The notes under the pieces were generated by a model that worked only from the letters and a program-made list of their open reading frames with translations, had not been told where the DNA came from and ran no database searches. Below, piece by piece: positions 1 to 64,000 of a stretch of 64,000 nucleotides of DNA (position 1 is the first letter of the stretch; each line of letters opens with the position of its first letter). The stretch is from NCBI RefSeq assembly GCF_001547895.1, contig NZ_AP014627.1, positions 3,351,501-3,415,500 on the forward strand, given 5' to 3'. Source of the stretch: Pseudomonas sp. Os17. Its GTDB lineage: Bacteria > Pseudomonadota > Gammaproteobacteria > Pseudomonadales > Pseudomonadaceae. The position numbers and the translations under genes were made by a program.

Positions 1-3000
1 CTGATGATCCAGCAGACCGGCATCCAGCCCTTGAGTGACCGTGGCGGCCTGGACCTGCTGCAGCGGGTGCTGGCCGACACCAGCGGCGCCGAACGCTGGA
101 TGGTGCTGGAGGGGGATATCGCCCGGATCAGGCACTTCATTGCCGAGCGCTGGCACGAGCCGCAAGCGCTCCTGTTCGATGAGCCCGCCGCCGCAGCCGT
201 GGCCCCTGTGCCAGCACCAGTACCAGCGGCGGCGCAGGCCATGCCGGATGAGCTGGAGGCGCTGGCGGTGCGCTATTTCAAGCAACTGCTGTGCAACACC
301 CTCAAGCGGCCCCTGGAGAAGATCGACCGCGACGCGTCGTTCGAACGCTACGGGGCCGACTCGATCATGCTGGCCGAGCTGACCAGCCAACTGGAGCGCA
401 CCTTTGGCTCGCTGCCCAGCAGCCTGCTGTACGAGTACCAGACGGTGGGCGAGCTGAGCGCCTACTTCAGCCGCCAGCACCCGCAGGCCCTGCGCCAGTT
501 GCTGGTGCCCGAGCGGGCCACGCCCCGCACGCCCGAGGACGCCAGCCTGGCGCCGCGTCATGCACCAACCCCAACCCCGGCACCGGCAGTGCAGCGGCAG
601 CGCAGCCGCCAGCAACGCCAGGCGCCGCCGGCGGCCAACCACCGCGACCTGGCGATCATCGGCATCAGCGGGCGTTTTCCGGGGGCTGAAAACCTGGAAG
701 TGTTCTGGCGCAAGCTGGCCGCGGGTGAGGACCTGATCGGCGAGGTGCCGGCCTCGCGCTGGGATCACCAGGCGTACTTCGACCCGTCCCGCGAGCGCTT
801 GGACAAGACCTACTGCAAGTGGGGCGGCTTTCTCGACGGGGTCGAGGATTTCGATCCGCTGTTTTTCAACCTCTCGCCGCGAGAGGCCCCGATCATCAAC
901 CCCAATGACCGGCTGTTCCTGGAAACCTGCTGGAACCTGCTGGAAAGCGCCGGGATCACCCGGCAGCAGGTCAAGCAGCGCTATCAGCAGCAGGTCGGGG
1001 TGTTTGTCGGGGTGATGTACCAGCAATACCAGGCGTTCGAGGCCGATCTGGTGCGCGAATCCCTGGTCTCGGTGACGTCCTACAGCGCCATTGCCAACCG
1101 GGTGTCCTATTTCTTCGACTTTCAAGGGCCGAGCCTGGCGATCGATACCATGTGCTCATCGTCGATCTCGGCGATCCATGCCGCCGGCGAGGCGCTGCGC
1201 AATGGCGACTGCCGGCTGGCGATCGCCGGTGGCGTCAACCTGACCCTGCACCCGAAAAAGTACATCGGCCTGAGCGTCGGCCAGGTCCTGGGCAGTCATG
1301 CCGGCAGCCGCAGCTTCGCCGACGGCGACGGCTATCTGCCGGCCGAAGGCGTGGGCGCGGTCCTGCTCAAGACCCGGGCCGACGCCGAGCGCGATGGCGA
1401 CCCGATTCTGGCGCTGATCAAGTCCACCGCGACCAACCATGGCGGCCATACCCATGGTTTTTCGGTGCCCAGCGCCAAGGTCCAGGCTGCGCTGATCGCC
1501 AGCAACTTCGAGCGCGCCGGGATCGACCCGCGCACCGTCAGTTATGTCGAGTCGGCGGCCAATGGCTCGGCCATGGGCGACGCGATCGAGCTGAGTGCGC
1601 TGAACCGGGTGTTCAGCGAGGCGGGGGTCGCGCCCCACAGCTGCGCCATGGGTTCGGTCAAGTCCAACATCGGCCATGCCGAAGCCGCCTCGGGCATGTC
1701 GGCGCTGAGCAAGCTGGTGCTGCAGCTGCAGCACCGGCAGTGGGTGCCGTCGCTGCTGCTGGGCCCTCTGAACCCCAAGCTGGACTTTGCACAGTCGCCG
1801 TTCGTGCTGCAACGCACGCTGGCCGACTGGCCGCAGCCGGAGCTGGACATCGATGGCGTGCGGCAAGGCGTGCCGCGCCGGGCCTCCCTCAGCGCATTTG
1901 GCGCCGGGGGCTCCAATGCCCACCTGATCATCGAGGAATACCCGAGCCCGCCCGAGCCGCCAGCCCAGGAGGAGGGCGCTGTGCATATCGTGCCGCTGTC
2001 GGCCGTCAGCAATGCTTCGTTGCAGCAGGCCCTGGTCCGCCTGGCGGAGCATCTGGACGGGCATCCCCAGATCCGGCTCAAGGACCTGGCCCATACCCTG
2101 CAAAGCGGACGTGAAGCGATGCCGCTGCGCCTGGCGTTGCGGGTCGGCAGTTGCGCCGAATTGCGCAAGCTGCTGGCCGAGATCCTGGGGACGCTGGAGC
2201 CGGGGCAACCCATGACCGCCCTGTCCGCAACCGATTGGCCCCTGGCCTATGGCGATGTCGAGGCGGTGCCGGCGGCGCTGGCCAGCTTGTTGTGCGGCCC
2301 GGGGGGCGAGGCCCTGGGCGAGGGGCTGATCGCCGCCCAAGACCTGCAACAGCTGGCGCTGTTCTGGACCCAGGGCGGCGAGGTGCCGTGGCACAGGCTC
2401 GCGCAAAACAGCGGGGCACGCCTGATCGCGCTGCCCACCTATGCCTTTGACAGAAAGCGCTACTGGCTGGAGCCACCCGGCGCGCCCGAGGCCCAGCAGG
2501 ATGCGCTGCCCGAGGCCGATACCCCCTTGCACGTTACGGGAGCCCCCTCCGAGACCGCCGCCGAACAGGGCCGGCGCCTGCTCGCCGAGCTGTTGGGGAT
2601 GCAACCCAAGGAGCTGTCACCGAGCAAGCCCCTCAACGCCTACGGTGCCGATTCCATCGTGATGCTGCAGTGGGCCATGCAGGTGCAGACCCGGATTGAT
2701 CCGCGGGTGGCCCTGGCCGACCTCCAGCAGTGCTCGACCCTGGGCGAGGCCCTGCAATTGCTCGGCCGGCACGCCACGCCGGCCAGCGCCCCAGACCCGG
2801 CGCTGCCTGCGCAGATCCTCGATCTGTTGAGCGGTTCGAGCTCACGCTTTCCGGAGCTGCAACGGCTCAATGCGGCGCCTGGGGGGCGGCCGGTGTTCTG
2901 GTTCCATGGCGCCCTGGGGGGCTGTGAAATCTACCAGGGCCTGGCCCAGCATGTTCAGCGCCCGTTCTACGGCCTCCAGGCCAGGGGCTGGATGACCGAC

Positions 3001-3762
3001 CGCGCGCCGTTGCAGGGGATCCAGGCGATGGCGGCCTATTACGTTCAGGTCATCCAGTCGGTCCAGCAGCAGGGGCCCTATGACCTGGGCGGGTACTCCC
3101 TGGGGGGCATGCTGGCTTATGAAGTGACCCGCCAGTTGCAGGAGCTGGGGGATACCGTCAGCAGCCTGGTGATGCTCGACTCGCCGGACGTGACCGGTGA
3201 GCGTACCGCGCGCCTGGCCGACAAGACCCGGTTGCTGCAGACGGTCAACATGTCCTTGCAGATGACCATCGGCCAGACCCCCGAGCGCTTCGCCGAGGTG
3301 TTGATCCACCGTGACGCGATCGACCTGTCGCTGCCGCCGGCAGACTATCTGCAGCAATTGACCACGCTGGCCCGCCAGCGCGGCCTGAAGGCCAGCGACG
3401 AGCGCCTGCAGCAGCTGATGGCGCAAGTCACCCGGCTGCAGCAGGCGTATCAGGTCGAGCACTATCGGATCGAGCCCCTGCCCAGGGCAGCGGAAGTGGC
3501 CTGTTACTACTTCCGCAACGCCAGTGGCTTGTGGATGGGCGAGCTGGAGCCGTTTTTCTCCACCGACAGCCAGGAGTTCGCCGCCTTCAACCACGCCGAC
3601 TATTGGCAGACGTGGCAGCGGCAACTGCCGAACTTCGAAATGATCGAGGTGGCTTCGGCCAACCACATGACGTTGCTGACCCAGCCGGACGTGTTCAGGG
3701 TGATCGCTCGGTTCTGCGCGGCCCTGTATGCCGAGAAGCGGGTGGAGAATGCCGTTGGATAG
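1..3762 (+). CDS. Trans-AT polyketide synthase, terminal modules (5' partial)
   Basis: Large modular synthase entering from the left edge; the frame is open at base 1, so the first ATG (4) is not the true start. Counting from that ATG, the first ~55 residues resemble the tail of a ketoreductase. Then come an ACP (S120 in GADSI), a ketosynthase (~213-640), a KS-flanking linker ending in YAFDRKRYWL, a second ACP (S884 in GADSI) and a thioesterase (~940-1252, S1032 in GYSLGG). The KS keeps its nucleophile C384 (DTMCSSS) and H558 (SNIGHAE). The usual VEAHGTGT motif reads VESAANGS, so the first catalytic His is Ala518, the hallmark of a non-elongating KS0 in trans-AT systems. No AT domain is present; extender units would come from the tandem AT downstream. 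The thioesterase marks this as the last synthase of the assembly line. The product is not identified. Confidence 0.93.
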   Translation: MMIQQTGIQPLSDRGGLDLLQRVLADTSGAERWMVLEGDIARIRHFIAERWHEPQALLFDEPAAAAVAPVPAPVPAAAQAMPDELEALAVRYFKQLLCNTLKRPLEKIDRDASFERYGADSIMLAELTSQLERTFGSLPSSLLYEYQTVGELSAYFSRQHPQALRQLLVPERATPRTPEDASLAPRHAPTPTPAPAVQRQRSRQQRQAPPAANHRDLAIIGISGRFPGAENLEVFWRKLAAGEDLIGEVPASRWDHQAYFDPSRERLDKTYCKWGGFLDGVEDFDPLFFNLSPREAPIINPNDRLFLETCWNLLESAGITRQQVKQRYQQQVGVFVGVMYQQYQAFEADLVRESLVSVTSYSAIANRVSYFFDFQGPSLAIDTMCSSSISAIHAAGEALRNGDCRLAIAGGVNLTLHPKKYIGLSVGQVLGSHAGSRSFADGDGYLPAEGVGAVLLKTRADAERDGDPILALIKSTATNHGGHTHGFSVPSAKVQAALIASNFERAGIDPRTVSYVESAANGSAMGDAIELSALNRVFSEAGVAPHSCAMGSVKSNIGHAEAASGMSALSKLVLQLQHRQWVPSLLLGPLNPKLDFAQSPFVLQRTLADWPQPELDIDGVRQGVPRRASLSAFGAGGSNAHLIIEEYPSPPEPPAQEEGAVHIVPLSAVSNASLQQALVRLAEHLDGHPQIRLKDLAHTLQSGREAMPLRLALRVGSCAELRKLLAEILGTLEPGQPMTALSATDWPLAYGDVEAVPAALASLLCGPGGEALGEGLIAAQDLQQLALFWTQGGEVPWHRLAQNSGARLIALPTYAFDRKRYWLEPPGAPEAQQDALPEADTPLHVTGAPSETAAEQGRRLLAELLGMQPKELSPSKPLNAYGADSIVMLQWAMQVQTRIDPRVALADLQQCSTLGEALQLLGRHATPASAPDPALPAQILDLLSGSSSRFPELQRLNAAPGGRPVFWFHGALGGCEIYQGLAQHVQRPFYGLQARGWMTDRAPLQGIQAMAAYYVQVIQSVQQQGPYDLGGYSLGGMLAYEVTRQLQELGDTVSSLVMLDSPDVTGERTARLADKTRLLQTVNMSLQMTIGQTPERFAEVLIHRDAIDLSLPPADYLQQLTTLARQRGLKASDERLQQLMAQVTRLQQAYQVEHYRIEPLPRAAEVACYYFRNASGLWMGELEPFFSTDSQEFAAFNHADYWQTWQRQLPNFEMIEVASANHMTLLTQPDVFRVIARFCAALYAEKRVENAVG

Positions 3763-3799
3763 GGCCGCGAGCGGTCTCTCCACCCTTGGGGTGAAGGGC

Positions 3800-4666
3800 T
3801 CAGGCGGCTTTTTTCAAACGCCAGAGTTTGTACGCCAGATGGCCATTGCGGTAGGCCTTGACCCCGCTCTCGTCGAAGAAGTGCAGCATGGTGTCGAAGG
3901 CGTGCCAGACCTCGGGCGGCAGCGGTTCACTCTGCTGTTTCTTCTCGGCCACCAGTTGCTTGAGCAGGTGCTTGAGATGGCCCTGGTCGCTTTCGAAGGC
4001 CCTGATCACGCCATCGGAAATGTCGGCATGTTCCTCCACCTTGAAGCCGGCGTGCTCAATCATTGCCTGGTGCTGCTCCAGCACGTTGCTGAAGAAGTCG
4101 ACACCAATGCTGTCGCGCTCGGACAGGGCGCTGGTGTTGTCGCCCTTCATGGTGTCGGCGTAGAAAAACCGGCCGTCCTGCTTCAACACACGGCGCACCT
4201 CTTCACCAAAGGTGTTGAGGTCGGGGTAGCAGTGGGACGACTCGATGTTGATGACCGCGTCGAACTGGTTATCGGCAAAGGGCAGTGCCATGGCGTCGCC
4301 ATCGACGAAGGTCAGCCCGTGCAGTGGGTGCACCCGCTGGCACAGCTCGATGTGCGCCGGGCAGAAGTCCAGCCCGGTCACGGACGCCGCGCCGGTATAG
4401 CGGATGAGGTAGGCGCAATTGCCGCCGCGTCCGGAGCCGATCTCCAGAACCTTCTTGCCCCTCAGGTCGCTATCGCCCAGCAAGGTGCGAATCAGGTTCG
4501 CCGAGCACTTCTGCTCAAGGTCTTCGTCGTTGATCCAGTCGAAGTCGCTGTCTTGGCCCAGGTAGCCGTAGTTGAGGAAGGTCAGGCGCTTGTCGGGAAA
4601 CATCCGGGTCATCATGTCGTACCACTGACTGATCGGCGATACGGTTTCGGTTCCTGCTGTCGTCAT
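3800..4666 (-). CDS. SAM-dependent class I methyltransferase in the PKS cluster
   Basis: 288-residue class I methyltransferase. Motif I is VLEIGSGRGGN (~70-80), followed by TGLDFCP with the ribose-binding acidic residue, FVDGDAMALPF (motif II) and a post-motif around VINIESSHCYPD. This layout resembles small-molecule O- or C-methyltransferases of the phthiotriolone/sterol type. The start has a good ribosome site (GGAGG, 6 bases upstream). It is convergent with the PKS gene on its left (37-base gap) and divergent from the tandem AT gene on its right (164-base shared promoter region). The position suggests post-assembly tailoring of the polyketide (inference). A housekeeping methyltransferase is possible but less likely between two PKS genes. 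Confidence 0.85.
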   Translation of the reverse strand: MTTAGTETVSPISQWYDMMTRMFPDKRLTFLNYGYLGQDSDFDWINDEDLEQKCSANLIRTLLGDSDLRGKKVLEIGSGRGGNCAYLIRYTGAASVTGLDFCPAHIELCQRVHPLHGLTFVDGDAMALPFADNQFDAVINIESSHCYPDLNTFGEEVRRVLKQDGRFFYADTMKGDNTSALSERDSIGVDFFSNVLEQHQAMIEHAGFKVEEHADISDGVIRAFESDQGHLKHLLKQLVAEKKQQSEPLPPEVWHAFDTMLHFFDESGVKAYRNGHLAYKLWRLKKAA

Positions 4667-4830
4667 GTCTACCTCCGTGTCAAAAATAACTGCAGATGTG
4701 GCCGCCCGAGGAGCATAGCGGGCGCGGGCGAAGGCCCCCGAAGATTTTTTTTGTCGACGTCGCAGGCCGTTTCAGATCGGCTCCTATACTGCGAGCCGTC
4801 ACGTCAGCCATCCATTTCAGGACGAAATTT

Positions 4831-6807
4831 ATGCCGTATCTTTTTCAGGGACAGACGTCTTGCGTGGTGTTCATGTTTCCCGGCCAGGGCTGCCAGTTCT
4901 ATCAGATGGGCCGCGAGCTCTATCAGAACAATTCGCGCTTCCACCGCTGGATGAACGAGCTCGACAGCCTGGTTCACGCCGAGCTGGGGCAATCGCTGAT
5001 CGCCGGGATCTATCACGACAACAATCCGCGTTCGAAGGTGTTCGATGATGTGCGCCTGAGCCACCCGGCGATCTTCATGATCGAATACGCCCTGGGCAAG
5101 ACCCTGATCGAGCACGGGATCACCCCGGACTATCTGCTGGGCGCCAGCCTCGGCGAACTGGCCGCCGCGGCGCTGGCCGGGGTCGTGTCGCTGCCTGAGG
5201 CGATCCGCCTGGCGGTACGCCAGGGGCAATTGTTCCACCAGCAGCAGGCCCCCTCGGGGGAGGGCGCGATGCTGGCGATCCTGGCCGCGCAATCGCTGTA
5301 TCAGCAACTGCCGGCGCTGCACCAGCACTGTGATATCGCCGCCTACAATGCGCCGTCGCTGATGGTGGTGGCCGGCCCGTCCAGCGCCATTGCCGAGGCC
5401 GAGCGCCAGCTCAGTGCGCAGGATGTGGTGTTCCAGCGCCTGCCGGTCAATCAGGCCTTTCATTCGCGGCATATCGAGTTTCTCAAGCCCCAGGTCGAGG
5501 CGCTGCTCGGCCAGACCCGCTTCAACCCGGCACAGATCCCGGTGATCTCCTGCCTGGACACCCCGGACATGCACCGCTTCGACAGCGACCACTACTGGCA
5601 GAGCATCCGCCAGCCGATCCGTTTCTCCCAGACCCTGGCGCGGATCGAGGCCGAGGCCGCCGAGCGCGGCGAGGCGATGATCTACCTCGACCTCGGCCCC
5701 AGCGGCACGTTGGCCAACCTGATCAAGCAGAATATTCGCGATCGGGCCTTGCCGACGATTGTCTCGGTGCTGAGCCCGTTCGGCCGCGACCTGGAGAAAT
5801 TCGACGAGGTGCTGACCCTCGGCCGAGCCTTGCAGCCCTTGCCGGCCAACCCTGTGCCACCGGCCGTGCCCGCCGCAGCGGCCGTGCCACCGGTTGAGGT
5901 GCCGACGCCGCGGCTGGTCCAGCGTCCCGCCACGCCAGCACCGGCCGGGCCGAAACGGGTGTATGTGTTTCCGGGCCAGGGCTCGCAGCGGCTGGGCATG
6001 GGCGCCGAGCTGTTCGAGCAGTTCCCCGAGCACGTGGCGCAAGCCGACGCCATTCTGGGGTACTCCCTCAAGACCCTGTGCCTGGAAGACCCCGACCAGC
6101 AGTTGTCCAACACCCGCTTCACCCAACCGGCGCTCTACACCGTCGGTGCCCTGGCGTTTCTCGCCAAGCAGCAGGCGGATCCGCGTAAAGCCGACTTTCT
6201 CGCCGGCCACAGCCTGGGGGAATATTGCGCGCTGTTTGCCGCGGGGGCGTTCTCCTTCGAAACCGGATTGAAACTGGTGAAGAAGCGCGGCGAACTGATG
6301 GCCCTCGCCACCGGCGGCAGCATGGCCGCGGTGATTGGCCGCAGCCCCGATGAGGTCCATTCGCTGCTGGCGCAGCACGGGCTCGATGCACTGGACGTTG
6401 CCAACTACAACTCGCCATCCCAGGTGGTGCTCGCCGGACCGGTGGAGGCGCTCAGCGAAGCCAGGGAAATCTTCCAGGCGCTGGACATCACCTTCGTGGT
6501 GCTGCCGGTCAGCGCGCCTTTCCATTCGCGCTACATGCAAGGTGCGATGCAGGCCTTTGGCGACTACCTCGCGATGTTCGACTATGCGCCGCTGCACACC
6601 CCGGTGATCGCCAACATCAACGCCGCGCCTTATCGGGACCAGGCGCTGGTGGAGACCCTGACCCAACAAATCTGCGGCTCGGTGCGCTGGCTCGATACCG
6701 TGCAGTACCTGATGCGCCAGGGCCGGTTCGAGTTCGAGGAGCTCGGACCGGGTGAGGTGCTGACCAAACTGGTCAAGAGCGTGCAAAGCACCGCGGCCTT
6801 TTCGTGA
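4831..6807 (+). CDS. Trans-acting tandem acyltransferase: acyl hydrolase + malonyl-CoA transferase
   Basis: 658-residue free-standing AT didomain that serves AT-less PKS modules in trans. Domain 1 (~1-300) has FPGQGCQ, GASLGE (nucleophile S106) and AFHSRH (H211). Domain 2 (~370-658) has FPGQGSQ, GHSLGE (S461) and AFHSRY (H565). An Ala/Pro-rich linker joins them. The Arg that holds the malonyl carboxylate is retained in domain 2 (R486, KKRGELM) but is Gln131 in domain 1 (VRQGQLF). In trans-AT clusters that substitution typifies acyl hydrolases, which clear stalled acyl units from ACPs. Hence domain 1 is probably proofreading and domain 2 malonyl loading (family knowledge plus inference). The start at 4831 puts FPGQG near the N-terminus; an upstream in-frame ATG at 4696 would add 45 residues lacking family character. 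Confidence 0.9.
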   Translation: MPYLFQGQTSCVVFMFPGQGCQFYQMGRELYQNNSRFHRWMNELDSLVHAELGQSLIAGIYHDNNPRSKVFDDVRLSHPAIFMIEYALGKTLIEHGITPDYLLGASLGELAAAALAGVVSLPEAIRLAVRQGQLFHQQQAPSGEGAMLAILAAQSLYQQLPALHQHCDIAAYNAPSLMVVAGPSSAIAEAERQLSAQDVVFQRLPVNQAFHSRHIEFLKPQVEALLGQTRFNPAQIPVISCLDTPDMHRFDSDHYWQSIRQPIRFSQTLARIEAEAAERGEAMIYLDLGPSGTLANLIKQNIRDRALPTIVSVLSPFGRDLEKFDEVLTLGRALQPLPANPVPPAVPAAAAVPPVEVPTPRLVQRPATPAPAGPKRVYVFPGQGSQRLGMGAELFEQFPEHVAQADAILGYSLKTLCLEDPDQQLSNTRFTQPALYTVGALAFLAKQQADPRKADFLAGHSLGEYCALFAAGAFSFETGLKLVKKRGELMALATGGSMAAVIGRSPDEVHSLLAQHGLDALDVANYNSPSQVVLAGPVEALSEAREIFQALDITFVVLPVSAPFHSRYMQGAMQAFGDYLAMFDYAPLHTPVIANINAAPYRDQALVETLTQQICGSVRWLDTVQYLMRQGRFEFEELGPGEVLTKLVKSVQSTAAFS

Positions 6808-6833
6808 CGGCACACGCCACTGGAGGCCCTGTC

Positions 6834-9800
6834 ATGGAAAAGCCCCTGCACCCCAGCTTCACCGATCAGCTGTTTTTCATCGCCACGGTGCTGAGCCTGG
6901 AAAGCCGGCAACTGATCTCGCGCCGAGGCATCAACCGACCGTTCGGCTTTGCGCCTTTTGTCGCCGCCGCCTCGATCAACGACGGCCCGTTGCGGGTGGC
7001 CTTTGATGGCCTGAAGGCGTTTGGCTGGCTGAGCCAGCCCGCTGAGGACGAGTATTTCTTCAGCGGCCGGGCATCGGCCATCGGCACCCTGCCCATGGAA
7101 GTGGCCGAGCTGTTTTCCCGGTTGGCGCCGCAGCAGCTACCGCGCACCGAGGACATGCCCGGCCTGTGGCGTTGCCTGGAGTGCGCGGCGCTGGATTGGA
7201 ACCTGCACTGTCCGGCCTTTGTTCAGGGCCTGAACCAGTTGCTGGCCCTGGTGCTGCTGCACCGGCTGCAACTCAACGGCGGGTTGGACCTCGGCACGGG
7301 CCGGGTCGACCCGCGCCGCATCGACGTTCAGCAGAGCGACGCCGAAGGTAGCCGGCGGCTGAGTGATTTCCTGCGCAGCCAGCAGTGGGTGCGTCGGGAA
7401 GAACGGCACCTGGTGCTCAACCCCGAACGGCGGGCGCTGCTGGCCGAGCGGTTGAGCGCGCCGTTCCTGGAGTATTACGCCAGCTTGCCCGCCATCCTCG
7501 ACGACCTGCTGTTCAGCCAGGGCCAGCCGTGGACCGAGGTGCTGCACTGGCTTGAGGGGGCAGGGGCGTCGCTGCTCTGGCCGGGGGATCGGCCGGCGCT
7601 GGAACAGTTGCTGGGCAAGGTCTTCGATGCCCAGCCGCTGTCGGCACAGCCGGACTGGATCGTCCAGCTCGGCGACCAGGACGGCACTTGCTTGAACGAA
7701 CTGCGCCAGTGGCTGCGCCAACACACGGCCCGGGGCCGGGCGCTGGACAGCTACCCCCTGCAATGGCTGACGCTTGAGCACGCCGTGCCCGGCGATCCGT
7801 CGGCGCTGCGCCAGCGGCTGCGGGATGCGGGTGTAGGGGCCGATGCGCGCATCCTGTGGCTGGGCATTGGCCAGCTCAACCGCCGAGCGCCGCAACCGAG
7901 CTCGCCGCCAGCAACGGCCCAGGCCCCGTCGCGCTTTTACCTGGGGGCCGACGGCCAGCCGCTGACAGGCGCCCAGGTGCTTGGCAGCCTCGATGCTTCG
8001 GCCCACGCACTGGCGAGCCTGATCGGCGATCAACCGATCCTGCTCAGCGAGCGGCACTGGCGCCCGAACGGGCCCCGGGCCGATCACTTTGCCTGTGACT
8101 ACCCGGTGGAGGCGGCGCAGTACCTGATGGCGCTGGCAGGCGCCGGGTTGTTTGCCGACCCGGGGAGCTTGCACCCGCGGCCCCTGGACGGCATCGACTG
8201 CGAGGCCAGCAGTGGCTGCTACCGGGCCCGTGATTACCGTGTGCGCCCGGTGACGCTGGCGGACATGCCGGCACTGCTGGCGCTGGAGCAGGCCTGCTGG
8301 CCCGAAGGCGGGCGGGTGGACGCGGCCATCCTGCGCCGCCGCTTGAGCCAGGACCCCGCCGGGCAACTGGCGCTGGAGTTCCAGGGGGCGTTGGTCGGGG
8401 TGATCTACTCCCAGCGCATCGCCCGCATCGAGGAGCTGTTCGCGGTGAACTTCGCCACGGTCGACCAGCTGTTTCACGGCCAGGGCAGTACCGTGCAGAT
8501 CCAGAGCCTGAACATCCTGCCGGAACATCAATACAGCGGCTATGGCGATCAGTTGCTGGAGTTCATGCTGCAATACTGCACCCTGCGCAACGGTGTCGAC
8601 ACGGTGGTCGGCGTCACCCGTTGCAAGGACTATCCCAAGCACCGGCACCTGGCCCAGGCGGATTACCTCCATGGCCGTGACGAGCGCGGCGTGCTGCTGG
8701 ACCCGGTGTTGCGCTTCCACGAGTTGCACGGTGCACGCATCGAGCGCCTGGTGCCCGGTTATCGTCCCGCCGATGCCGACAACCACGGGCACGGGGTCCT
8801 GGTGCGCTATGACCTGGCCAGCCGCCAGCGTCAGGAACTGACGCCGCCCCCGACCCTGGCTGCCACACCGACGCTGGCCATCGACGAAGCGGTTCGCCAG
8901 GGCGTCAATCGTTGTCTGGGCCTGGCCCTGGACAGCCGGGTTTCGCCACGCCACAGCCTGATGGAGCTGGGGCTGGATTCCGCCGATCTGCTGGCGCTCA
9001 GTGAACAACTGGCCATGACCTTGGGCCTGGTCCTGGAACCGAGCTTCTTCTTTCGCTACAACCACTTCGAAAAGATCGTCGCCGCGCTGCAGGAACGCCT
9101 CGCATCGCCCCAGGGGACGGCCCCCATCGCGACCCAGGCGACCCAGGCGGCCACGTCTGAGCCGACGCCTGCCAGCGCCGAGCATGCATTGGCGGTGATC
9201 GGCATCAGCGGGGCCTTTCCCGGGGGCGACCTGGAGGGGTTCTGGGCCGCCATTGGCGACGGCGTCAGCCAGCTGCGGCCGATACCGCCCGAACGCGCGA
9301 TGGACGGGCCGCCGGGCGGCTATCTCGATGGCATCGAGTATTTCGATCACGGCTTCTTTGGCCTTTCGCCGGCGGAAGCGGCGCTGATGGACCCCCAGCA
9401 ACGGTTGCTGTTGCAGCACGCCTGGTGGGCACTCGAAGATGCCGCGATCAGTGCCCCGGAGTTCGCCCGTCATCCTACGGGGGTGTTTATCGCCGCCGCG
9501 CCGAGCGAGTACCGCGACCTCGTCGAGGCGCCCCAGGCCAGCCCGTTTCGACTGACCTCGTCGGCGCCGTGCATGTACGCCAACCGGATTTCCTGGTTCC
9601 TCGATCTGCGCGGTCCCAGCGAATACTGCAACAGCGCTTGCTCATCGGCGCTGGTGGCGTTGCATCGGGCCATGCAGGCAATCAGGGCCGGCGAGTGCCG
9701 GCAGGCGCTGGTTGGCGCGGTCAACCTGCTGCTGTCGCCTGCTGAAACCGCCGGCTACCGGCAAATGGGCTTGCTCAGTGAACAGGCACAGACCCGTTCG

Positions 9801-12800
9801 TTCCAGGCCGGGGCCGACGGTTATGTGCGTTCCGAAGGGGTGGGCGTGCTGTTGCTCAAGCCCCTGGCCGATGCCCTGCGCGACGGTGATCGGATTCACC
9901 TGAAGATCATCGGCAGTGGCGTGGGCCATGGCGGACGCGGGCTTTCGTTGACCGCGCCGGATCACCACGGCATGCAGGCGGCGATGGTCGCCGCCTACCG
10001 CGCCGCTGGAGTGGCGCCACACACCGTCAGCCATGTGGAAGCCCATGGCACCGGGTCGACGATGGGCGATGCCATTGAAGTCGACGCGATCCAGGCCGCG
10101 CGCCGCCTGTTGAGCGGCGACGCGCCAGCCGGTGCGCCCTGGAACATCAGCAGCCTGAAACCACTGATCGGGCACTGTGAACTGGCGTCCGGCATGGCGG
10201 CGTTGTTCAAGGTGATCGATGCCATGAAACGCCAGCATCTGCCGGGCATCCCCGGCTATCGGCAGCTCAGCCCGACCATCAGCGTCGATCCGCAGCTACT
10301 GGCGTTCGAGGCTGAAAACCGCCCCTGGCCGGCGCTTCGGGATGCACAAGGTGAACCCTTGCCGCGTCGGGCGAGCATCAACAGTTATGGCTTCGGCGGC
10401 GTCAATGCCCACCTGGTGGTGGAGGAGGTTGTCGCTCGTCCGCGGGAGGCTGTGGCGGCCGTCGGGCCGCAACTGATCCTGCTGTCGGCGCTGGATGGGC
10501 AACGGCTGCGGGCGCAGGCGAGGCGCCTGAGCCAGGCGATCGACCAGCGTCCAGAGCTGTCGCTGGCCGACATCGCCCATACCTTGCAAGTGGGGCGCAC
10601 GGCTCTTCAGTGCCGCTGGGCCTGCGTGGTGGACAGCAGGGCCTGCCTGCAACAACGGCTCGATGAACTGGCCCTGGGCGTGGGGGACGAGCTGTTGCCG
10701 GTGGCGGAGCCGGCGCCAGAGGACGCGGCCGCGGTGGCCCGGGCCCTGGCGGACCGCGACTGGCCGACGCTGGCCGATGCCTGGCGCCAAGGTGCGAACC
10801 TGGACTGGCGTACGCTGCGGCGCCTGGATCAACCCCAGCGAGTGAGCCTGCCGGGATACGCCTTCGCGCAGGAACGTCATTGGCTGGCCCCGCGCCAGGC
10901 CCAGGCCCAGACCCTGAAACAGGCCTGCCCGTCGCAGAACAGCCCGCGCCAGGTACTCGCCGAGGTGTTGGGCTGTGATCCGCAGACGCTCGCCGGTTGC
11001 GCGTCCCGCAGCCTGGCCAGCCTGGGCCTGAATTCCCTGGGGGCTTTGGGCCTCAAGGCCAGGCTCGAGCAGGAGTTGCACCTGTCGCTCTCCCTGGCGC
11101 AGTTGAGCCCGTACTTGAGCCTTGCCGAGGTGGAAGCCAGCCTGTCGGCACTCCCACGGCATGACGAGGCTGCGCAGGGGCCGCTCTTGCAACCGGCCCC
11201 CGAGGCTGCCCAAGAGCCTTTTGCACTCAACGACATCCAGCAATCGTTCCTGTCGGGACGCCAGTTGCTACCCGAGGCGGAACGGGTGGGGTGTCATATC
11301 TACCTGGAGTTCGACTGGCCGAACCTGGACCTGTACCGGCTCAATCAGGCGTGGAATCGCCTGGTGCTGCACCACGACGCACTGCGGCTCAGGCTGCTGG
11401 AAGATGGCCGTCAACAGGTCACGCCAGGGGCTGGCTATCGCTTCAAGACCCGTGATTTGCGCCGCAGTACTGCCGAGGAGCGCGAACGCACCCTGGCCGA
11501 TCTTCGCGCCGCGATGTCGCTCAAGGTTTACCACGTCGGCCAGGACCGACTCTTTGAGGTCGCGGTGTCGCTGCTGGACCGGCAAGTCAGCCGGGTGCAC
11601 CTGAGCATTGACGAGCTGATTGTCGATGCCACTTCGCTGGAGGTGCTGCTACAGCAGTGGCTGATGATCTATCAGGATCCGGCTGCCGGCTTGCCGGACC
11701 TGGGGGTGACGTTCCGCGACTATCAGCAGGCGCTGGAGGCGTTCAAGGACTCACCGCGCTACCGGCGCGACCTGCAGTACTGGCTCGACAAACTGGCGCG
11801 GGCCCCTGCGGGCCTGCTGCTGCCCAAGGCATCGCGCCCTGCGGGCCGCGAGCGTCGACGGCTGGCCTGGAGCCTGGAGCGCCACCGCTGGCAGCGACTC
11901 AAGGAGCAGGGCGCCGCCTTGCAGGTGTCCGGCACTGCGCTGCTGCTTGGCCTGTTCGGCTTGATCCTGCAGCAGGCCAATGCCGGTCAGGGGTTTTCCC
12001 TGATCTGCACCAGCTATGGCCGATTTCCCCTGCACCCGGGGATTGAGCGCCTGGTCGGGCCGTTGATCTCGACGCAGTTCTTTGCCTTTGCCGCTGCGGG
12101 GGATGCGAACCTCGCCGACTGGACGCAAGGGGTGCAGCGCCAATTGCTGGAGGACCTGGACCACGCCAGCGTCGGCGGCGTCGCCGCGCTGCGGGAAGTC
12201 CGCCGCCGTGGTGCCTCGTCAGTGCCTTTGTGCAGCGGCGAGGTGGTCTTCACCTCGATGCTCAACAACCCGCTGATCGACAGCGCGCCGAGCTTTGGCG
12301 ATGCCCAGCACTACTGCGTGACCCAGACGCCGCAGGTCAATCTCGATCACCAGATGCGGGAGCAGGGCGGTGCACTGAACTTCAGCTGGGACGTGGCCAT
12401 CGACTGCTATCCCGACGGCCTGATCGAGCAGCTGTTTGCCGACTATTGCCGGTTGCTGGTCAGCCTGGCGGACGCAGACGCCGACTGGCGAGGGGTGAGC
12501 GCCAGCGGATTGCCACCTGCGGCGCCTTTTCATCTGACGCCCGCTGCTGCGCCGGCACAGCCCTTTGCCTTGACCGATCAACAGCAGGCCTACGCCTTCA
12601 GCCGAGCGCTGCACCGGGGGCAGGGCAGCTCGCATCTCTACCTGGCGGTCAGCATCGAGGCCCTCGATGTTTCGCGGCTGGCCCGGGCCTGGCAACAGTT
12701 GGTGGCGCGGCATCCGATGCTGCGCACGCGGATTCTGCCCAATGGCACCCAGCAGACCCTGGAAACAGTGCCCGAGGTGCCACTGGAAACCCTGGAGCAG

Positions 12801-13808
12801 GGCGTTAGTTGTGCCCGGATCGCCGACGCGATGCTCGGCCGGGTGACGGCGCTGGGCGACTGGCCCCATGCCGAACTCAAGGTCAGCCGGCTGGATGAAG
12901 CCCATAGCCTGGTGCACCTGGGGGTGGACCTGCTGCTGGTCGACCTGCCCAGCCGGGACCTGTTGATCCGGCAACTGCTCGCTCTGTACCACGGCCAGTC
13001 ACTGCCAGCGCTGACCCTGCATTTCGCCGACTACATCGAAGCGCTGGGGCAGTACCAGCGTTCGCCCGCAGCGCGGGACGCCGCGCTTTACTGGCAGGAA
13101 AAGTTCCGCCGGCTGCCCCAGGGGCCGCAAGTGCATGAGCGCCAGGACGGCCATGGCCCGTACCTGGAATACGAGTACCGCCTGGACAGTTGGCCAGCGC
13201 TGCGCGAGCGCCTGCAGCGAGCCGCCGTCTCGGCCGACGCCTTGCTGATCAGCGCCTATGCCTGGAGCCTGGCAAAACACGGCGCCACGCCAGGCTTTAC
13301 CCTGGTGGCCCCGGGGTGGACGCGGCCACCGGTGCATCCGCAGATCGATACCCTGGTGGGCGACTTCACCACCTTGAGCTGGATCGATTTCGACAGCGAG
13401 CCCCTGACGCTCCTGGAGCAGGCCCGACGTTGCGATCGGATCTTCAGCGAAGACCAGCAACGCAGCGGCACCAGCGGCCTGCAGGCGCTGCGCAAGATGG
13501 CCACGGACAAGCAGCGACCACGCAAGCTGGATTTTCCGGTGGTGTTTACCCGGCTCAATCCGCAGGGAGCGCTGGACCTGCCGGCGGGCGCGAGGCTGGT
13601 CAAAGGCGCCAGCCGCACCCATGGCGTGGCGCTGGACAACCTCGGTATCGAGACCCGGGAGACCTTGTTGATCCACTGGGACCTTGCAGCCGATCGGCTG
13701 GCACCGGAACGGGTGGAGGCGATGTTTGGCGACTATTGCCGGTTACTGGAGAGGCTGGCGGTTGATGAGGGGGGGTGGGCGTGGACAGGCATTGATTCAG
13801 GTTCATGA
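6834..13808 (+). CDS. Hybrid PKS/NRPS: adaptor-GNAT-ACP-KS-ACP-Cy-Cy
   Basis: 2324-residue synthase. The order is an N-terminal adaptor-like region without recognised motif (~1-460), a GNAT domain (~467-670) as in acyl-loading modules of trans-AT PKSs, ACP (S716, GLDSA), an intact KS (C936 in NSACSS, H1071 in VEAHGTGS, H1114 in LIGHCE), linker, ACP (S1401, GLNSL, Asn replacing the usual Asp), and two condensation-fold domains (~1460-1890 and ~1900-2324). Both carry D-x4-D in place of HHxxxDG (DELIVD at 1593-1598, DLLLVD at 2032-2037), the signature of heterocyclisation domains. The protein stops after Cy2 with no adenylation or carrier domain, so its Cys/Ser/Thr-loading partner must be encoded elsewhere. 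Start 6834 is chosen for its GGAGG site; an alternative GTG at 6804 overlaps the upstream stop. Tight spacing implies co-transcription with the tandem AT. Confidence 0.9.
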   Translation: MEKPLHPSFTDQLFFIATVLSLESRQLISRRGINRPFGFAPFVAAASINDGPLRVAFDGLKAFGWLSQPAEDEYFFSGRASAIGTLPMEVAELFSRLAPQQLPRTEDMPGLWRCLECAALDWNLHCPAFVQGLNQLLALVLLHRLQLNGGLDLGTGRVDPRRIDVQQSDAEGSRRLSDFLRSQQWVRREERHLVLNPERRALLAERLSAPFLEYYASLPAILDDLLFSQGQPWTEVLHWLEGAGASLLWPGDRPALEQLLGKVFDAQPLSAQPDWIVQLGDQDGTCLNELRQWLRQHTARGRALDSYPLQWLTLEHAVPGDPSALRQRLRDAGVGADARILWLGIGQLNRRAPQPSSPPATAQAPSRFYLGADGQPLTGAQVLGSLDASAHALASLIGDQPILLSERHWRPNGPRADHFACDYPVEAAQYLMALAGAGLFADPGSLHPRPLDGIDCEASSGCYRARDYRVRPVTLADMPALLALEQACWPEGGRVDAAILRRRLSQDPAGQLALEFQGALVGVIYSQRIARIEELFAVNFATVDQLFHGQGSTVQIQSLNILPEHQYSGYGDQLLEFMLQYCTLRNGVDTVVGVTRCKDYPKHRHLAQADYLHGRDERGVLLDPVLRFHELHGARIERLVPGYRPADADNHGHGVLVRYDLASRQRQELTPPPTLAATPTLAIDEAVRQGVNRCLGLALDSRVSPRHSLMELGLDSADLLALSEQLAMTLGLVLEPSFFFRYNHFEKIVAALQERLASPQGTAPIATQATQAATSEPTPASAEHALAVIGISGAFPGGDLEGFWAAIGDGVSQLRPIPPERAMDGPPGGYLDGIEYFDHGFFGLSPAEAALMDPQQRLLLQHAWWALEDAAISAPEFARHPTGVFIAAAPSEYRDLVEAPQASPFRLTSSAPCMYANRISWFLDLRGPSEYCNSACSSALVALHRAMQAIRAGECRQALVGAVNLLLSPAETAGYRQMGLLSEQAQTRSFQAGADGYVRSEGVGVLLLKPLADALRDGDRIHLKIIGSGVGHGGRGLSLTAPDHHGMQAAMVAAYRAAGVAPHTVSHVEAHGTGSTMGDAIEVDAIQAARRLLSGDAPAGAPWNISSLKPLIGHCELASGMAALFKVIDAMKRQHLPGIPGYRQLSPTISVDPQLLAFEAENRPWPALRDAQGEPLPRRASINSYGFGGVNAHLVVEEVVARPREAVAAVGPQLILLSALDGQRLRAQARRLSQAIDQRPELSLADIAHTLQVGRTALQCRWACVVDSRACLQQRLDELALGVGDELLPVAEPAPEDAAAVARALADRDWPTLADAWRQGANLDWRTLRRLDQPQRVSLPGYAFAQERHWLAPRQAQAQTLKQACPSQNSPRQVLAEVLGCDPQTLAGCASRSLASLGLNSLGALGLKARLEQELHLSLSLAQLSPYLSLAEVEASLSALPRHDEAAQGPLLQPAPEAAQEPFALNDIQQSFLSGRQLLPEAERVGCHIYLEFDWPNLDLYRLNQAWNRLVLHHDALRLRLLEDGRQQVTPGAGYRFKTRDLRRSTAEERERTLADLRAAMSLKVYHVGQDRLFEVAVSLLDRQVSRVHLSIDELIVDATSLEVLLQQWLMIYQDPAAGLPDLGVTFRDYQQALEAFKDSPRYRRDLQYWLDKLARAPAGLLLPKASRPAGRERRRLAWSLERHRWQRLKEQGAALQVSGTALLLGLFGLILQQANAGQGFSLICTSYGRFPLHPGIERLVGPLISTQFFAFAAAGDANLADWTQGVQRQLLEDLDHASVGGVAALREVRRRGASSVPLCSGEVVFTSMLNNPLIDSAPSFGDAQHYCVTQTPQVNLDHQMREQGGALNFSWDVAIDCYPDGLIEQLFADYCRLLVSLADADADWRGVSASGLPPAAPFHLTPAAAPAQPFALTDQQQAYAFSRALHRGQGSSHLYLAVSIEALDVSRLARAWQQLVARHPMLRTRILPNGTQQTLETVPEVPLETLEQGVSCARIADAMLGRVTALGDWPHAELKVSRLDEAHSLVHLGVDLLLVDLPSRDLLIRQLLALYHGQSLPALTLHFADYIEALGQYQRSPAARDAALYWQEKFRRLPQGPQVHERQDGHGPYLEYEYRLDSWPALRERLQRAAVSADALLISAYAWSLAKHGATPGFTLVAPGWTRPPVHPQIDTLVGDFTTLSWIDFDSEPLTLLEQARRCDRIFSEDQQRSGTSGLQALRKMATDKQRPRKLDFPVVFTRLNPQGALDLPAGARLVKGASRTHGVALDNLGIETRETLLIHWDLAADRLAPERVEAMFGDYCRLLERLAVDEGGWAWTGIDSGS

Positions 13809-13945
13809 GGCCCAGGCAGAGGGTGTGGCAGGGGGCGCAATGAGCTCGACCGGTTGCGGACCTGAAGGCCTGCGGGGCTGGGCGCGAGTCGGTGAGTTTC
13901 GGTGAAATGCGGATCGGTTGTCGGAGCCTGGCCGAGGTTCCGATC

Positions 13946-14662
13946 CTAAGGCACCTGCTGCAGCGGCGGCCGTTGTTGTCGCTCGAGCCTGTCCACCTCG
14001 CGCCATTCTTTGAGCAGGGCTTGCCTGCGCCGCGGGTAGCGCTCGGCCGTTACCTGCAATGCCGATATGCGATCCGTCCTGAAGTGACGGAACTCTTGCC
14101 GCAGTTCGCACCACCCGGCCAGCATTCGAGCACGGTCAAAATAGCCCAGGGCAACGGGCCAGATCGTTCTCTCTGAACGCGTTCCTTTCAGATCCAGGTA
14201 ATGAATCAGTACCTTGTGCTCGACTCGAATGGCCCTTCGGATCTGCGACAGATCGATGGCCTCTGTTTGTGTCTGATCGCCTTTGCCCACCACCAGAGAG
14301 TTGGCGTCCAGCGCGGTGCGCAGGTCCTGGGGCAACACCGAGGCTATTTTTGCCAATGCGCCCTTTGCGGCGCTGCTCAGTTGCAGGTCGGCACGCTCGG
14401 ACACCCAGCGAGAACCCAGGACCAGGGCCTCTATTTCCTCCTCGGTGAACATCAGCGGCGGGAGCATAAAGCCGGGGCGCAACACGTAACCGAGCCCAGG
14501 CTCTCCTTCGATGTTGGCTCCTTGCGCCTGCAGTGTTGCGATATCCCTGTACAGCGTACGAAGGCTGATCCCCAGTTCTTTGGCCAACTGACGGCCCGTC
14601 ACCGGAAAACGATGGCTGCGCAGGGTCTGGATCAGAGCAAATAATCTTTCGGTGCGGGACAT
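13946..14662 (-). CDS. YafY-type HTH/WYL-domain transcriptional regulator
   Basis: 238-residue regulator with an N-terminal winged helix (~1-60, GRQLAKELGISLRTLYRDIATL) and a C-terminal WYL domain (~130-220: HYLDLKGTRSERTIWPVALGYFD, then LAGWCELR and FRTDRI), the standard YafY plan. WYL domains are proposed or shown ligand sensors. It is divergent from the glutathione transferase gene; the 232-base gap holds two copies of an 18-bp operator-like sequence, so it probably controls that gene and itself. No detail identifies the inducer. Confidence 0.88.
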   Translation of the reverse strand: MSRTERLFALIQTLRSHRFPVTGRQLAKELGISLRTLYRDIATLQAQGANIEGEPGLGYVLRPGFMLPPLMFTEEEIEALVLGSRWVSERADLQLSSAAKGALAKIASVLPQDLRTALDANSLVVGKGDQTQTEAIDLSQIRRAIRVEHKVLIHYLDLKGTRSERTIWPVALGYFDRARMLAGWCELRQEFRHFRTDRISALQVTAERYPRRRQALLKEWREVDRLERQQRPPLQQVP

Positions 14663-14700
14663 GGAGAGGCTTAGCTGGCGGCGTGATTTGCGCGAGATCC

Positions 14701-14718
14701 TGCCATTATCCGGCAGTG
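14701..14718. promoter_or_regulatory. Operator-like repeat, copy 1
   Basis: The sequence TGCCATTATCCGGCAGTG contains the inverted arms CTGCC/GGCAG (from 14700). It matches copy 2 (14830) at 15 of 18 positions. It lies 39 bases upstream of the WYL regulator start, a likely binding site for that regulator (inference). Confidence 0.45.
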
Positions 14719-14829
14719 ACTCAAAGCACTGTTTGCATCGCGCGGTGGGGGATGCTCAATGGCAGCGACCTTTCAGGAGCAACGTTCCTGGCCGGCTGAT
14801 GAGCGCCGATCCAGGCACGGCATCACTGC

Positions 14830-14847
14830 TGCCATTTTCTGTCAGTG
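14830..14847. promoter_or_regulatory. Operator-like repeat, copy 2
   Basis: The sequence TGCCATTTTCTGTCAGTG is the second copy of the 14701 motif, same orientation, 47 bases before the GST start codon. Twin sites in one divergent intergenic region suggest dual control of both genes (inference). Confidence 0.45.
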
Positions 14848-14894
14848 CGCAGAAAGACAATGGCAGCATTGATCACCCCAAAGGAGCTAGAACC

Positions 14895-15518
14895 ATGCGT
14901 CTTCACTACCATCCAGCGTCGACCTGCAGCCGCCGAGTGCTGATGACCGCCCATGACCTCGAAATCGAGCTCGACCTGGTGCCGGTGGATCTGTTCAAAG
15001 GCGAGCAGAACGCTCCCGAGTTTCTGCAACTGAACCCGAATCATCGGGTTCCGGTTCTCGAACATGATGGATGGGTACTCTGGGAGTCTTGCGCCATCAT
15101 GCAGTACCTGGCGGACCTGGTGCCTGGTCAGACCCTTTATCCCGGCGAACCCCGTGGCCGTGCAGACGTCAACCGCTGGCTGTTCTGGTGCGGGCAGTCC
15201 TTCATGCCGGGCATCGGCATTCTTAACTGGGAGAACTCGATCAAGTCCTTGGCTGGAATGGGGGCGCCCGATCCCGTTGAGGTCGCTCGCGCCGAGCAAG
15301 GGGTGACTGAGGCTGCAAACATTCTTGAGGCGCACCTCAGTCATCGCCAATGGATTTGCGACAGCGGTCTTTCGCTGGCCGACCTGGCGATAGCCGCACC
15401 GCTGGCTGATCAGCACCGGGCCAAGTTCCCGGTGACGCATCTGCCCAATCTCCAGCGCTGGTTCATGCAAGTCCAGGCGCTTGATGCCTGGAAGCAGACG
15501 GCAGCACAAGCCCTGTAA
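14895..15518 (+). CDS. Glutathione S-transferase family protein
   Basis: 207-residue protein with a thioredoxin-fold N-terminal half (MRLHYHPASTCSRRVLM, then NPNHRVPVLEHDG with the cis-Pro and LWESCAIMQYLAD, the Glu-Ser pair that binds the glutathione gamma-glutamyl group) and an all-alpha C-terminal half (LSLADLAIAAPLAD, the N-capping box). The start at 14895 has AAGGAG nine bases upstream; longer in-frame starts lack the family N-terminus. Pairing with a divergent WYL regulator suggests induction by a toxic electrophile or similar stress. The substrate cannot be read from sequence. Confidence 0.9.
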   Translation: MRLHYHPASTCSRRVLMTAHDLEIELDLVPVDLFKGEQNAPEFLQLNPNHRVPVLEHDGWVLWESCAIMQYLADLVPGQTLYPGEPRGRADVNRWLFWCGQSFMPGIGILNWENSIKSLAGMGAPDPVEVARAEQGVTEAANILEAHLSHRQWICDSGLSLADLAIAAPLADQHRAKFPVTHLPNLQRWFMQVQALDAWKQTAAQAL

Positions 15519-15594
15519 GCTCAAGGCGCCCGCTGGGCGCTTGAGGGCTGGCAGCCGATATCGGTGGCGTGGTGCGTTGCAACTCCATTGCCTG

Positions 15595-16485
15595 TCAGGC
15601 GGGATCCTTACCGAAGAAACCGGTTGTCTGGGCAAACTCGACGAATCGCCGGTTTGCCACGGACAGATATTCGTCCGCTCGCCAGCACAGACTGAAACTC
15701 ATGACCTGTGCCGGTTTGAAAGGAACCCCCTGCAAGCCGGGTACGGAGTGTTGAATGGAGCGCAGCAGGGTAGAGGCGCCCATTCCATCCAGTGTTGCCT
15801 GGATGACCAGCGAGACGAAATTGCTCTGCAATGCTATTCGATAGCGGGTGCCGGCGGCTTCGCAGAAGGCATCGAACATATGGCGTTGCAGGAAGGTCTG
15901 GTCAAAAAGCACCATTTTTTCATCTTGCAGACGCGAGGCCTCGATAAAGGCCTCGCGCGCAAGTGGGTGGTCTTCGTTCATGCACATGACCATCTCGTCG
16001 GTGCCCAATACAACCGAGTCCCATCCGCTCGCCACTCGACGGGACTCCAGCAGGGCGACATCGATGTCACGGTTTTCCAGGCGTTGGCTGATGTCATCCG
16101 CACTGCCTTCGACCACCGTCATGACGATACCTGGATAACTTTTGCCAAAGGCGTTGAGTACCTGCGGAATGTAGTTGATCCCGTACATGGGAGGCACGCC
16201 GAGACGAATCTCGCCACGCTGCAAATGCGACAGATCCCGCAGCTCCTGGCGGGCCATGTCGAGTTCCAGCAAAGCAACTTCGACACGGGCGAGAAAGCTT
16301 TTGCCTTCAGCGGTGACGGTGATTTTTCGTGCTGCGCGGTTGAAAAGGGTAACGCCCAGTTCCTCTTCCAATCGAGTAACGGCCATGCTCAATGCCGGTT
16401 GGGCAATGTGCAGGCTCTGCGCGGCTTTGGTGAAACTGCCTTGCCGCACAACTTCTACGCAGCACATCAACGCTTTGAGATTCAT
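15595..16485 (-). CDS. LysR-family transcriptional regulator
   Basis: 296-residue LysR regulator with an N-terminal winged helix (MNLKALMCCVEVVRQGSF, then AAQSLHIAQPALSMAVTRLEEELG) and a periplasmic-binding-protein-like effector domain (GEIRLGVPPMYG onward). Start 16485 gives the canonical N-terminus; ATG 16494 would add three residues. It is divergent from the hydroxypyruvate-isomerase-like gene 178 bases away, the usual arrangement for a LysR regulator and its target, so it likely controls 16664-17413. Confidence 0.9.
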   Translation of the reverse strand: MNLKALMCCVEVVRQGSFTKAAQSLHIAQPALSMAVTRLEEELGVTLFNRAARKITVTAEGKSFLARVEVALLELDMARQELRDLSHLQRGEIRLGVPPMYGINYIPQVLNAFGKSYPGIVMTVVEGSADDISQRLENRDIDVALLESRRVASGWDSVVLGTDEMVMCMNEDHPLAREAFIEASRLQDEKMVLFDQTFLQRHMFDAFCEAAGTRYRIALQSNFVSLVIQATLDGMGASTLLRSIQHSVPGLQGVPFKPAQVMSFSLCWRADEYLSVANRRFVEFAQTTGFFGKDPA

Positions 16486-16663
16486 GCCAGTCATGCTCGG
16501 ATCGAAAGCCAAAGCATAACAATCAGTGATGAAAACAATCACAACATAATATTTTTCGTGATGAATGGGCCTGACTAATATGCCGGCGCTAACGGTGTTG
16601 TCGCCTTTTCGAGGCTCGCGCCCAGGCCGATGACTTGCCTCTTTCAAAACGGATTTTTACTCA

Positions 16664-17413
16664 ATGCTCAAGTTCAACGCTCATCTCGGCTTCCAGTTCA
16701 ACGATTTGCCCTTTCTCCAGCGGATCGAAGCGGCAGCGGCGGCCGGATTCAAGGCAGTGGAGTTTCCTTCACCCTATGCATTTGAAGCCAGTCAACTGGC
16801 CGCACATTTGACTCAATATTCCCTGCCCCTGATCCAGTTCGCGGCCCCGGCCGGAGTCACCAAGGGCTTGGCTGCGTTGCAAGGCAAGGAAGAAGAGTTT
16901 CGTGAGGGTCTGGCCTTGGCCGCCAGGTATGCAAAGGTCTTGGGCTGCTCGAAGGTGCACGTCATGTCCGGGATTACTGAACAGGTTTCGGCTGCGCCGC
17001 GTTTCATGAGCAACTTGGAATATGCCGTCGGCTATTTTCAGGATCAGGGGTTGCAGCCTCTGATCGAAGTGATAAGCCCAAGGGAAATCCCGGGGTACTA
17101 CCTGTCGGATTTCGGCAAGGCGCTCCAGGTGCTGGAAGCCTTCCCGAGTGTGGGGCTGATTCTCGATCTGTACCATGCACAGCTTTTGACCGGCGACGCC
17201 GCAACTGTTCTGGATCAGTTTTATGAGCGAACGGTCCACGTACAGGTTGCAGACTGCCCAGGTCGCCATGAGCCGGGGACCGGCATGGTTGACTTTGCGC
17301 CATTGTTTGCCGCCCTGGAACACCGTGGATACGCGGGATGGATCGGATGTGAATACCGTCCTTCCAGCACGACTGCGGCAAGCTTGGGTTGGCTCAAGTT
17401 GCACAATGCCTAG
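16664..17413 (+). CDS. Hydroxypyruvate isomerase-like TIM-barrel protein
   Basis: 249-residue member of the xylose-isomerase-like TIM-barrel superfamily, closest by eye to hydroxypyruvate isomerase. The N-terminus MLKFNAHLGFQFNDLPFLQRIEAAAAAGFKAVEF is typical. Metal-site residues are seen in PLIEVISPREIPGY (Glu), LILDLYHAQ (Asp, His), HVQVADCPGRHEPGTG and WIGCEYRP (terminal Glu). It would interconvert hydroxypyruvate and tartronate semialdehyde or a similar 2-oxo/aldehyde pair. No glyoxylate carboligase or tartronate reductase lies beside it, so another sugar-acid substrate is possible. Confidence 0.82.
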   Translation: MLKFNAHLGFQFNDLPFLQRIEAAAAAGFKAVEFPSPYAFEASQLAAHLTQYSLPLIQFAAPAGVTKGLAALQGKEEEFREGLALAARYAKVLGCSKVHVMSGITEQVSAAPRFMSNLEYAVGYFQDQGLQPLIEVISPREIPGYYLSDFGKALQVLEAFPSVGLILDLYHAQLLTGDAATVLDQFYERTVHVQVADCPGRHEPGTGMVDFAPLFAALEHRGYAGWIGCEYRPSSTTAASLGWLKLHNA

Positions 17414-17589
17414 CACTTGATGGTGGGTGGCTGGCCGTCGCGAACGACCGCACCGGCCAGCATCAGCCGAAGAACAAGCCCCTTGCTCTCACGCCAGATT
17501 GATAAAGATCACGACAAGCATGCCGATACTTCGACAGTACTTCAGGTCACGGCATGCTGTTTTTGGCGATGAGCAAGGAACACAAACGA

Positions 17590-19122
17590 ATGTCTACTCG
17601 TGGGAATGTGCTCAAAGCATCGGACGTGACCCTTTGCGCCCTGGTGTGCCTGGCTGGGGTGGCCATCACGCTATTGGTGTTGATCCTGTTTGTCGGGGCA
17701 GAGCAGCGTACCGTCAGCGTTGCCTTTCAACTGGAGGTCGACGAAAGATTCAGTCGCCTGCAACGACGCTTTAATATTCAGGTCTTGAAACTGGACGTGG
17801 TGCGGCGTTTCTTTGTCAACGCCGACGATGTCACTGAAAAGGAGTTTCTGGGATTTGTCACGCCTCTGGTTGGCGAGGACGAAGCCTATAGCTGGGTGGC
17901 CAGGATTCCCGAGAAGGATCTGCAAGGGTTTCGTGCCAAGGCGCTGCTCAACGGCACCGGTGATTTTTCATATCATGAAATTGATCCCGTCAGCGGTGAC
18001 AGAGTCCCGCTTAGCAGCCGGCCGGAGCACTGGATATTGCTCTATTTATTGAAGCGCGATGACGTGAAGGTCTTGCCCGGCATGGATATTCTGGCTCGCC
18101 CGGGTCGCCAGGCCTTGATGAACAAGGCCCGTGAAACAGGCGAAATCGTGGTGTCGGAACCCTTGAAAATGACCAATGGGCAATCGGGGGTTTTCTTTGT
18201 CGCACCGGTGTTCAAGACGCCGCCTGAGGTGCCATTGCACGATGCAGATTTGCAGGGCTTCGTTGTCTCCAGCGTGCGCTTGGCGTCCCTGATGGAACAG
18301 GGCATTCCATTACCCAGCCTGCAACGATTGAACGTGACGCTTTCATTGATCGACAACCAGCAGCAAGGGGAAGACATCTATCAGAGCCTGGCTCCCGCAG
18401 CCCCTTCGGCGCTGTACGCGCAGCGGCTGCTGAAAGTCGCCGACCAGGATTACCTGGTCCAGTTTCGACCCGGCGCTACATTTCTCGCCGCCAACAGCTA
18501 CACCCTGTCCATCAGCCTGATTGTCGTGTTCGGAACAGGGTTGTCGCTGCTGTTGACCTTGATGGTGTACTTGCTGATTACCCAGCGCGCCCGCGCCCTG
18601 TCGCTGGTGGATGAACGCACGCAAGACCTGCGCGTGCTGAACATCACCGATCACCTGACCGGTGTCTATAACCGCCGATACTTCGAAGAGTTGATGGCGC
18701 GCCTGCTCGTCGAGGCGAACGTGCAACACCGCCCGCTGTCGCTGATCATGTTTGACGTTGATCACTTCAAGCACATCAACGACCGTTGGGGCCATCAATG
18801 TGGCGATAAGGTTCTGCAGGCCTTGTGCGCCCGAATAAGTTCGGCAACACGGCAAACCGATCTGCTGTGCAGAACAGGCGGAGAGGAGTTTGCGTTGATC
18901 TGCCCGGGTAGCGAGCTGAACCATACAAGGCTGCTGGCAGAAAAGCTTCGGGCGCTGATAAACACCCAGCCATTTGAGGATAGTGGCCGGGTGACTTGCA
19001 GCTTCGGCGTTGCCACATGGATTGCGTCAGAGTCGTTCGACGCCTTCATTCGGCGTGCCGATACCGCGATGTACCGTGCAAAAGCAATGGGCCGGGACCA
19101 AGTCCAGGCGGCCGACCGCTAG
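17590..19122 (+). CDS. CHASE-GGDEF membrane diguanylate cyclase
   Basis: 510-residue two-span inner-membrane sensor. A transmembrane helix (~17-38, LVCLAGVAITLLVLILF) precedes a periplasmic CHASE-type domain (~45-300, with YSWVARIP and EIVVSEPLKM), then a second helix (~305-330) and a cytoplasmic GGDEF domain (~350-510). The catalytic motif is GGEEF at 430-434, compatible with activity, and FDVDHFKHINDRWGHQCGD is the metal/substrate region. It should make cyclic di-GMP in response to an external signal. Start 17590 is chosen for AAGGA ten bases upstream; ATGs at 17554 and 17572 would add 12 or 6 residues. Monocistronic, no EAL domain. Confidence 0.9.
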   Translation: MSTRGNVLKASDVTLCALVCLAGVAITLLVLILFVGAEQRTVSVAFQLEVDERFSRLQRRFNIQVLKLDVVRRFFVNADDVTEKEFLGFVTPLVGEDEAYSWVARIPEKDLQGFRAKALLNGTGDFSYHEIDPVSGDRVPLSSRPEHWILLYLLKRDDVKVLPGMDILARPGRQALMNKARETGEIVVSEPLKMTNGQSGVFFVAPVFKTPPEVPLHDADLQGFVVSSVRLASLMEQGIPLPSLQRLNVTLSLIDNQQQGEDIYQSLAPAAPSALYAQRLLKVADQDYLVQFRPGATFLAANSYTLSISLIVVFGTGLSLLLTLMVYLLITQRARALSLVDERTQDLRVLNITDHLTGVYNRRYFEELMARLLVEANVQHRPLSLIMFDVDHFKHINDRWGHQCGDKVLQALCARISSATRQTDLLCRTGGEEFALICPGSELNHTRLLAEKLRALINTQPFEDSGRVTCSFGVATWIASESFDAFIRRADTAMYRAKAMGRDQVQAADR

Positions 19123-19333
19123 ACGCTCGGCAGCCCGGGCGACCAGGATCAGGCACCAGAGGCCGCAGCGCCCCGGCAACCTAAAGCAGGGTGGCTTGAC
19201 GACCAGGGTCGCTGCAGCGCAAGGCGATCAGCCTGCCGGTGGAGCAATATGATCGCCGGGTGGATGAGCCTGGATGAGGCCGTCACTCAGTGCGCCGCGC
19301 AAGGTCCGGGGTAACAGGCATCGGGTCGCCAGG

Positions 19334-20479
19334 TCATAGGGCGCGTGCTTGGGCAGAGCGTCGAGAGCGGTCATTCGGCAGGTTCTCAATGGCCTGCGGG
19401 TGCCGCTTCAAGGCCGTGCCGTCGGCATCGAACAGATGCAGGTTGTCGATTTCCAGCTGCAGTTCGACTCGATCACCTGCCTGCCATCCGGCGTTGACCT
19501 CGCAGCGACAGACCAGCGGCTCGTCCTGATCGGTTTCGAGGTGCACGTAGGTTTCGCTCCCCAGGTACTCGACCCCGGCCACGACAAGGCCGCCGGTTCC
19601 TTGCGCGGCCTTGAGCGACATGTGCTCCGGGCGAACCCCCAAGCTCAGGGGCGTGCCGGCCGTCAGGTTCGAGCTGTCGAAGGGCAGGGCGGTCATGCCC
19701 AGCACCGAGGTCTCCACCCGGCTGGTTTCGCCGGGGGCGTGCAGGCGCGCCGCCAGAAAGTTCATTCTGGGCGAGCCGAGAAAACCGCCGACGAAGCGGC
19801 TGGCCGGGCGTTCGTAGAGTTCGCGAGGCGAACCGACCTGCTCCACGTGACCGCCATTGAGCACGACAATCTTGTCGGCCAGGGTCATGGCCTCCACCTG
19901 ATCGTGGGTGACGTAGATGATGGTCGAGCTGAGTCGAGCGTGCAGCCGGGCGATTTCGTTGCGCATCTGCACCCGCAAGGACGCGTCCAGGTTGGACAGC
20001 GGCTCATCGAACAACAAGATGTCCGGCTCCCGCGCCATGGCCCTGCCCATGGCCACACGCTGACGCTGCCCTCCGGAGAGTTCCTTTGGCTTGCGTTGCA
20101 GCAGTTTGTCCAACTGCAGGATTTGCGCCGTTTTCAGCACCCGCTCGCGCAGGCTGCTTTTATCCGTCTTGGCCAGCTTGAGACCGAAACCGATGTTGTC
20201 GTAGACGCTCATGTGCGGGTACAGCGCATAGGACTGAAACACCATGCCGACGCCGCGCTCGCGCGGCTCCAGGTCATTGACCCGTCGTCCATCAATCAAC
20301 AGGTCGCCGGCGCAGATCGAATCCAGTCCTGCGATCAGTCGCAGCAGGGTCGACTTTCCGCAGCCCGAAGGGCCAACGAACACCACGAATTCACCCGCAG
20401 CGATCTCCAGGCTGACGTCGCGAAGAATCCGCGCGCCGCCCAATTGTTTATTCACCTTATCTAGCTTCAGTTTGATCAC
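19334..20479 (-). CDS. Sugar ABC transporter ATPase (MalK/UgpC type)
   Basis: 381-residue ATPase. It has Walker A GPSGCGKST (36-44), Q-loop VFQSYALYPHM, signature LSGGQRQR, Walker B LLFDEPLSNLD and the switch His in VTHDQVEAMTLAD, followed by the regulatory C-terminal OB/TOBE region (GVRPEHMSL) of the MalK/UgpC class. It is last in an operon with two permeases and a binding protein on the same strand (28 bases after the upstream permease). It energises import of a mono- or oligosaccharide. Confidence 0.94.
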   Translation of the reverse strand: MIKLKLDKVNKQLGGARILRDVSLEIAAGEFVVFVGPSGCGKSTLLRLIAGLDSICAGDLLIDGRRVNDLEPRERGVGMVFQSYALYPHMSVYDNIGFGLKLAKTDKSSLRERVLKTAQILQLDKLLQRKPKELSGGQRQRVAMGRAMAREPDILLFDEPLSNLDASLRVQMRNEIARLHARLSSTIIYVTHDQVEAMTLADKIVVLNGGHVEQVGSPRELYERPASRFVGGFLGSPRMNFLAARLHAPGETSRVETSVLGMTALPFDSSNLTAGTPLSLGVRPEHMSLKAAQGTGGLVVAGVEYLGSETYVHLETDQDEPLVCRCEVNAGWQAGDRVELQLEIDNLHLFDADGTALKRHPQAIENLPNDRSRRSAQARAL

Positions 20480-20506
20480 GATGCTGTTCCTTGTAGTTGT
20501 TGGGCA

Positions 20507-21349
20507 TCAACCCTTTAAGGCGCCGGCGGTGAGACCGGAAACGATTCGGCGCTGGAAGATCAGCACCAGGATCACCAGGGGCACGGTGACCAGCACCGAT
20601 GCCGCCATCAACAGCCCCCAAGGCAGCTCATGGGGACTCCCGCCGGAAATCAGGGCGATGGCGACCGGCACCGTGCGTTGCGTGTCGGTGAGGGTGAAGG
20701 TCAGGGCAAACAGGAACTCGTTCCACGCGGCGATGAAGGCCAACAAGCCAGTGGTGACCAGGGCAGGCCAGAGCAGCGGCAACAGCACGCGGGTCAGCGT
20801 GACCCAGGGTGAAGCGCCATCCATGATTGCCGCTTCTTCCAGTTCATGAGGCAGTTGCCCCATGAAGGTGGTCAGCACCCAGACCGTGAAGGGCAGGGTG
20901 AAAATGCTGTAGCTCAGGATCAGCGCCCAAGAGGTGTTGTACAGGCCCAGAGCGCGGATCACTTCGAACAGCCCCGACAGCACCGCGACCTGGGGAAACA
21001 TCGACACGCCGAGCACCATCATCAAGACCGTGCCACGCCCCCGGAACTTCACCCTTCCCAAGGCATAGGCGGCCGTCACACTGAGGAACAGCGCCAGCGT
21101 CACCACGCACAGTGCGACCAGCAGCGAGTTGCCGATCGCCCGCAGGAATGAGGCTTGGTGGAGTACCGTCGCGTAATTGGAGAAGTCGGCAGTGCCGATC
21201 CAGTAGCTGACGTCGAACAGGGCGCTGGACGGCTTGAGCGACGTCACGATGGCGTAATAGAACGGGAAGACCGCATACAGCAGCACAATCCCGATCAGGC
21301 ACCAGAATCCACAGCGCCACAGGGCTTTCTTGAGGAGGCGCGGGCTCAT
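20507..21349 (-). CDS. Sugar ABC transporter permease (MalG type)
   Basis: 280-residue inner-membrane permease with about six membrane spans and the EAA loop MDGASPWVTLTRVLLPLLWPAL that contacts the ATPase. Its start codon overlaps the stop of the upstream permease (ATGA at 21346-21349), indicating translational coupling. Longer in-frame extension upstream lies inside the previous gene and is rejected. Confidence 0.92.
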   Translation of the reverse strand: MSPRLLKKALWRCGFWCLIGIVLLYAVFPFYYAIVTSLKPSSALFDVSYWIGTADFSNYATVLHQASFLRAIGNSLLVALCVVTLALFLSVTAAYALGRVKFRGRGTVLMMVLGVSMFPQVAVLSGLFEVIRALGLYNTSWALILSYSIFTLPFTVWVLTTFMGQLPHELEEAAIMDGASPWVTLTRVLLPLLWPALVTTGLLAFIAAWNEFLFALTFTLTDTQRTVPVAIALISGGSPHELPWGLLMAASVLVTVPLVILVLIFQRRIVSGLTAGALKG

Positions 21350-22308
21350 GCTCGAACCTCCATTTGACGGCGTCCGAGGTAGAGGTAAAGCATGGCGATC
21401 AGCGCAACGACCAGGAACAGCAGGGTCGAGGCTGCGCTGCCATAGCCGACATCCTGGAACTCCACCAGGTGTTGGCGGGCATAGACCGACATGCTCATGG
21501 TGCTGGACGAATTCGAGGTCAGCACATAGATGACGTCGAAGACCCGCAGGGAGTCGAGGAGGCGGAAGATCGTGGCCACCAGCAATGCCGGCATCAACAA
21601 CGGCAGCGTGACGCGCCAGAACACTTTCAGCGGATGAATGCCATCGACCCTGGCGGCTTCGTAGCAATCGCTCGGCAACATCTGCAAGGCAGCCAGCATC
21701 AGCAGCGTGACAAAGGGCAGGGTCTTCCAGACGTCGACGATGATCACCGCCCACATCGACAGATCCGCGTCTGCCGTCCAGGCCAGAGGCGCGTCAATCA
21801 GGCCGACGCTCAGCATCATGTGGTTGATGATGCCGAACTGGTCATTGAGCATCCACGACCAGATCTTCGCCGAGACAATGGTGGGAATCGCCCACGGAAT
21901 CAGAATCAGCGCACGCACCAGGGAGCGACCGGTGAACTGGATGTTCAGCAGCAACGCCAGCAACAGCCCCAGGACGACTTCCAGGCCCACCGAGACCAGG
22001 GTGAAATACAGCGTGTTGTGCACGGCGTTCCACCATTGTGGATCGACCAGGATCCCCGACCAGTGGGAACCGTCGTGGAACAGATAATTGCTCAAGCCGA
22101 CAAAGGCGCCGCCACGGGTGTCCGCGAGGCTGGCGTCGGTCAGGCTGAACCAGAATGTGCGCAGTAGCGGCCAGGCGGCCACCAGGGCCAGGCACAGCAG
22201 CATGGGCGTCAGAAACAGCCATGCGGCGCGTACTCGGCGACGCTGCATGGGCGTTTCCCGGGTGAGCAGGCGCTCGTCACAGGAGGCATGGACAGTAGAG
22301 ACAGACAT
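21346..22308 (-). CDS. Sugar ABC transporter permease (MalF type)
   Basis: 320-residue permease, partner of the MalG-type protein. The first span is near residues 28-48 (AAWLFLTPMLLCLALVAAWPL), and the EAA motif appears as YEAARVDGIHPLKVFWRVTLPLLMPAL. Strong ribosome site AAGGAAGG eight bases before the start. It lies 21 bases after the binding-protein gene in the same operon. Confidence 0.92.
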   Translation of the reverse strand: MSVSTVHASCDERLLTRETPMQRRRVRAAWLFLTPMLLCLALVAAWPLLRTFWFSLTDASLADTRGGAFVGLSNYLFHDGSHWSGILVDPQWWNAVHNTLYFTLVSVGLEVVLGLLLALLLNIQFTGRSLVRALILIPWAIPTIVSAKIWSWMLNDQFGIINHMMLSVGLIDAPLAWTADADLSMWAVIIVDVWKTLPFVTLLMLAALQMLPSDCYEAARVDGIHPLKVFWRVTLPLLMPALLVATIFRLLDSLRVFDVIYVLTSNSSSTMSMSVYARQHLVEFQDVGYGSAASTLLFLVVALIAMLYLYLGRRQMEVRA

Positions 22309-22329
22309 GGTGATTTCCTTCCTTGGGGC

Positions 22330-23604
22330 TTACCAGTTCTGGCGTTTGATGCGCGTGAGTTCGCTTTCCAGTTCGGCCAGTGCCTGATCGACAGGCAACT
22401 CGCCCGCCAGCACGCCATGCACTCGGTCGAAGAACGCATTGGAGACCCGTGGATAGCGATCGGCGGTTATTGCGGCGGGGCGCATGACCCCATCGTTGAG
22501 AATGCTGTGCAGCTGGGCGTAGTAAGGCATGGCCGCGAGCAGCTCGGGGTCCTGATACAGGGACTCGATAACCGGGTTATAGGCGCCGATCAGGGCGCGG
22601 TGCTTTTGTTGCTGGGCGCTGGTCAGGTAGCTCACCAGCTCCGCGGCCAGTTGCGGATGGGCGCTGTAACGCGATACCGCCAGGCCCCACCCGCCGAGGG
22701 TGGATGCATGGTTACCGGTCTCGCCGCCGCGGGGCAGGGCAGCAACGCCAACCTGGTCTTTCACTGCACTGTCCTGGCTCTGCACCAGGGCCCAGACGTA
22801 AGGCCAGTTGCGCATGAACAGCGCATTTCCCGACTGGAATACGCCACGCCCTTCTTCCTCGGTGTAATTGAGCACGCCACGCGGGGAGATGTCTCCGACC
22901 CAGCTTTTCGCCAGGTTCAGGGCCGCTCTTGAGGCTGGACTGTTAACGACGATGTCGCCTTGTGGATTGACCAGGCCGCCTTGAGCTTGGCTGCTGATCC
23001 ACTCCAGCGCATTGCAGGTCAGCCCCTCGTAGGCGCGACCCTGAAATATGTAACCCCACAGATTGGGATGACCAGCGCTGCGTTCGGCCTGTTGAACATC
23101 CCTGGCGGTCGCGGTCATTTCCTCCCACGTCTGGGGCACCGGCTTGTTGTACTTCTCGAGCAAGTCCTTGCGGTAATACAGCAGCCCCGAATCGGCGAAC
23201 CACGGCATCGTCACCAGCCGTCCGTTGACCGTGGCGTTATCGACCTGTGCCTGGAAGTAGCCCTGGGTCGCGTTGGCAGGAAGCACCTCGCGCAGATCCA
23301 GCAGGTGTTTGGCCAGCATCCCCGGCCACACCATGTCGATTTGGATGATGTCGATGTCGGTGGACTGTGCACTGAGGATCTGTTGGTAGAACGACAACCG
23401 CTCGGTCGCCGAGTTAGGCGTGGAAACCACCTCGACGTGGTTGCCGGTCTGTTTCGACCACGCCTCGACGGCCTCTTTGCAAAGTTGCAACTCGGCCCCC
23501 ACCGCGCCGCAGGAGATCGTCAGATCGGCTGCGCTGGAGACGGATGGAAGGCCGGCACAGAGGGTGAGTAACGCTGCTGGAAGGAGGGATTTCAGCTGTT
23601 TCAT
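22330..23604 (-). CDS. Sugar ABC transporter periplasmic binding protein
   Basis: 424-residue solute-binding protein (family 1, maltose/trehalose type) with a cleavable signal peptide (MKQLKSLLPAALLTLCAGLPSVSSA). The mature part shows SFYQQILSAQSTDIDIIQIDMVWPG, YYRKDLLEKY and WEEMTATARDVQ, the conserved core. Start 23604 has AGAGG nearby and gives a proper signal sequence; further upstream codons are AT-rich promoter. First gene of the transport operon and divergent from the porin. Ligand not determinable by eye; a disaccharide or trehalose-like sugar is reasonable given the LamB-type porin. Confidence 0.92.
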   Translation of the reverse strand: MKQLKSLLPAALLTLCAGLPSVSSAADLTISCGAVGAELQLCKEAVEAWSKQTGNHVEVVSTPNSATERLSFYQQILSAQSTDIDIIQIDMVWPGMLAKHLLDLREVLPANATQGYFQAQVDNATVNGRLVTMPWFADSGLLYYRKDLLEKYNKPVPQTWEEMTATARDVQQAERSAGHPNLWGYIFQGRAYEGLTCNALEWISSQAQGGLVNPQGDIVVNSPASRAALNLAKSWVGDISPRGVLNYTEEEGRGVFQSGNALFMRNWPYVWALVQSQDSAVKDQVGVAALPRGGETGNHASTLGGWGLAVSRYSAHPQLAAELVSYLTSAQQQKHRALIGAYNPVIESLYQDPELLAAMPYYAQLHSILNDGVMRPAAITADRYPRVSNAFFDRVHGVLAGELPVDQALAELESELTRIKRQNW

Positions 23605-23634
23605 ATAGGCCTCTTTATTTTTGTTTTTAGAGAA

Positions 23635-23646
23635 GTTAACGTTAAC
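23635..23646. promoter_or_regulatory. Palindromic operator-like site GTTAACGTTAAC
   Basis: A perfect 12-bp palindrome sits 31 bases upstream of the binding-protein start and 126 bases before the porin start. Its centre AACGTT resembles LacI-family operators. No LacI-type regulator gene lies next to it. It probably coordinates the divergent transporter operon and porin (inference). Confidence 0.4.
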
Positions 23647-23756
23647 ACGGCAAATGTAACAGCGTATTTTCGATAAGGCATCTTTTTTTGTGGGTTTGGA
23701 CAGTTCACCACTCGCGAAAAAAGCGGCCTGTCGCAGGAACACGACAATAAAAATAA

Positions 23757-25337
<1,581 letters not shown>

Positions 25338-25346
25338 TAGTTGAAC

Positions 25347-25373
25347 GCGCCGGCAAACATGCCTTGCCGGCGC
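25347..25373 (+). terminator. Hairpin after the porin gene
   Basis: A perfect 10-bp inverted repeat, GCGCCGGCAA and TTGCCGGCGC, with a 7-base loop, just after the porin stop codon. It also lies 31 bases beyond the end of the convergent gene at 25405. No U-tract follows on the + strand, so it may be a bidirectional or REP-like hairpin. Confidence 0.5.
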
Positions 25374-25404
25374 TGGATCGGAGCTCAGCCGAGCCGGCAC
25401 GGCC

Positions 25405-26064
25405 TTACTGGGTGATGGTCATGCTGCTGGTGGCCTGGACCGAGCCGTAGCGGATGCGCGGATAAGTCGGATCGGCGTAGCTGAAATCCATCACCGTGCC
25501 GACGGAGCCGAAGTACAGGGCCTGGCAATTGAAGTTCACCGCCACCTGGCCGCCGTAAGGGGTGACCCCGATGGCGACCTGGGTCGGCCCGGTCCATTCG
25601 ATCTTGCACCCCAGCGTGCCGCCTGCTGCGCCGGCGTTGTATCCGCGACAGTTCAAGGTGGCGTTGCCGTTGCTGGTACTGGGAAAGCCCGCCCATTTGG
25701 CGATGGCCAGGTTGGCCGAGCAGGACGTGTTGACGCTGCTGGCGCCCGGGGCGAGCTTGTAGACCCCGGACGGTGGCGCAAGCGTTGCCGTGACGGGCGT
25801 CAATGGCAGGGCGGCAAGGCTCGATGCCGCCTGGTTTTCCACCACGGTGGTGGGCGACGGCGGAAGCTTGCACACCACCACGGCGCCGACGTCGTCGGAC
25901 TTGTTCAACTCACCCAGCGCCGTGATATCGGCGCCGCCCTTCGACTCGCAGAAGAGTTTGCGTAACTGGGCTTTTTCTTCGCTGTCCGATGTGGACGAGG
26001 CCTGGGCCAAAGGTGCAAGGGCCACGCCAATGACGCCAGCCATCAGCACGCTTGAAAGTTTCAT
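25405..26064 (-). CDS. Secreted protein of unknown function
   Basis: 219-residue protein with a signal peptide (MKLSSVLMAGVIGVALAPLAQA). The mature part has paired cysteines (FCESKG, VVCKLPP, NTSCSAN, LNCRGY, LGCKIEW, NFNCQAL) and a Pro/Ala/Thr-rich segment near 85-110, suggesting a disulfide-bonded periplasmic or surface protein. It ends in SSMTITQ. I do not recognise the family. It is convergent with the porin and stands alone; GC matches the backbone. Confidence 0.7.
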   Translation of the reverse strand: MKLSSVLMAGVIGVALAPLAQASSTSDSEEKAQLRKLFCESKGGADITALGELNKSDDVGAVVVCKLPPSPTTVVENQAASSLAALPLTPVTATLAPPSGVYKLAPGASSVNTSCSANLAIAKWAGFPSTSNGNATLNCRGYNAGAAGGTLGCKIEWTGPTQVAIGVTPYGGQVAVNFNCQALYFGSVGTVMDFSYADPTYPRIRYGSVQATSSMTITQ

Positions 26065-26403
26065 GATCGATTCCTTATCGGGGTTATGACTGGCTGCACC
26101 CTATGAGCACCAGGCGGTTTTTTTCATGACAAAAGCTCGGGTGTTGCGCGCAAACAGGGCCGCGGGGGTTTTGTCCTTTCGGGACTTGACCTGATACCGC
26201 TATCTGCTGTTGAATGCGCGCCCTAAAGCCTCTGCAACCTTTTCTCCAAGTGGTGAAGCCAGTGCCCTACGCCAGCCAACACGCCTGATACCGACGACGG
26301 TCCATCCTGCCTGATGGCTGCCCGTGCCTATGCGCGGCGGCGCTTCATTGCCATGCCTGCCTGATCCTGTCGTTGGTTTTTCTCTGTTTTCGAGGACAAA
26401 CCC
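26065..26403. other. Intergenic region, no gene seen
   Basis: 339 bases between the divergent secreted-protein and RNA-ligase genes. It should hold both promoters. I see no convincing coding frame, hairpin terminator or repeat. Confidence 0.6.
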
Positions 26404-27264
26404 ATGCACATGGATATTCGTGCCACCGCGCACAACCTGGAACTGCTCAAATACCCCCGCACGCCCCATCTGCAAGGCTCGCGCCTGCAAGATGGCGACA
26501 CTGACACTGGCCAGGTGCGCTATGCCGCTCTAGCCGGGCAGTGGCTGGTGGTGGAAGAAAAACTCGATGGCGCCAACGCCGGCATCAGCTTTAGCGCAAG
26601 CGGCGAGTTGCGCCTGCAATCTCGCGGTCACTACCTCACCGGCGGTGGGCGCGAGCGCCAGTTCAATCTGTTCAAGCAGTGGGCCGTGGCTCACGAACAC
26701 TGGTTGCTGGAGCGCCTGGAAGATCGCTTCGTGCTGTATGGCGAATGGCTGCACAAGAAGCACTCGGTGTTCTACGACCGCTTGCCACATTATTTCTGCG
26801 AGTTCGATGTGTGGGACCGCGCCACTGGGCTGTTCCTCTCCACCGCGGCGCGCCGGTGCCTGCTCGAAGGAGGGCCGGTGCTGTCGGTGCCGGTGCTGTA
26901 CGAAGGCCCGGCGCCGCGCCGACATGCCGAGCTGATGGCGCTGGTGGGCGATTCGCTGGCCAAGACCGAGCGCTGGCGCGAGGTGTTCGAGCAGGTGGTG
27001 CGCCGCGAAGGCCTCGACCTGGCCCGTGCCTGGCGCCAGTGCGACCGATCCAGCCGCATGGAAGGCCTTTATCTGAAGCTCGAGGACGAGCAGCAGACCC
27101 TCGGCCGACTCAAGTGGGTACGCCAGGACTTCGTCCAGGCCATCATCGATGCCGACCAGCACCATGCCAACCAACCCTTCATCCCCAATCAACTGGCCGA
27201 CGGCGTCGACCTCTATGCCCCGCGCCTGTCCATGGACTGGCAGGGCCCACGCCACGGCTATTGA
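26404..27264 (+). CDS. RNA ligase family protein
   Basis: 286-residue nucleotidyltransferase of the RNA ligase superfamily. Motif I is VEEKLDGANAG with the AMP-accepting Lys53. Motif Ia/III-like segments follow (LQSRGHYL, RFVLYGEWLHKKHSVFYD, YFCEFDVWD), and the C-terminal GLYLKLEDE / LKWVRQDF segments match motifs IV and V (Lys). It should seal RNA ends using ATP. The start has GAGG seven to ten bases upstream. It overlaps functionally with the next gene, 14 bases downstream, which supplies end-healing kinase activity, so the pair forms an RNA-repair cassette (family knowledge). Physiological substrate unknown; nuclease-cut tRNA is the usual candidate. Confidence 0.85.
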   Translation: MHMDIRATAHNLELLKYPRTPHLQGSRLQDGDTDTGQVRYAALAGQWLVVEEKLDGANAGISFSASGELRLQSRGHYLTGGGRERQFNLFKQWAVAHEHWLLERLEDRFVLYGEWLHKKHSVFYDRLPHYFCEFDVWDRATGLFLSTAARRCLLEGGPVLSVPVLYEGPAPRRHAELMALVGDSLAKTERWREVFEQVVRREGLDLARAWRQCDRSSRMEGLYLKLEDEQQTLGRLKWVRQDFVQAIIDADQHHANQPFIPNQLADGVDLYAPRLSMDWQGPRHGY

Positions 27265-27278
27265 AGGAGCATCCCGAT

Positions 27279-28424
27279 ATGGATATTCGACAACTGCAAC
27301 AACTGGTCCCCGAGCCGGGGCGCGATATGGACGCCGCCGCCTGCCTGGCGGCCATCCCCGCCCTGGCGCGCCTGGCCGATACACCGCAAGACCCGACCTA
27401 CCACGCCGAGGGCGATGTGTGGATTCATACCCGTCTGGTGGTCGAAGCCTTGCTGGCGCAATCCGCCTACCAGCAGGCCAGCGCCGAGCAGCGCTTTGTG
27501 CTGTTCTTCGCTGCCCTGTTGCACGATATCGCCAAGCCCGACACCACGGTGATCGACCCGGATACCGGGCGTATCGGTCAGCCCGGTCATTCACGCCGGG
27601 GCGCGGTGGATGCGCGGCTGCTGTTGTGGCGCGCCGGTGTGCCGTTCGAGTTGCGCGAGCAGATCTGCCGCATCATCGCCGTGCACCAGGTGCCGTTCTT
27701 CGCCCTGCAGGGTGATCGCAGCGGCCGCAGCGCTGAGTTCCTGTTGCACAAACTGTCCTGGGAACTGCCGCTGTGGATGCTCTGTGCCGTGGCCGAGGCC
27801 GATATGCAGGGTCGCGACTACGCCGGCAAGGCCGATGTACTGGACGCCATCGAACTGTGGCGCGAACTGGCGCGGGAGGAGGGCTGCCTGCACGGGCCGC
27901 GGGCCTTTGTCGACGACTACACACGCATTCAGTACCTGCGTGGCGCCCGGGTACATCCCGACTACCCGCTGCACCCGCCGCAGGGCTCGTTGGTGGTGAT
28001 GCTCTCGGGCCTGCCGGCCAGCGGCAAGGACACCTGGACCGCGCAACATTACCCGGAGCTGCCGGTGGTGTCGTTCGACGACGCGCGCCAGGCCCTGGGC
28101 CTGCGCCACGGACAGAACGAAGGCGCCGCTGCGCATTACGCCATCGACCGGGCCAAGGCCTTGTTGCGCGAGCACAAACCCTTTGTGTGGAACTCCACGC
28201 ACCTGTCGGCGCAGATGCGCAACCGCACCCTGGACTTGCTCTACGGCTACGGCGCCGAGGTGGAAATTCTTTACCTGGAGCGGCCCGAGGACGAGATCAT
28301 GCGGCGCAACCAGAAGCGCGACACCTCACTGCGCAACGAAGATATCCGCCGCATGTTGTTCAAGTGGGAAGTACCGCTGCCGACCGAGGCGCATCGGGTG
28401 GTTTATCAGGCGGTGGCGGGGTGA
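27279..28424 (+). CDS. HD-domain phosphohydrolase fused to polynucleotide-kinase-like P-loop domain
   Basis: 381-residue two-domain protein. The N-terminal half carries an HD motif (H82-D83 in ALLHDIAKPD, with upstream His50 in WIHTRL and downstream GHSRRG). The C-terminal half is a P-loop kinase with Walker A GLPASGKDTW (244-253), SFDDARQ and the kinase lid RPEDEIMRRNQKR, like T4 polynucleotide kinase. The start has AAGGAG upstream. It lies in one operon with the RNA ligase; the kinase would phosphorylate 5'-OH ends and the HD domain could remove 2',3'-cyclic or terminal phosphates (inference). This is the last backbone-like high-GC gene before the low-GC island. Confidence 0.85.
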   Translation: MDIRQLQQLVPEPGRDMDAAACLAAIPALARLADTPQDPTYHAEGDVWIHTRLVVEALLAQSAYQQASAEQRFVLFFAALLHDIAKPDTTVIDPDTGRIGQPGHSRRGAVDARLLLWRAGVPFELREQICRIIAVHQVPFFALQGDRSGRSAEFLLHKLSWELPLWMLCAVAEADMQGRDYAGKADVLDAIELWRELAREEGCLHGPRAFVDDYTRIQYLRGARVHPDYPLHPPQGSLVVMLSGLPASGKDTWTAQHYPELPVVSFDDARQALGLRHGQNEGAAAHYAIDRAKALLREHKPFVWNSTHLSAQMRNRTLDLLYGYGAEVEILYLERPEDEIMRRNQKRDTSLRNEDIRRMLFKWEVPLPTEAHRVVYQAVAG

Positions 28425-28524
28425 GTGGCACTTACGTTCCCAATATAAGTCCGTTCTTCATTAAAAGCTTTCAAAGTTCTATAGCAGAGCAAAAGAAAAT
28501 AAGTTAATGACTTAACAAGTACGG

Positions 28525-29055
28525 ATGGAGCCCCTCCTAAAAATGAAGCTTACAGATATCTACAATAAAATAATCAGCGAAGAACCGTACAACGACATGG
28601 ATGTATTCTTCGAGAGCTATGAAAGCTTTGAAGAAATTCCACTTGTGTCAAGATACAGTCGCTTAAAGCTCTTGAAGGATGAGCTGGGCGGTAGCGGCGC
28701 TTCTAACTTTCTGACAGGGCTCGCTGTGTTTCTTTTGAATACTTTAAGATTGTTAGAAGTATCTAGAAGTGAAAGTGTGTTTTTTGCCGTGACCTTTACA
28801 GACTTTGCGGGATTGGAGGAGCAAGGAATTCTCATACCTAATGTATTTATTTATCCAAAGCCGGCCTCAGTCGGATTTTTGGAAAAAATACGAGAAAATG
28901 ATGGAGGTCTTGAGTCATGGGAGTTGCAGGAAGTAAAAAGGTATTTTTCCAACTGTGGGGTAGAAACTGCTTTTGATTTTTATGAAAGTAGATTTCATGA
29001 CGCCGTTTGCGCTGAGGAAATTGTAAGGGTTTTTGCTGTTCCCAGGACTTTTTGA
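28525..29055 (+). CDS. Hypothetical low-GC protein
   Basis: 176-residue acidic protein beginning MEPLLKMKLTDIYNKIISEE, no signal peptide or clear catalytic motif; it has hydrophobic stretches (FLTGLAVFLLNTLRLL, ILIPNVFIYPKP). Base composition is far more AT-rich than the genes to its left, indicating recent acquisition. An alternative start is 28543 (MKLTDIYNKI). The frame ends where decayed IS3 sequence begins, so the C-terminus (VFAVPRTF) may be truncated. Size and composition recall immunity proteins of polymorphic toxins, but I cannot name a family. Confidence 0.55.
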   Translation: MEPLLKMKLTDIYNKIISEEPYNDMDVFFESYESFEEIPLVSRYSRLKLLKDELGGSGASNFLTGLAVFLLNTLRLLEVSRSESVFFAVTFTDFAGLEEQGILIPNVFIYPKPASVGFLEKIRENDGGLESWELQEVKRYFSNCGVETAFDFYESRFHDAVCAEEIVRVFAVPRTF

Positions 29056-29058
29056 GTG

Positions 29059-29565
29059 CAAAGAACTCGTCCCTCTAGAAGAACGACAGCAAGACGATGA
29101 TCAACTCGCTGAACTGCGTCGTCTGCGAGCAGAACTCAAGCGCGTCACTGAAGACCGCCGCGTACTTGGTTGTCTGATCCGCAATCTGCACGCGCTAAAG
29201 ACGATCAGCGATTACTGGGTTTGATCAAGCATTCCTGGCTGGAGAGCGGCGGCGTTTATGGCTATCGCAAAATCCATGACGATTTGCGCGAGGTCGGTGA
29301 GGATTGTGGTCATCATCGTGTGGCGATGGCGGTTTGGAGGCGTAAACCTAAGCAAGAGGTGATGATTCATTCCGACCTAGGCAGCTAATACAGCAGCTCC
29401 GATTGACGAAGATTTGATTGCCAGTAAGAGTCGCCGAGGCAACTACATCGAGATGTTCTACAACGTAAAACGTCGGCATGGCTTCAACAATCAGCTGTCG
29501 CCGGGGAAGTTTGAAAACGTTACGCAATGAGTTTGTAAGGTGTCTAGAGAATCCGGGGTGATTCA
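29059..29565 (+). mobile_element. IS3-family insertion sequence remnant
   Basis: Decayed IS3 element. An orfA C-terminal piece (EERQQDDDQLAELRRLRAEL, ~29077-29140) is followed by orfB N-terminal residues RLLGLIKHSWLESGGVYGYR and CGHHRVA. An internal deletion jumps to RRKPKQEVMIHSDLGS, and a further deletion to the C-terminal [20 protein letters not shown] (~29445-29505), now frameshifted. It ends with the 25-bp terminal sequence at 29541-29565, which begins TGTCTAGAGAATCC. No functional transposase remains. It separates the low-GC orphan from the truncated SEC-C gene. Confidence 0.8.
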
Positions 29566-29656
29566 CTTCTTCGTGGAAAAACACAGCTGCGATGATGACT
29601 GGCTTCAACAGAATAAGGGCTTTACGAGCCGGCAGGCACAGTAGGTTGCCTGGGCG

Positions 29657-31273
29657 ATGTGTTCGAGCATGGACTCGCGTGCCTCCAAGCTGTACCAGGG
29701 TGGAAAGGTCGCCAAGCCTGTTGCTGATGACCTTCTGGCTCATTTCGAGTTTACGGCGGAGCAAGTCAGTCAGAAAACCGGGTTGGACATTGGCATCGTC
29801 CAGGCCGTGTTTGATGCCCTGACATTCACTGGTGACAACGCTGCGTTCCAGGAGCTTGGTGATTTCAACAGCGTGGCTGCCACACCTTTGCTGTCTACAG
29901 GTCGTGGGTCAGTGCTGCTCTTCATGCATTACGCGATCTACGAAGCGCTCTACGAGTCTCCGTTCTTTTGGATGAACGCTGACCCCCTTTACCGGCAACA
30001 GGCATCCGACAATAGGGGCGCATTTGTCGAACAGTTTGCTCACAGACGATTGGCGGCGGTCTTCGGCGCCGACAACGTCTTCACAAACGTCAATCTCATT
30101 AAAAAAGATGTCGTCGCAGAGGCAGACGTTTTGGTCATCTTCGGCGATCGAATGATCATCGTTCAGGCCAAGGCGAAGAAGCTCACCCTGGCCGCTCGTA
30201 AGGGCCACGACGGCCAACTCAAGATCGATTTCGCAGCTGCAATCCAAAAGGCGTCTGATCAAGCTTGGGAGTGCGCCACCGCCATCCTCTCCGGCACATG
30301 CCGCTTGGTCGATGACAAGGGTAGGGAGATTACTCCACCCCAGGCGATCAAGGAGGTCTACCCGTTCTGTGTCGTCTCTGATCACTACCCCGCGCTAGCG
30401 TTCCAAGTCAGCCAGTACCTCAAGTACCAGGCAACGGAGATCGTTCAACCTCCCTTGGTCATGGACGTCTTCCTGCTGGACGTCCTGACGGAAATGCTTG
30501 ATACACAGCTGCGTTTGCTCAGTTATGTGCGGCTTCGGGCGAAGGCGGTCAAATCGGTGATGACGAGCCACGAATTGACGGCGCTGGCTTACCACCTGCA
30601 TCAAAACCTCTGGCTAGACCCTGATCTCAGCATGATCTCGCTGCATGACTCCATCGCGGGTGACTTGGATGTCGCCATGACGGTCAGGCGAGAAGGGGTG
30701 CCTGGCAAGCGGATACCGCCTGGCATCCTGACGCACATGCAGGGAACGCTCTACGAGCGGTTGATCATGCAGATCGAGCGCCGTGCTGATGTCGGTGTGC
30801 TGGAGCTTGGCTTTGAGCTGTTGTCTATGAACGATCGGTCGTGCCGGAACATTCACGAAGGCCTGTCCGGCATCACGGCCCTGGCAGCGAAGGACGGCAA
30901 ACGACATGATTTCACGCTGGTCGTTGACGAGGGCAAGACCGGCATCACGTTCCACTGCAATCCAAATCCCGATTCGTCAGCGATCCACGACCTGCAGTTG
31001 CACTGTGAGAAGCGTAAGTACGTTCAGAGGGCGAACATGTGGTTTGGAGTCTCGCTAAGCCCGGCGGGTGATATTCAGTTCGGCATGACCTACGATTCAC
31101 CGTGGGTTCGCTCCGCCGCGCTGGATGAGCTGACCAAAGGCATGAAAAGTCCCATCCGGATGGAGGCCGTGATCAAAACCCTGGAGAGGGGCTTGCGAGT
31201 CGAAAAGTCCGGTCGCAACGATCCGTGCCTCTGCGGGAGCGGGAAGAAGTACAAGAAATGCTGCTTGTCTTGA
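29657..31273 (+). CDS. SEC-C motif protein with NERD/restriction-nuclease-like core, probably 5'-truncated
   Basis: 538-residue open frame. The C-terminus is a SEC-C zinc motif (GRNDPCLCGSGKKYKKCC). Around residues 155-185, EADVLVIFGDRMIIVQAKAKKL fits the acidic-residue-then-QAK core of NERD/restriction-endonuclease-like nucleases (inference). The reading frame continues upstream through DDDWLQQNKGFTSRQAQ to a TAG at 29642-29644 and on into the IS3 end at 29565. The original N-terminus therefore seems cut off by the IS and a nonsense codon, with ATG 29657 the first usable start. Alternatively the 538-residue form is complete. It sits alone, ahead of a hairpin at 31286. Confidence 0.65.
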   Translation: MCSSMDSRASKLYQGGKVAKPVADDLLAHFEFTAEQVSQKTGLDIGIVQAVFDALTFTGDNAAFQELGDFNSVAATPLLSTGRGSVLLFMHYAIYEALYESPFFWMNADPLYRQQASDNRGAFVEQFAHRRLAAVFGADNVFTNVNLIKKDVVAEADVLVIFGDRMIIVQAKAKKLTLAARKGHDGQLKIDFAAAIQKASDQAWECATAILSGTCRLVDDKGREITPPQAIKEVYPFCVVSDHYPALAFQVSQYLKYQATEIVQPPLVMDVFLLDVLTEMLDTQLRLLSYVRLRAKAVKSVMTSHELTALAYHLHQNLWLDPDLSMISLHDSIAGDLDVAMTVRREGVPGKRIPPGILTHMQGTLYERLIMQIERRADVGVLELGFELLSMNDRSCRNIHEGLSGITALAAKDGKRHDFTLVVDEGKTGITFHCNPNPDSSAIHDLQLHCEKRKYVQRANMWFGVSLSPAGDIQFGMTYDSPWVRSAALDELTKGMKSPIRMEAVIKTLERGLRVEKSGRNDPCLCGSGKKYKKCCLS

Positions 31274-31285
31274 ATCCAAGGCCCT

Positions 31286-31302
31286 GGGGCACTTTGTGCC
31301 CC
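31286..31302. terminator. Hairpin between convergent genes
   Basis: GGGGCAC-TTT-GTGCCCC, a perfect 7-bp stem 13 bases after the SEC-C gene stop and 90 bases beyond the end of the convergent small gene. No U-tract follows; candidate shared terminator. Confidence 0.45.
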
Positions 31303-31391
31303 TTATGGCAGATTTCACTTGCGTGTCTTTCTCAACTCCCGAGCTCTGTCATTCCTTCTAAATTGCCCTCCTACGAAGGCTGTTTCTCGAT

Positions 31392-31676
31392 CTAACAAAG
31401 GCGAGAAATTATCGAAGCGACGTCAACGGTTTTGGCTCCGCTTCCGACCCACAAAGTTTCGCCGTCTGGGCCTACAATGGGGGGCACTCTCTCTTTGAGC
31501 AGTGCATCTTTGGAGCCGGGTGGGCTAAGGGCCTGTAGCTTCACTTTAAAAGGTGGTAACAGGCCCGCTGTTAGGTTACGGATGGAGGAGAGGGCACGAG
31601 CCTCATCCTCAGCAGCAGTCTTGAAATCCTCTACCCCAAGCCGAATCGAGTTCACGGCGTTTTGTATCATCGTCAT
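31392..31676 (-). CDS. Small protein, third gene of the helicase operon
   Basis: 94-residue protein MTMIQNAVNSIRLGVEDF onward; N-terminal half helical (EDEARALSSIRNL), C-terminal half Pro/Gly-containing (ERVPPIVGPDGETLWVGSG). No known motif seen. Start 31676 is chosen for AAGGTG six bases upstream. It follows the coiled-coil gene by 63 bases on the same strand and is probably co-transcribed with it and the helicase. Confidence 0.55.
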   Translation of the reverse strand: MTMIQNAVNSIRLGVEDFKTAAEDEARALSSIRNLTAGLLPPFKVKLQALSPPGSKDALLKERVPPIVGPDGETLWVGSGAKTVDVASIISRLC

Positions 31677-31739
31677 CCGTATCACCTTTATGAGCAAAAT
31701 GCCGGTACGAGTGGACAGTTGAAAAGGCCATCGAAGCAG

Positions 31740-32417
31740 CTACTGCCTTGAGGCATAGGATCCATCGAGTGGCTTGTTACTGCTGACCTTGGTGATGGAC
31801 TGCTCAAGCACTGTCGACGATGTGTTAAATGATCGGTCTTCCTTGTCTCCCGAGTTCACATTGTGAGCAATCATGGCGCCCTTCTGGCGCTCCGATAGCT
31901 CCTCCAGCTCTCTGATCCTTCTGTCCTTCTCGAGGTGCTTGGATTTTTCGGCAGCTGTCATCGACCTCTGCTCCTCAAGCGCTTCGGCTATTGCCGAATA
32001 CTCACTCAGAAGCTCAGCATTCTCCTCGGTGGCTTTCTCGAGCCCCAGGTGGGCTTTCTTCAGCTTACGTTCTTGATCCGCCGATTTTTCCTCAAGCGAT
32101 TCGAGCTGATCTTGCAGCGCTTTCAGATCAGCCTTGAGCTGTTTCAGCTTCTGATTTTTCCGCTTCTTTTCTACTGCGTGCTTGTTCGTTTCAGTCGTTT
32201 TCTGATCGGCTCGCTCCTGATCAATCAAAGCGTCGACTTGGTCGGGCGTCATTTCGATGAGCAAGCGACTGTTTTTTTTACCTGGTAGGACGACCCTGGT
32301 TAGGGCAAAAAAATGCGGCTCTAGCCAATCGAAATTCCATCCTTTCGGATACTTTTCTCCCGACTCAAACACCTGACGCAGGGTGCGTGAGATGGTTTCC
32401 CCAGTGTCTTTACTCAT
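31740..32417 (-). CDS. Coiled-coil protein encoded after an SF1 helicase
   Basis: 225-residue protein. The N-terminal ~65 residues are globular (KYPKGWNFDWLEPHFFALTRV, RLLIEMTPDQVDALIDQE). A long, strongly charged coiled coil follows from ~70 to ~180 (repeating Leu/Glu/Lys heptads such as LKQLKADLKALQDQLESLEE), then a Ser/Asn-rich tail. No catalytic motif. It is 132 bases downstream of the helicase gene on the same strand, an arrangement that suggests a scaffold or sensor partner. Family not recognised. Confidence 0.7.
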   Translation of the reverse strand: MSKDTGETISRTLRQVFESGEKYPKGWNFDWLEPHFFALTRVVLPGKKNSRLLIEMTPDQVDALIDQERADQKTTETNKHAVEKKRKNQKLKQLKADLKALQDQLESLEEKSADQERKLKKAHLGLEKATEENAELLSEYSAIAEALEEQRSMTAAEKSKHLEKDRRIRELEELSERQKGAMIAHNVNSGDKEDRSFNTSSTVLEQSITKVSSNKPLDGSYASRQ

Positions 32418-32549
32418 GGTTGTCTATGCCTTTTTAGTCATTGTCTGACAGTGGTTGGAGCAGGTACATCAGCGGCAGCTGTGGCGAAGAAGCTACGCAG
32501 ACTGCCGCTGGGATTACTCTCCTTGGGGAATGGCCTGACTACCGAAGCT

Positions 32550-35216
32550 TCACCATTTATTGGCCAGGTAGGGCCGGAGGTCTTCCAGGGCCGGAGGAAG
32601 CTTCTTGTGACATACCATGCCGAGGTAAGTCGCTGCCCGGGTGGCCCCCACATACAGGAATCGCTGGAACAGAGTAGGCTTGGCTTCTACGAGCTCATCC
32701 AGCCCGATGAAGAACACTGCTTCGAACTCGAGCCCCTTGATATGTTGGACATCAAACACCCGGATATCTGATTGGTTACCCAGTGACTGCCCATCGACGC
32801 AGGGAGCTGCAATCAGACTCCTGCTCTCCAGTTTTTTAGTAAGCGCATCGGCGACGGGTTTCACCTGCGCCTCGGATGCGACCAGGACGGCAATCGTAGG
32901 CACCGGCTCATTTTTGGAGCGGATCTGATCTTCGATCTCGAAGATCCTCTCGGCGACCCAGGTCACGACGTCTTCACCGCGGAGGTTCTCGCCTAGCACA
33001 GGCGATACACCTTCGTGAGAGGAGTGTTCCGGCAGGCTGCCTACGGCTTGAGTGTCTCCATCCATGTGGTCAAGCAGTTTGGTGGCAAAGCTGTTCAACA
33101 GACGACTCTGCCGATACACCGTGTTGATTCGCTGTGGCTTGAGGCGTGGGGAAATCCACCCGAGCTGGTTGAGGTGCTTGAGGCCATTCCCTGTGATCCG
33201 TTGGTTGAAGTCTCCGCACGCGAAGAACGATTCAATGGACGGATCGGTAAGGCTCTCCATGCAAGCAAGCTGTAGGAGCGAGAAGTCCGTGGCTTCGTCC
33301 ACTAGGACTTGCTGCAGGAACTGGCTTGAGATCCTGGCCAACTCGGTGAAGCGAGGTTCGTCGATATGCCGCTTCACAAAATCTTGGCGGATCAATTCGC
33401 GAGCGGATCGAAGCATGAGGAGAAGAATTGCGTCGAGCTCTGTCTCATCGATGTGGGAAGCGTGCTCTGGCCGCTGATAGCTATAGCGATCGAGCGTAAC
33501 GCTGTCGCGGCGGAATGCTCTGTAGCTTGCTGGAACATCAAGGATGTAGCGTTTCCAGGCGTCCCTAAACCGCCGTAAGGCGTTCTGAAAGCACATCTCT
33601 CGTCCGAGCGTTTCAAGCCATTGATCTGAAGGGACTCGATCCCCGAGCCAGTCTCGTAGCTGAGCTGCGCGGCTTGCCTTACCTAAATTGCTATCGCGGT
33701 AACGAGTACGCGCATAGGCCTGGAGAAACTTTCGGTAAGCTTTAAATGCTTTGAGCTCTGCCGTGTGTGATGGGGTAGGAGAGCCTTCTTCAGCGCTATC
33801 ATCATCAAATTCGGAACCGTCTTCGTCCTCATCATCATTCTGGCCGAGGCCATCGAGGAAAGTGGCCATTTCCGCAAATACAGACTTGTTGCGATTGTGA
33901 AGAAGGTTGCCTTGCTTCTGGATCAGGTCATCTGTGGTTGAGCGGCTAGCTTTAAGCATAGGATCAATCCGCGTCTCGAGATGGTTCCAGTCGGCATAGG
34001 CGCTCAGCAATCCTTCTGGTCGAAGTCCATCTGACATTGCAAATAGCTTGTGCACCACCGCATCTACCAGGTTCGGGGCCGAATCTCGTAGTAAAATTGC
34101 GCCTTCCTTCAGAGATGCGAGGAGGCGGCTTTGGTGAAGAGCTTTGAAATCAGCAAACCACTGGCGCGGATCATCGTTGATGTCCACCGGGGCGAATTGG
34201 CAATCCTCCTTGAGAATGCATGTGCCTCCGTTGCCCGTCTTCAGGATTCCAAATGTCGACCTTGCCAGTTCATGTCGGCGCTTACTCCAGGTCTTGATGT
34301 GCTCATCCGAAGCCGGCACATTCTCTCGATTGAAGGCCTCTTTGACGTAATGCTTTAAAAGGTCTGACGGCGTGAACATCATCCAGCGTGAGCGCTTAGA
34401 TTGTGGGCCCAGCAGAAGGCGTTCTTCCTGGCTAAGCGCTTCCCAGTCCAGCTTCTGGCCAAGACGTTTGATCAAGGTTGTTGTTTTTCCTGTGCCAGGT
34501 GGGCCAAGGATGATGAGCTGGTGGTCTACAGAAAGGCGGAAGATTTCGTCCTGGAATTTGTCGAGGATCGCTTGGTCTCGAAGGGCCATAGCGTTTCGGA
34601 TCTCGTGACGTACACCTTCCCGGACCTTCTCGGTTTCAGAACTGCCGGCGAGCATTGCAAAAAAAGAACCGCTTTCGTCGTCCGGCTGAATTACCTTGCG
34701 AAGAGAGGGGATCGTCTGAGGTGCTGAGCGTTCTTGCTGCCAAATGCTATCGATTGAGTCCCAGAGCTCAGCGCTTTTCTGAGGCTTTAACTCGAGTTTA
34801 TCCAAGACGCGGTAGCTGACTTTTTTGCCCGCTATCTCTAAATCAACGTCATCACCTGCGCCGTGGGCAGCCAAGCGACCGAAAGGAGAGCGGTAACCTG
34901 CTAGCTTGCCGTGATTGAGGATGAATCCTCCAGTCGTGCGACAGATGTAGTACGTCTCAACCTGGCCTTTCTCATTCTCCACCACTATCCGCGACACAGC
35001 CGGCTCTCGAACGAGGCTTATCAGTGACTTGGTCACGTCATCCGAGATGGAAGCAATCTGCTCGACGGCCGCCGCGCCAGTGAAGGTATTGACGACGGCC
35101 AAAGCCTCCGAGGCTTCGCGACTTCCGGTGGCGAGCTGCTTGGAAGCAATTTGTTCAATTTGTTGGAACGAATCTAACGCGTCATTGGCAATTTTCTCGG
35201 CATCGCTGGAACTCAT
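32550..35216 (-). CDS. UvrD/PcrA-like SF1 helicase
   Basis: 888-residue superfamily 1 helicase. Motif I is ILGPPGTGKTTTL (~240-252), motif II VLVDEATDF (Walker B with DEAT), motif III-like FFACGDFNQRI, motif IV VYRQSRLLNSF, then VQHIKGLEFEAVFFIGLDEL (motif V) and LYVGATRAATYLG (motif VI). The first ~230 residues are an extra N-terminal region of unknown role, and an acidic linker (DDEDEDGSEFDDDS) interrupts the helicase core. Start 35216 has GGGAGAG upstream. A coiled-coil gene and a small gene follow on the same strand. This is not the GajB-like helicase, which lies at 44.5 kb. I infer a DNA-targeting defence role from context; no named system matches. Confidence 0.85.
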   Translation of the reverse strand: MSSSDAEKIANDALDSFQQIEQIASKQLATGSREASEALAVVNTFTGAAAVEQIASISDDVTKSLISLVREPAVSRIVVENEKGQVETYYICRTTGGFILNHGKLAGYRSPFGRLAAHGAGDDVDLEIAGKKVSYRVLDKLELKPQKSAELWDSIDSIWQQERSAPQTIPSLRKVIQPDDESGSFFAMLAGSSETEKVREGVRHEIRNAMALRDQAILDKFQDEIFRLSVDHQLIILGPPGTGKTTTLIKRLGQKLDWEALSQEERLLLGPQSKRSRWMMFTPSDLLKHYVKEAFNRENVPASDEHIKTWSKRRHELARSTFGILKTGNGGTCILKEDCQFAPVDINDDPRQWFADFKALHQSRLLASLKEGAILLRDSAPNLVDAVVHKLFAMSDGLRPEGLLSAYADWNHLETRIDPMLKASRSTTDDLIQKQGNLLHNRNKSVFAEMATFLDGLGQNDDEDEDGSEFDDDSAEEGSPTPSHTAELKAFKAYRKFLQAYARTRYRDSNLGKASRAAQLRDWLGDRVPSDQWLETLGREMCFQNALRRFRDAWKRYILDVPASYRAFRRDSVTLDRYSYQRPEHASHIDETELDAILLLMLRSARELIRQDFVKRHIDEPRFTELARISSQFLQQVLVDEATDFSLLQLACMESLTDPSIESFFACGDFNQRITGNGLKHLNQLGWISPRLKPQRINTVYRQSRLLNSFATKLLDHMDGDTQAVGSLPEHSSHEGVSPVLGENLRGEDVVTWVAERIFEIEDQIRSKNEPVPTIAVLVASEAQVKPVADALTKKLESRSLIAAPCVDGQSLGNQSDIRVFDVQHIKGLEFEAVFFIGLDELVEAKPTLFQRFLYVGATRAATYLGMVCHKKLPPALEDLRPYLANKW

Positions 35217-35486
35217 TGAAGCTCTCCCTGTTTCGAACGGTCGTGGCCTGAGCGTAAGGCGGCGAGTGAGCAGCTTCCTTGGCTCAAGATGACAATGTCT
35301 GTCGGCTGATCCAAATCCTAAATCTTGGCAGCGGGAGTTGCTAGCGAATTGCCATGAGTGAGTTCGATTTAACGTGAACCGGCATCCAACCATACTCGCG
35401 GTCGGTCGACGACATGCTTCTGGAGCGCGTGGTGCTTCTAGAGCTAAGCATCACGTCCTCAAATGACACCTGGTTGGTCACGTGGC
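35217..35486. other. Promoter side of the helicase operon
   Basis: 270 bases. Contains the helicase ribosome site and probably its promoter. No gene or clear repeat seen. Confidence 0.5.
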
Positions 35487-35915
35487 CTACAGGGCCGGTG
35501 AGCCAACTAAGCCAGCAAGCAGACATTCGAGACGCGCAATCGAAGTTGATATGCACCTGAGCATAGGTGGAGGTAGCTCGCTCTTGATCAACCCCTGCAT
35601 ACTGGGTTGGGTTCGCTGAACGCCATTTGTATCCAAGGCTGCAGTTTGATAGAGCGTCGCGCGAGCAGAGATGACATCACCACTCTCCATTTGCTGCAGC
35701 AGTTGGACGTAGATATCTGGGCGGATCTGCGCTGATGCAGAGATCGCACCGGCACCGCCAAGGGCAAAGTTTGTGAAGAGGCCTCTCACACCATCAGCGA
35801 GCAGTTTATAGGCTAAGCATTGAAGGGCGTCGATATCGATCTGCTCGTCCGGGATAACTACCCAGGCGAGCCCAGTTCGTATGCAACTACCAGCTAGCCA
35901 AGTTCTGTGATCCAA
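35487..35915 (-). pseudogene. dapA-family (dihydrodipicolinate synthase-like) gene remnant
   Basis: The frame shows two separated parts of the DapA/NAL aldolase family: an N-terminal strip (TGLAWVVIPDEQIDIDALQC, then LADGVRGLF) joined directly to the C-terminal region (FALGGAGAISASAQIRPDIY, then LLQQMESGDVISARATLYQ). The ~120 residues with the catalytic Lys and Tyr are missing. It is therefore an internally deleted relic of a ~300-residue enzyme. No other gene of its original pathway remains nearby. Confidence 0.55.
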
Positions 35916-36136
35916 AGTATTTCTCGGGCATCATTACAATCCTTGACCCTCAGGCCGGCCAGCGCACTCGTACAGCCCAAGCGCCGCAGAAGTCTTCGAG
36001 AAGGGCTCGCAGCGTGAAGACCTACAAAAATCCCCATAACGGTGAGGTAGTCGAGACTAAAGGAGGAAGTCACAAGCTCCTTAAGCAATGGAAGACTGAG
36101 TATAATGCTGAGGAGATCGAGTCCTGGGTGGCCTAG
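35882..36136 (+). pseudogene. mvaT-like (Pseudomonas H-NS family) gene, 5'-truncated
   Basis: The frame ending at TAG 36134-36136 encodes the C-terminal DNA-binding half of an MvaT/MvaU protein: KTYKNPHNGEVVETKGGSHK followed by LLKQWKTEYNAEEIESWVA, preceded by a basic linker (QKSSRRARSV). The N-terminal oligomerisation half is missing; upstream sequence runs into the dapA relic. No start codon with a ribosome site was found. MvaT paralogues are often carried on islands and plasmids, where they silence AT-rich foreign DNA. This copy is probably dead unless a start exists that I missed. Confidence 0.65.
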
Positions 36137-36163
36137 ACAGGCTCGGTGGGCTTCGGATAGTGC

Positions 36164-36184
36164 GGGGCATCGCTACGATGCCCC
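36164..36184. terminator. Strong hairpin after the mvaT remnant
   Basis: GGGGCATCG-CTA-CGATGCCCC, a perfect 9-bp stem with a 3-base loop, 28 bases after the mvaT-like stop and 46 bases past the end of the convergent lipoprotein gene. Probable terminator. Confidence 0.6.
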
Positions 36185-36229
36185 AGGTGGTGGCAGATCT
36201 GCTAGGTCACTTGTGCAGTGCTCAGTGAG

Positions 36230-37687
36230 TTATTTGCAGTCCTGTTCGAACTCTTCGAGCATGTCAGCCCTGATCAGCGCTTCCGGATCTTCGGCATGAA
36301 CGGCATCGACCCTGCTTTGGACGCATGCATCAGTGTTATTGCTTGGCGCTGATGCCACTACATGAGCAGTGCTGGGCACTACCTGCGCAGGTTGAATGGC
36401 CTGACCAACCGCGGGGATGTCAACTATGGTCACGTGATCAATTGCGTAACCACCACCACCGGAACGGCTAGGTGTCTCGAAGTCTGGTATCTCATCTACT
36501 GGACTCCCCCAGCCCCAATTGCGATCTATCAAGGCCATCTTCCCTGGGTACTGACTGCGGCGATCAGTTGGCAGGTTGACCACCGTGCTGACGATCTGAC
36601 CAGCGTTCCAAACCAATACGGCTTCAAGATCACCATTTCGGTCGTAAATTCGCTCCTGGCCATGCTTTACGACGGCATCTTGATGAGCCTGACCTCCTCG
36701 AGCTACACCTTGATACCTGCCAACCTCTTTATCGCCGACCCATGTGTACGCAGTCGCACTGACCAGTCGCCCTTTATTCCATTGCAGCTCCCGAAGCAGG
36801 TGGCCTTCGTCGTCCCAATATTGCTCTGGGCCGTCATTGCTGAGGTCGCTGGCGATGTACTCATTTACGTCTTCCTTGATCGCCAAGCGGCTAACATGGT
36901 GGACGTGCTGACCACCGTAACTGTACTCATCTACGGTGCGGGCACGCAGTTTTCCATGCTCGAATTCGCTCAACTCCGTTACATTGCCGCGGGCGTCAAA
37001 ACGCTTCTGAGTGCCATGGAGATCGCCGCCCATGTAGTTCTCTTCACGGGAGACGTAGAAGCGGTTGCCATCGAGACCGAACGACTTCTGGGGGCCATTG
37101 TATTTACCGGCTAGGTAGGTTCGATGATCGGTACCACGATTGTCGAATCCTGTTTGCTTGCCGTTTTCCCACTCGAGGTCAGCGATGAGCTCATTTCCCT
37201 GGCCATCCCAGGCACGCTCCCTACCTTCCTTTCGACCGGAAACGTAGTGAACCTCTAAAATTCGCTCCCCGCTCTCAGGGTTGAACTGCTCCTGCAGTCC
37301 ATCTTGCTGACCCTGTTTCCAATTCCCTTCAGCAGTCTTCTTCCCGGTTTTAGCATCGAATTTTTCTTCTTCGCCGTCTCGTTTCCCGGCTTTAAAGTGA
37401 CCTACACCTAACAATTGACCAGAATTGTCTGAACAGCGCATCTCACCATCAGGCAGTCCCTTCTTGAAGTCGACCTCGCAGGAGCCCACGCTGAAAAGCC
37501 CCAGAACCGACATGGGGTAATTAACTACGCGCCCTGTAAAAGGATCATTCGCATGGATTTTGTAAAGCAGCCCTTGGATTTCTTGGGTCTGGCGTTTGTC
37601 GATTTCCTCTGTGAAGCAACCGGAAAGGCTGAGAGAGGCGACGGCGATCGCACTTAGTGCGAAATAGCGGCGAGCAATGATAGACAC
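36230..37687 (-). CDS. MORN/YwqK-type repeat lipoprotein
   Basis: 485-residue lipoprotein. The signal peptide ends in the lipobox LSGC (~21-24), anchoring it to a membrane. Repeats follow of the MORN variant seen in YwqK-type antitoxins: G..F..GK+DG.E..F / G+..W..GK..G (GHFKAGKRDGEEEKFD, GNWKQGQQDGLQEQFN, HYVSGRKEGRERAWD, and weaker copies to ~380). The C-terminal ~90 residues are Pro/Ala/Val-rich. The GTG start at 37687 is chosen because AAGGAG lies about six bases upstream and it yields a complete signal peptide; an upstream ATG at 37765 does not. MORN-like repeats are often binding scaffolds; role here unknown. No partner toxin is adjacent. Confidence 0.72.
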   Translation of the reverse strand: MSIIARRYFALSAIAVASLSLSGCFTEEIDKRQTQEIQGLLYKIHANDPFTGRVVNYPMSVLGLFSVGSCEVDFKKGLPDGEMRCSDNSGQLLGVGHFKAGKRDGEEEKFDAKTGKKTAEGNWKQGQQDGLQEQFNPESGERILEVHYVSGRKEGRERAWDGQGNELIADLEWENGKQTGFDNRGTDHRTYLAGKYNGPQKSFGLDGNRFYVSREENYMGGDLHGTQKRFDARGNVTELSEFEHGKLRARTVDEYSYGGQHVHHVSRLAIKEDVNEYIASDLSNDGPEQYWDDEGHLLRELQWNKGRLVSATAYTWVGDKEVGRYQGVARGGQAHQDAVVKHGQERIYDRNGDLEAVLVWNAGQIVSTVVNLPTDRRSQYPGKMALIDRNWGWGSPVDEIPDFETPSRSGGGGYAIDHVTIVDIPAVGQAIQPAQVVPSTAHVVASAPSNNTDACVQSRVDAVHAEDPEALIRADMLEEFEQDCK

Positions 37688-38003
37688 CAGAATCTCCTTA
37701 TCCCCGTACCGGCCCATGCCGATCTGAAAGGAATACATTGTAGGGAAGGCGCGAGATGATTCCAATGTGCCATCCCGCGTCGCTCAACGTTTTCCCGGCA
37801 AGGCAGGGTGATGCCGTTGCTAAAGAGGCTGGCGTTACGAAGCTGGCTCATGCTGGACGCTTGCGTATCGAGAAGGCTATCCGTCACTGCCGAGAAGCGT
37901 AGGGGCGGAGAGAAGCTTGAAGGGCTTGATCAGTCAAGCCCTTCGTTCCTCAACGGGCGACGAGCCTCGTTGATTAGGCTGATGTTCCAGGCTAGAAGGA
38001 ATA
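37688..38003. other. Intergenic region with a possible coding relic
   Basis: 316 bases. On the + strand a frame ending at the TAG near 37900 reads GDAVAKEAGVTKLAHAGRLR, which looks coding in composition but has no start or recognisable family. Otherwise I see nothing. Confidence 0.35.
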
Positions 38004-38372
38004 TCACAGACCTCCTGATTCCCCAGAGAACTCCGGATACGCATGATCGACACAGATGGCCATACCGAGCAGGGCGGGTTGAGAGCATCTTGCCCAGATG
38101 CATTCCTTATCGCATTCACCGCCATGAAACCTGACGAAAAAACCTCGCCGTAAGGGCAGGTCGTTGAAGGATGACCATTGCTCAGGCGCGGCTACTTTGA
38201 TAGCGAGATCGCTTCGGCCGTCGACATCGATTTGCCAACTGGTCTGGCACTGATCGCAACGGTAAAGGTGCACTAGAGAACGCTCTTCCAGGAATGTGAA
38301 GCCTCTACGAAAATCCTGTTCAGACTCGCCATAGCTGACGCAATCTTCTAGTTCTGGACAACGACACTGCAT
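38004..38372 (-). CDS. Cys-rich hypothetical protein, probably metal-binding
   Basis: 122-residue protein with CxC (MQCRCPELEDC), CDQC (YRCDQCQTSW) and later CDKEC, C and CVDH, consistent with two zinc sites. No signal peptide. The region LVHLYRCDQCQTSWQIDVDG resembles a small zinc-ribbon. No family recognised; isolated on the island. Confidence 0.5.
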   Translation of the reverse strand: MQCRCPELEDCVSYGESEQDFRRGFTFLEERSLVHLYRCDQCQTSWQIDVDGRSDLAIKVAAPEQWSSFNDLPLRRGFFVRFHGGECDKECIWARCSQPALLGMAICVDHAYPEFSGESGGL

Positions 38373-38454
38373 AGGTCATTACTCCTAAAGCATGCAATCC
38401 AGGGGCTGACGTATACAACCCGCTCAAGACCATGCTCACCAATAATGGGGGCGT

Positions 38455-38823
38455 TCACTCCAAGAACGCGAGTTCAGTTTGCATTGAGTTACGTTCCCTA
38501 CCGCTGCCAGCTCTCTTGAACTGTGGTCTTCTGCGGCAGAGCATTTCTGGAGTGATCAGAAAGCCTGGCAGACCATCATCTTGCTGCAGCTCCGCGATCT
38601 CGATCTTTAGCTTACTCAGCAGCTCTGACGGAGGTCTGTCGGTATCTTCGCTAAGGGTCAGCATGAGCAGGGTAAGGGGACTGAGATCTAGGCGCCGACT
38701 AATCTGATCGAGCTTGTCCAGTGTGCAGCCGTTCTTTTCGCCATCCGGAGGGTACAAGAGGCTCGATCGTGTCTTCTCAACCACAGGGAGGTTTGAATCC
38801 AACAAACCAATCTTTCTGACCAC
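38455..38823 (-). CDS. Hypothetical protein with Xre-like helix segment
   Basis: 122 residues. The stretch LDKLDQISRRLDLSPLTLLMLTLS resembles the last helices of a Cro/C1 helix-turn-helix domain that lacks its first helices, followed by a helical region (SELLSKLKIEIAELQQDDG) and a basic tail. It could be a truncated regulator. Ribosome site not obvious. Confidence 0.4.
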   Translation of the reverse strand: MVRKIGLLDSNLPVVEKTRSSLLYPPDGEKNGCTLDKLDQISRRLDLSPLTLLMLTLSEDTDRPPSELLSKLKIEIAELQQDDGLPGFLITPEMLCRRRPQFKRAGSGRERNSMQTELAFLE

Positions 38824-39131
38824 GGCAGACCAGGAGGAATGACCGTATCGGCATGTGCATAGGCGGCGAGTCTCTTCGAGACACCGTTACCCTTCGAGCA
38901 AGAAGCATCGGATTGAGCTGAGCCGCATTTGAAGCTTTTTAAGCATGTTACCTATCCCGACGGTTCATTTCATTAGGCCTGGGCGCCGTGCGCGATTGGA
39001 TGTTGAGCTAGATGACGGCGCGTCGATGGGGGAGGCGAAGTGGGATAGCTGGACTGCTTGATAGCATTTTGCTAGCGTGCTGTTCCTTCTTTTGCTCGGT
39101 AAATATTGAGCGCACTGCTGATGAGCAAATC
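38824..39131. other. Intergenic region, no gene seen
   Basis: 308 bases between divergent small genes. No convincing frame or repeat; presumed promoters only. Confidence 0.45.
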
Positions 39132-39374
39132 ATGCGAGCAATACTGAGGCACAGGACTGGGATTGGCACTTTTTACATTGCCCAGGCAGCAAACGGCACA
39201 TTTCACCCTGTCTTCGATCAGGTGAGTTTGGGCAGTTACCGACGAATCGCTCATGCCATTGATGACTTGGTAAATGACGCAACCGATTCCGTGCTTCATC
39301 CCGTCACATTTGAGCTGCTAGACACATCTTTGTTGGACCTTCCGGATGGTCCTGCTGTGTGGGAACGACTGTAG
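39132..39374 (+). CDS. Small hypothetical protein
   Basis: 80 residues beginning MRAILRHRTGIGTFYIAQAA, ending GPAVWERL. The pattern GTFYIAQAANGTFHPVFDQ suggests a small alpha/beta fold. The start is uncertain: an in-frame ATG at 39012 would add 40 residues containing a hydrophobic stretch (LLDSILLACCSFF). Family not recognised. Confidence 0.4.
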   Translation: MRAILRHRTGIGTFYIAQAANGTFHPVFDQVSLGSYRRIAHAIDDLVNDATDSVLHPVTFELLDTSLLDLPDGPAVWERL

Positions 39375-39500
39375 CGACAGAGCAGTCGAGCTCTGTTGAT
39401 ATTGGAAACTCAATGGCACGGTTTGGCTGCAAAACATTGGTCAGCGTCAAACCCTGCACGACCAATCATGCGTGATATTTCGTAAAAATCAGAGTGACAT

Positions 39501-39890
39501 ATGGCGAATATGAAAAAAGTGGCGTTGTACGCGGGGATCGTTGGCGCACTGGCATCAGTTGGGGCGTTGCTCTTGCCGACGAGTGCTTCCTCACAGAGTA
39601 CTACTGGCGCCAATAGTCCTGCGATCTCTGGCAACGGGAACAGCGTAAATTACGTTTCAGGATTTCCGGATCTGAAAACCATTCAGGCGCAGCGCCCAAA
39701 CATCAGTGACGAGCAATACGACGCGATCAAGACAGGAATGTCGTATCAACAGGTTTTGGACATTGTGAAGATTCCAGGGCGCGAGTCGTCCAGTAACGGC
39801 AATGTCCTCGTTTATACCTGGGGCAACGAGCTATACATCTACATGATGGTCACGCTGATTGATGGGAAGGTTCACTCAAAGCACCGCTGA
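39501..39890 (+). CDS. Secreted small protein with BamE/SmpA-like (DUF3862-type) domain
   Basis: 129 residues. A signal peptide or membrane anchor (MKKVALYAGIVGALASVGALL) is followed by a polar Ser/Asn-rich linker. The domain then reads ISDEQYDAIKTGMSYQQVLD, GRESSSNGNVLVYTWGN and VTLIDGKVHSK, the order seen in BamE/SmpA/DUF3862 folds. Probably periplasmic. ATG 39510 is an alternative start. No operon partner. Confidence 0.6.
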   Translation: MANMKKVALYAGIVGALASVGALLLPTSASSQSTTGANSPAISGNGNSVNYVSGFPDLKTIQAQRPNISDEQYDAIKTGMSYQQVLDIVKIPGRESSSNGNVLVYTWGNELYIYMMVTLIDGKVHSKHR

Positions 39891-40027
39891 CATAATCAAT
39901 GGTGCCGTCACTGCTGGGCATGTCACTTGCGGCAACGGTAGTACTTATCGCCCGTCTACCTGTGTGCAACTACAGTCAGTCGTGATTTATTTCATCGCTC
40001 TCCAGAGACCAATTCCAGTGAATCTGT

Positions 40028-40756
40028 TCAGCTCATTGAGCAGGGAGCATCAGAACGGCATCCCTTCGGTTGATTGAACGAGCAGCCATCTACCTGACGG
40101 AGTCCGACGGTAGTCGAGAGCAGGTCAATCGGGCTTTTTCCCGAGAATACAGATTTCGGTTTGGACAGCCAGCGCATAGCCTTTTCAGTGTTGCCCAAAA
40201 AAAACTCGGCTAACGCAATGGCGTGTGCCAGCCGGAACAGATGATCACTTTGACTGGCGGTTAGTCGCTCGCCACTGGCCTGCTTCATTTTGAGCGATTG
40301 GAGGGGAACGATCGCCTCCAAAGTACCAGGTGCAATGAGCCCTAGATGGCCCACTGCCGTCAGAGCGCTTACTTCAAATCCGGCATCGATAATTTCGTGA
40401 ATTTGCAGAGCAGTTGCATCGGTGGGGATCCCGAGCAATACATTCATGCGGCTTCGATAGCTCTCATCGGCTTGAGCGCGCAAGACGTCAGTGCCTTTGG
40501 GGTATTCAGGCTCAAGAGCACGGATCGGTGTCAGAGTGATCGTATCTCCGGCGATGTTGAGTGCCAAATCGTCCCCGATTCCCAGGCCCAATTCCTGCAA
40601 CAGAACCGCAGGTAACTCGACGATGACATCGCCGCTGCCATCATTGGTTGCCAGTGGTTGAACAAACCAGCGTCCGTCATTCTCCATGTCATCCACCCGA
40701 TAGGCCGTCAGCGAGAGAGGGTTCCATATGCTCGCGTGTGCAACGGCTTCTGTCAT
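40028..40756 (-). CDS. AbrB-like + DUF2384 (Xre/MbcA/ParS) antitoxin, orphan and probably frameshifted at the 3' end
   Basis: 242 residues in three parts. Residues ~35-80 resemble a SpoVT/AbrB swapped-hairpin (VIVELPAVLLQELGLGIGDD, LALNIAGDTITLTPI). The C-terminal region (SDHLFRLAHAIALAEFFLGN, then KAMRWLSKPKSVFSGKSPID, LLSTTVGLRQVD) is the DUF2384 toxin-binding domain of RES-Xre modules. A related copy (46677-46966) ends RQVEELLA-stop, whereas here the frame runs on as GCSFNQPKGC; a one-base frameshift at about 40090 is likely. No RES-domain toxin is adjacent, so this is an orphan or solitary anti-addiction gene (inference). Confidence 0.68.
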   Translation of the reverse strand: MTEAVAHASIWNPLSLTAYRVDDMENDGRWFVQPLATNDGSGDVIVELPAVLLQELGLGIGDDLALNIAGDTITLTPIRALEPEYPKGTDVLRAQADESYRSRMNVLLGIPTDATALQIHEIIDAGFEVSALTAVGHLGLIAPGTLEAIVPLQSLKMKQASGERLTASQSDHLFRLAHAIALAEFFLGNTEKAMRWLSKPKSVFSGKSPIDLLSTTVGLRQVDGCSFNQPKGCRSDAPCSMS

Positions 40757-40974
40757 GGAATAAACGAGTCACGGCATGGTGCCAAGCATTAAATTGCGAT
40801 AAGCGGTCCATTCACTTGTAGGCAGAAGCGGTGATTTGACCTGGCAATCGGGCCCCCTCATCGTAATAGGGGCACTGGGCGTGGCCAATTCAATTCCGAC
40901 ACAAGAAATCAGACATGTCAGCCCCCCACTCTTAGCTGAAAACTAAGTGACAAATACAATTACAGGAGCAAAGC
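40757..40974. other. Divergent promoter region
   Basis: 218 bases between the antitoxin and the GIY-YIG-like gene. It includes a short CTTAG...CTAAG inverted pair near 40933-40949 and an AT-rich stretch before the ribosome site AGGAG at ~40963. No gene seen. Confidence 0.4.
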
Positions 40975-42093
40975 GTGAATCACTTTAGCGAGGTTACCCG
41001 GCTGTTTTCGATGGAAGGGGCGACCCATCTCTACTCAAGCCCTCCCACTATGTTGACGCCGGCAGATATTTATCATGTGAAGGACAATCCAGCCCATAGG
41101 ACGGCGCTCGCCGGCTGTAATATTTACTTAATAGTCAGACGCCAACGCATTTATCTAAATCCTGAAATCCTGTCTCGAAATGGACGGGTGGTTTCGGGCG
41201 AGTTTTTGGTACTGCGTGAACACGGGATGACGCGAGTGCCCTTCACTTATGAGATTTGCCTTCCCACAATTGCGAGTGGTCTGGAAATTTTAGATATCAC
41301 CTTGGCGCCAAACGGATCGGCGATGGTCGTGAACACTTCAGAAGGAGGGCAAATGATCGCCGTAAACGTCATTGTTGCAGGTGCCCAGAGTGAATTGATG
41401 CCTGAGGACACAGACATGGAAGTACTCTATGTTGGCCAGAGCATTGGGCAAGCGAATTCACTTACGGCGCTGGATAGATTGCTGTCCCACACCAAGTTTC
41501 AGCAAATTCTTGCCGAAAACTCGACTCATTCTCCGGAGCGGGAGATATTGCTTTTGCTCTGTCGGTTCGAGCACGGGAGGACAATCATCAGTAATGGCGG
41601 CGACTTCAATGTGGAAGCTCAGGCCACTGATGCGCAAGATTCTGCCCATTTCGATCGTCTTAGAGAGGTCCGATTGAAGCGACATGAGGTGGTGTCCTTG
41701 GCGGAGGCGGCATTAATCAATTACTTCAAGCCGTACTACAACACCTTGTTGAAAAAAACGAATTTCGCTGCGAGCGAAAAGCTCAAAGTATTGAAACAAT
41801 TGATGAAGAAAGGCATCACCGGATTGGTTGTGGAAATTTGCTCGGCGAACTTGCGGTCTCGTTTGGGCACGCGAGATGCGATACCCATTGAATTGGAAGA
41901 TTGGTTTTCAGAAGAGGTGATCCAGGGGCAGAACATCGAGGAGCTGGAGATTAAGCAGCAATGGCAGGAGGAGTTGAAGGTTATCGGACATTCGCATTGG
42001 GCCAGATTTGCGCTGACCACTAACCACGAGCGCAACACCTTTCTGCACGGTACGAAGTTCATGGGGCAGACTGAAAAAGCATGGACTTGGTAA
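40975..42093 (+). CDS. Putative GIY-YIG-like nuclease-domain protein
   Basis: 372 residues, GTG start with AGGAG seven bases upstream. The N-terminal ~145 residues are an unrecognised beta-rich region. The C-terminal part shows a GIY-YIG-like order: LYVGQS at 151-156, an Arg (R168) in the following helix, then AEAALINYFKPYYN (241-256) with Glu244 where the family's metal-binding Glu precedes a P-x-N motif. The first GIY strand is not clear, so the assignment is tentative. It lies 502 bases upstream of gajA on the same strand and may be an accessory nuclease of that locus (inference). Confidence 0.55.
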   Translation: MNHFSEVTRLFSMEGATHLYSSPPTMLTPADIYHVKDNPAHRTALAGCNIYLIVRRQRIYLNPEILSRNGRVVSGEFLVLREHGMTRVPFTYEICLPTIASGLEILDITLAPNGSAMVVNTSEGGQMIAVNVIVAGAQSELMPEDTDMEVLYVGQSIGQANSLTALDRLLSHTKFQQILAENSTHSPEREILLLLCRFEHGRTIISNGGDFNVEAQATDAQDSAHFDRLREVRLKRHEVVSLAEAALINYFKPYYNTLLKKTNFAASEKLKVLKQLMKKGITGLVVEICSANLRSRLGTRDAIPIELEDWFSEEVIQGQNIEELEIKQQWQEELKVIGHSHWARFALTTNHERNTFLHGTKFMGQTEKAWTW

Positions 42094-42107
42094 GAACCGG
42101 TCGCAGC

Positions 42108-42320
42108 TCATGATGCGGTTGATGCACCGCCAGTGCGGGTGCGTTTGCTCGAGCCGGCCATTAAACCAGCGGGCTCACGTTCACTTTCTAACAAGGGTAA
42201 GCGATCAAGAAAGCGAGACGACGACCGATGGGAGCGTCCCTCCAAAATAAGTCTGGCCTCTACCTCGAATGCTTCTTTCATTTGCCACTTGACGGCCTTG
42301 GCTTTGCGTCTGCCTTTCAT
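42108..42320 (-). CDS. Small basic hypothetical protein
   Basis: 70 residues (MKGRRKAKAVKWQMKEAFEV onward), Lys/Arg-rich at both ends. A good GAGG site lies six bases upstream of the start, which is the main support. Convergent with the GIY-YIG-like gene. It could be a chance frame. Confidence 0.35.
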   Translation of the reverse strand: MKGRRKAKAVKWQMKEAFEVEARLILEGRSHRSSSRFLDRLPLLESEREPAGLMAGSSKRTRTGGASTAS

Positions 42321-42595
42321 GAACAACCTCACAGTTGATTGACTTGAGAGGAGGGGCTGAATCGATTCGAAACGCAGCTACCTACGAGCAGCAAGTCGAA
42401 TCAATACGCCTAGACGAAAACTCGGCTACCAATGCACGCAGCGTTTCGTTTGGACTAGGCACGCATCATTGCAGAGTGCTTTGTGAGAGGAGAACCTCAA
42501 TAGTGGTGCTGCTCGGATCAACACCGATTAACTCGCCTTGCGAGATTTGCAGGTGACGAGCCAAAAAAACATGTGGAAAGGATGACCCATACGCC

Positions 42596-44527
42596 ATGAA
42601 GCTTCAGTCACTTCGCCTATCGAACTTTCAGTCCTTCGGGTTAACTCCAACCGAGTTAACGTTCGAAAACATCACGTACCTGATCGGCCCCAATGGTTCG
42701 GGTAAGACCGCGGCCCTTCAGGCCTTATGCAGGCTCTTTGCTTTTGACCCCTCAATGAGAAGGATTCAGCGATCCGATTTTCACGTGTCGCATACCGAGC
42801 TGGAGGTACCTGCTGAGCGGGTGCTGTGGATTGAGGCGGACTTCATTTTCCCCGAGCTTGCCACGGATGACGACAGCACCACTGTCGCTCCTCACTTCGG
42901 CCACATGCGTCTGGATGAGCCGAACGGTATCCCCCGCGTCCGCTATCGACTCCGCGCGACCATGGGCATCGATGGCGATATTGATGAAAGCCTGGTGTAC
43001 GTACTCGATGTGGATGCAGATGGAGCACCGCTCAACACTGCCCAAGTCGCTCGCTCGGAGCGCAATCACATTCACGTGCACTATCTGCCAGCGAGGCGCG
43101 ATCCTGCTGACCACATTGCTTACAGTGCCAATGCGCTGCTTGGGCGGATTGTGCGATCGGTACAATGGGACAAGGAGCGTGTCGCGATTCGGGAATTGAC
43201 TACCCAGATCAGTGAAAGCCTTTCCGCCAATCCATGCATCGACGCCTTCAGCACCAGCTTGGCCTCCGCATGGGGTGCCCTGCATAAAGGCAGTTTTTTT
43301 ACCGATCCCAGAATCACCTTCATCGCATCTGAAATCGAGTCTCTACTACGTCATCTTTCCGTATCGTTCACTCCAGGGCACGAAGACAATTTTGTAGATT
43401 TCGCACGATTGAGTGATGGGCAGAAGTCGATGCTCTACCTGTCTCTCGTCTTGTCCTCTCAGGCTATCGGTAGAGCCGTGATGTCCGGAGAGAACAAATC
43501 CTTCGATCTGGATCGACTGCGGCCGCCTGTGTTTACCCTCATCGCGGTGGAGGAGCCTGAAAACAGCTTGTCTCCTCACTACCTGGGCCGCATCGTCAAT
43601 GCGCTAGATGCGATGGCCGCGCACCCCGACGCTCAAGCGTTGATAGCAACCCATGCTCCTTCGATGCTGCGACGGGTGGAGCCCGAGCACATTCGTTATT
43701 TGCGACTGACGCAGGATCGGCAAACACGAATCGCACAGATCGTTTTGCCGGCTGAAGCGGACATCGCTCATAAATATGTGCGCGAAGCGGTCCAGGCATT
43801 CCCCGAGGTTTATTTTTCTCGGCTGGTGGTGCTCGGCGAAGGAGACAGCGAGGAGATTGTTTTGCCGAGGCTGTTGCGGGCCAAGGGTATACCCGTCGAC
43901 GAATCGGCGATCACCATCGCTCCTCTGGGTGGAAGGCATGTGAATCATTTTTGGCGCCTTCTGGCCGGCCTTCGGATTCCCTATGTGACCCTGCTTGATT
44001 TGGATGTGGCCCGCTACGCGGCTGGCTGGGGACGGATCAAGTACGTCAATGATCAGCTCGAGCAACATGAGCCGGAGAAGGCACTCACTACAACGGTCAC
44101 CACCCCCAAATGGAATGAGGACACGCTGTTAGTCAGAAGGGATCATTTTTTTTGGCTGGATGGCGTTAATCGCAATCTATTCGAAGTACTGCAGGAGCGG
44201 GGCGTGTTTTTCGCTTACCCCATGGATCTGGATTTCGCGATGTTATTGTCTTATCCAGACGCGTATGGCGTGGTTAAAACGGCTCCTACAATCGACATCG
44301 TCAAGGCTGTACTCGGGAAAAGCCATCACAACGCGTCCCAGTACACTCCAGATGAGCTTTTGCTGTTCGATACCTACCATCAGAGCTTTAAGCTGGGCAG
44401 TAAGCCGGCATCGCACCTGGAGGCACTGGCGACCTTGACCGATCAACAATTGCTGGATGCCATGCCGAAGTCATTGAGTGATTTATCGGACGCGCTCATT
44501 GCCATGCTGCAGGAGCTTCCAGAATGA
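42596..44527 (+). CDS. gajA: Gabija GajA-like OLD-family ATPase-Toprim endonuclease
   Basis: 643 residues. An ABC-type ATPase comes first: Walker A GPNGSGKT at 31-38, signature LSDGQKSML (~276), Walker B LIAVEEPENSL and the H-loop ATHAPSML. A Toprim nuclease domain follows from ~415 (VVLGEGDSEEIVLPRLL, PLGGRHVNHFW, VTLLDLDVAR). This is the class 2 OLD layout. The next gene, overlapping by four bases, is a UvrD-like helicase, and that pairing defines Gabija. GajA cuts DNA when nucleotide pools fall during phage infection (family knowledge). Length is within the family range and motifs look intact. Confidence 0.85.
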   Translation: MKLQSLRLSNFQSFGLTPTELTFENITYLIGPNGSGKTAALQALCRLFAFDPSMRRIQRSDFHVSHTELEVPAERVLWIEADFIFPELATDDDSTTVAPHFGHMRLDEPNGIPRVRYRLRATMGIDGDIDESLVYVLDVDADGAPLNTAQVARSERNHIHVHYLPARRDPADHIAYSANALLGRIVRSVQWDKERVAIRELTTQISESLSANPCIDAFSTSLASAWGALHKGSFFTDPRITFIASEIESLLRHLSVSFTPGHEDNFVDFARLSDGQKSMLYLSLVLSSQAIGRAVMSGENKSFDLDRLRPPVFTLIAVEEPENSLSPHYLGRIVNALDAMAAHPDAQALIATHAPSMLRRVEPEHIRYLRLTQDRQTRIAQIVLPAEADIAHKYVREAVQAFPEVYFSRLVVLGEGDSEEIVLPRLLRAKGIPVDESAITIAPLGGRHVNHFWRLLAGLRIPYVTLLDLDVARYAAGWGRIKYVNDQLEQHEPEKALTTTVTTPKWNEDTLLVRRDHFFWLDGVNRNLFEVLQERGVFFAYPMDLDFAMLLSYPDAYGVVKTAPTIDIVKAVLGKSHHNASQYTPDELLLFDTYHQSFKLGSKPASHLEALATLTDQQLLDAMPKSLSDLSDALIAMLQELPE

Positions 44528-46188
44528 TTGAAGCTCTGGCGTGGCGCCCGGCTGATAACCTGACCCTTGAACCCAATGCGCTGCGCGCTGCGAAAGAGCA
44601 GCAAGATTGCCTGGCCCTGACAGCGGGGCCTGGGGCAGGCAAAACCGAAATGCTGGCGCAGCGTGCGGACTTTTTGTTGCGCACAGGTACTTGTCGATAC
44701 CCCAAGCGAATACTGGCAATCTCCTTCAAGGTTGACGCTAGCAAAAACCTAAAGGAACGAGTGCAGCGTCGCTGCGGTAGCGAGCTTTCATCTCGGTTCG
44801 ATAGCTATACCTTTCATGCGTTCGCCAAGCGCATCATCGACAAATTTCGCCCCGTGCTCTCAGGGGAAGACGCGTTGGACCCTGGTTACCAAATCGGCGA
44901 TCGCAGGATTAGCCGTAAGCAAATCGAGTTTCGCGACTTGGTACCGTTTGCGATTCAAATACTCACCCAGTCTGCTGTAGCTAGAAACGCAATACGTCAG
45001 TCCTACAGCGACGTTTTTCTGGATGAGTTTCAGGACTGTACGGATCAGCAATACGACTTGATCAAGACGGCATTCCTTGACACCTCTATTCGTCTAACAG
45101 CCGTGGGTGACACGAAGCAAAAAATCATGGGATGGGCCGGTGCACTAGACGGGATTTTCCTGAAGTTCGCTCAGGATTTCGATGCGGTACCGCTCAATAT
45201 GTACCGCAACTTTCGCTCCAAGCCTCGTCTGCTGCGCATGCAGAACGACATCATCCGCGTACTCGATCCACAATCGGTAATGGCTGATGATCAGGTGGAA
45301 GGTAACCAAGGGGAGGTTCTAGCGTTTCGCTATAGCGACAGCCACGCAGAGGCGGAGCATCTAGCGAACCTGGTCGCTGAATGGGTCAATAACGACGGCG
45401 TTCCGCTTTCTGAGATTGCTATCCTCGTGTCCAAGCAGCTGGATCTATACGCAGGCGAGTTGATGACTGCGCTCGAAGCCCGCGGCATCCCCTACCGAAA
45501 CGAGCAGCAGATGCAGGATATTACTGTTGAACCGGCAGCGCGTCTGGTAGTGGATTTTCTGTCATCAGTTTACGGAAACCGCGAACCCAAAGCCTGGATG
45601 AGGCTGATGAGCCAACTGATCCCCTACGCTGACGAGGACATCCAGGCAAATGCACGTCAGGATCTAGGCCGTTTCATCACGTCTCAGCGCAAGAGCATCG
45701 CAATCTCTGAGTTGCTCAGTGAAAGGTATGACGGGTGGTGGGACACAGCAGTAGCTTTCCTCAGGCACGTAGGTACCGAAGCGCTGGCATCCTTGTCTCC
45801 CGACTACGAGTCCCACGAGCGTCTACTTCAGGTTTTGCGAGACACGAAGGCGCGCATTGAGGAATTATTGAAGCTTGAGCCTGATCTTCCGAAAGCACTC
45901 CTCCGATTTTCAGATGATCAGGCTGTGAGGATTCTGACCATCCACAAGAGCAAGGGGCTGGAGTTCGACTCGGTCATCATTCTCGCCGTAGACAACGAAA
46001 TTTTCTTCGGCGACCAAGATGCTAATCGATGTGCGTTTTTTGTGGGTGTATCACGTGCAAAGCGGCGTTTGGCACTCACCTTTGCAGACACTCGGTCAAG
46101 GCCGCAAGGTCATACTGGACGGTGGAGCCTTCAACGCACGATGCAGGAAGAATACTTTTCATACGCAGTACCTCACTTGAATGCTTAA
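44524..46188 (+). CDS. gajB: Gabija GajB-like UvrD-family helicase
   Basis: 554 residues, SF1A. Motif I is TAGPGAGKTEM, Ia LAISFKVDASKNLKERV, II VFLDEFQD, III AVGDTKQKIMGW, IV MYRNFRSKPRLL, V ILTIHKSKGLEFDSVIIL and VI FVGVSRAKRRL. Its ATG overlaps the gajA stop (ATGA at 44524-44527), so the two are translationally coupled. It acts with GajA in phage defence; shorter than UvrD (~720) as is usual for GajB. No frameshift seen. Confidence 0.85.
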   Translation: MIEALAWRPADNLTLEPNALRAAKEQQDCLALTAGPGAGKTEMLAQRADFLLRTGTCRYPKRILAISFKVDASKNLKERVQRRCGSELSSRFDSYTFHAFAKRIIDKFRPVLSGEDALDPGYQIGDRRISRKQIEFRDLVPFAIQILTQSAVARNAIRQSYSDVFLDEFQDCTDQQYDLIKTAFLDTSIRLTAVGDTKQKIMGWAGALDGIFLKFAQDFDAVPLNMYRNFRSKPRLLRMQNDIIRVLDPQSVMADDQVEGNQGEVLAFRYSDSHAEAEHLANLVAEWVNNDGVPLSEIAILVSKQLDLYAGELMTALEARGIPYRNEQQMQDITVEPAARLVVDFLSSVYGNREPKAWMRLMSQLIPYADEDIQANARQDLGRFITSQRKSIAISELLSERYDGWWDTAVAFLRHVGTEALASLSPDYESHERLLQVLRDTKARIEELLKLEPDLPKALLRFSDDQAVRILTIHKSKGLEFDSVIILAVDNEIFFGDQDANRCAFFVGVSRAKRRLALTFADTRSRPQGHTGRWSLQRTMQEEYFSYAVPHLNA

Positions 46189-46676
46189 GCCTCTGGTGAG
46201 GTAATCCTGCAACTCTCATCGACTCTCGTATCTGTCATGCGGTCCTGGCTCGTATCTGCCAACCAGGACTGTCGGACTATCAAGCCGCTGCCACCCTTCA
46301 GCGTAACGTTACATGGGTATGCCCGAACCTTCATGAGCCTGAAAAGCATAGCCTTCTGTGATCTGCATCAGCATTAACTCAACCTGGTTCTATAAAATCC
46401 CCACCCCAAACGCTCCCATTGATCTAGGTCATGTGTGGTGACAAATAATTTCCCAGTGGGTGTTGTCTGCGAAGCCGCAAAATACGTGGCATCTGTACGT
46501 AACTAGTCGCGGAGTACCGTAGTTCGCCATTTACATCTATTGCCATATGTCACAGTGGTGGAGCGGCCCAAGGCGATCACTGACGAGCGGAGGGAAGAGG
46601 GTCGAGAAAGCGAAACTGAAAGTTCGTTTCTTAAATATTTTGTCAATCAGGTTCAGAATGACATCCCCTCCATTGC
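46189..46676. other. Intergenic region, no gene seen
   Basis: 488 bases between the Gabija pair and the antitoxin relic. It holds the promoterless 3' flank of both convergent units. Short frames exist on both strands but none looks coding. No hairpin with a U-tract seen. Confidence 0.5.
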
Positions 46677-46966
46677 TTAAGCGAGAAGCTCCTCTACCTG
46701 ACGTGATCCGACGGTTGTCGAGAGCATCTCAAAGGGGCTTTTGCCCGAGAAACTGGACTTCGGTTTGGAAAGCCAGCACAAAGCCTTATCAGTGTTGCCA
46801 AAAAAAGACTCAGCTAAAGCAATGGCATGCGCCACGCGAAACAAATGATCACTTTGACTGGTGGTTAGTCGCTCGTCCCTGGCCAGCTTTGTTTTGAGAG
46901 AATGGGCAGGGATGATTGCGTCCTGATCACCAGGGCCGATCAGTCCTGAGTCGCACATTGCCGTTA
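46677..46966 (-). pseudogene. Truncated DUF2384 antitoxin, C-terminal part only
   Basis: The frame carries LTAM-CDSGLIGPGDQDAIIP and the complete DUF2384 domain (SDHLFRVAHAIALAESFFGN, LCWLSKPKSSFSGKSPFEML, STTVGSRQVEELLA-stop). It matches residues ~127 to ~220 of the antitoxin at 40028-40756 with clear divergence. Its 5' half is missing: homology begins at LTA, exactly where the last TIR gene of the Thoeris operon stops (46964). The Thoeris block therefore replaced the front of this gene. No toxin nearby. Confidence 0.7.
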
Positions 46967-47812
46967 GCCATTTAAAATAGCAGCCTGACAGTGGTCTTTG
47001 AACTCATTTTCTAAGTCATGCTCGTAATACAGCGCATCTAGCCAGAAAAAACCAACATGAGGCGTCTTATCAGCTAACGATTTAACATCGTTACCGCTGA
47101 GCTTAGGTAAGTGCAGGTTTATGATCTCAAACGCAAAAGATGCTGATGCCATCGCCCTATGCACTTTGTGTGACTCCATCGCTCCTACAATGCCCCTGGG
47201 GAGGCGCTTGCGAGGCCGCAGTGTATATCGCGTCTTAGCACTGAAAGCCAACTCAGAATAAATCCAGGGAGAAAACGTGCGATCGCCTTCAGCGAACCCT
47301 TCATGTCCTTTGATACTTACGGAGTTTTGGGTGTTGAAAAAGATGAAACACTCCGATGCATCAATCATTCGATGTAGCTCCTCATTCAACATTAAAAACA
47401 GAGAAGCCGCCACGTCATTGCATTTATCGTAAGAGAAGTTGGTGGTTCCACCTACCTCTTCTTTATCGGAGTAATGAGCATTTATCTTCAATAGCAAATC
47501 ACCCACATAGCCCCACACACAGGAGTCCACGAAGACTTTGACGCCCCGTTTTTCCAGAGAAAGCGCAAACTCGATAGCTTCACGCTCATCGCGATGGGAA
47601 TGCGACAAGAACACATGGGCGTCCTGCTGCGGGAATATTTTTTTAGCGAGCTCCTTGGCGTCAATCACGTCCTTTTTATCAATCTGACCTATAACATAGT
47701 TAGCCAGGTCATTGACCGCCGCGTCGCGGGCCTGTTTGCGATAATCATCAATGGCCGCATTACTGATCATCTCGAACGGTTTATAGTGCTCAATTTCAAA
47801 ACCCAGATACAT
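46964..47812 (-). CDS. TIR-domain protein, fourth TIR gene of the Thoeris operon
   Basis: 282 residues. A helical N-terminal region (~1-65) precedes a TIR-like core (AHVFLSHSHRDEREAIEFAL, then EKRGVKVFVDSCVWG) that has a long insertion before CFIFFNTQNS. The segment SPWIYSELAFSAK takes the place of the WxxWE motif of other TIRs. Longer and more divergent than the other three TIR genes. It follows the third by 54 bases. Its stop codon is fused to the antitoxin relic, so the natural C-terminus could be altered. Confidence 0.75.
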   Translation of the reverse strand: MYLGFEIEHYKPFEMISNAAIDDYRKQARDAAVNDLANYVIGQIDKKDVIDAKELAKKIFPQQDAHVFLSHSHRDEREAIEFALSLEKRGVKVFVDSCVWGYVGDLLLKINAHYSDKEEVGGTTNFSYDKCNDVAASLFLMLNEELHRMIDASECFIFFNTQNSVSIKGHEGFAEGDRTFSPWIYSELAFSAKTRYTLRPRKRLPRGIVGAMESHKVHRAMASASFAFEIINLHLPKLSGNDVKSLADKTPHVGFFWLDALYYEHDLENEFKDHCQAAILNG

Positions 47813-47866
47813 ATTGTCCCCAGCTCATTTTGATGAGAATCCGAATACCACCTGTAAAATTGGAAT

Positions 47867-48409
47867 TTAGCTCCGCAACCATGATTCCAGCGTTACGGCT
47901 GAGTCCGTCTTTTGTGAATAGACCATCCAGAGCTCATTTGAGTAGCCCTGAAGCTTCCCCCAGATTATTCTTGGATACAAACCCATGTATTCCCAAGATG
48001 ACCAACCATCAAGGCCTGCAGAATCAGAGGCACCGAAAATCGCGATTTTGTGAATCCCTTTTTTCCCATCGGCGACGCCCAGCTCCCATGGCACCCATCG
48101 GCTATCTTTGCTATTGGGACTCGTAAGGAGTACGAACCGCTTGCACTCAACAATCCGCTTCTTTAACAACTCCGCCGTCTCTTCCGACGTGTGACTCGGC
48201 ATTGCCGGGTCTACCTCATCGATATAGGGGACGCCGCCATGGCTAGCGATAACCTCAATGGCCCCCGCCACCAAATCCTCATCTTTACTGGAATGCGAGA
48301 TAAATGTCAGGTTGTGTGCTGACGCAGTCAAAGACTTCGTGAAATTGCGGCTTCGAGAGGCATTGGTAGCAATGCTTTTTAGTTCGGTTCTGGTGACGTT
48401 ACGAGCCAT
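47867..48409 (-). CDS. Thoeris ThsB-type TIR protein (third TIR gene)
   Basis: 180 residues. The TIR core begins LTFISHSSKDEDLVAGAIEV, followed by GGVPYIDEVDPAMP, a helix ELLKKRIVECKRFVLLTSPN and SRWVPWELGVADG, where the Glu is the expected catalytic residue of NADase TIRs. An N-terminal extension of ~30 residues is Arg/Ser-rich. It is 52 bases after the second TIR gene on the same strand. In Thoeris, ThsB proteins make a cyclic ADP-ribose signal on phage sensing (family knowledge). Confidence 0.82.
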   Translation of the reverse strand: MARNVTRTELKSIATNASRSRNFTKSLTASAHNLTFISHSSKDEDLVAGAIEVIASHGGVPYIDEVDPAMPSHTSEETAELLKKRIVECKRFVLLTSPNSKDSRWVPWELGVADGKKGIHKIAIFGASDSAGLDGWSSWEYMGLYPRIIWGKLQGYSNELWMVYSQKTDSAVTLESWLRS

Positions 48410-48461
48410 TTTCTTAGCCGTTAACTGTTAATTAATTGTTCCAAAGTTGGGCTTCAGACAT

Positions 48462-48995
48462 CTAGCGAGACGGATCATTTACGAAAGCCCAAAAGTCCGA
48501 GTGCACTTTAGAGGCATCCTCTACATACAATCGCTGATTTACTTGGTTGACCAAGGGATACAAGCCTAAGTATTCCTGGCCATCGAATCCGGAATTCACT
48601 GTATCTACGAGGGGAAGGATAGCGACACCACCGTCCTTGTAACCGTCGAAATAACCCAACTCCCAAGGCATCCATTTGGACTGACCTGATCGATCAGTCG
48701 CTATATAGATCAGGCTTGAGCAGTTGCGCATTCGCTGACGCAAGCGCTCCGCCGTTTCCTTGTCAACATGCTCGCGATCCAGCTCTTCATCTTCAACCCA
48801 ATCAATGTAAACGCTGTATCCCTGCTCTTTAAGCAACATGGCTACGCCCACTACCAGATCCTGGTCCAGCATCGAATGGGACAAAAACACATCGAACCGC
48901 TCATCCGAGTAGGACTCTAGTCCCGCAACTTGATCGAGCATATTTTCCGAGCGGCGCGCAGCAGCCTTTGCCTGCTCCTTGGTAAAAAAAGCCAT
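48462..48995 (-). CDS. Thoeris ThsB-type TIR protein (second TIR gene)
   Basis: 177 residues. FDVFLSHSMLDQDLVVGVAM starts the TIR core, with GYSVYIDWVEDEELDREHV, LRQRMRNCSSLIYIATDRSG and SKWMPWELGYFDG (putative catalytic Glu). Close in plan to the third TIR gene, suggesting duplication and divergence. It lies 31 bases after the first TIR gene in the Thoeris operon. Confidence 0.85.
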   Translation of the reverse strand: MAFFTKEQAKAAARRSENMLDQVAGLESYSDERFDVFLSHSMLDQDLVVGVAMLLKEQGYSVYIDWVEDEELDREHVDKETAERLRQRMRNCSSLIYIATDRSGQSKWMPWELGYFDGYKDGGVAILPLVDTVNSGFDGQEYLGLYPLVNQVNQRLYVEDASKVHSDFWAFVNDPSR

Positions 48996-49026
48996 GTATA
49001 CCTCTTAGAAGAATGAGAGAGAGCGC

Positions 49027-49503
49027 TTATGCGCACTCTTTGATAGCTGTTTCGATCCAGGTAGGCAGATTCGCTTTGATGACCCCGTACGCGTCATTTG
49101 AACGGGGATCGTACACCTTAGGTGTATAGACCGTTCCGTTGGCCCGCTTCAGAGTCAAGGAGCTGAAGGGATTAGTTCCGTATACTCCGATGCCAGCATT
49201 TGGGCATCGGAGGTTATGGATACGAACACCTAGAACTGGAATACCCAGTTCCCATGCCCTCATGATTTCGTATCGCACCCATTTACGGCTCGCTGTTTCC
49301 GCTCCGATCAAAACCACCAGGCAGGTCTTGCGCTGGAGATTCTCGTTGATCCAACGCTTAACGCCTTCATCAGAGCGCTTGATTTCTTCCCAGCGGTTTG
49401 GGCTGACCGGTTCATCCCCGTCGATAACACCCATGTTACGTATCTGCTGGACGCGCAACACGTCCTGGCCAAAATGGAAGCTGTAAAAAACGTTACGCTT
49501 CAT
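49027..49503 (-). CDS. thsB: Thoeris ThsB (TIR-like, DUF1863 type)
   Basis: 158 residues starting MKRNVFYSFHFGQDVLRVQQ and continuing IRNMGVIDGDEPVSPNRWEE, the DUF1863/TIR-like form found in classic ThsB. CLVVLIGAETASRKWVRYEI carries the putative catalytic Glu, and GVRIHNLRCPNAGIG is characteristic. It begins three bases after the ThsA stop codon. It should generate the nucleotide messenger that activates ThsA (family knowledge). Confidence 0.9.
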   Translation of the reverse strand: MKRNVFYSFHFGQDVLRVQQIRNMGVIDGDEPVSPNRWEEIKRSDEGVKRWINENLQRKTCLVVLIGAETASRKWVRYEIMRAWELGIPVLGVRIHNLRCPNAGIGVYGTNPFSSLTLKRANGTVYTPKVYDPRSNDAYGVIKANLPTWIETAIKECA

Positions 49504-49506
49504 GGA

Positions 49507-50955
49507 TCAAACCCCCGCCAGTTTCTTGACGATCCCGAGTACTATGTCCTCGATCACTTTGGCATCAGTCGAGCTTTCGTTTAGTTTTTTCAATTCGTCG
49601 GCCAGCCAAAGATCTTCAGGTATATAGCTACCGGGATCGGCAATCACTTTATCGGCCAGTTCTTTCGCCATATAGCCCGTTGCTCCAATAGGTACTGGAA
49701 CGACGCCTTTTGCAACGGCGATGTCGAATTCCTTTTGGACGCCTCCGGCATTTTCGATGCCGTTTTGGCCAGCCTTATTACCAAAGATAAATAGCGCGAT
49801 GCCTGACAGCGAGATCATGCGCTCGCGGTACTGTTGCCATAGCACACCCAAATCCTGGCCCTGCGATGCCACCTGGGGAAATGGCCTCATAACCAACTGA
49901 TCTTCTGAATACTTCTCTGGATTTGAATAGATAGCATCCAAGGCACCGTTGATTACGGCGCTTCCCACGCCCCATCCAAATCCATTGACTACGCGGTAGC
50001 CGGCTCGGATTAGGCTGGATGAGAGTGAGTGGATGAAGTTCAGCGCGTCATTTTTTTCCCAATCACCGTATTCTTCCGCGCTGCCGGCAATGAAGATGGT
50101 TTTCTTGAGGAACTGCTCCTCAATCGCCCTCAGAACTTTGGGAATGTCTTTGTAATCCTCGACCAGAAGCGTTTGGATTCCAAACCGCTTTAGGTCCCGA
50201 ATGTGCAATTCCTGCTTGCGCTGGCGGTATCGTACCGCCTCAGCGTCTTCGTTTTCATACGGAGTGGAGGGTTCGCGGCGCAGGAAGCAGTAGTGCTCAC
50301 GCCGCGCATGCGGTGGCACGTGCAGTCGACTCAGTACGTAATCAAGGTTCGGATCGGTGAAGCTGAAGCCGATGAAAAGGAAGGTCTTGGAGATCAAATC
50401 ACCGCTCAAAGCCGTGACAAAGGCCTCGTGCGTTTTGTAATACTGCTCGTATTGAGATTTATAGAGAATGGCCTCTGTGGAAGACAGTGCATCTCCGTGC
50501 ATTTTGTAAACAACGGCATCCCGCTTAGGTCGCGTGGTCAAGAGGTCGGAAACCTGATGCTTAACGTCTGGAACACGCTGGTTCTTACGAAGCGTATTTT
50601 CAATAAGTTGGTCGTAGTTGGTCGTCCAGTATGTTCTGATTGGCAAGCGGGCCAGAATTTGGTGCGAATCCGACGGCTCCGCATGCTCGGAGAACTCGTC
50701 AATGATGCGACGAGCCAGTCCACCTGATCCGCTGCGCTCGTTAACGTGAAACTGGGCAAGTGAAACCAGGTCGTGCTCCTTGTCAACCGAAAGCCCGAGC
50801 TCTTCCGCTACCTCTCGCATCAGCTCTGGCCAGTTCACGTAGCCGCAATCCCGAGAAAGCCCAGCCCCCGCAAAGACTGCGGCAACACCTTCATTCAGAT
50901 CCCGGACGTACCGGCGAATAAAAATTTCAATTTCTGCCGAAAACTTTTTCCGCAT
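49507..50955 (-). CDS. thsA: Thoeris ThsA: SIR2 NADase with C-terminal SLOG sensor
   Basis: 482 residues, the usual ThsA length. SIR2 domain: AAVFAGAGLSRDCGY (NAD-binding), YWTTNYDQLIENTL, VYKMHGDALSS with the catalytic His, and LFIGFSFTDPNLDYVL. The C-terminal SLOG/STALD domain (~310-480) begins TIFIAGSAEEYGDW and contains NGFGWGVGSAVINGALDAIY and GIENAGGVQKEFDIA. Activated ThsA depletes NAD and aborts infection (family knowledge). Start 50955 gives the family N-terminus with AAGGA ten bases upstream; an in-frame ATG at 51030 is poorer. First gene of a five-gene operon. Confidence 0.93.
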   Translation of the reverse strand: MRKKFSAEIEIFIRRYVRDLNEGVAAVFAGAGLSRDCGYVNWPELMREVAEELGLSVDKEHDLVSLAQFHVNERSGSGGLARRIIDEFSEHAEPSDSHQILARLPIRTYWTTNYDQLIENTLRKNQRVPDVKHQVSDLLTTRPKRDAVVYKMHGDALSSTEAILYKSQYEQYYKTHEAFVTALSGDLISKTFLFIGFSFTDPNLDYVLSRLHVPPHARREHYCFLRREPSTPYENEDAEAVRYRQRKQELHIRDLKRFGIQTLLVEDYKDIPKVLRAIEEQFLKKTIFIAGSAEEYGDWEKNDALNFIHSLSSSLIRAGYRVVNGFGWGVGSAVINGALDAIYSNPEKYSEDQLVMRPFPQVASQGQDLGVLWQQYRERMISLSGIALFIFGNKAGQNGIENAGGVQKEFDIAVAKGVVPVPIGATGYMAKELADKVIADPGSYIPEDLWLADELKKLNESSTDAKVIEDIVLGIVKKLAGV

Positions 50956-51965
<1,010 letters not shown>

Positions 51966-52096
51966 CCACTACAGCTGACGCGTTGAGGCTTTTGTAACGA
52001 GGAGAACTATCCCGCTCTAACGGAGCTTCCAGCCAGGCTTGCAGATTTTCTGTATTTTTAAATACGTTCCACGTAATATTTTTTAGATTTTCGATC

Positions 52097-52133
52097 TATT
52101 AGGTCGGATAAGATTTAATTATCAGACCTAATA
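52097..52133. promoter_or_regulatory. Large imperfect palindrome upstream of the kfrA-like gene
   Basis: Outer arms TATTAGGTC / GACCTAATA and inner arms GATAA / TTATC combine into a 15-bp inverted repeat with one mismatch around a 7-base centre, ending 16 bases before the kfrA-like start codon. KfrA proteins bind repeats in their own promoters, so this is a probable autoregulatory operator (inference); a recombination site is an alternative. Confidence 0.55.
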
Positions 52134-52149
52134 TGCGCCGAGGTGAGTC

Positions 52150-53040
52150 ATGGCAGTAGGGGTACCGGAACACGAGGTGTTTGCCGCCGCGGACGCGGTG
52201 CTCGCCCGCGGTGAACGGCCGACGGTGGAGCGGGTACGCCTGGAACTGGGACGCGGCAGCCCGGCGCGAGTGGGTGGATTGCTCGATCAATGGTGGGCAC
52301 GTCTGGCCGAGCGGCTGAGCGGTGAGACTCGCCTGCCGACGTTGCCGGGCGAGGTATCACAGGCCTTTGTCGCGGTGTGGCAGCAGGCGATTCATCTGGC
52401 ACAGGGCGTCGTCGAACAGGGTTTGGCCGAACAGTGCTGAATGATGAACGCGAACGAATGGCGGCGGCGGAAGATCAAGCGCGTCAGGACATGGCCAAGG
52501 CGCGTCAGCAGGTTGCAGAAGCGGTGGCAGGGCGGCAGGCCGCCGAACTACGTTTGGCTGACCTGGAGCTGCTACTGTCCCAACGTCAAACACAGATTGA
52601 TGACTTGCAACAGCAACGGGAGAGCGCGGCGCACGAGCGCCGTGAGGCCCAACAGCACCCCCAGGAATTGCAGCAGGAACCGCAGGCGTTACGACTCAAG
52701 GCCGAGCAGGAGCATGTCGCGCAAGAGAACTATGTGCGCGGCATTGAGGATCGGGCTCATCGCGAGATTGATCGCTCTCGGGAAGAGGTCAAGGCTGTTG
52801 CAAATCAGTTAAAGGCCGCCAGCCGAAAGAGTGATGACCTGCAGCGAAAACTGGAGCTGTCTCAGAGCGAACTCAGCCAGGCGCAGCAACGGGCAACCGC
52901 ACAGCTAGCTCGGGCTGAAACCTTGGAGCAGCAGCTGATTCGAATGCGTGAGCTGCCTAAGGTTACGCGTAAGCCAAGAGTCAGAAAAGTTCAGCAACAC
53001 ATAATCGCCAAGAGTGAGGAGCTTTCGCGCCATAGAATGA
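52150..53040 (+). pseudogene. kfrA-like DNA-binding/coiled-coil gene, frameshifted
   Basis: The first 96 codons (52150-52440) encode a KfrA N-terminal DNA-binding domain: VFAAADAVLARGERPTVERV, RLELGRGSPARVGGLLDQWW. They end at a TGA right after GLAEQC. In the +2 frame the protein continues without a break as LNDERERMAAAEDQARQDMA and a long Gln/Glu/Arg-rich coiled coil to about LPKVTRKPRVRK (~52990). A single missing base near 52434 restores one frame. The 3' end past ~53040 is not convincing and overlaps the DUF3800 gene. GAGGTGA precedes the start. KfrA-like genes typify plasmids and integrative islands. Confidence 0.72.
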
Positions 53041-53212
53041 CTGCTATCGGCCAGAAGCAGTCGGTGGACTATGCGATGGCAAATTGGTGGCTTTTCTCCG
53101 CCTTTGTTGCGATATTCAGATCAGAATTAGGCCCCCCCCACCAGCGTCCTCTTAGACCAATAGGGGCACTAATGTGCCGAACACCAATTTATATCACTAC
53201 AAGGAATGTGGA

Positions 53213-54340
53213 ATGTCACAAAAAATATATTTCGATGAGTCCGGATTTACAGGGAACAATCTGCTGCACCCAAGACAGAATTACTTCGCCTACGCCTCGG
53301 TTGCTACAGATGATGATGAGGCGAAAACCACTGTAGAGAGGATTATTAAGAAATACAATATCCAAGGGGGCGAGCTAAAAGGCGCCAATCTTGTGAAGTT
53401 TGCGAAAGGCAGGAAAGCAATCACGGAGGTGCTTGATGCTTTCGATGGTCGAATTAAAGTCTCAGTTTCTGACAAAAAGTTTGCCTTGGCGGCAAAGTTT
53501 CACGAGTACATTTTTGAGCCTTGTTATTCCGATATCAACTCTCTTTTCTATGGGATTGGTTTCCACCGTTTCATAGCGAACGTGCTGTATATGGAGTTCA
53601 TCACCCGCGGTGCGGGTGCGGATGAACTATTTGCTGAGTTTGAAGCACTGATGAGGGATGGCAGCGGGCAAAATCTCGAAACTATTTTCTCGTCGTCAGC
53701 GGTTGCGGAGCACTCCGAGACTATCAGGTTGATCCGTGAGTTTGCCCAAAAGCGTCACCAAGATATTCGAAGTGAATTGGCATCATTAGCGAACGGTGAG
53801 ACGGGCAAATGGGTGCTTGATCTGACCAACTCCGCTTTATATACCCTCTTGGCTAATTGGGGAGTCGAGCATGAGATAATCACAGCAGTCTGCGATCACT
53901 CTAAACCCCTCCAACACAACCAGGAGATGTTCACCTCAATGGTGGGCAATACGACAAAGAGTTTCTCTGAAATGGGGGGAGAGCAACATCCGATCACGTT
54001 CAACCTGTCTGGCCCAATAGAATTTGCTGCATCCCATGAAGCACACGGCATTCAGATTGCGGACGCCGTCGCTGCTGCGGCCGTGTACGTTTTTTCAGGG
54101 GTCAAAGATGAATCGGCTGACCATTGGCGGCACATCATTGCACGACAGGCTCGTTATGGCAGCGTAGTGCCCGACATGGATGAAGTGAGACTCGAACTTC
54201 AGCGAGCCCAACGCAATACTCTTCTATTGCAGCACTTGCATCGCAGGGCGATGGAGGAAGTGAGTCTCACAGAGGGCTTGCCACAGGTGATTGCAGATAT
54301 AACGCGCAGGTTGAGAGTTTCACCTTTTCAGATGGGGTAA
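53213..54340 (+). CDS. DUF3800 protein
   Basis: 375 residues, start with AAGGAATG upstream. It begins MSQKIYFDESGFTGNNLL, the DUF3800 hallmark (YxDESG), and near the end has HGIQIADAVAAAAVYVF, the conserved QxAD. These acidic residues suggest a metal-dependent nuclease-like site (inference; biochemical role not established to my knowledge). DUF3800 genes are frequent in defence islands. It is 328 bases upstream of the GTPase-associated operon on the same strand and probably a separate unit. Confidence 0.8.
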   Translation: MSQKIYFDESGFTGNNLLHPRQNYFAYASVATDDDEAKTTVERIIKKYNIQGGELKGANLVKFAKGRKAITEVLDAFDGRIKVSVSDKKFALAAKFHEYIFEPCYSDINSLFYGIGFHRFIANVLYMEFITRGAGADELFAEFEALMRDGSGQNLETIFSSSAVAEHSETIRLIREFAQKRHQDIRSELASLANGETGKWVLDLTNSALYTLLANWGVEHEIITAVCDHSKPLQHNQEMFTSMVGNTTKSFSEMGGEQHPITFNLSGPIEFAASHEAHGIQIADAVAAAAVYVFSGVKDESADHWRHIIARQARYGSVVPDMDEVRLELQRAQRNTLLLQHLHRRAMEEVSLTEGLPQVIADITRRLRVSPFQMG

Positions 54341-54668
54341 ATCGGCTCTGAGTTTGCAGGCACTCGAGACGGCTGTTGGCCGTTTTCTGCCTCTCGCCAA
54401 GGGCAGCGATCGGCAAGAAGCGGTCCGTCATATTTGTATCGCTCTGACTTTTGTTATCGGGTCCAAGCGTAAAACTCCCGCTCTTGAGCCAAAGAAATAG
54501 CTGGAGACACGGATAAGCTAGGCGCTAAGACAGCTATGCATTTTTGCTAGAGGCGTCGAGGTCATGATGATGTCCAATTGCTCTCACCTCCGCTGGGGAT
54601 TTAGTATAGGTTTAGTCCTCCGCCCAGTGGTGGCTGAGGCCATGATCAAGGAAGAGATTCAGCCTGTT
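54341..54668. other. Promoter region of the GTPase-caspase operon
   Basis: 328 bases. Contains an imperfect copy (54394-54428) of a sequence found inverted just after the operon (61421-61450). Otherwise no gene; the promoter for the operon should lie here. In-frame ATGs at 54564 and 54642 could extend the first gene. Confidence 0.45.
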
Positions 54669-55985
54669 ATGAGCGACCAAATCCTACTTCGTTTTCTGGG
54701 TGCAGGGCTGATTGACGTGGGCGGCGATGATGCCAAGCTCGCGAAGCTCAGAGAGACTGCCTCCGATCTAGCTGCTGCTTTAAAAAAGGCGCCATCCAAG
54801 ACCTCCTCGTTTGCCCTCATTGCCTTTGATCCTGCGTCACCCGAGGAGGATCCAGTCATCACAGAGGTGTGTGATGCGCTTCAGAAGCGGTGGCCGACCT
54901 ACATCAATACTTTCTCTGGTACACCCATGATGGTGCTGCGGGCTCTGCTGCTCGATGCGCTCGTCCAGGCTGCCAGCGACGAAAAGGTGGGTGTTGCGTT
55001 TGTCACTTCAGCTCGCAATGCACTGCCCTTTATCGAGGCTGGTAACGAGCAAAAGATCTGGGTAGAGGCAGTGTTGGAGATTGAGAGTCGAGTTGACGCT
55101 CGCGCCGAGACAGAGTGGGCGACCCCAGACTCTATCGACGCCCCTGAGTTAAAGTACTCGGCTCCGCCTGCAGTTAAAATTTCCTCGCAGGCTCTGACCA
55201 TCGATACTGAAAGCCTGACTGCCACTTTACAGGCTGCGGCGGGACCTAACGGAGCTGGCCCGAACAAAAACCGCTTTTGGCCACACGGAGACCCTCAGAA
55301 TTGGGCAACTGATTTTGGACGTTTGGCTGCTAATGCGATAGCCGGAGCGATTGATGCCGCCAGCGAAGATGTTCAGAGCGCCCCGGTAGATATTTCTGGG
55401 CCGCTGAGAGCACTGTCAGTAGCAGTGGCAACACATGTTGGGGATACGCTGAGGCTTGTAAGTGCGGCAACTGCGGGCCTGCAGCGAAGAACAAATCTGA
55501 TTTGGTGGAAAGAGACCCTATACTCCCCCAGCGCTCGCGTCAGCTATCGTGCGCTTCCAGTATCGACTGTGGGGGCGCTGATGGCCTTGGACCTGCACCA
55601 ACAGGTGCCCACCTTCTCGCCCGTAAGTGTTGCCGAGTTTCTCAGTGAGACCGTATTGAGCCTGGCCTCCGTGGATCCCGCGAAAAAACAGTCTATACGT
55701 GAGCTCGTTTGTGAGGCTGTCGAATCAGCAGAGCTGAGCCCATTGCGGGCGGTTGCGCGTCAGCTCGTTCCGCAGCTTAGTGGGCGAGGTCCTATTTTGG
55801 GTTTGCTTGCAGAACAACAGGGTAAGTTTGCGATAGACGACGCCCAGTTCCGCGCGAGGGTCGGCGTACCTGCTGATGCGGTCCTGACCATCCCTGAGTG
55901 GGCCGCTTGGATTTTCAGGGAGTTGCAGGCCGCTCGGGCTACGCAAGAGGTTGTGAAGGCTAAGAAGCCTGGAAGTAAAGCCTAA
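54669..55985 (+). CDS. GTPase-associated system helical protein (GASH type)
   Basis: 438 residues, beginning MSDQILLRFLGAGLIDVGGD and largely alpha-helical with Ala-rich stretches (RLAANAIAGAIDAASEDVQS, LRLVSAATAGLQRRTNLIWW). Position and content match the helical first component (GASH) of the GTPase-associated systems described computationally in the bacterial EAD/death-domain work from the Aravind group. The C-terminus is Lys-rich. It has no enzymatic motif and probably acts as a structural or sensing subunit. The start is uncertain (54564, 54642 or 54669); 54669 fits the conserved beginning best. Its stop overlaps the next start by one base. Confidence 0.75.
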   Translation: MSDQILLRFLGAGLIDVGGDDAKLAKLRETASDLAAALKKAPSKTSSFALIAFDPASPEEDPVITEVCDALQKRWPTYINTFSGTPMMVLRALLLDALVQAASDEKVGVAFVTSARNALPFIEAGNEQKIWVEAVLEIESRVDARAETEWATPDSIDAPELKYSAPPAVKISSQALTIDTESLTATLQAAAGPNGAGPNKNRFWPHGDPQNWATDFGRLAANAIAGAIDAASEDVQSAPVDISGPLRALSVAVATHVGDTLRLVSAATAGLQRRTNLIWWKETLYSPSARVSYRALPVSTVGALMALDLHQQVPTFSPVSVAEFLSETVLSLASVDPAKKQSIRELVCEAVESAELSPLRAVARQLVPQLSGRGPILGLLAEQQGKFAIDDAQFRARVGVPADAVLTIPEWAAWIFRELQAARATQEVVKAKKPGSKA

Positions 55986-56938
55986 TGAGTGCTTGCTCGC
56001 GCCCTTCATGTTTTGCCCCTGATTGCAGTTGCGACTTGGGCTTTGTGAACCACACTAAATGTCCAAGTTGGGGGGCTGGGGACGAGGAGGTATCAGCATC
56101 CGCGGTGGGGGACGCTAACAGCTTGCTGCTTCCTTGGTCGGGAAGTGCGCTGGGGCTCTCTGATTTGAGCTTTGTCGCAGGCCCAGGAAAGCCAATGGTC
56201 GTCGGGGTGGTAGGGCCACAGAACGCTGGAAAGACTACGCTGCTCGCGGCTTGGTACCTGTTTATCGGGCGCGGTCTGGCTTGCTCTGAAAAACGCCGCT
56301 TTGTCGGTTCCTATTCATTAGCAGGTTGGGAAGCGCTGGCAGGTTCGTTGCGATGGACTCCAGGTAATCCCCCCAATTTTCCACCGCACACCTCCAGCCG
56401 GGGCGGGAGAGCTCCGGGGCTTTTACATACTTCATTTAGAGGTGGCTCAGGTGATGTTCGCAGCTACCTATTTACCGATGCCCCGGGCGAATGGTTCCAA
56501 CAATGGTCCATGAACCGTGATGCGCCTGATGCACAGGGTGCACGCTGGGTGGCAGAGCATGCGGATATGTTCTTGCTGATTGCAGATCGCCAAGCACTTG
56601 CTGGAGAGAATAAAGGATCAGCACGTAGTGCCCTTCAGGTATTGGCTCGCAGACTTGCAGCAGAGCGTTCTGACCGTCCAGTTGCGCTCGTTTGGACCAA
56701 AGCTGATGTGACCATCGCACCAGAAATTGAAACGGCTGTCCGCGATGCAGTGTTGAAGTTAATGCCTGATGCACGTGAGTTTCTGGTCAGCATCTCTAGC
56801 TCGGGTGATGACGAGAATAAGGGGCAGGGGCTTCTCGAATTGCTCGATTGGACCCTTGATATCCGGAGAGCTCGCCTTTTCTTACCACCGCCCCAAGCGA
56901 CTAGCTCGGATCTTCTGTTCATGTTTGGGGTGAAGTAG
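55985..56938 (+). CDS. Double-GTPase 2 (DO-GTPase2) with N-terminal zinc-binding cysteines
   Basis: 317 residues. The N-terminus carries C4, C9, C14, C16 and C26, a likely zinc-ribbon. The GTPase core has P-loop GVVGPQNAGKTT (77-84 for GPQNAGKT), a switch II-like YLFTDAPGEWF and a base-specificity strand VALVWTKAD (TKAD in place of NKxD). It overlaps the upstream gene (TAATG) and is followed after two bases by the second GTPase. Part of the EAD1-linked GTPase system; probably a conformational switch upstream of the caspase effector (inference). Confidence 0.78.
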   Translation: MSACSRPSCFAPDCSCDLGFVNHTKCPSWGAGDEEVSASAVGDANSLLLPWSGSALGLSDLSFVAGPGKPMVVGVVGPQNAGKTTLLAAWYLFIGRGLACSEKRRFVGSYSLAGWEALAGSLRWTPGNPPNFPPHTSSRGGRAPGLLHTSFRGGSGDVRSYLFTDAPGEWFQQWSMNRDAPDAQGARWVAEHADMFLLIADRQALAGENKGSARSALQVLARRLAAERSDRPVALVWTKADVTIAPEIETAVRDAVLKLMPDAREFLVSISSSGDDENKGQGLLELLDWTLDIRRARLFLPPPQATSSDLLFMFGVK

Positions 56939-56940
56939 CC

Positions 56941-57798
56941 ATGAGCGTTAGTGATAACTCGATCCTGCTCCTCGGTGAGTCAGGTGTCGGCAAAACCCAC
57001 TATGGTGCGCAGCTTCTTAACCGTTTAATGAATGGTGCTGGCAAGTTACGGATGGATGGGGCAGCGACGAACCTTCAGCCTTTCGAGTCCGCTATGGGGC
57101 GCCTGAACGAGGGGCTTACTGCGGATCACACGCCCACTACCACCTACGTTGATAGCCTTTGGCCAATCACTGACGAAAACGGACTGAAGGCCGAGCTGAT
57201 ATGGCCGGATTATGGCGGTGAGCAGATTAAGACCATGTCCTCAACCAGGCAAATTCCTGCTGCCTGGCGCGATCGTGTCGTGGTCTCGCCGGCCTGGCTA
57301 CTACTGGTTCGCCTCCAGCAAACTCGGGTGAGTGAAGACATCTTCTCCCGCCCGCTGAACGATATCACCGGTGCGAGCGTTGATAATCGAGAGGTGCAGG
57401 TCTCCGATCAGGCGCGCCTCATCGAGTTGCTGCAGATGCTGATTTATATCCGAAATGAAAGCACCTCGAAGCCGCTTGCAAGCCCTCGCCTAGGAGTACT
57501 TTTGAGCTGCTGGGATGAGCTAGGCGCTGATGAGCTCAATCAACCACCTGCACAAGTCTTGGAGCACAGGCTTCCTATGTTCTCCAGCTTCATTCACGGT
57601 CTTTGGGCTGAGCCTTTGGTGCTAGGCCTTTCCGCGTTGGGGCGAGCGCTCGCGCCCAATTGCAGTGACATGGATTACGTTGTTCAAGGCCCTGAGCACT
57701 TTGGCTACGTGGTGTTGCCAAATGGGCAGCACACTCCAGATCTCACTCAACCGATCCAATCCCTCTTAGCAGCTAGCGCTCTAAAAGTGGCAGGGTAA
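56941..57798 (+). CDS. Double-GTPase 1 (DO-GTPase1)
   Basis: 285 residues. P-loop ILLLGESGVGKTHYG (12-19 for GESGVGKT), switch II region IWPDYGGEQIKTM (D-x2-G), and LSCWDELGAD at the position of the NKxD strand. The two adjacent P-loop GTPases with different specificity motifs are the defining pair of this system. Start two bases after the previous stop, end four bases before the GAP1 gene, so strictly co-transcribed. Confidence 0.78.
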   Translation: MSVSDNSILLLGESGVGKTHYGAQLLNRLMNGAGKLRMDGAATNLQPFESAMGRLNEGLTADHTPTTTYVDSLWPITDENGLKAELIWPDYGGEQIKTMSSTRQIPAAWRDRVVVSPAWLLLVRLQQTRVSEDIFSRPLNDITGASVDNREVQVSDQARLIELLQMLIYIRNESTSKPLASPRLGVLLSCWDELGADELNQPPAQVLEHRLPMFSSFIHGLWAEPLVLGLSALGRALAPNCSDMDYVVQGPEHFGYVVLPNGQHTPDLTQPIQSLLAASALKVAG

Positions 57799-57802
57799 TG
57801 CT

Positions 57803-60262
57803 GTGATAGTTGAACAGGCCGTATTTGGTGAAGCTCTTGGCGGGCATGCTCTTCGTATGGCCAGTGATGCCTCGTGCATTCCTCCGGAGCTAGCGGCCCG
57901 TCTAGACTTGCCTGATACAGCACCGCCGGGAGTCGTATGGTCTCCTTATGTAAGCGGCTTTGCCCTCGGTGAGTGGTATGTTTTGGCACGCACCTTTGCA
58001 GACCCTTTTTCAAGCAGGCCTGGAATGGTCATCTCGCATGCCGTCCTAGCTCCACTTCAGGAAATGCTCTGCTGGAGTGATCTGAGACCTCTGTTTGGGC
58101 TTCTTATTAACTCACCCAAGCCTCCGGATGTGCTCACCTCGTTAGAGTTGTCGCCCTCAAAGGCAGTGCAGAGAACTACGTCGGACTTGATTGCTACGGC
58201 GCAAGCGCTGGTTACTCGTGGCAAAGGACCCGTTGTGAAAATTGGTCTTAACGGTTACGAGGAATTGATAACGGCTCTTTGGGCTAACTGCTGGCCAGCC
58301 ATCCGCACACGCTTTGCTTTTCGGCTCAGCTTTGGTCCGCATGATGTTGTGGAGCTACCAGAGCCTACTATTGTGTGTTCGCCTTCAGTGCTAGCTGCGC
58401 GGTGGGGCGGGCATCGCATCGTGGGGGGCAATAGCTCGGGCGCATTGACGCGTGCTGCAGCCATGCTCAGTGACAATACCGAAGCCGCACCCATCCTGCG
58501 TTATGCGCAGGAAATTGGCGCTCAGGTTACACAATTCTCGGATTTGCCAATGCTAGAGCGTGTCTTCGATGCTAGCACTTCGATGAGCTCGACTTTTGAG
58601 CAGTGCTTAGCAACTATTCGATTGGTAGAACGGCTGTCCCCAGAGTGCTCGATTGGGACAGCGGCGAAAGAAATAGTGATCGAGAAATTTTTGCTGCAGC
58701 TAGGCAGCGCGACCGTAGCGCAGGTCTTACAGCTGCGAAATTTAAATGCAGACGGCTTTGCTTCATCGAGCAGGATCTGGGTTGCTCTGGAGTCTTGGGC
58801 CGCAAAGAAGAAGTTCGAGCCTCACGAAGATGCGCAGATGCTATCCGCTATCAAGGATGCGCTGTCCGCGCCGGATGCGGTTGAACCCTGGCGTGAAGCG
58901 ATTATCGCCGGTATCTACGCGGCTTCACGTATGATTGCTAGTGAATTCCCCGCTGCATTCTGGCGCTGGGTAGTGGAGGGTGGTGACATCCTACAGGTTC
59001 TTTCCAAGCATTTACCTGTAGACGTTGCGTTGGAGGACCGGCTCGTCAATGCCGCGCCGAGGAAGATGACTGAAAGTGTTGGCGATGTAGTAATGCGAAT
59101 CGCCAAACAAAAGCAGTGGTATGCGCTTCACGGCGCAGCGGCAGGGGCGTGTCTTGACGTGAGGGATGCAGTCGAACGCCAGCTTTCGGTCGATGTGGCT
59201 GTGGAGTATCTCGACGGGCTTCGGGCGGTTTTACATCCCGTGGTCTCCGCGCAGTTGCTTGAGGTGGCTCTGAATATAGAGGAACCGCGGCTACTGCTCA
59301 TTGCTGCTGAGCGGGTCGCTAAGAACCCCAAGCTTCTGAGCGACTTCAACATTGCTGAAGCTCGAGTACAAGAGCTTTGGCTCAGAACGTTAGAGTTCAA
59401 TGCGGCCGCATGGGACGGGCCGCGAGAGCCATGCGAGGCATTCTTCTGCGTCCTGGAGAATCTATTGGACGGTCGGGCAGCTAACCGTCAGTTGATTACC
59501 ACGCTTTCCACCACACCTCTGGCCGATCTTAGCGAGTATCCGAGGCTGACGGAGGTGTGGGGACGAGTGCATGAGCCCGCTCTTGAAAATTTACTGCGTG
59601 CGACTAGTTTGGGTTGGCTCAAGCACGCTTCGGAGGGTCGATTTTCGCCCCCCGATGCCCGACTTCAAGCCTTCATGCTTGCTGGCTCTGAGCTATACCT
59701 CGCGCTTGAAGGGCAGACGCCTCCTGGATACTGTATTCAGATCATGGCGATCTTGCATCAGTTCAACGAGTCGCGATTGATTCGGTGGCTCGATGTCTGG
59801 TCCAAGTCGCCAAATGTATTGTCAGCATCAGAGGCTGAAGCGCTTGGTCACTTGATCTTGAAGAGAAACTGGACCAGGGCCGCAGATACGCTGTTTAAGT
59901 TTCGCTCAAGCCGCAGCGATATCTGGCCCGCGCTGAGACTTTGTGCCGACCTACTGGGAACGATCAATCGTTGGCGAATTCGGTTATTGTCGCGCTCGGC
60001 GCAGGATGATTGGGACTGCCTGGAGGCGGTGGCCGTAGAACTGTATCCAGAAGGGCCAGATCACGAAGAGCTTTGGAGTCGTGCGGGCGGTCGCAATGCT
60101 GACCTACAGCACGGCGGAAGCGGGCGAATTCGTTGGCACCACGCACTTGTCCAAATTAAGAACGGAAAGGGACCGCACGTCAGAAACCTGCTGAGAGAGA
60201 TGCGGCGCGAGTATTCGTCGAATGAGCTTCTCAGAGAGTTAGATAATGACGCCCATTTTTAA
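57803..60262 (+). CDS. GTPase-associated protein 1 (GAP1) with C-terminal EAD1 adaptor
   Basis: 819 residues, GTG start. The N-terminal part (VEQAVFGEALGGHALRMASD, FALGEWYVLARTFADPFSSR, GMVISHAVLAPL) matches the GAP1 N-terminal domain; the middle ~500 residues are alpha-helical. The last ~75 residues (from 747) are an effector-associated domain 1: LYPEGPDHEELWSRAGG, LQHGGSGRIRWHHAL, IKNGKGPHVRNLLREM. The same domain ends the caspase encoded next, so GAP1 probably recruits the caspase by EAD1-EAD1 contact (established concept for EADs; this pairing is inference). Start ATG alternatives are internal. Intact. Confidence 0.8.
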   Translation: MIVEQAVFGEALGGHALRMASDASCIPPELAARLDLPDTAPPGVVWSPYVSGFALGEWYVLARTFADPFSSRPGMVISHAVLAPLQEMLCWSDLRPLFGLLINSPKPPDVLTSLELSPSKAVQRTTSDLIATAQALVTRGKGPVVKIGLNGYEELITALWANCWPAIRTRFAFRLSFGPHDVVELPEPTIVCSPSVLAARWGGHRIVGGNSSGALTRAAAMLSDNTEAAPILRYAQEIGAQVTQFSDLPMLERVFDASTSMSSTFEQCLATIRLVERLSPECSIGTAAKEIVIEKFLLQLGSATVAQVLQLRNLNADGFASSSRIWVALESWAAKKKFEPHEDAQMLSAIKDALSAPDAVEPWREAIIAGIYAASRMIASEFPAAFWRWVVEGGDILQVLSKHLPVDVALEDRLVNAAPRKMTESVGDVVMRIAKQKQWYALHGAAAGACLDVRDAVERQLSVDVAVEYLDGLRAVLHPVVSAQLLEVALNIEEPRLLLIAAERVAKNPKLLSDFNIAEARVQELWLRTLEFNAAAWDGPREPCEAFFCVLENLLDGRAANRQLITTLSTTPLADLSEYPRLTEVWGRVHEPALENLLRATSLGWLKHASEGRFSPPDARLQAFMLAGSELYLALEGQTPPGYCIQIMAILHQFNESRLIRWLDVWSKSPNVLSASEAEALGHLILKRNWTRAADTLFKFRSSRSDIWPALRLCADLLGTINRWRIRLLSRSAQDDWDCLEAVAVELYPEGPDHEELWSRAGGRNADLQHGGSGRIRWHHALVQIKNGKGPHVRNLLREMRREYSSNELLRELDNDAHF

Positions 60263-60293
60263 TGGTGCCAACTAACGGAGCACTGGAGTAAGG

Positions 60294-61394
60294 ATGAATA
60301 CGCGAGAGGTAATCGAGGTGGATGAGAAGACACCTTCTGCGGATCGGCATGCGTTAGTCGTTGCTGTAGCAAATTATGCGCAGGCCCCTGTGCTACCGTG
60401 TTCTGTTCTCAACGACGCCCAAGATGTTGTTGCCACGCTCACTTCTGCTGCTCACTGCGGTTACGCGCCGCAGAACGTCAAGCTGCTACTGGACACACAG
60501 GCGACACTGGATGCGATCCGTCAGGAACTCGACGCGCTGGCGGCGCGCGCTCAACCGAGCGATACCGTTCTGATTTTCTTCTCAGGCCATGGTGCCCGTC
60601 TGGGCGATGAAAGCGCCTTAGTGCCCGTTGATTGCGACTCGCACCGTGTCGCTCAAACCACATTGGCTGAGCAAGAGTTCTCCGCTGCGCTTGCCCGTAT
60701 TAAGGCTGAGCGTTTGGTTGTCCTGATTGATGCGTGCCATGCAGGCGCCGCCGCGAGCTTTAAGAGCATCAGCGCTACGCTGGATCTTGGCTTCAATGAG
60801 AAATCGCTTAACCAACTGGCTCAAGGCACCGGGCGCGTAATGATCGCGTCGTCTAGGGCGACTGAGTACTCGTATGCTTTGGGGGGAGCGCGAAACAGTC
60901 TCTTTACGGAACATTTGTTAGGAGCTTTAAGGGGGGGCGCACGTACTCAAGGCGATGGGCTGATACGTGTTTTTGAGGTGTTTAATTACGTCAGCGAAAG
61001 AGTGCGTCATGCCATGCCAGGCCAGCAGCATCCCATTTTCAAAGCTAGTGATTTGGAAGATAATTTTCCGATTGCGCTTGAGCTTGGTGGAGTGAAACGC
61101 CTCGATGCTACGTCTGCGGCAGCAGAGAGTGGCAAGGTGTGGCGCCAACTCGAAGAAATTTTATCGGACCTTTATCCGGCAGGACCTCAGGATCAAGACA
61201 TTTGGCTGCGTGCCGGTGGCGATATTTCCCGCTTACGCTTGGGGGGGACAGGCCGCGCTAGCTGGTTCGCTGCGCTGCGTACGCTTAGACAAGGCGGCGG
61301 TGGGGCTGAAATAAATCAAAGCTCCTTAATCGACTCGGCTTTGCAGGATTTTCCACATCACCAAGAGCTAAAGAATTTTGCCATCGGCAGCTAA
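60294..61394 (+). CDS. Caspase-like protease (peptidase C14) with C-terminal EAD1
   Basis: 366 residues. The metacaspase/caspase fold has DRHALVVAVANYAQAP, the catalytic His99 in IFFSGHGAR and catalytic Cys148 in VLIDACHAGAA; MIASSRATEYSYAL and SLFTEHLLGAL follow as in C14 peptidases. From ~285 to the end is an EAD1 domain (LYPAGPQDQDIWLRAGG, LRLGGTGRASWFAAL, LRQGGGGAEI) homologous to that ending GAP1. It is the likely effector of the operon: once recruited it would cleave host proteins and cause cell death or dormancy (inference). 31 bases after GAP1. Confidence 0.88.
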   Translation: MNTREVIEVDEKTPSADRHALVVAVANYAQAPVLPCSVLNDAQDVVATLTSAAHCGYAPQNVKLLLDTQATLDAIRQELDALAARAQPSDTVLIFFSGHGARLGDESALVPVDCDSHRVAQTTLAEQEFSAALARIKAERLVVLIDACHAGAAASFKSISATLDLGFNEKSLNQLAQGTGRVMIASSRATEYSYALGGARNSLFTEHLLGALRGGARTQGDGLIRVFEVFNYVSERVRHAMPGQQHPIFKASDLEDNFPIALELGGVKRLDATSAAAESGKVWRQLEEILSDLYPAGPQDQDIWLRAGGDISRLRLGGTGRASWFAALRTLRQGGGGAEINQSSLIDSALQDFPHHQELKNFAIGS

Positions 61395-61929
61395 TGGCCG
61401 ATTACTGCCGACCGCGCATCGTCGCTTCTGGCCGGTCGCTCCCTTTCGCAAACGACAGCAATAGGTTCATTGCAGCGATCAATCGTACTGGATAGGAATT
61501 CGAACCCTTTCTAAGATCGTTTCAGACCGCTTCAGGCCTTAGAATACGGGCATTTACACCCGGCATTTTGGTTCTCTGCGGTCTATGGCCGCCTCTGATT
61601 TGCCCTGAATATGCCTTAATTCACTTTCAACGTTTACGCGCTCCCTCGAACCACCAAGGACTGTTTTCGGCCAGGAATAGCTACCGCAGGAGACCGCCTT
61701 CAGTCGGAAACGGGCGATGACAAATAAATTTGTCCCTTTTCAGTCCCTTGGCCATTCCGCCTGAAGAGATCAACCAGTTGACGCTTGGCTTGATGCTCGA
61801 CGTCCTGAAGGGGCAGGGCGGAGAGGTCGATACAGCCCGAGTTACTTCGGCGGCGCAGTTGCGTTTGGTCAAGGGGTAGGGCGCCCAGGACCTCCTCGGC
61901 GTCCGCCGTTTACAGGTCGATAGCTGCCG
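61395..61929. other. Decayed region downstream of the caspase gene
   Basis: 535 bases. Starts with the inverted partner (61421-61450) of the sequence before the operon. Between ~61745 and the TAG at 61877-61879 a + strand frame reads LPPEEINQLTLGLMLDVLKG, GGEVDTARVTSAAQLRL, which looks like the end of a real but unrecognised gene. No start codon with a ribosome site. Confidence 0.4.
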
Positions 61930-62180
61930 CCCCGGATTCTCTAGACACCTTGCAAGCTTATTGCGTAACGCTTTTCAAACTCTACCGGTGACAGCTGATT
62001 GTTGAAACCATGGCGGCGTTTTGCGTTGTAGAACATCTCGATGTAATCAAACACATCACTACGAGCATCTTGCCGCGAGGTTATGAAGGCTGGTTGTATT
62101 TGGCGGTGGTGCTGGATCTGTTTTCTCGTCAGGTCGTTGGCTGGTCAATGAAGTCGCAGATGACCAGTGATATCGATGTT
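61930..62180. mobile_element. Two IS3-family fragments, head to head
   Basis: On the - strand, 62075 down to 61946 encodes an OrfB C-terminus ([40 protein letters not shown], stop), followed by the terminal sequence CCCCGGATTCTCTAGACA (61930-61947 as read on +). This is the same element as at 29 kb, in inverse orientation. From ~62086 the + strand instead encodes [20 protein letters not shown] and [11 protein letters not shown], a middle part of an IS3 OrfB. The two pieces meet near 62080. Neither is functional. Confidence 0.75.
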
Positions 62181-63282
62181 AGCCCTTGGTGGTGTCTGTT
62201 GCAACTTCCCCTGCTCGGCGGTGAAAGCTACGATTATTGCTTGATAAATGATTTGAGCATGGTTATCTGGCCAGATGGATTTTCCACTCATTATTCTATG
62301 GGCGTGGTTTGGGGTTTTCGTTTTCTAGTTAGTTTAGCTGTTAATTGTCAGGCTTCGATCACTGGCCCACTGTGCTGTGGAGTTTTGGCCTATATAAGCA
62401 TTTAAATAAATATTGGATGATTTTTGGTATGCGTTGAGGTCGCTAGTTAGCGCCGCTTTCGGGGCCGCCGCTCGGTGCCAATTGTTGAGTAACCCACCAG
62501 TGGCCGAAGGCCTGAATTGAGAACGCCGGGCCAAACAATAAGTGGAAAATCACGAACGGTTTTTCCATTTAAAGATTTAAACGGAAAAGCCATTTTGAAT
62601 GTCCACTAATTTCTTTGAATTTTGGAAAGTGCCCGATTTTCGGGGGGTTCAGGGGATTTTGGGCGAAATGGGCAAACGGATTTTCCACTCATTGTTTTAA
62701 AGGATGGCCGCAAAATTTCAGGAAACGGAGATCGGGCTGTACGGCGTCATTGTGTCGATTTGCGTGCCGTTGAACGTATTGTCGTTGACCAGGAACGCCG
62801 GCGGGCATCCGTGTGTGCGATCGGCTGGATAGACTGCTGGCTAGGAACTATGGGGCTTTGAGGGGATTCAGCAGCAACAGATGACTTGGGCTCAGGGCGT
62901 TTTTTTCCATCGGCACAGGGCCATCGGGAGCTGTATGGAAAATAATGAGAGGGCTGGTGTTGCATGGAATGTCCACTAATTACGTCTCAGGAGTTGGTAG
63001 CTCGGAATGTCCACTTAAATCTTCAAATGGCGCTGGAGCCCTTGTCCAGTGCGGGCTCCAGGGTTGGCAGGGTTTCGCAACGTCAGAATTCATTCCACTA
63101 ATTTCTCCTTGGCCGAGAGAGCTATTCCATTTGGAGCGATTTCTTGAAAATCAATAAAAATCAATGACTTGAGATCATGCCGAACCAGGGCGTATGGTGG
63201 GCTGAAGCCTCCGGAATACAAGAGCTTGAGGGGGCTGGAGGGGGACATTCCACTCAAAACGCGATTGGTGCAGCTGTCACAG
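62181..63282. repeat. Gene-poor region with repeated GGAATGTCCACTAATT-like motifs
   Basis: 1.1 kb without a convincing gene. It contains at least seven related short sequences: 62277-62293 and 62678-62693 (GGATTTTCCACTCATT type), 62536-62553 (inverted), 62597-62611 and 62967-62981 (GAATGTCCACTAATT, identical), 63005-63020 (GAATGTCCACTTAAAT), 63090-63106 and 63243-63259 (weaker). Clustered short repeats of this kind resemble multiple transposase-binding sites at mobile-element ends, but no matching transposase gene is present. Confidence 0.5.
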
Positions 63283-63307
63283 TGTCTAGAGAATCCGGGG
63301 TGATTCA
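63283..63307 (+). repeat. IS3 terminal sequence, identical to 29541-29565
   Basis: 25 bases starting TGTCTAGAGAATCC, identical and in the same orientation as the end of the IS3 remnant at 29541-29565. The rest of the element is absent here. It marks the right edge of the defence island. Confidence 0.7.
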
Positions 63308-63417
63308 GTGGTATGTAATTTAACATAATATACATTATGCGCATCATAGTATTAAATCGACTGACCTACGTTGCTCTGGTAGAAACCAGGAATACAGGAC
63401 CCAACCAAGGATTGATC

Positions 63418-64000
63418 ATGGAAGCCAGAACCCTGTTCATCAAAGCCAGCCGCATCACTGAGTCGACGCTCGATCCCGTTCACATTGCCCGTAACAAGTC
63501 GGCGAATGTCGAGACGACTATCTCGCTGGACACCAACATGCTCATCAGCATGGAAAAAGTCGTCAAGCATGGCAACAAATGGGCGTCTGTCAAAAAACAA
63601 GGCCTGCAGAATCTAGTGAAGCTATTGCATCGTTGCCCGCCTCAAAGTGTTTGCTTGTCACCTGGACTGGCCCTTAGCGAAATGCCCCCAGAGCTGGCAC
63701 GTCAAGCAAGTGACGCCTATGAGCTTTTCTGCGCCCAACACCTGCCTCAGTTCATTGATACGCCGAATGCAGTTCACACCTTGTTCCAAGGCAAAAAAAA
63801 AGATTACGGTTATGACGACTTGTCGTCTGACGCCAAGGTTACGCTTGCAGTACCGTATGCCAGTCTGATTTATCTGAACGTTGCCGATCGAATGAAGTTG
63901 AAGCCCTTCGACAAGTTCAAATGGTTCATCGACAACCTTGAGGCGCATGTCGGTATTCTGAGCGCCACTGAAATAGAAATCGCCAAATACTGCTTCGCAG
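63418..64000 (+). CDS. Hypothetical protein with PIN-like N-terminal motif (3' partial)
   Basis: At least 194 residues; the frame runs off the right edge without a stop. It begins MEARTLFIKASRITESTLDP, and TTISLDTNMLISMEKVV has the hydrophobic-D-T/S-N pattern of the first PIN-domain Asp. Later ELFCAQHLPQFIDTPNAVHT and LAVPYASLIYLNVADRMKLK are helical and could hold further acidic residues. CCAAGG lies seven bases before the start; an in-frame ATG at 63337 would add 27 residues. PIN assignment is tentative. Confidence 0.6.
   Translation, partial: MEARTLFIKASRITESTLDPVHIARNKSANVETTISLDTNMLISMEKVVKHGNKWASVKKQGLQNLVKLLHRCPPQSVCLSPGLALSEMPPELARQASDAYELFCAQHLPQFIDTPNAVHTLFQGKKKDYGYDDLSSDAKVTLAVPYASLIYLNVADRMKLKPFDKFKWFIDNLEAHVGILSATEIEIAKYCFA

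What the first reader, a model, noticed from the sequence alone, without database searches (positions are those of the whole stretch)
54669..61394. Complete EAD1-coupled double-GTPase/caspase operon
Five co-directional genes with overlaps or gaps of 31 bases or less encode a helical protein, two distinct P-loop GTPases, a GAP1-like protein and a caspase-like protease. GAP1 (747-819) and the protease (~285-366) end in visibly homologous EAD1 domains (shared LYP, RAGG, G.GR..W..AL). Known: such systems were predicted by comparative genomics as GTPase-gated apoptosis-like immunity. Inference: a GTPase-controlled trigger releases GAP1, which recruits the caspase. The catalytic dyad H99/C148 is intact. 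I am not aware of an experimental mechanism for this five-gene form.
Basis: partly seen in the sequence, partly recalled or inferred. Interest (0 to 1): 0.88.

Follow-up and report, generated by a model that had tools for sequence, protein, structure and literature searches.

The report
GTPase-gated bacterial caspase defence cassette
A five-gene bacterial cassette beside two known anti-phage systems probably uses a pair of GTPase switches to activate a caspase-like protease through two matching docking domains; this kind of system was predicted in 2020, and the docking domains look like a plug and a socket with swapped charges rather than two equal halves.

Summary
54669-61394 encodes GASH, Cys-rich DO-GTPase2, DO-GTPase1, GAP1-N1...EAD1 and caspase(C14)-EAD1, all over Pfam cut-offs. 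This is the GAP1-N1 GTPase-centric system predicted by Kaur et al. 2020 (PMC7159879), EAD1-linked caspase included. Listings from seven searches of the held library showed no experimental study of it. I add: (i) a discrete ~7 kb cassette, 92% identical to a P. chlororaphis copy without detected flanking similarity; (ii) it neighbours Gabija and Thoeris, and relatives ride on plasmids and a Leptospira phage; (iii) 51 systems pair it with a caspase (44) or nucleosidase (7), one more with a trypsin; elsewhere the nucleosidase is fused onto GAP1 where EAD1 would be; (iv) EAD1 is usually a private pair per genome; (v) the two EAD1s form two series with a swapped charge motif, RAGG[K/R]xxD in GAP1 and RAGGDxxR in effectors (30 of 51 pairs full, 0 reversed). 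The link is probably heterotypic, a refinement of the published homotypic model; against this, co-change tests are weak and the trypsin's EAD1 lacks the motif. GTPase gating, docking, protease activation and the phage trigger are inferred.

The parts
54669..55985 (+). GASH, all-helical GTPase-associated protein (438 aa); function unknown, possible sensor or scaffold
   Evidence: Pfam PF19994 2.1e-99; no PDB relative by profile, best E 0.17
55985..56938 (+). DO-GTPase2 with Cys-rich N-terminus
   Evidence: Pfam PF19993 1.8e-60; in 51 aligned rows C4, C9, C26, K83 (P-loop), K239 and D241 (TKxD) kept in 51, D165 in 50
55994..56062 (+). Cys-rich N-terminal segment of DO-GTPase2 (probable zinc ribbon)
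   Evidence: C4, C9, C26 invariant in 51 rows; the remaining cysteines were not tested; ZnR described by Kaur et al.
56941..57798 (+). DO-GTPase1 (285 aa); P-loop G12...K18-[ST]19, PDYGGEQ segment
   Evidence: Pfam PF19975 2.5e-73; only match in the genome
57803..60262 (+). GAP1: N1 domain, long middle region, C-terminal EAD1 (819 aa, GTG start)
   Evidence: Pfam PF20012 3.5e-23 and PF19955 8.4e-7
57809..58102 (+). GAP1-N1 domain
   Evidence: Pfam PF20012, residues 3-100
60008..60247 (+). EAD1 of GAP1 ('plug'), motif RAGG-R764-N-A-D767-L
   Evidence: PF19955
60294..61394 (+). Caspase-like (C14) protease with C-terminal EAD1 (366 aa)
   Evidence: Pfam PF00656 1.7e-23 and PF19955 4.4e-10
60588..60590 (+). 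Catalytic His99
   Evidence: 44 of 44 distinct homologues
60735..60737 (+). Catalytic Cys148
   Evidence: 44 of 44 distinct homologues
61128..61382 (+). EAD1 of the caspase ('socket'), motif RAGG-D310-I-S-R313-L
   Evidence: PF19955
54411..61410 (+). Extent of the cassette: nucleotide homology with P. chlororaphis PCL1601 (L027) begins and ends here
   Evidence: blastn 92% over 7000 bases, nothing else between L027 and the window at E 1e-20; boundary alignments

Best explanation
It is a horizontally mobile GAP1-N1 type, GTPase-gated immune cassette. A GASH protein and two unlike P-loop GTPases hold GAP1 in check and set a threshold. When an intruder, most likely a phage, disturbs this assembly, GAP1 exposes or clusters its C-terminal EAD1. 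That domain docks, through a specialised two-sided (heterotypic) interface, on the EAD1 of the caspase-like protease and brings protease molecules together. They become active and cleave one or more cell proteins (substrate unknown), stopping growth or killing the cell before the phage spreads. Shown: gene content, intact catalytic and nucleotide-binding motifs, effector swapping on a constant core, direct fusion in place of EAD1 in relatives, mostly private EAD1 pairs, two EAD1 series with swapped charges, mobility, defence-island setting. Inferred: GTP gating, physical EAD1-EAD1 binding, proximity activation, cell death, phage as trigger.
For: All five domain families over cut-off. Same core with alternative EAD1-tagged effectors in 51 non-duplicate loci, caspase 44 and nucleosidase 7, and a trypsin in L076. 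In 6 of 6 GAP1s of about 1030 aa the nucleosidase, and in L069 a CHAT protease, is fused at residue 749-778 onwards, where EAD1 (736-815) sits here: EAD1 pairing stands in for a covalent link. EAD1 occurs twice and only here in this genome; of 49 host genomes only 3 had an EAD1 match outside the operon. H99/C148 in 44 of 44. GAP1-EAD1 and effector-EAD1 separate by protein, not by operon; same-column charge reversal at two positions, 30 of 51 full, 0 of 51 reversed, and 5 of 8 further plasmid or phage pairs, 0 reversed. Gabija and Thoeris lie within 12 kb upstream; a Leptospira phage carries a five-gene form beside an integrase gene; cassette limits. Mechanism outline proposed by Kaur et al..
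Against: No binding, protease, GTPase or phage assay here or in the papers seen. The charge swap is largely inherited: the tree-aware test of GAP1 column 34 against effector column 37 is not significant (about 3 same, 1 opposite, p 0.625); the plain Fisher test of that pair gives 1.6e-4 but ignores kinship, and the pair that a salt bridge would join (GAP1 D767 with effector R313) does not co-vary (p 0.58). Five of 51 pairs are like-charged at column 34. EAD1 distances in the two series do not correlate beyond the rest of the proteins (partial r 0.03). The branch that separates the series is only moderately supported (84/20). Column pairs that are simply invariant reach higher opposite-charge counts. 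The EAD1 of the trypsin effector in L076 was missed by my profile and lacks the RAGG/DxxR motif.
Confidence: 0.58

Rival explanations
1. Homotypic model (Kaur et al. 2020): EAD1s are equivalent copies that self-associate, perhaps polymerise like CARD or Death domains, and any EAD1 protein in the cell can join.
For: Stated in the paper (sections 28 and 30). The window's EAD1s are clearly homologous, with shared near-invariant W, RxGG, G and W positions. The motif-less EAD1 of the L076 trypsin suggests that the swapped charges are not essential everywhere.
Against: The paper's tendency that EADs of adjacent genes are closest to each other fails here: in 0 of 51 systems is the partner the nearest EAD1; own-pair identity 38% against 37% for non-partners, although the own partner ranks somewhat better than average (median rank 14 of 51). 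The most discriminating column is a D/R reversal. Mostly private pairs leave little else to recruit.
Confidence: 0.27
2. Restraint model: EAD1 pairing holds the caspase inactive in a resting complex with GAP1, and GTPase action releases it, as the first reader's word 'releases' suggests.
For: Nothing here fixes the direction of the switch.
Against: GAP1-nucleosidase and GAP1-CHAT fusions cannot let go of their effector, so in those relatives activation should occur within the complex.
Confidence: 0.2
3. The caspase is a specific initiator that cleaves one partner, for example a pro-enzyme, rather than many cell proteins, as in the tested canu caspase-nuclease systems.
For: Canu (PMC12799240, abstract and passages seen): the caspase activates a linked nuclease. 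In L076 an EAD1-trypsin is followed by an Endonuclease_NS gene.
Against: No further gene lies inside the 54411-61410 cassette, so a partner would have to be encoded elsewhere.
Confidence: 0.3
4. The cassette serves another conflict (plasmid exclusion, inter-phage competition on the mobile element) and not host defence against lytic phages.
For: Carriage on plasmids, four of them typed conjugative, and on a Leptospira phage.
Against: Here it lies on the chromosome near Gabija and Thoeris, both anti-phage systems (established knowledge).
Confidence: 0.2
5. A cellular regulatory or cell-death module unrelated to infection.
For: No trigger is known.
Against: Rare and patchy: GAP1-N1 in 7 of 398 genomes of the genus, GASH in 4 of 398 of the phylum, own genome counted in both; swappable effectors; mobility.
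Confidence: 0.07

Closest known systems
[quoted passage not shown] section 28 read in full, passages of others)
   Same: GASH, two DO-GTPases (one with zinc ribbon), GAP1 with C-terminal EAD1, EAD1-tagged caspase effector
   Different: Nothing in composition. The two EAD1s here form two series with swapped charges, against the paper's statement that adjacent EADs tend to be closest to each other
GAP1-N1 systems with GAAD-calcineurin effectors
   Same: Same core; L015 and L016 from the same genus
   Different: Effector gene lies first and uses GAAD, not EAD1
EACC1-associated caspases (NCBIfam NF047832)
   Same: Caspase domain matches at 3.3e-32
   Different: Below the curated cut-off (111.7 against 140 bits); no EACC1 gene was looked for by profile; different core
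Canu caspase-nuclease systems (PMC12799240, abstract and passages seen)
   Same: A bacterial caspase effector with tested anti-phage activity
   Different: By those passages its caspase carries an Ig-like fold and activates a linked nuclease; 'GTPase', 'GAP1' and 'effector-associated' do not occur in its main text
Bacterial Death-like/EAD adaptor systems (PMC8195603, passages seen)
   Same: Small adaptor domain on core and effector
   Different: bDLDs are other families; no profile link of EAD1 to Death-fold domains was tested
Thoeris with caspase-like effector (Rousset et al. 2025; seen only as a reference in PMC13373217 and PMC12799240)
   Same: A bacterial caspase-like effector in immunity, by its title
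   Different: Activated by TIR signalling, by its title; the rest is not tested here

Membership tests
GAP1-N1 GTPase-centric system | GAP1 with GAP1-N1 domain | tested here: met
   PF20012 82.3 bits, cut-off 27
GAP1-N1 GTPase-centric system | Two DO-GTPases, one with an N-terminal zinc ribbon | tested here: met
   PF19993 and PF19975; invariant C4, C9, C26; zinc binding itself not testable
GAP1-N1 GTPase-centric system | GASH protein in the operon | tested here: met
   PF19994 333.9 bits, cut-off 27
GAP1-N1 GTPase-centric system | Effector coupled by fusion, EAD1 or GAAD | tested here: met
   EAD1 on GAP1 and on the caspase, 29.8 and 40.3 bits, cut-off 24.2
EAD principle (Kaur et al.) | EAD copies of adjacent genes tend to be closer to each other than to others | tested here: not met
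   0 of 51 systems; 38% own against 37% other; trees
EAD principle (Kaur et al.) | Homotypic physical interaction | not testable with these tools
   structure prediction switched off
Caspase (C14) peptidase | C14 profile with His-Cys dyad | tested here: met
   PF00656 1.7e-23; H99 and C148 in 44 of 44; metacaspase-1 match
Caspase (C14) peptidase | Proteolytic activity | not testable with these tools
   -
Anti-phage defence system | Protection against phages | not testable with these tools
   context only: Gabija and Thoeris neighbours; PADLOC gives no match for GASH or GAP1, only weak P-loop matches for the GTPases and a generic caspase

The most novel reading that the evidence does not exclude
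EAD1 coupling in these systems is a dedicated heterotypic lock and key: a donor EAD1 on the GTPase-controlled GAP1 (RAGG[K/R]xxD) and an acceptor EAD1 on the effector (RAGGDxxR) diverged early, disfavour self-pairing by like charges, and let a catalytic domain that carries the acceptor (caspase, nucleosidase) be plugged into the same GTPase core.
Probability: 0.42. Interest if true: 0.66.

Novelty: new member of a known kind. Interest (0 to 1): 0.5.

Why it matters
It is a complete, intact, compact and mobile example of a predicted class in which GTPases gate a caspase, a logic that recalls apoptosis. The swapped-charge motif turns the central unproven step (does EAD1 join GAP1 to the effector, and how?) into a two-residue experiment, and the nucleosidase, trypsin and fusion relatives are ready-made effector swaps.

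Tried and rejected
Structure prediction of GAP1 and GASH (tool switched off). Own-pair similarity as proof of cognate pairing: rejected by the data. Mirror-tree signal for EAD1: r 0.81 among 44 caspase systems (0.84 over all 51), but nil (0.03) once the rest of each protein is allowed for. Net charge complementarity: no (means -0.96 and -1.20, correlation 0.14). Co-change on the tree: not significant. Profile or sequence search against the PDB: no relative of GAP1 or GASH (best E 0.25 and 0.17) nor of the GTPases at E 0.01. Repeats at the cassette ends: none of 12 bases or more within either end region; one end against the other gave only 18- and 10-base matches at E 0.47. Near DNA copies in plasmids and E. 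coli: no match. EAD1 sampling in Actinomycetota for an outgroup: besides the centre genome, one match, below the cut-off, in 148 others. PF19964 was queried by mistake for EAD1 (it is EAD11; no match). Viral contigs: two loci (L084, L085) with a partial DO-GTPase1 match, no ORF of theirs matched my five profiles. A hunt for papers on the Leptospira phage found none.

Selection to bear in mind: the loci were fetched with DO-GTPase1 peptides around PDYGGE and CWDEL, so conservation of those motifs is not independent. L041 and L037 were dropped as duplicates of L018 and L019 before the pair counts. Three GAP1-EAD1s without an effector-EAD1 found by my profile are not in the 51: L051 (caspase ORF without EAD1, followed by a transposase gene), L068 (contig end) and L076 (trypsin). 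Genes were called by a simple longest-ORF script, so a few loci show fragments or missing genes. Plasmid loci were found by similarity to the window's own EAD1s and their motifs were read by eye, so they are not a fully independent test.
Full report
Check of the observation. The five ORFs, their order, spacing and coordinates are as stated. Pfam assigns GASH, DO-GTPase2, DO-GTPase1, GAP1-N1 + EAD1 and Peptidase_C14 + EAD1, all over the curated cut-offs. The two EAD1s match each other (3e-15). PADLOC 2.0.0 has no match for GASH or GAP1, weak P-loop matches for the GTPases and a generic caspase match. EAD1 occurs exactly twice in the 6.89-Mb genome, both here, and DO-GTPase1 once.

What is known. 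Kaur et al. 2020 (PMC7159879; outline, section 28 in full and passages of others) describe GAP1-N1 systems with GASH, two DO-GTPases of which one has a zinc ribbon, and effectors fused to GAP1 or linked by EAD1 or GAAD; caspases and trypsins are among the effectors. The window is a textbook member. Searches by family names, by caspase, GTPase and phage terms and by EAD terms listed no experimental study of these systems in the held open-licence library; I judged by listings and opened four papers besides Kaur et al. (PMC8195603, PMC12136450, PMC13373217, PMC12799240; passages only). Subscription papers are not held.

Distribution and mobility. GASH was found in 4 of 398 genomes drawn from the phylum and GAP1-N1 in 7 of 398 of the genus, own genome counted in both. 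A scan of genome contigs for DO-GTPase1 gave 60 loci, among them Pseudomonadota, Actinomycetota, Bacteroidota, Deinococcota and Spirochaetota. The nearest, P. chlororaphis PCL1601 (L027, 95% protein identity), matches the window over 54411-61410 at 92% and nowhere else at E 1e-20 (18.9 kb against 64 kb), so the operon seems to move as a unit; no repeats mark its ends. My profiles find GASH, both GTPases, GAP1 and an EAD1 gene on plasmids of Rhizobium, two Sinorhizobium, Mesorhizobium, Skermanella, Enterobacter (GAP1 in two ORFs) and Deinococcus (other gene order), but only an EAD1 ORF on the Paraburkholderia plasmid. A five-gene form whose last gene is annotated as a phosphorylase family protein and carries EAD1 lies beside an integrase gene in Leptospira phage KF114878. 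In the window, Gabija (42596-46188) and a Thoeris locus with ThsA and four ThsB-like genes (46964-51030) lie upstream.

Effectors are exchanged on a constant core. Without two duplicates, 51 loci hold both a GAP1-EAD1 and an effector-EAD1. All 44 distinct caspases keep H99 and C148. L076 has a third kind: a trypsin-like protease with an N-terminal EAD1 (36.1 bits), followed by an Endonuclease_NS gene. In 6 of 6 GAP1s of about 1030 aa (L071, L072, L073, L075, L081, L082) GAP1 has no EAD1 but carries the nucleosidase itself, from residue 766-778 on, and in L069 a CHAT protease (749-891). Two same-genus relatives (L015, L016) use calcineurin-GAAD.

EAD1 wiring. In 49 host genomes searched with the Pfam EAD1 model, 37 show exactly two matches, 8 one, 2 none, and one each three and four. 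In all 10 with fewer than two, the copy that Pfam missed is seen in the operon by my own profile. Only 3 of 49 (G798, G813, G820) have a match outside the operon; in G813 that is an effector-like piece on another contig. So the link is usually a private pair. The paper states that EADs of adjacent genes tend to be closest to each other. Here this is not so: own-pair identity is 38% against 37% for non-partners, and in 0 of 51 systems is the partner the nearest EAD1; among GAP1-EAD1s alone the own partner ranks at a median of 14 of 51 (window: 45). GAP1-EAD1s average 46% among themselves, effector-EAD1s 52%. The careful tree separates 54 GAP1-EAD1s from 51 effector-EAD1s by one branch, with moderate support (84/20; 83% of bootstrap trees). 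The quick tree with four outside EAD1s needs 3 changes for GAP1.

A swapped charge motif. The column that best separates the series is 37 (GAP1 D767, effector R313); column 34 (GAP1 R764, effector D310) reverses too. Of 51 pairs, GAP1 has K/R at 34 in 37 and D/E at 37 in 45; the effector has D/E at 34 in 50 and K/R at 37 in 41. Thirty pairs show the full swap and none the reverse. Same-column opposition is 37 against 0 like-charged at column 37 and 36 against 5 at column 34; the next column has 15. Of 8 further plasmid or phage pairs, 5 show the full swap (L121, L122, L123, L125, L127); L124 and L129 keep some of the four residues, L128 is like-charged at column 34; none is reversed. This fits a heterotypic interface in which like charges disfavour self-pairing. 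Against it: the pattern is mostly inherited, tree-aware co-change is not significant, D767 and R313 do not co-vary, the L076 trypsin EAD1 lacks the motif, and no structure could be predicted.

The switch. DO-GTPase2 keeps the P-loop, a DxPGE segment and TKxD (K239 and D241 in 51 of 51 rows). DO-GTPase1 keeps a P-loop and P-[DE]-Y-[GA]-G-E; the strand end where TKxD would be expected seems to read [ST]-C-W-D-E, so its base specificity is open. That placement is my reading: the profile comparison of the two GTPases did not reach that far, and CWDEL was a search peptide. Two unlike GTPases suggest a heterodimer with one canonical and one divergent partner (inference).

Mechanism and verdict. I favour a GTPase-gated GAP1 that, once triggered, docks by its donor EAD1 on the acceptor EAD1 of the caspase, concentrates it and starts proteolysis that stops the cell. 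Docking and activation are inferred; the fusions argue that the effector works while attached to GAP1. Whether the caspase cuts many proteins or one, as in the tested canu systems, is open. The system is a new member of a predicted class for which I found no experiment; the plug-and-socket polarity is the new, directly testable point.

Noticed in passing
42596-46188: Complete Gabija pair: GajA-like (PADLOC E 0) and GajB-like (1.1e-262).
   Followed up: partly
46964-51030 (minus): Thoeris locus with ThsA (SIR2-STALD, 4.2e-200) and four different ThsB-like TIR genes in a row; perhaps several sensors for one effector.
   Followed up: partly
51453-54340 and 62010-62405: Integrase-core (transposase) ORF at 51453-51965, KfrA_N fragment at 52150-52440 and a DUF3800 gene between the Thoeris and GTPase loci; 62010-62405 looks like a transposase remnant by eye.
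   Followed up: no
L128:5784-13235 (KF114878.1): Leptospira phage carrying GASH, two DO-GTPases, GAP1-EAD1 and an EAD1-bearing phosphorylase-family gene next to an integrase gene: a phage-borne copy of the system.
   Followed up: partly
L076:9853-14388: Algoriphagus GAP1-EAD1 system whose effector is an N-terminal EAD1 plus trypsin, followed by an Endonuclease_NS gene; this EAD1 lacks the RAGG motif.
   Followed up: partly
L124:1563-8207: The same system on an IncHI2A conjugative plasmid of Enterobacter kobei, with GAP1 in two ORFs; described only.
   Followed up: no
L129:264-6216: Deinococcus gobiensis plasmid form with a short EAD1 gene (181 aa) first and GAP1 last; that gene has no other Pfam match.
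   Followed up: no
L071, L072, L073, L075, L081, L082: GAP1s of about 1030 aa in Bacteroidota without EAD1; all six end in a fused PNP/UDP nucleosidase.
   Followed up: yes
56941-57798: DO-GTPase1 seems to have [ST]-C-W-D-E where a TKxD motif is expected; nucleotide specificity is unclear.
   Followed up: partly
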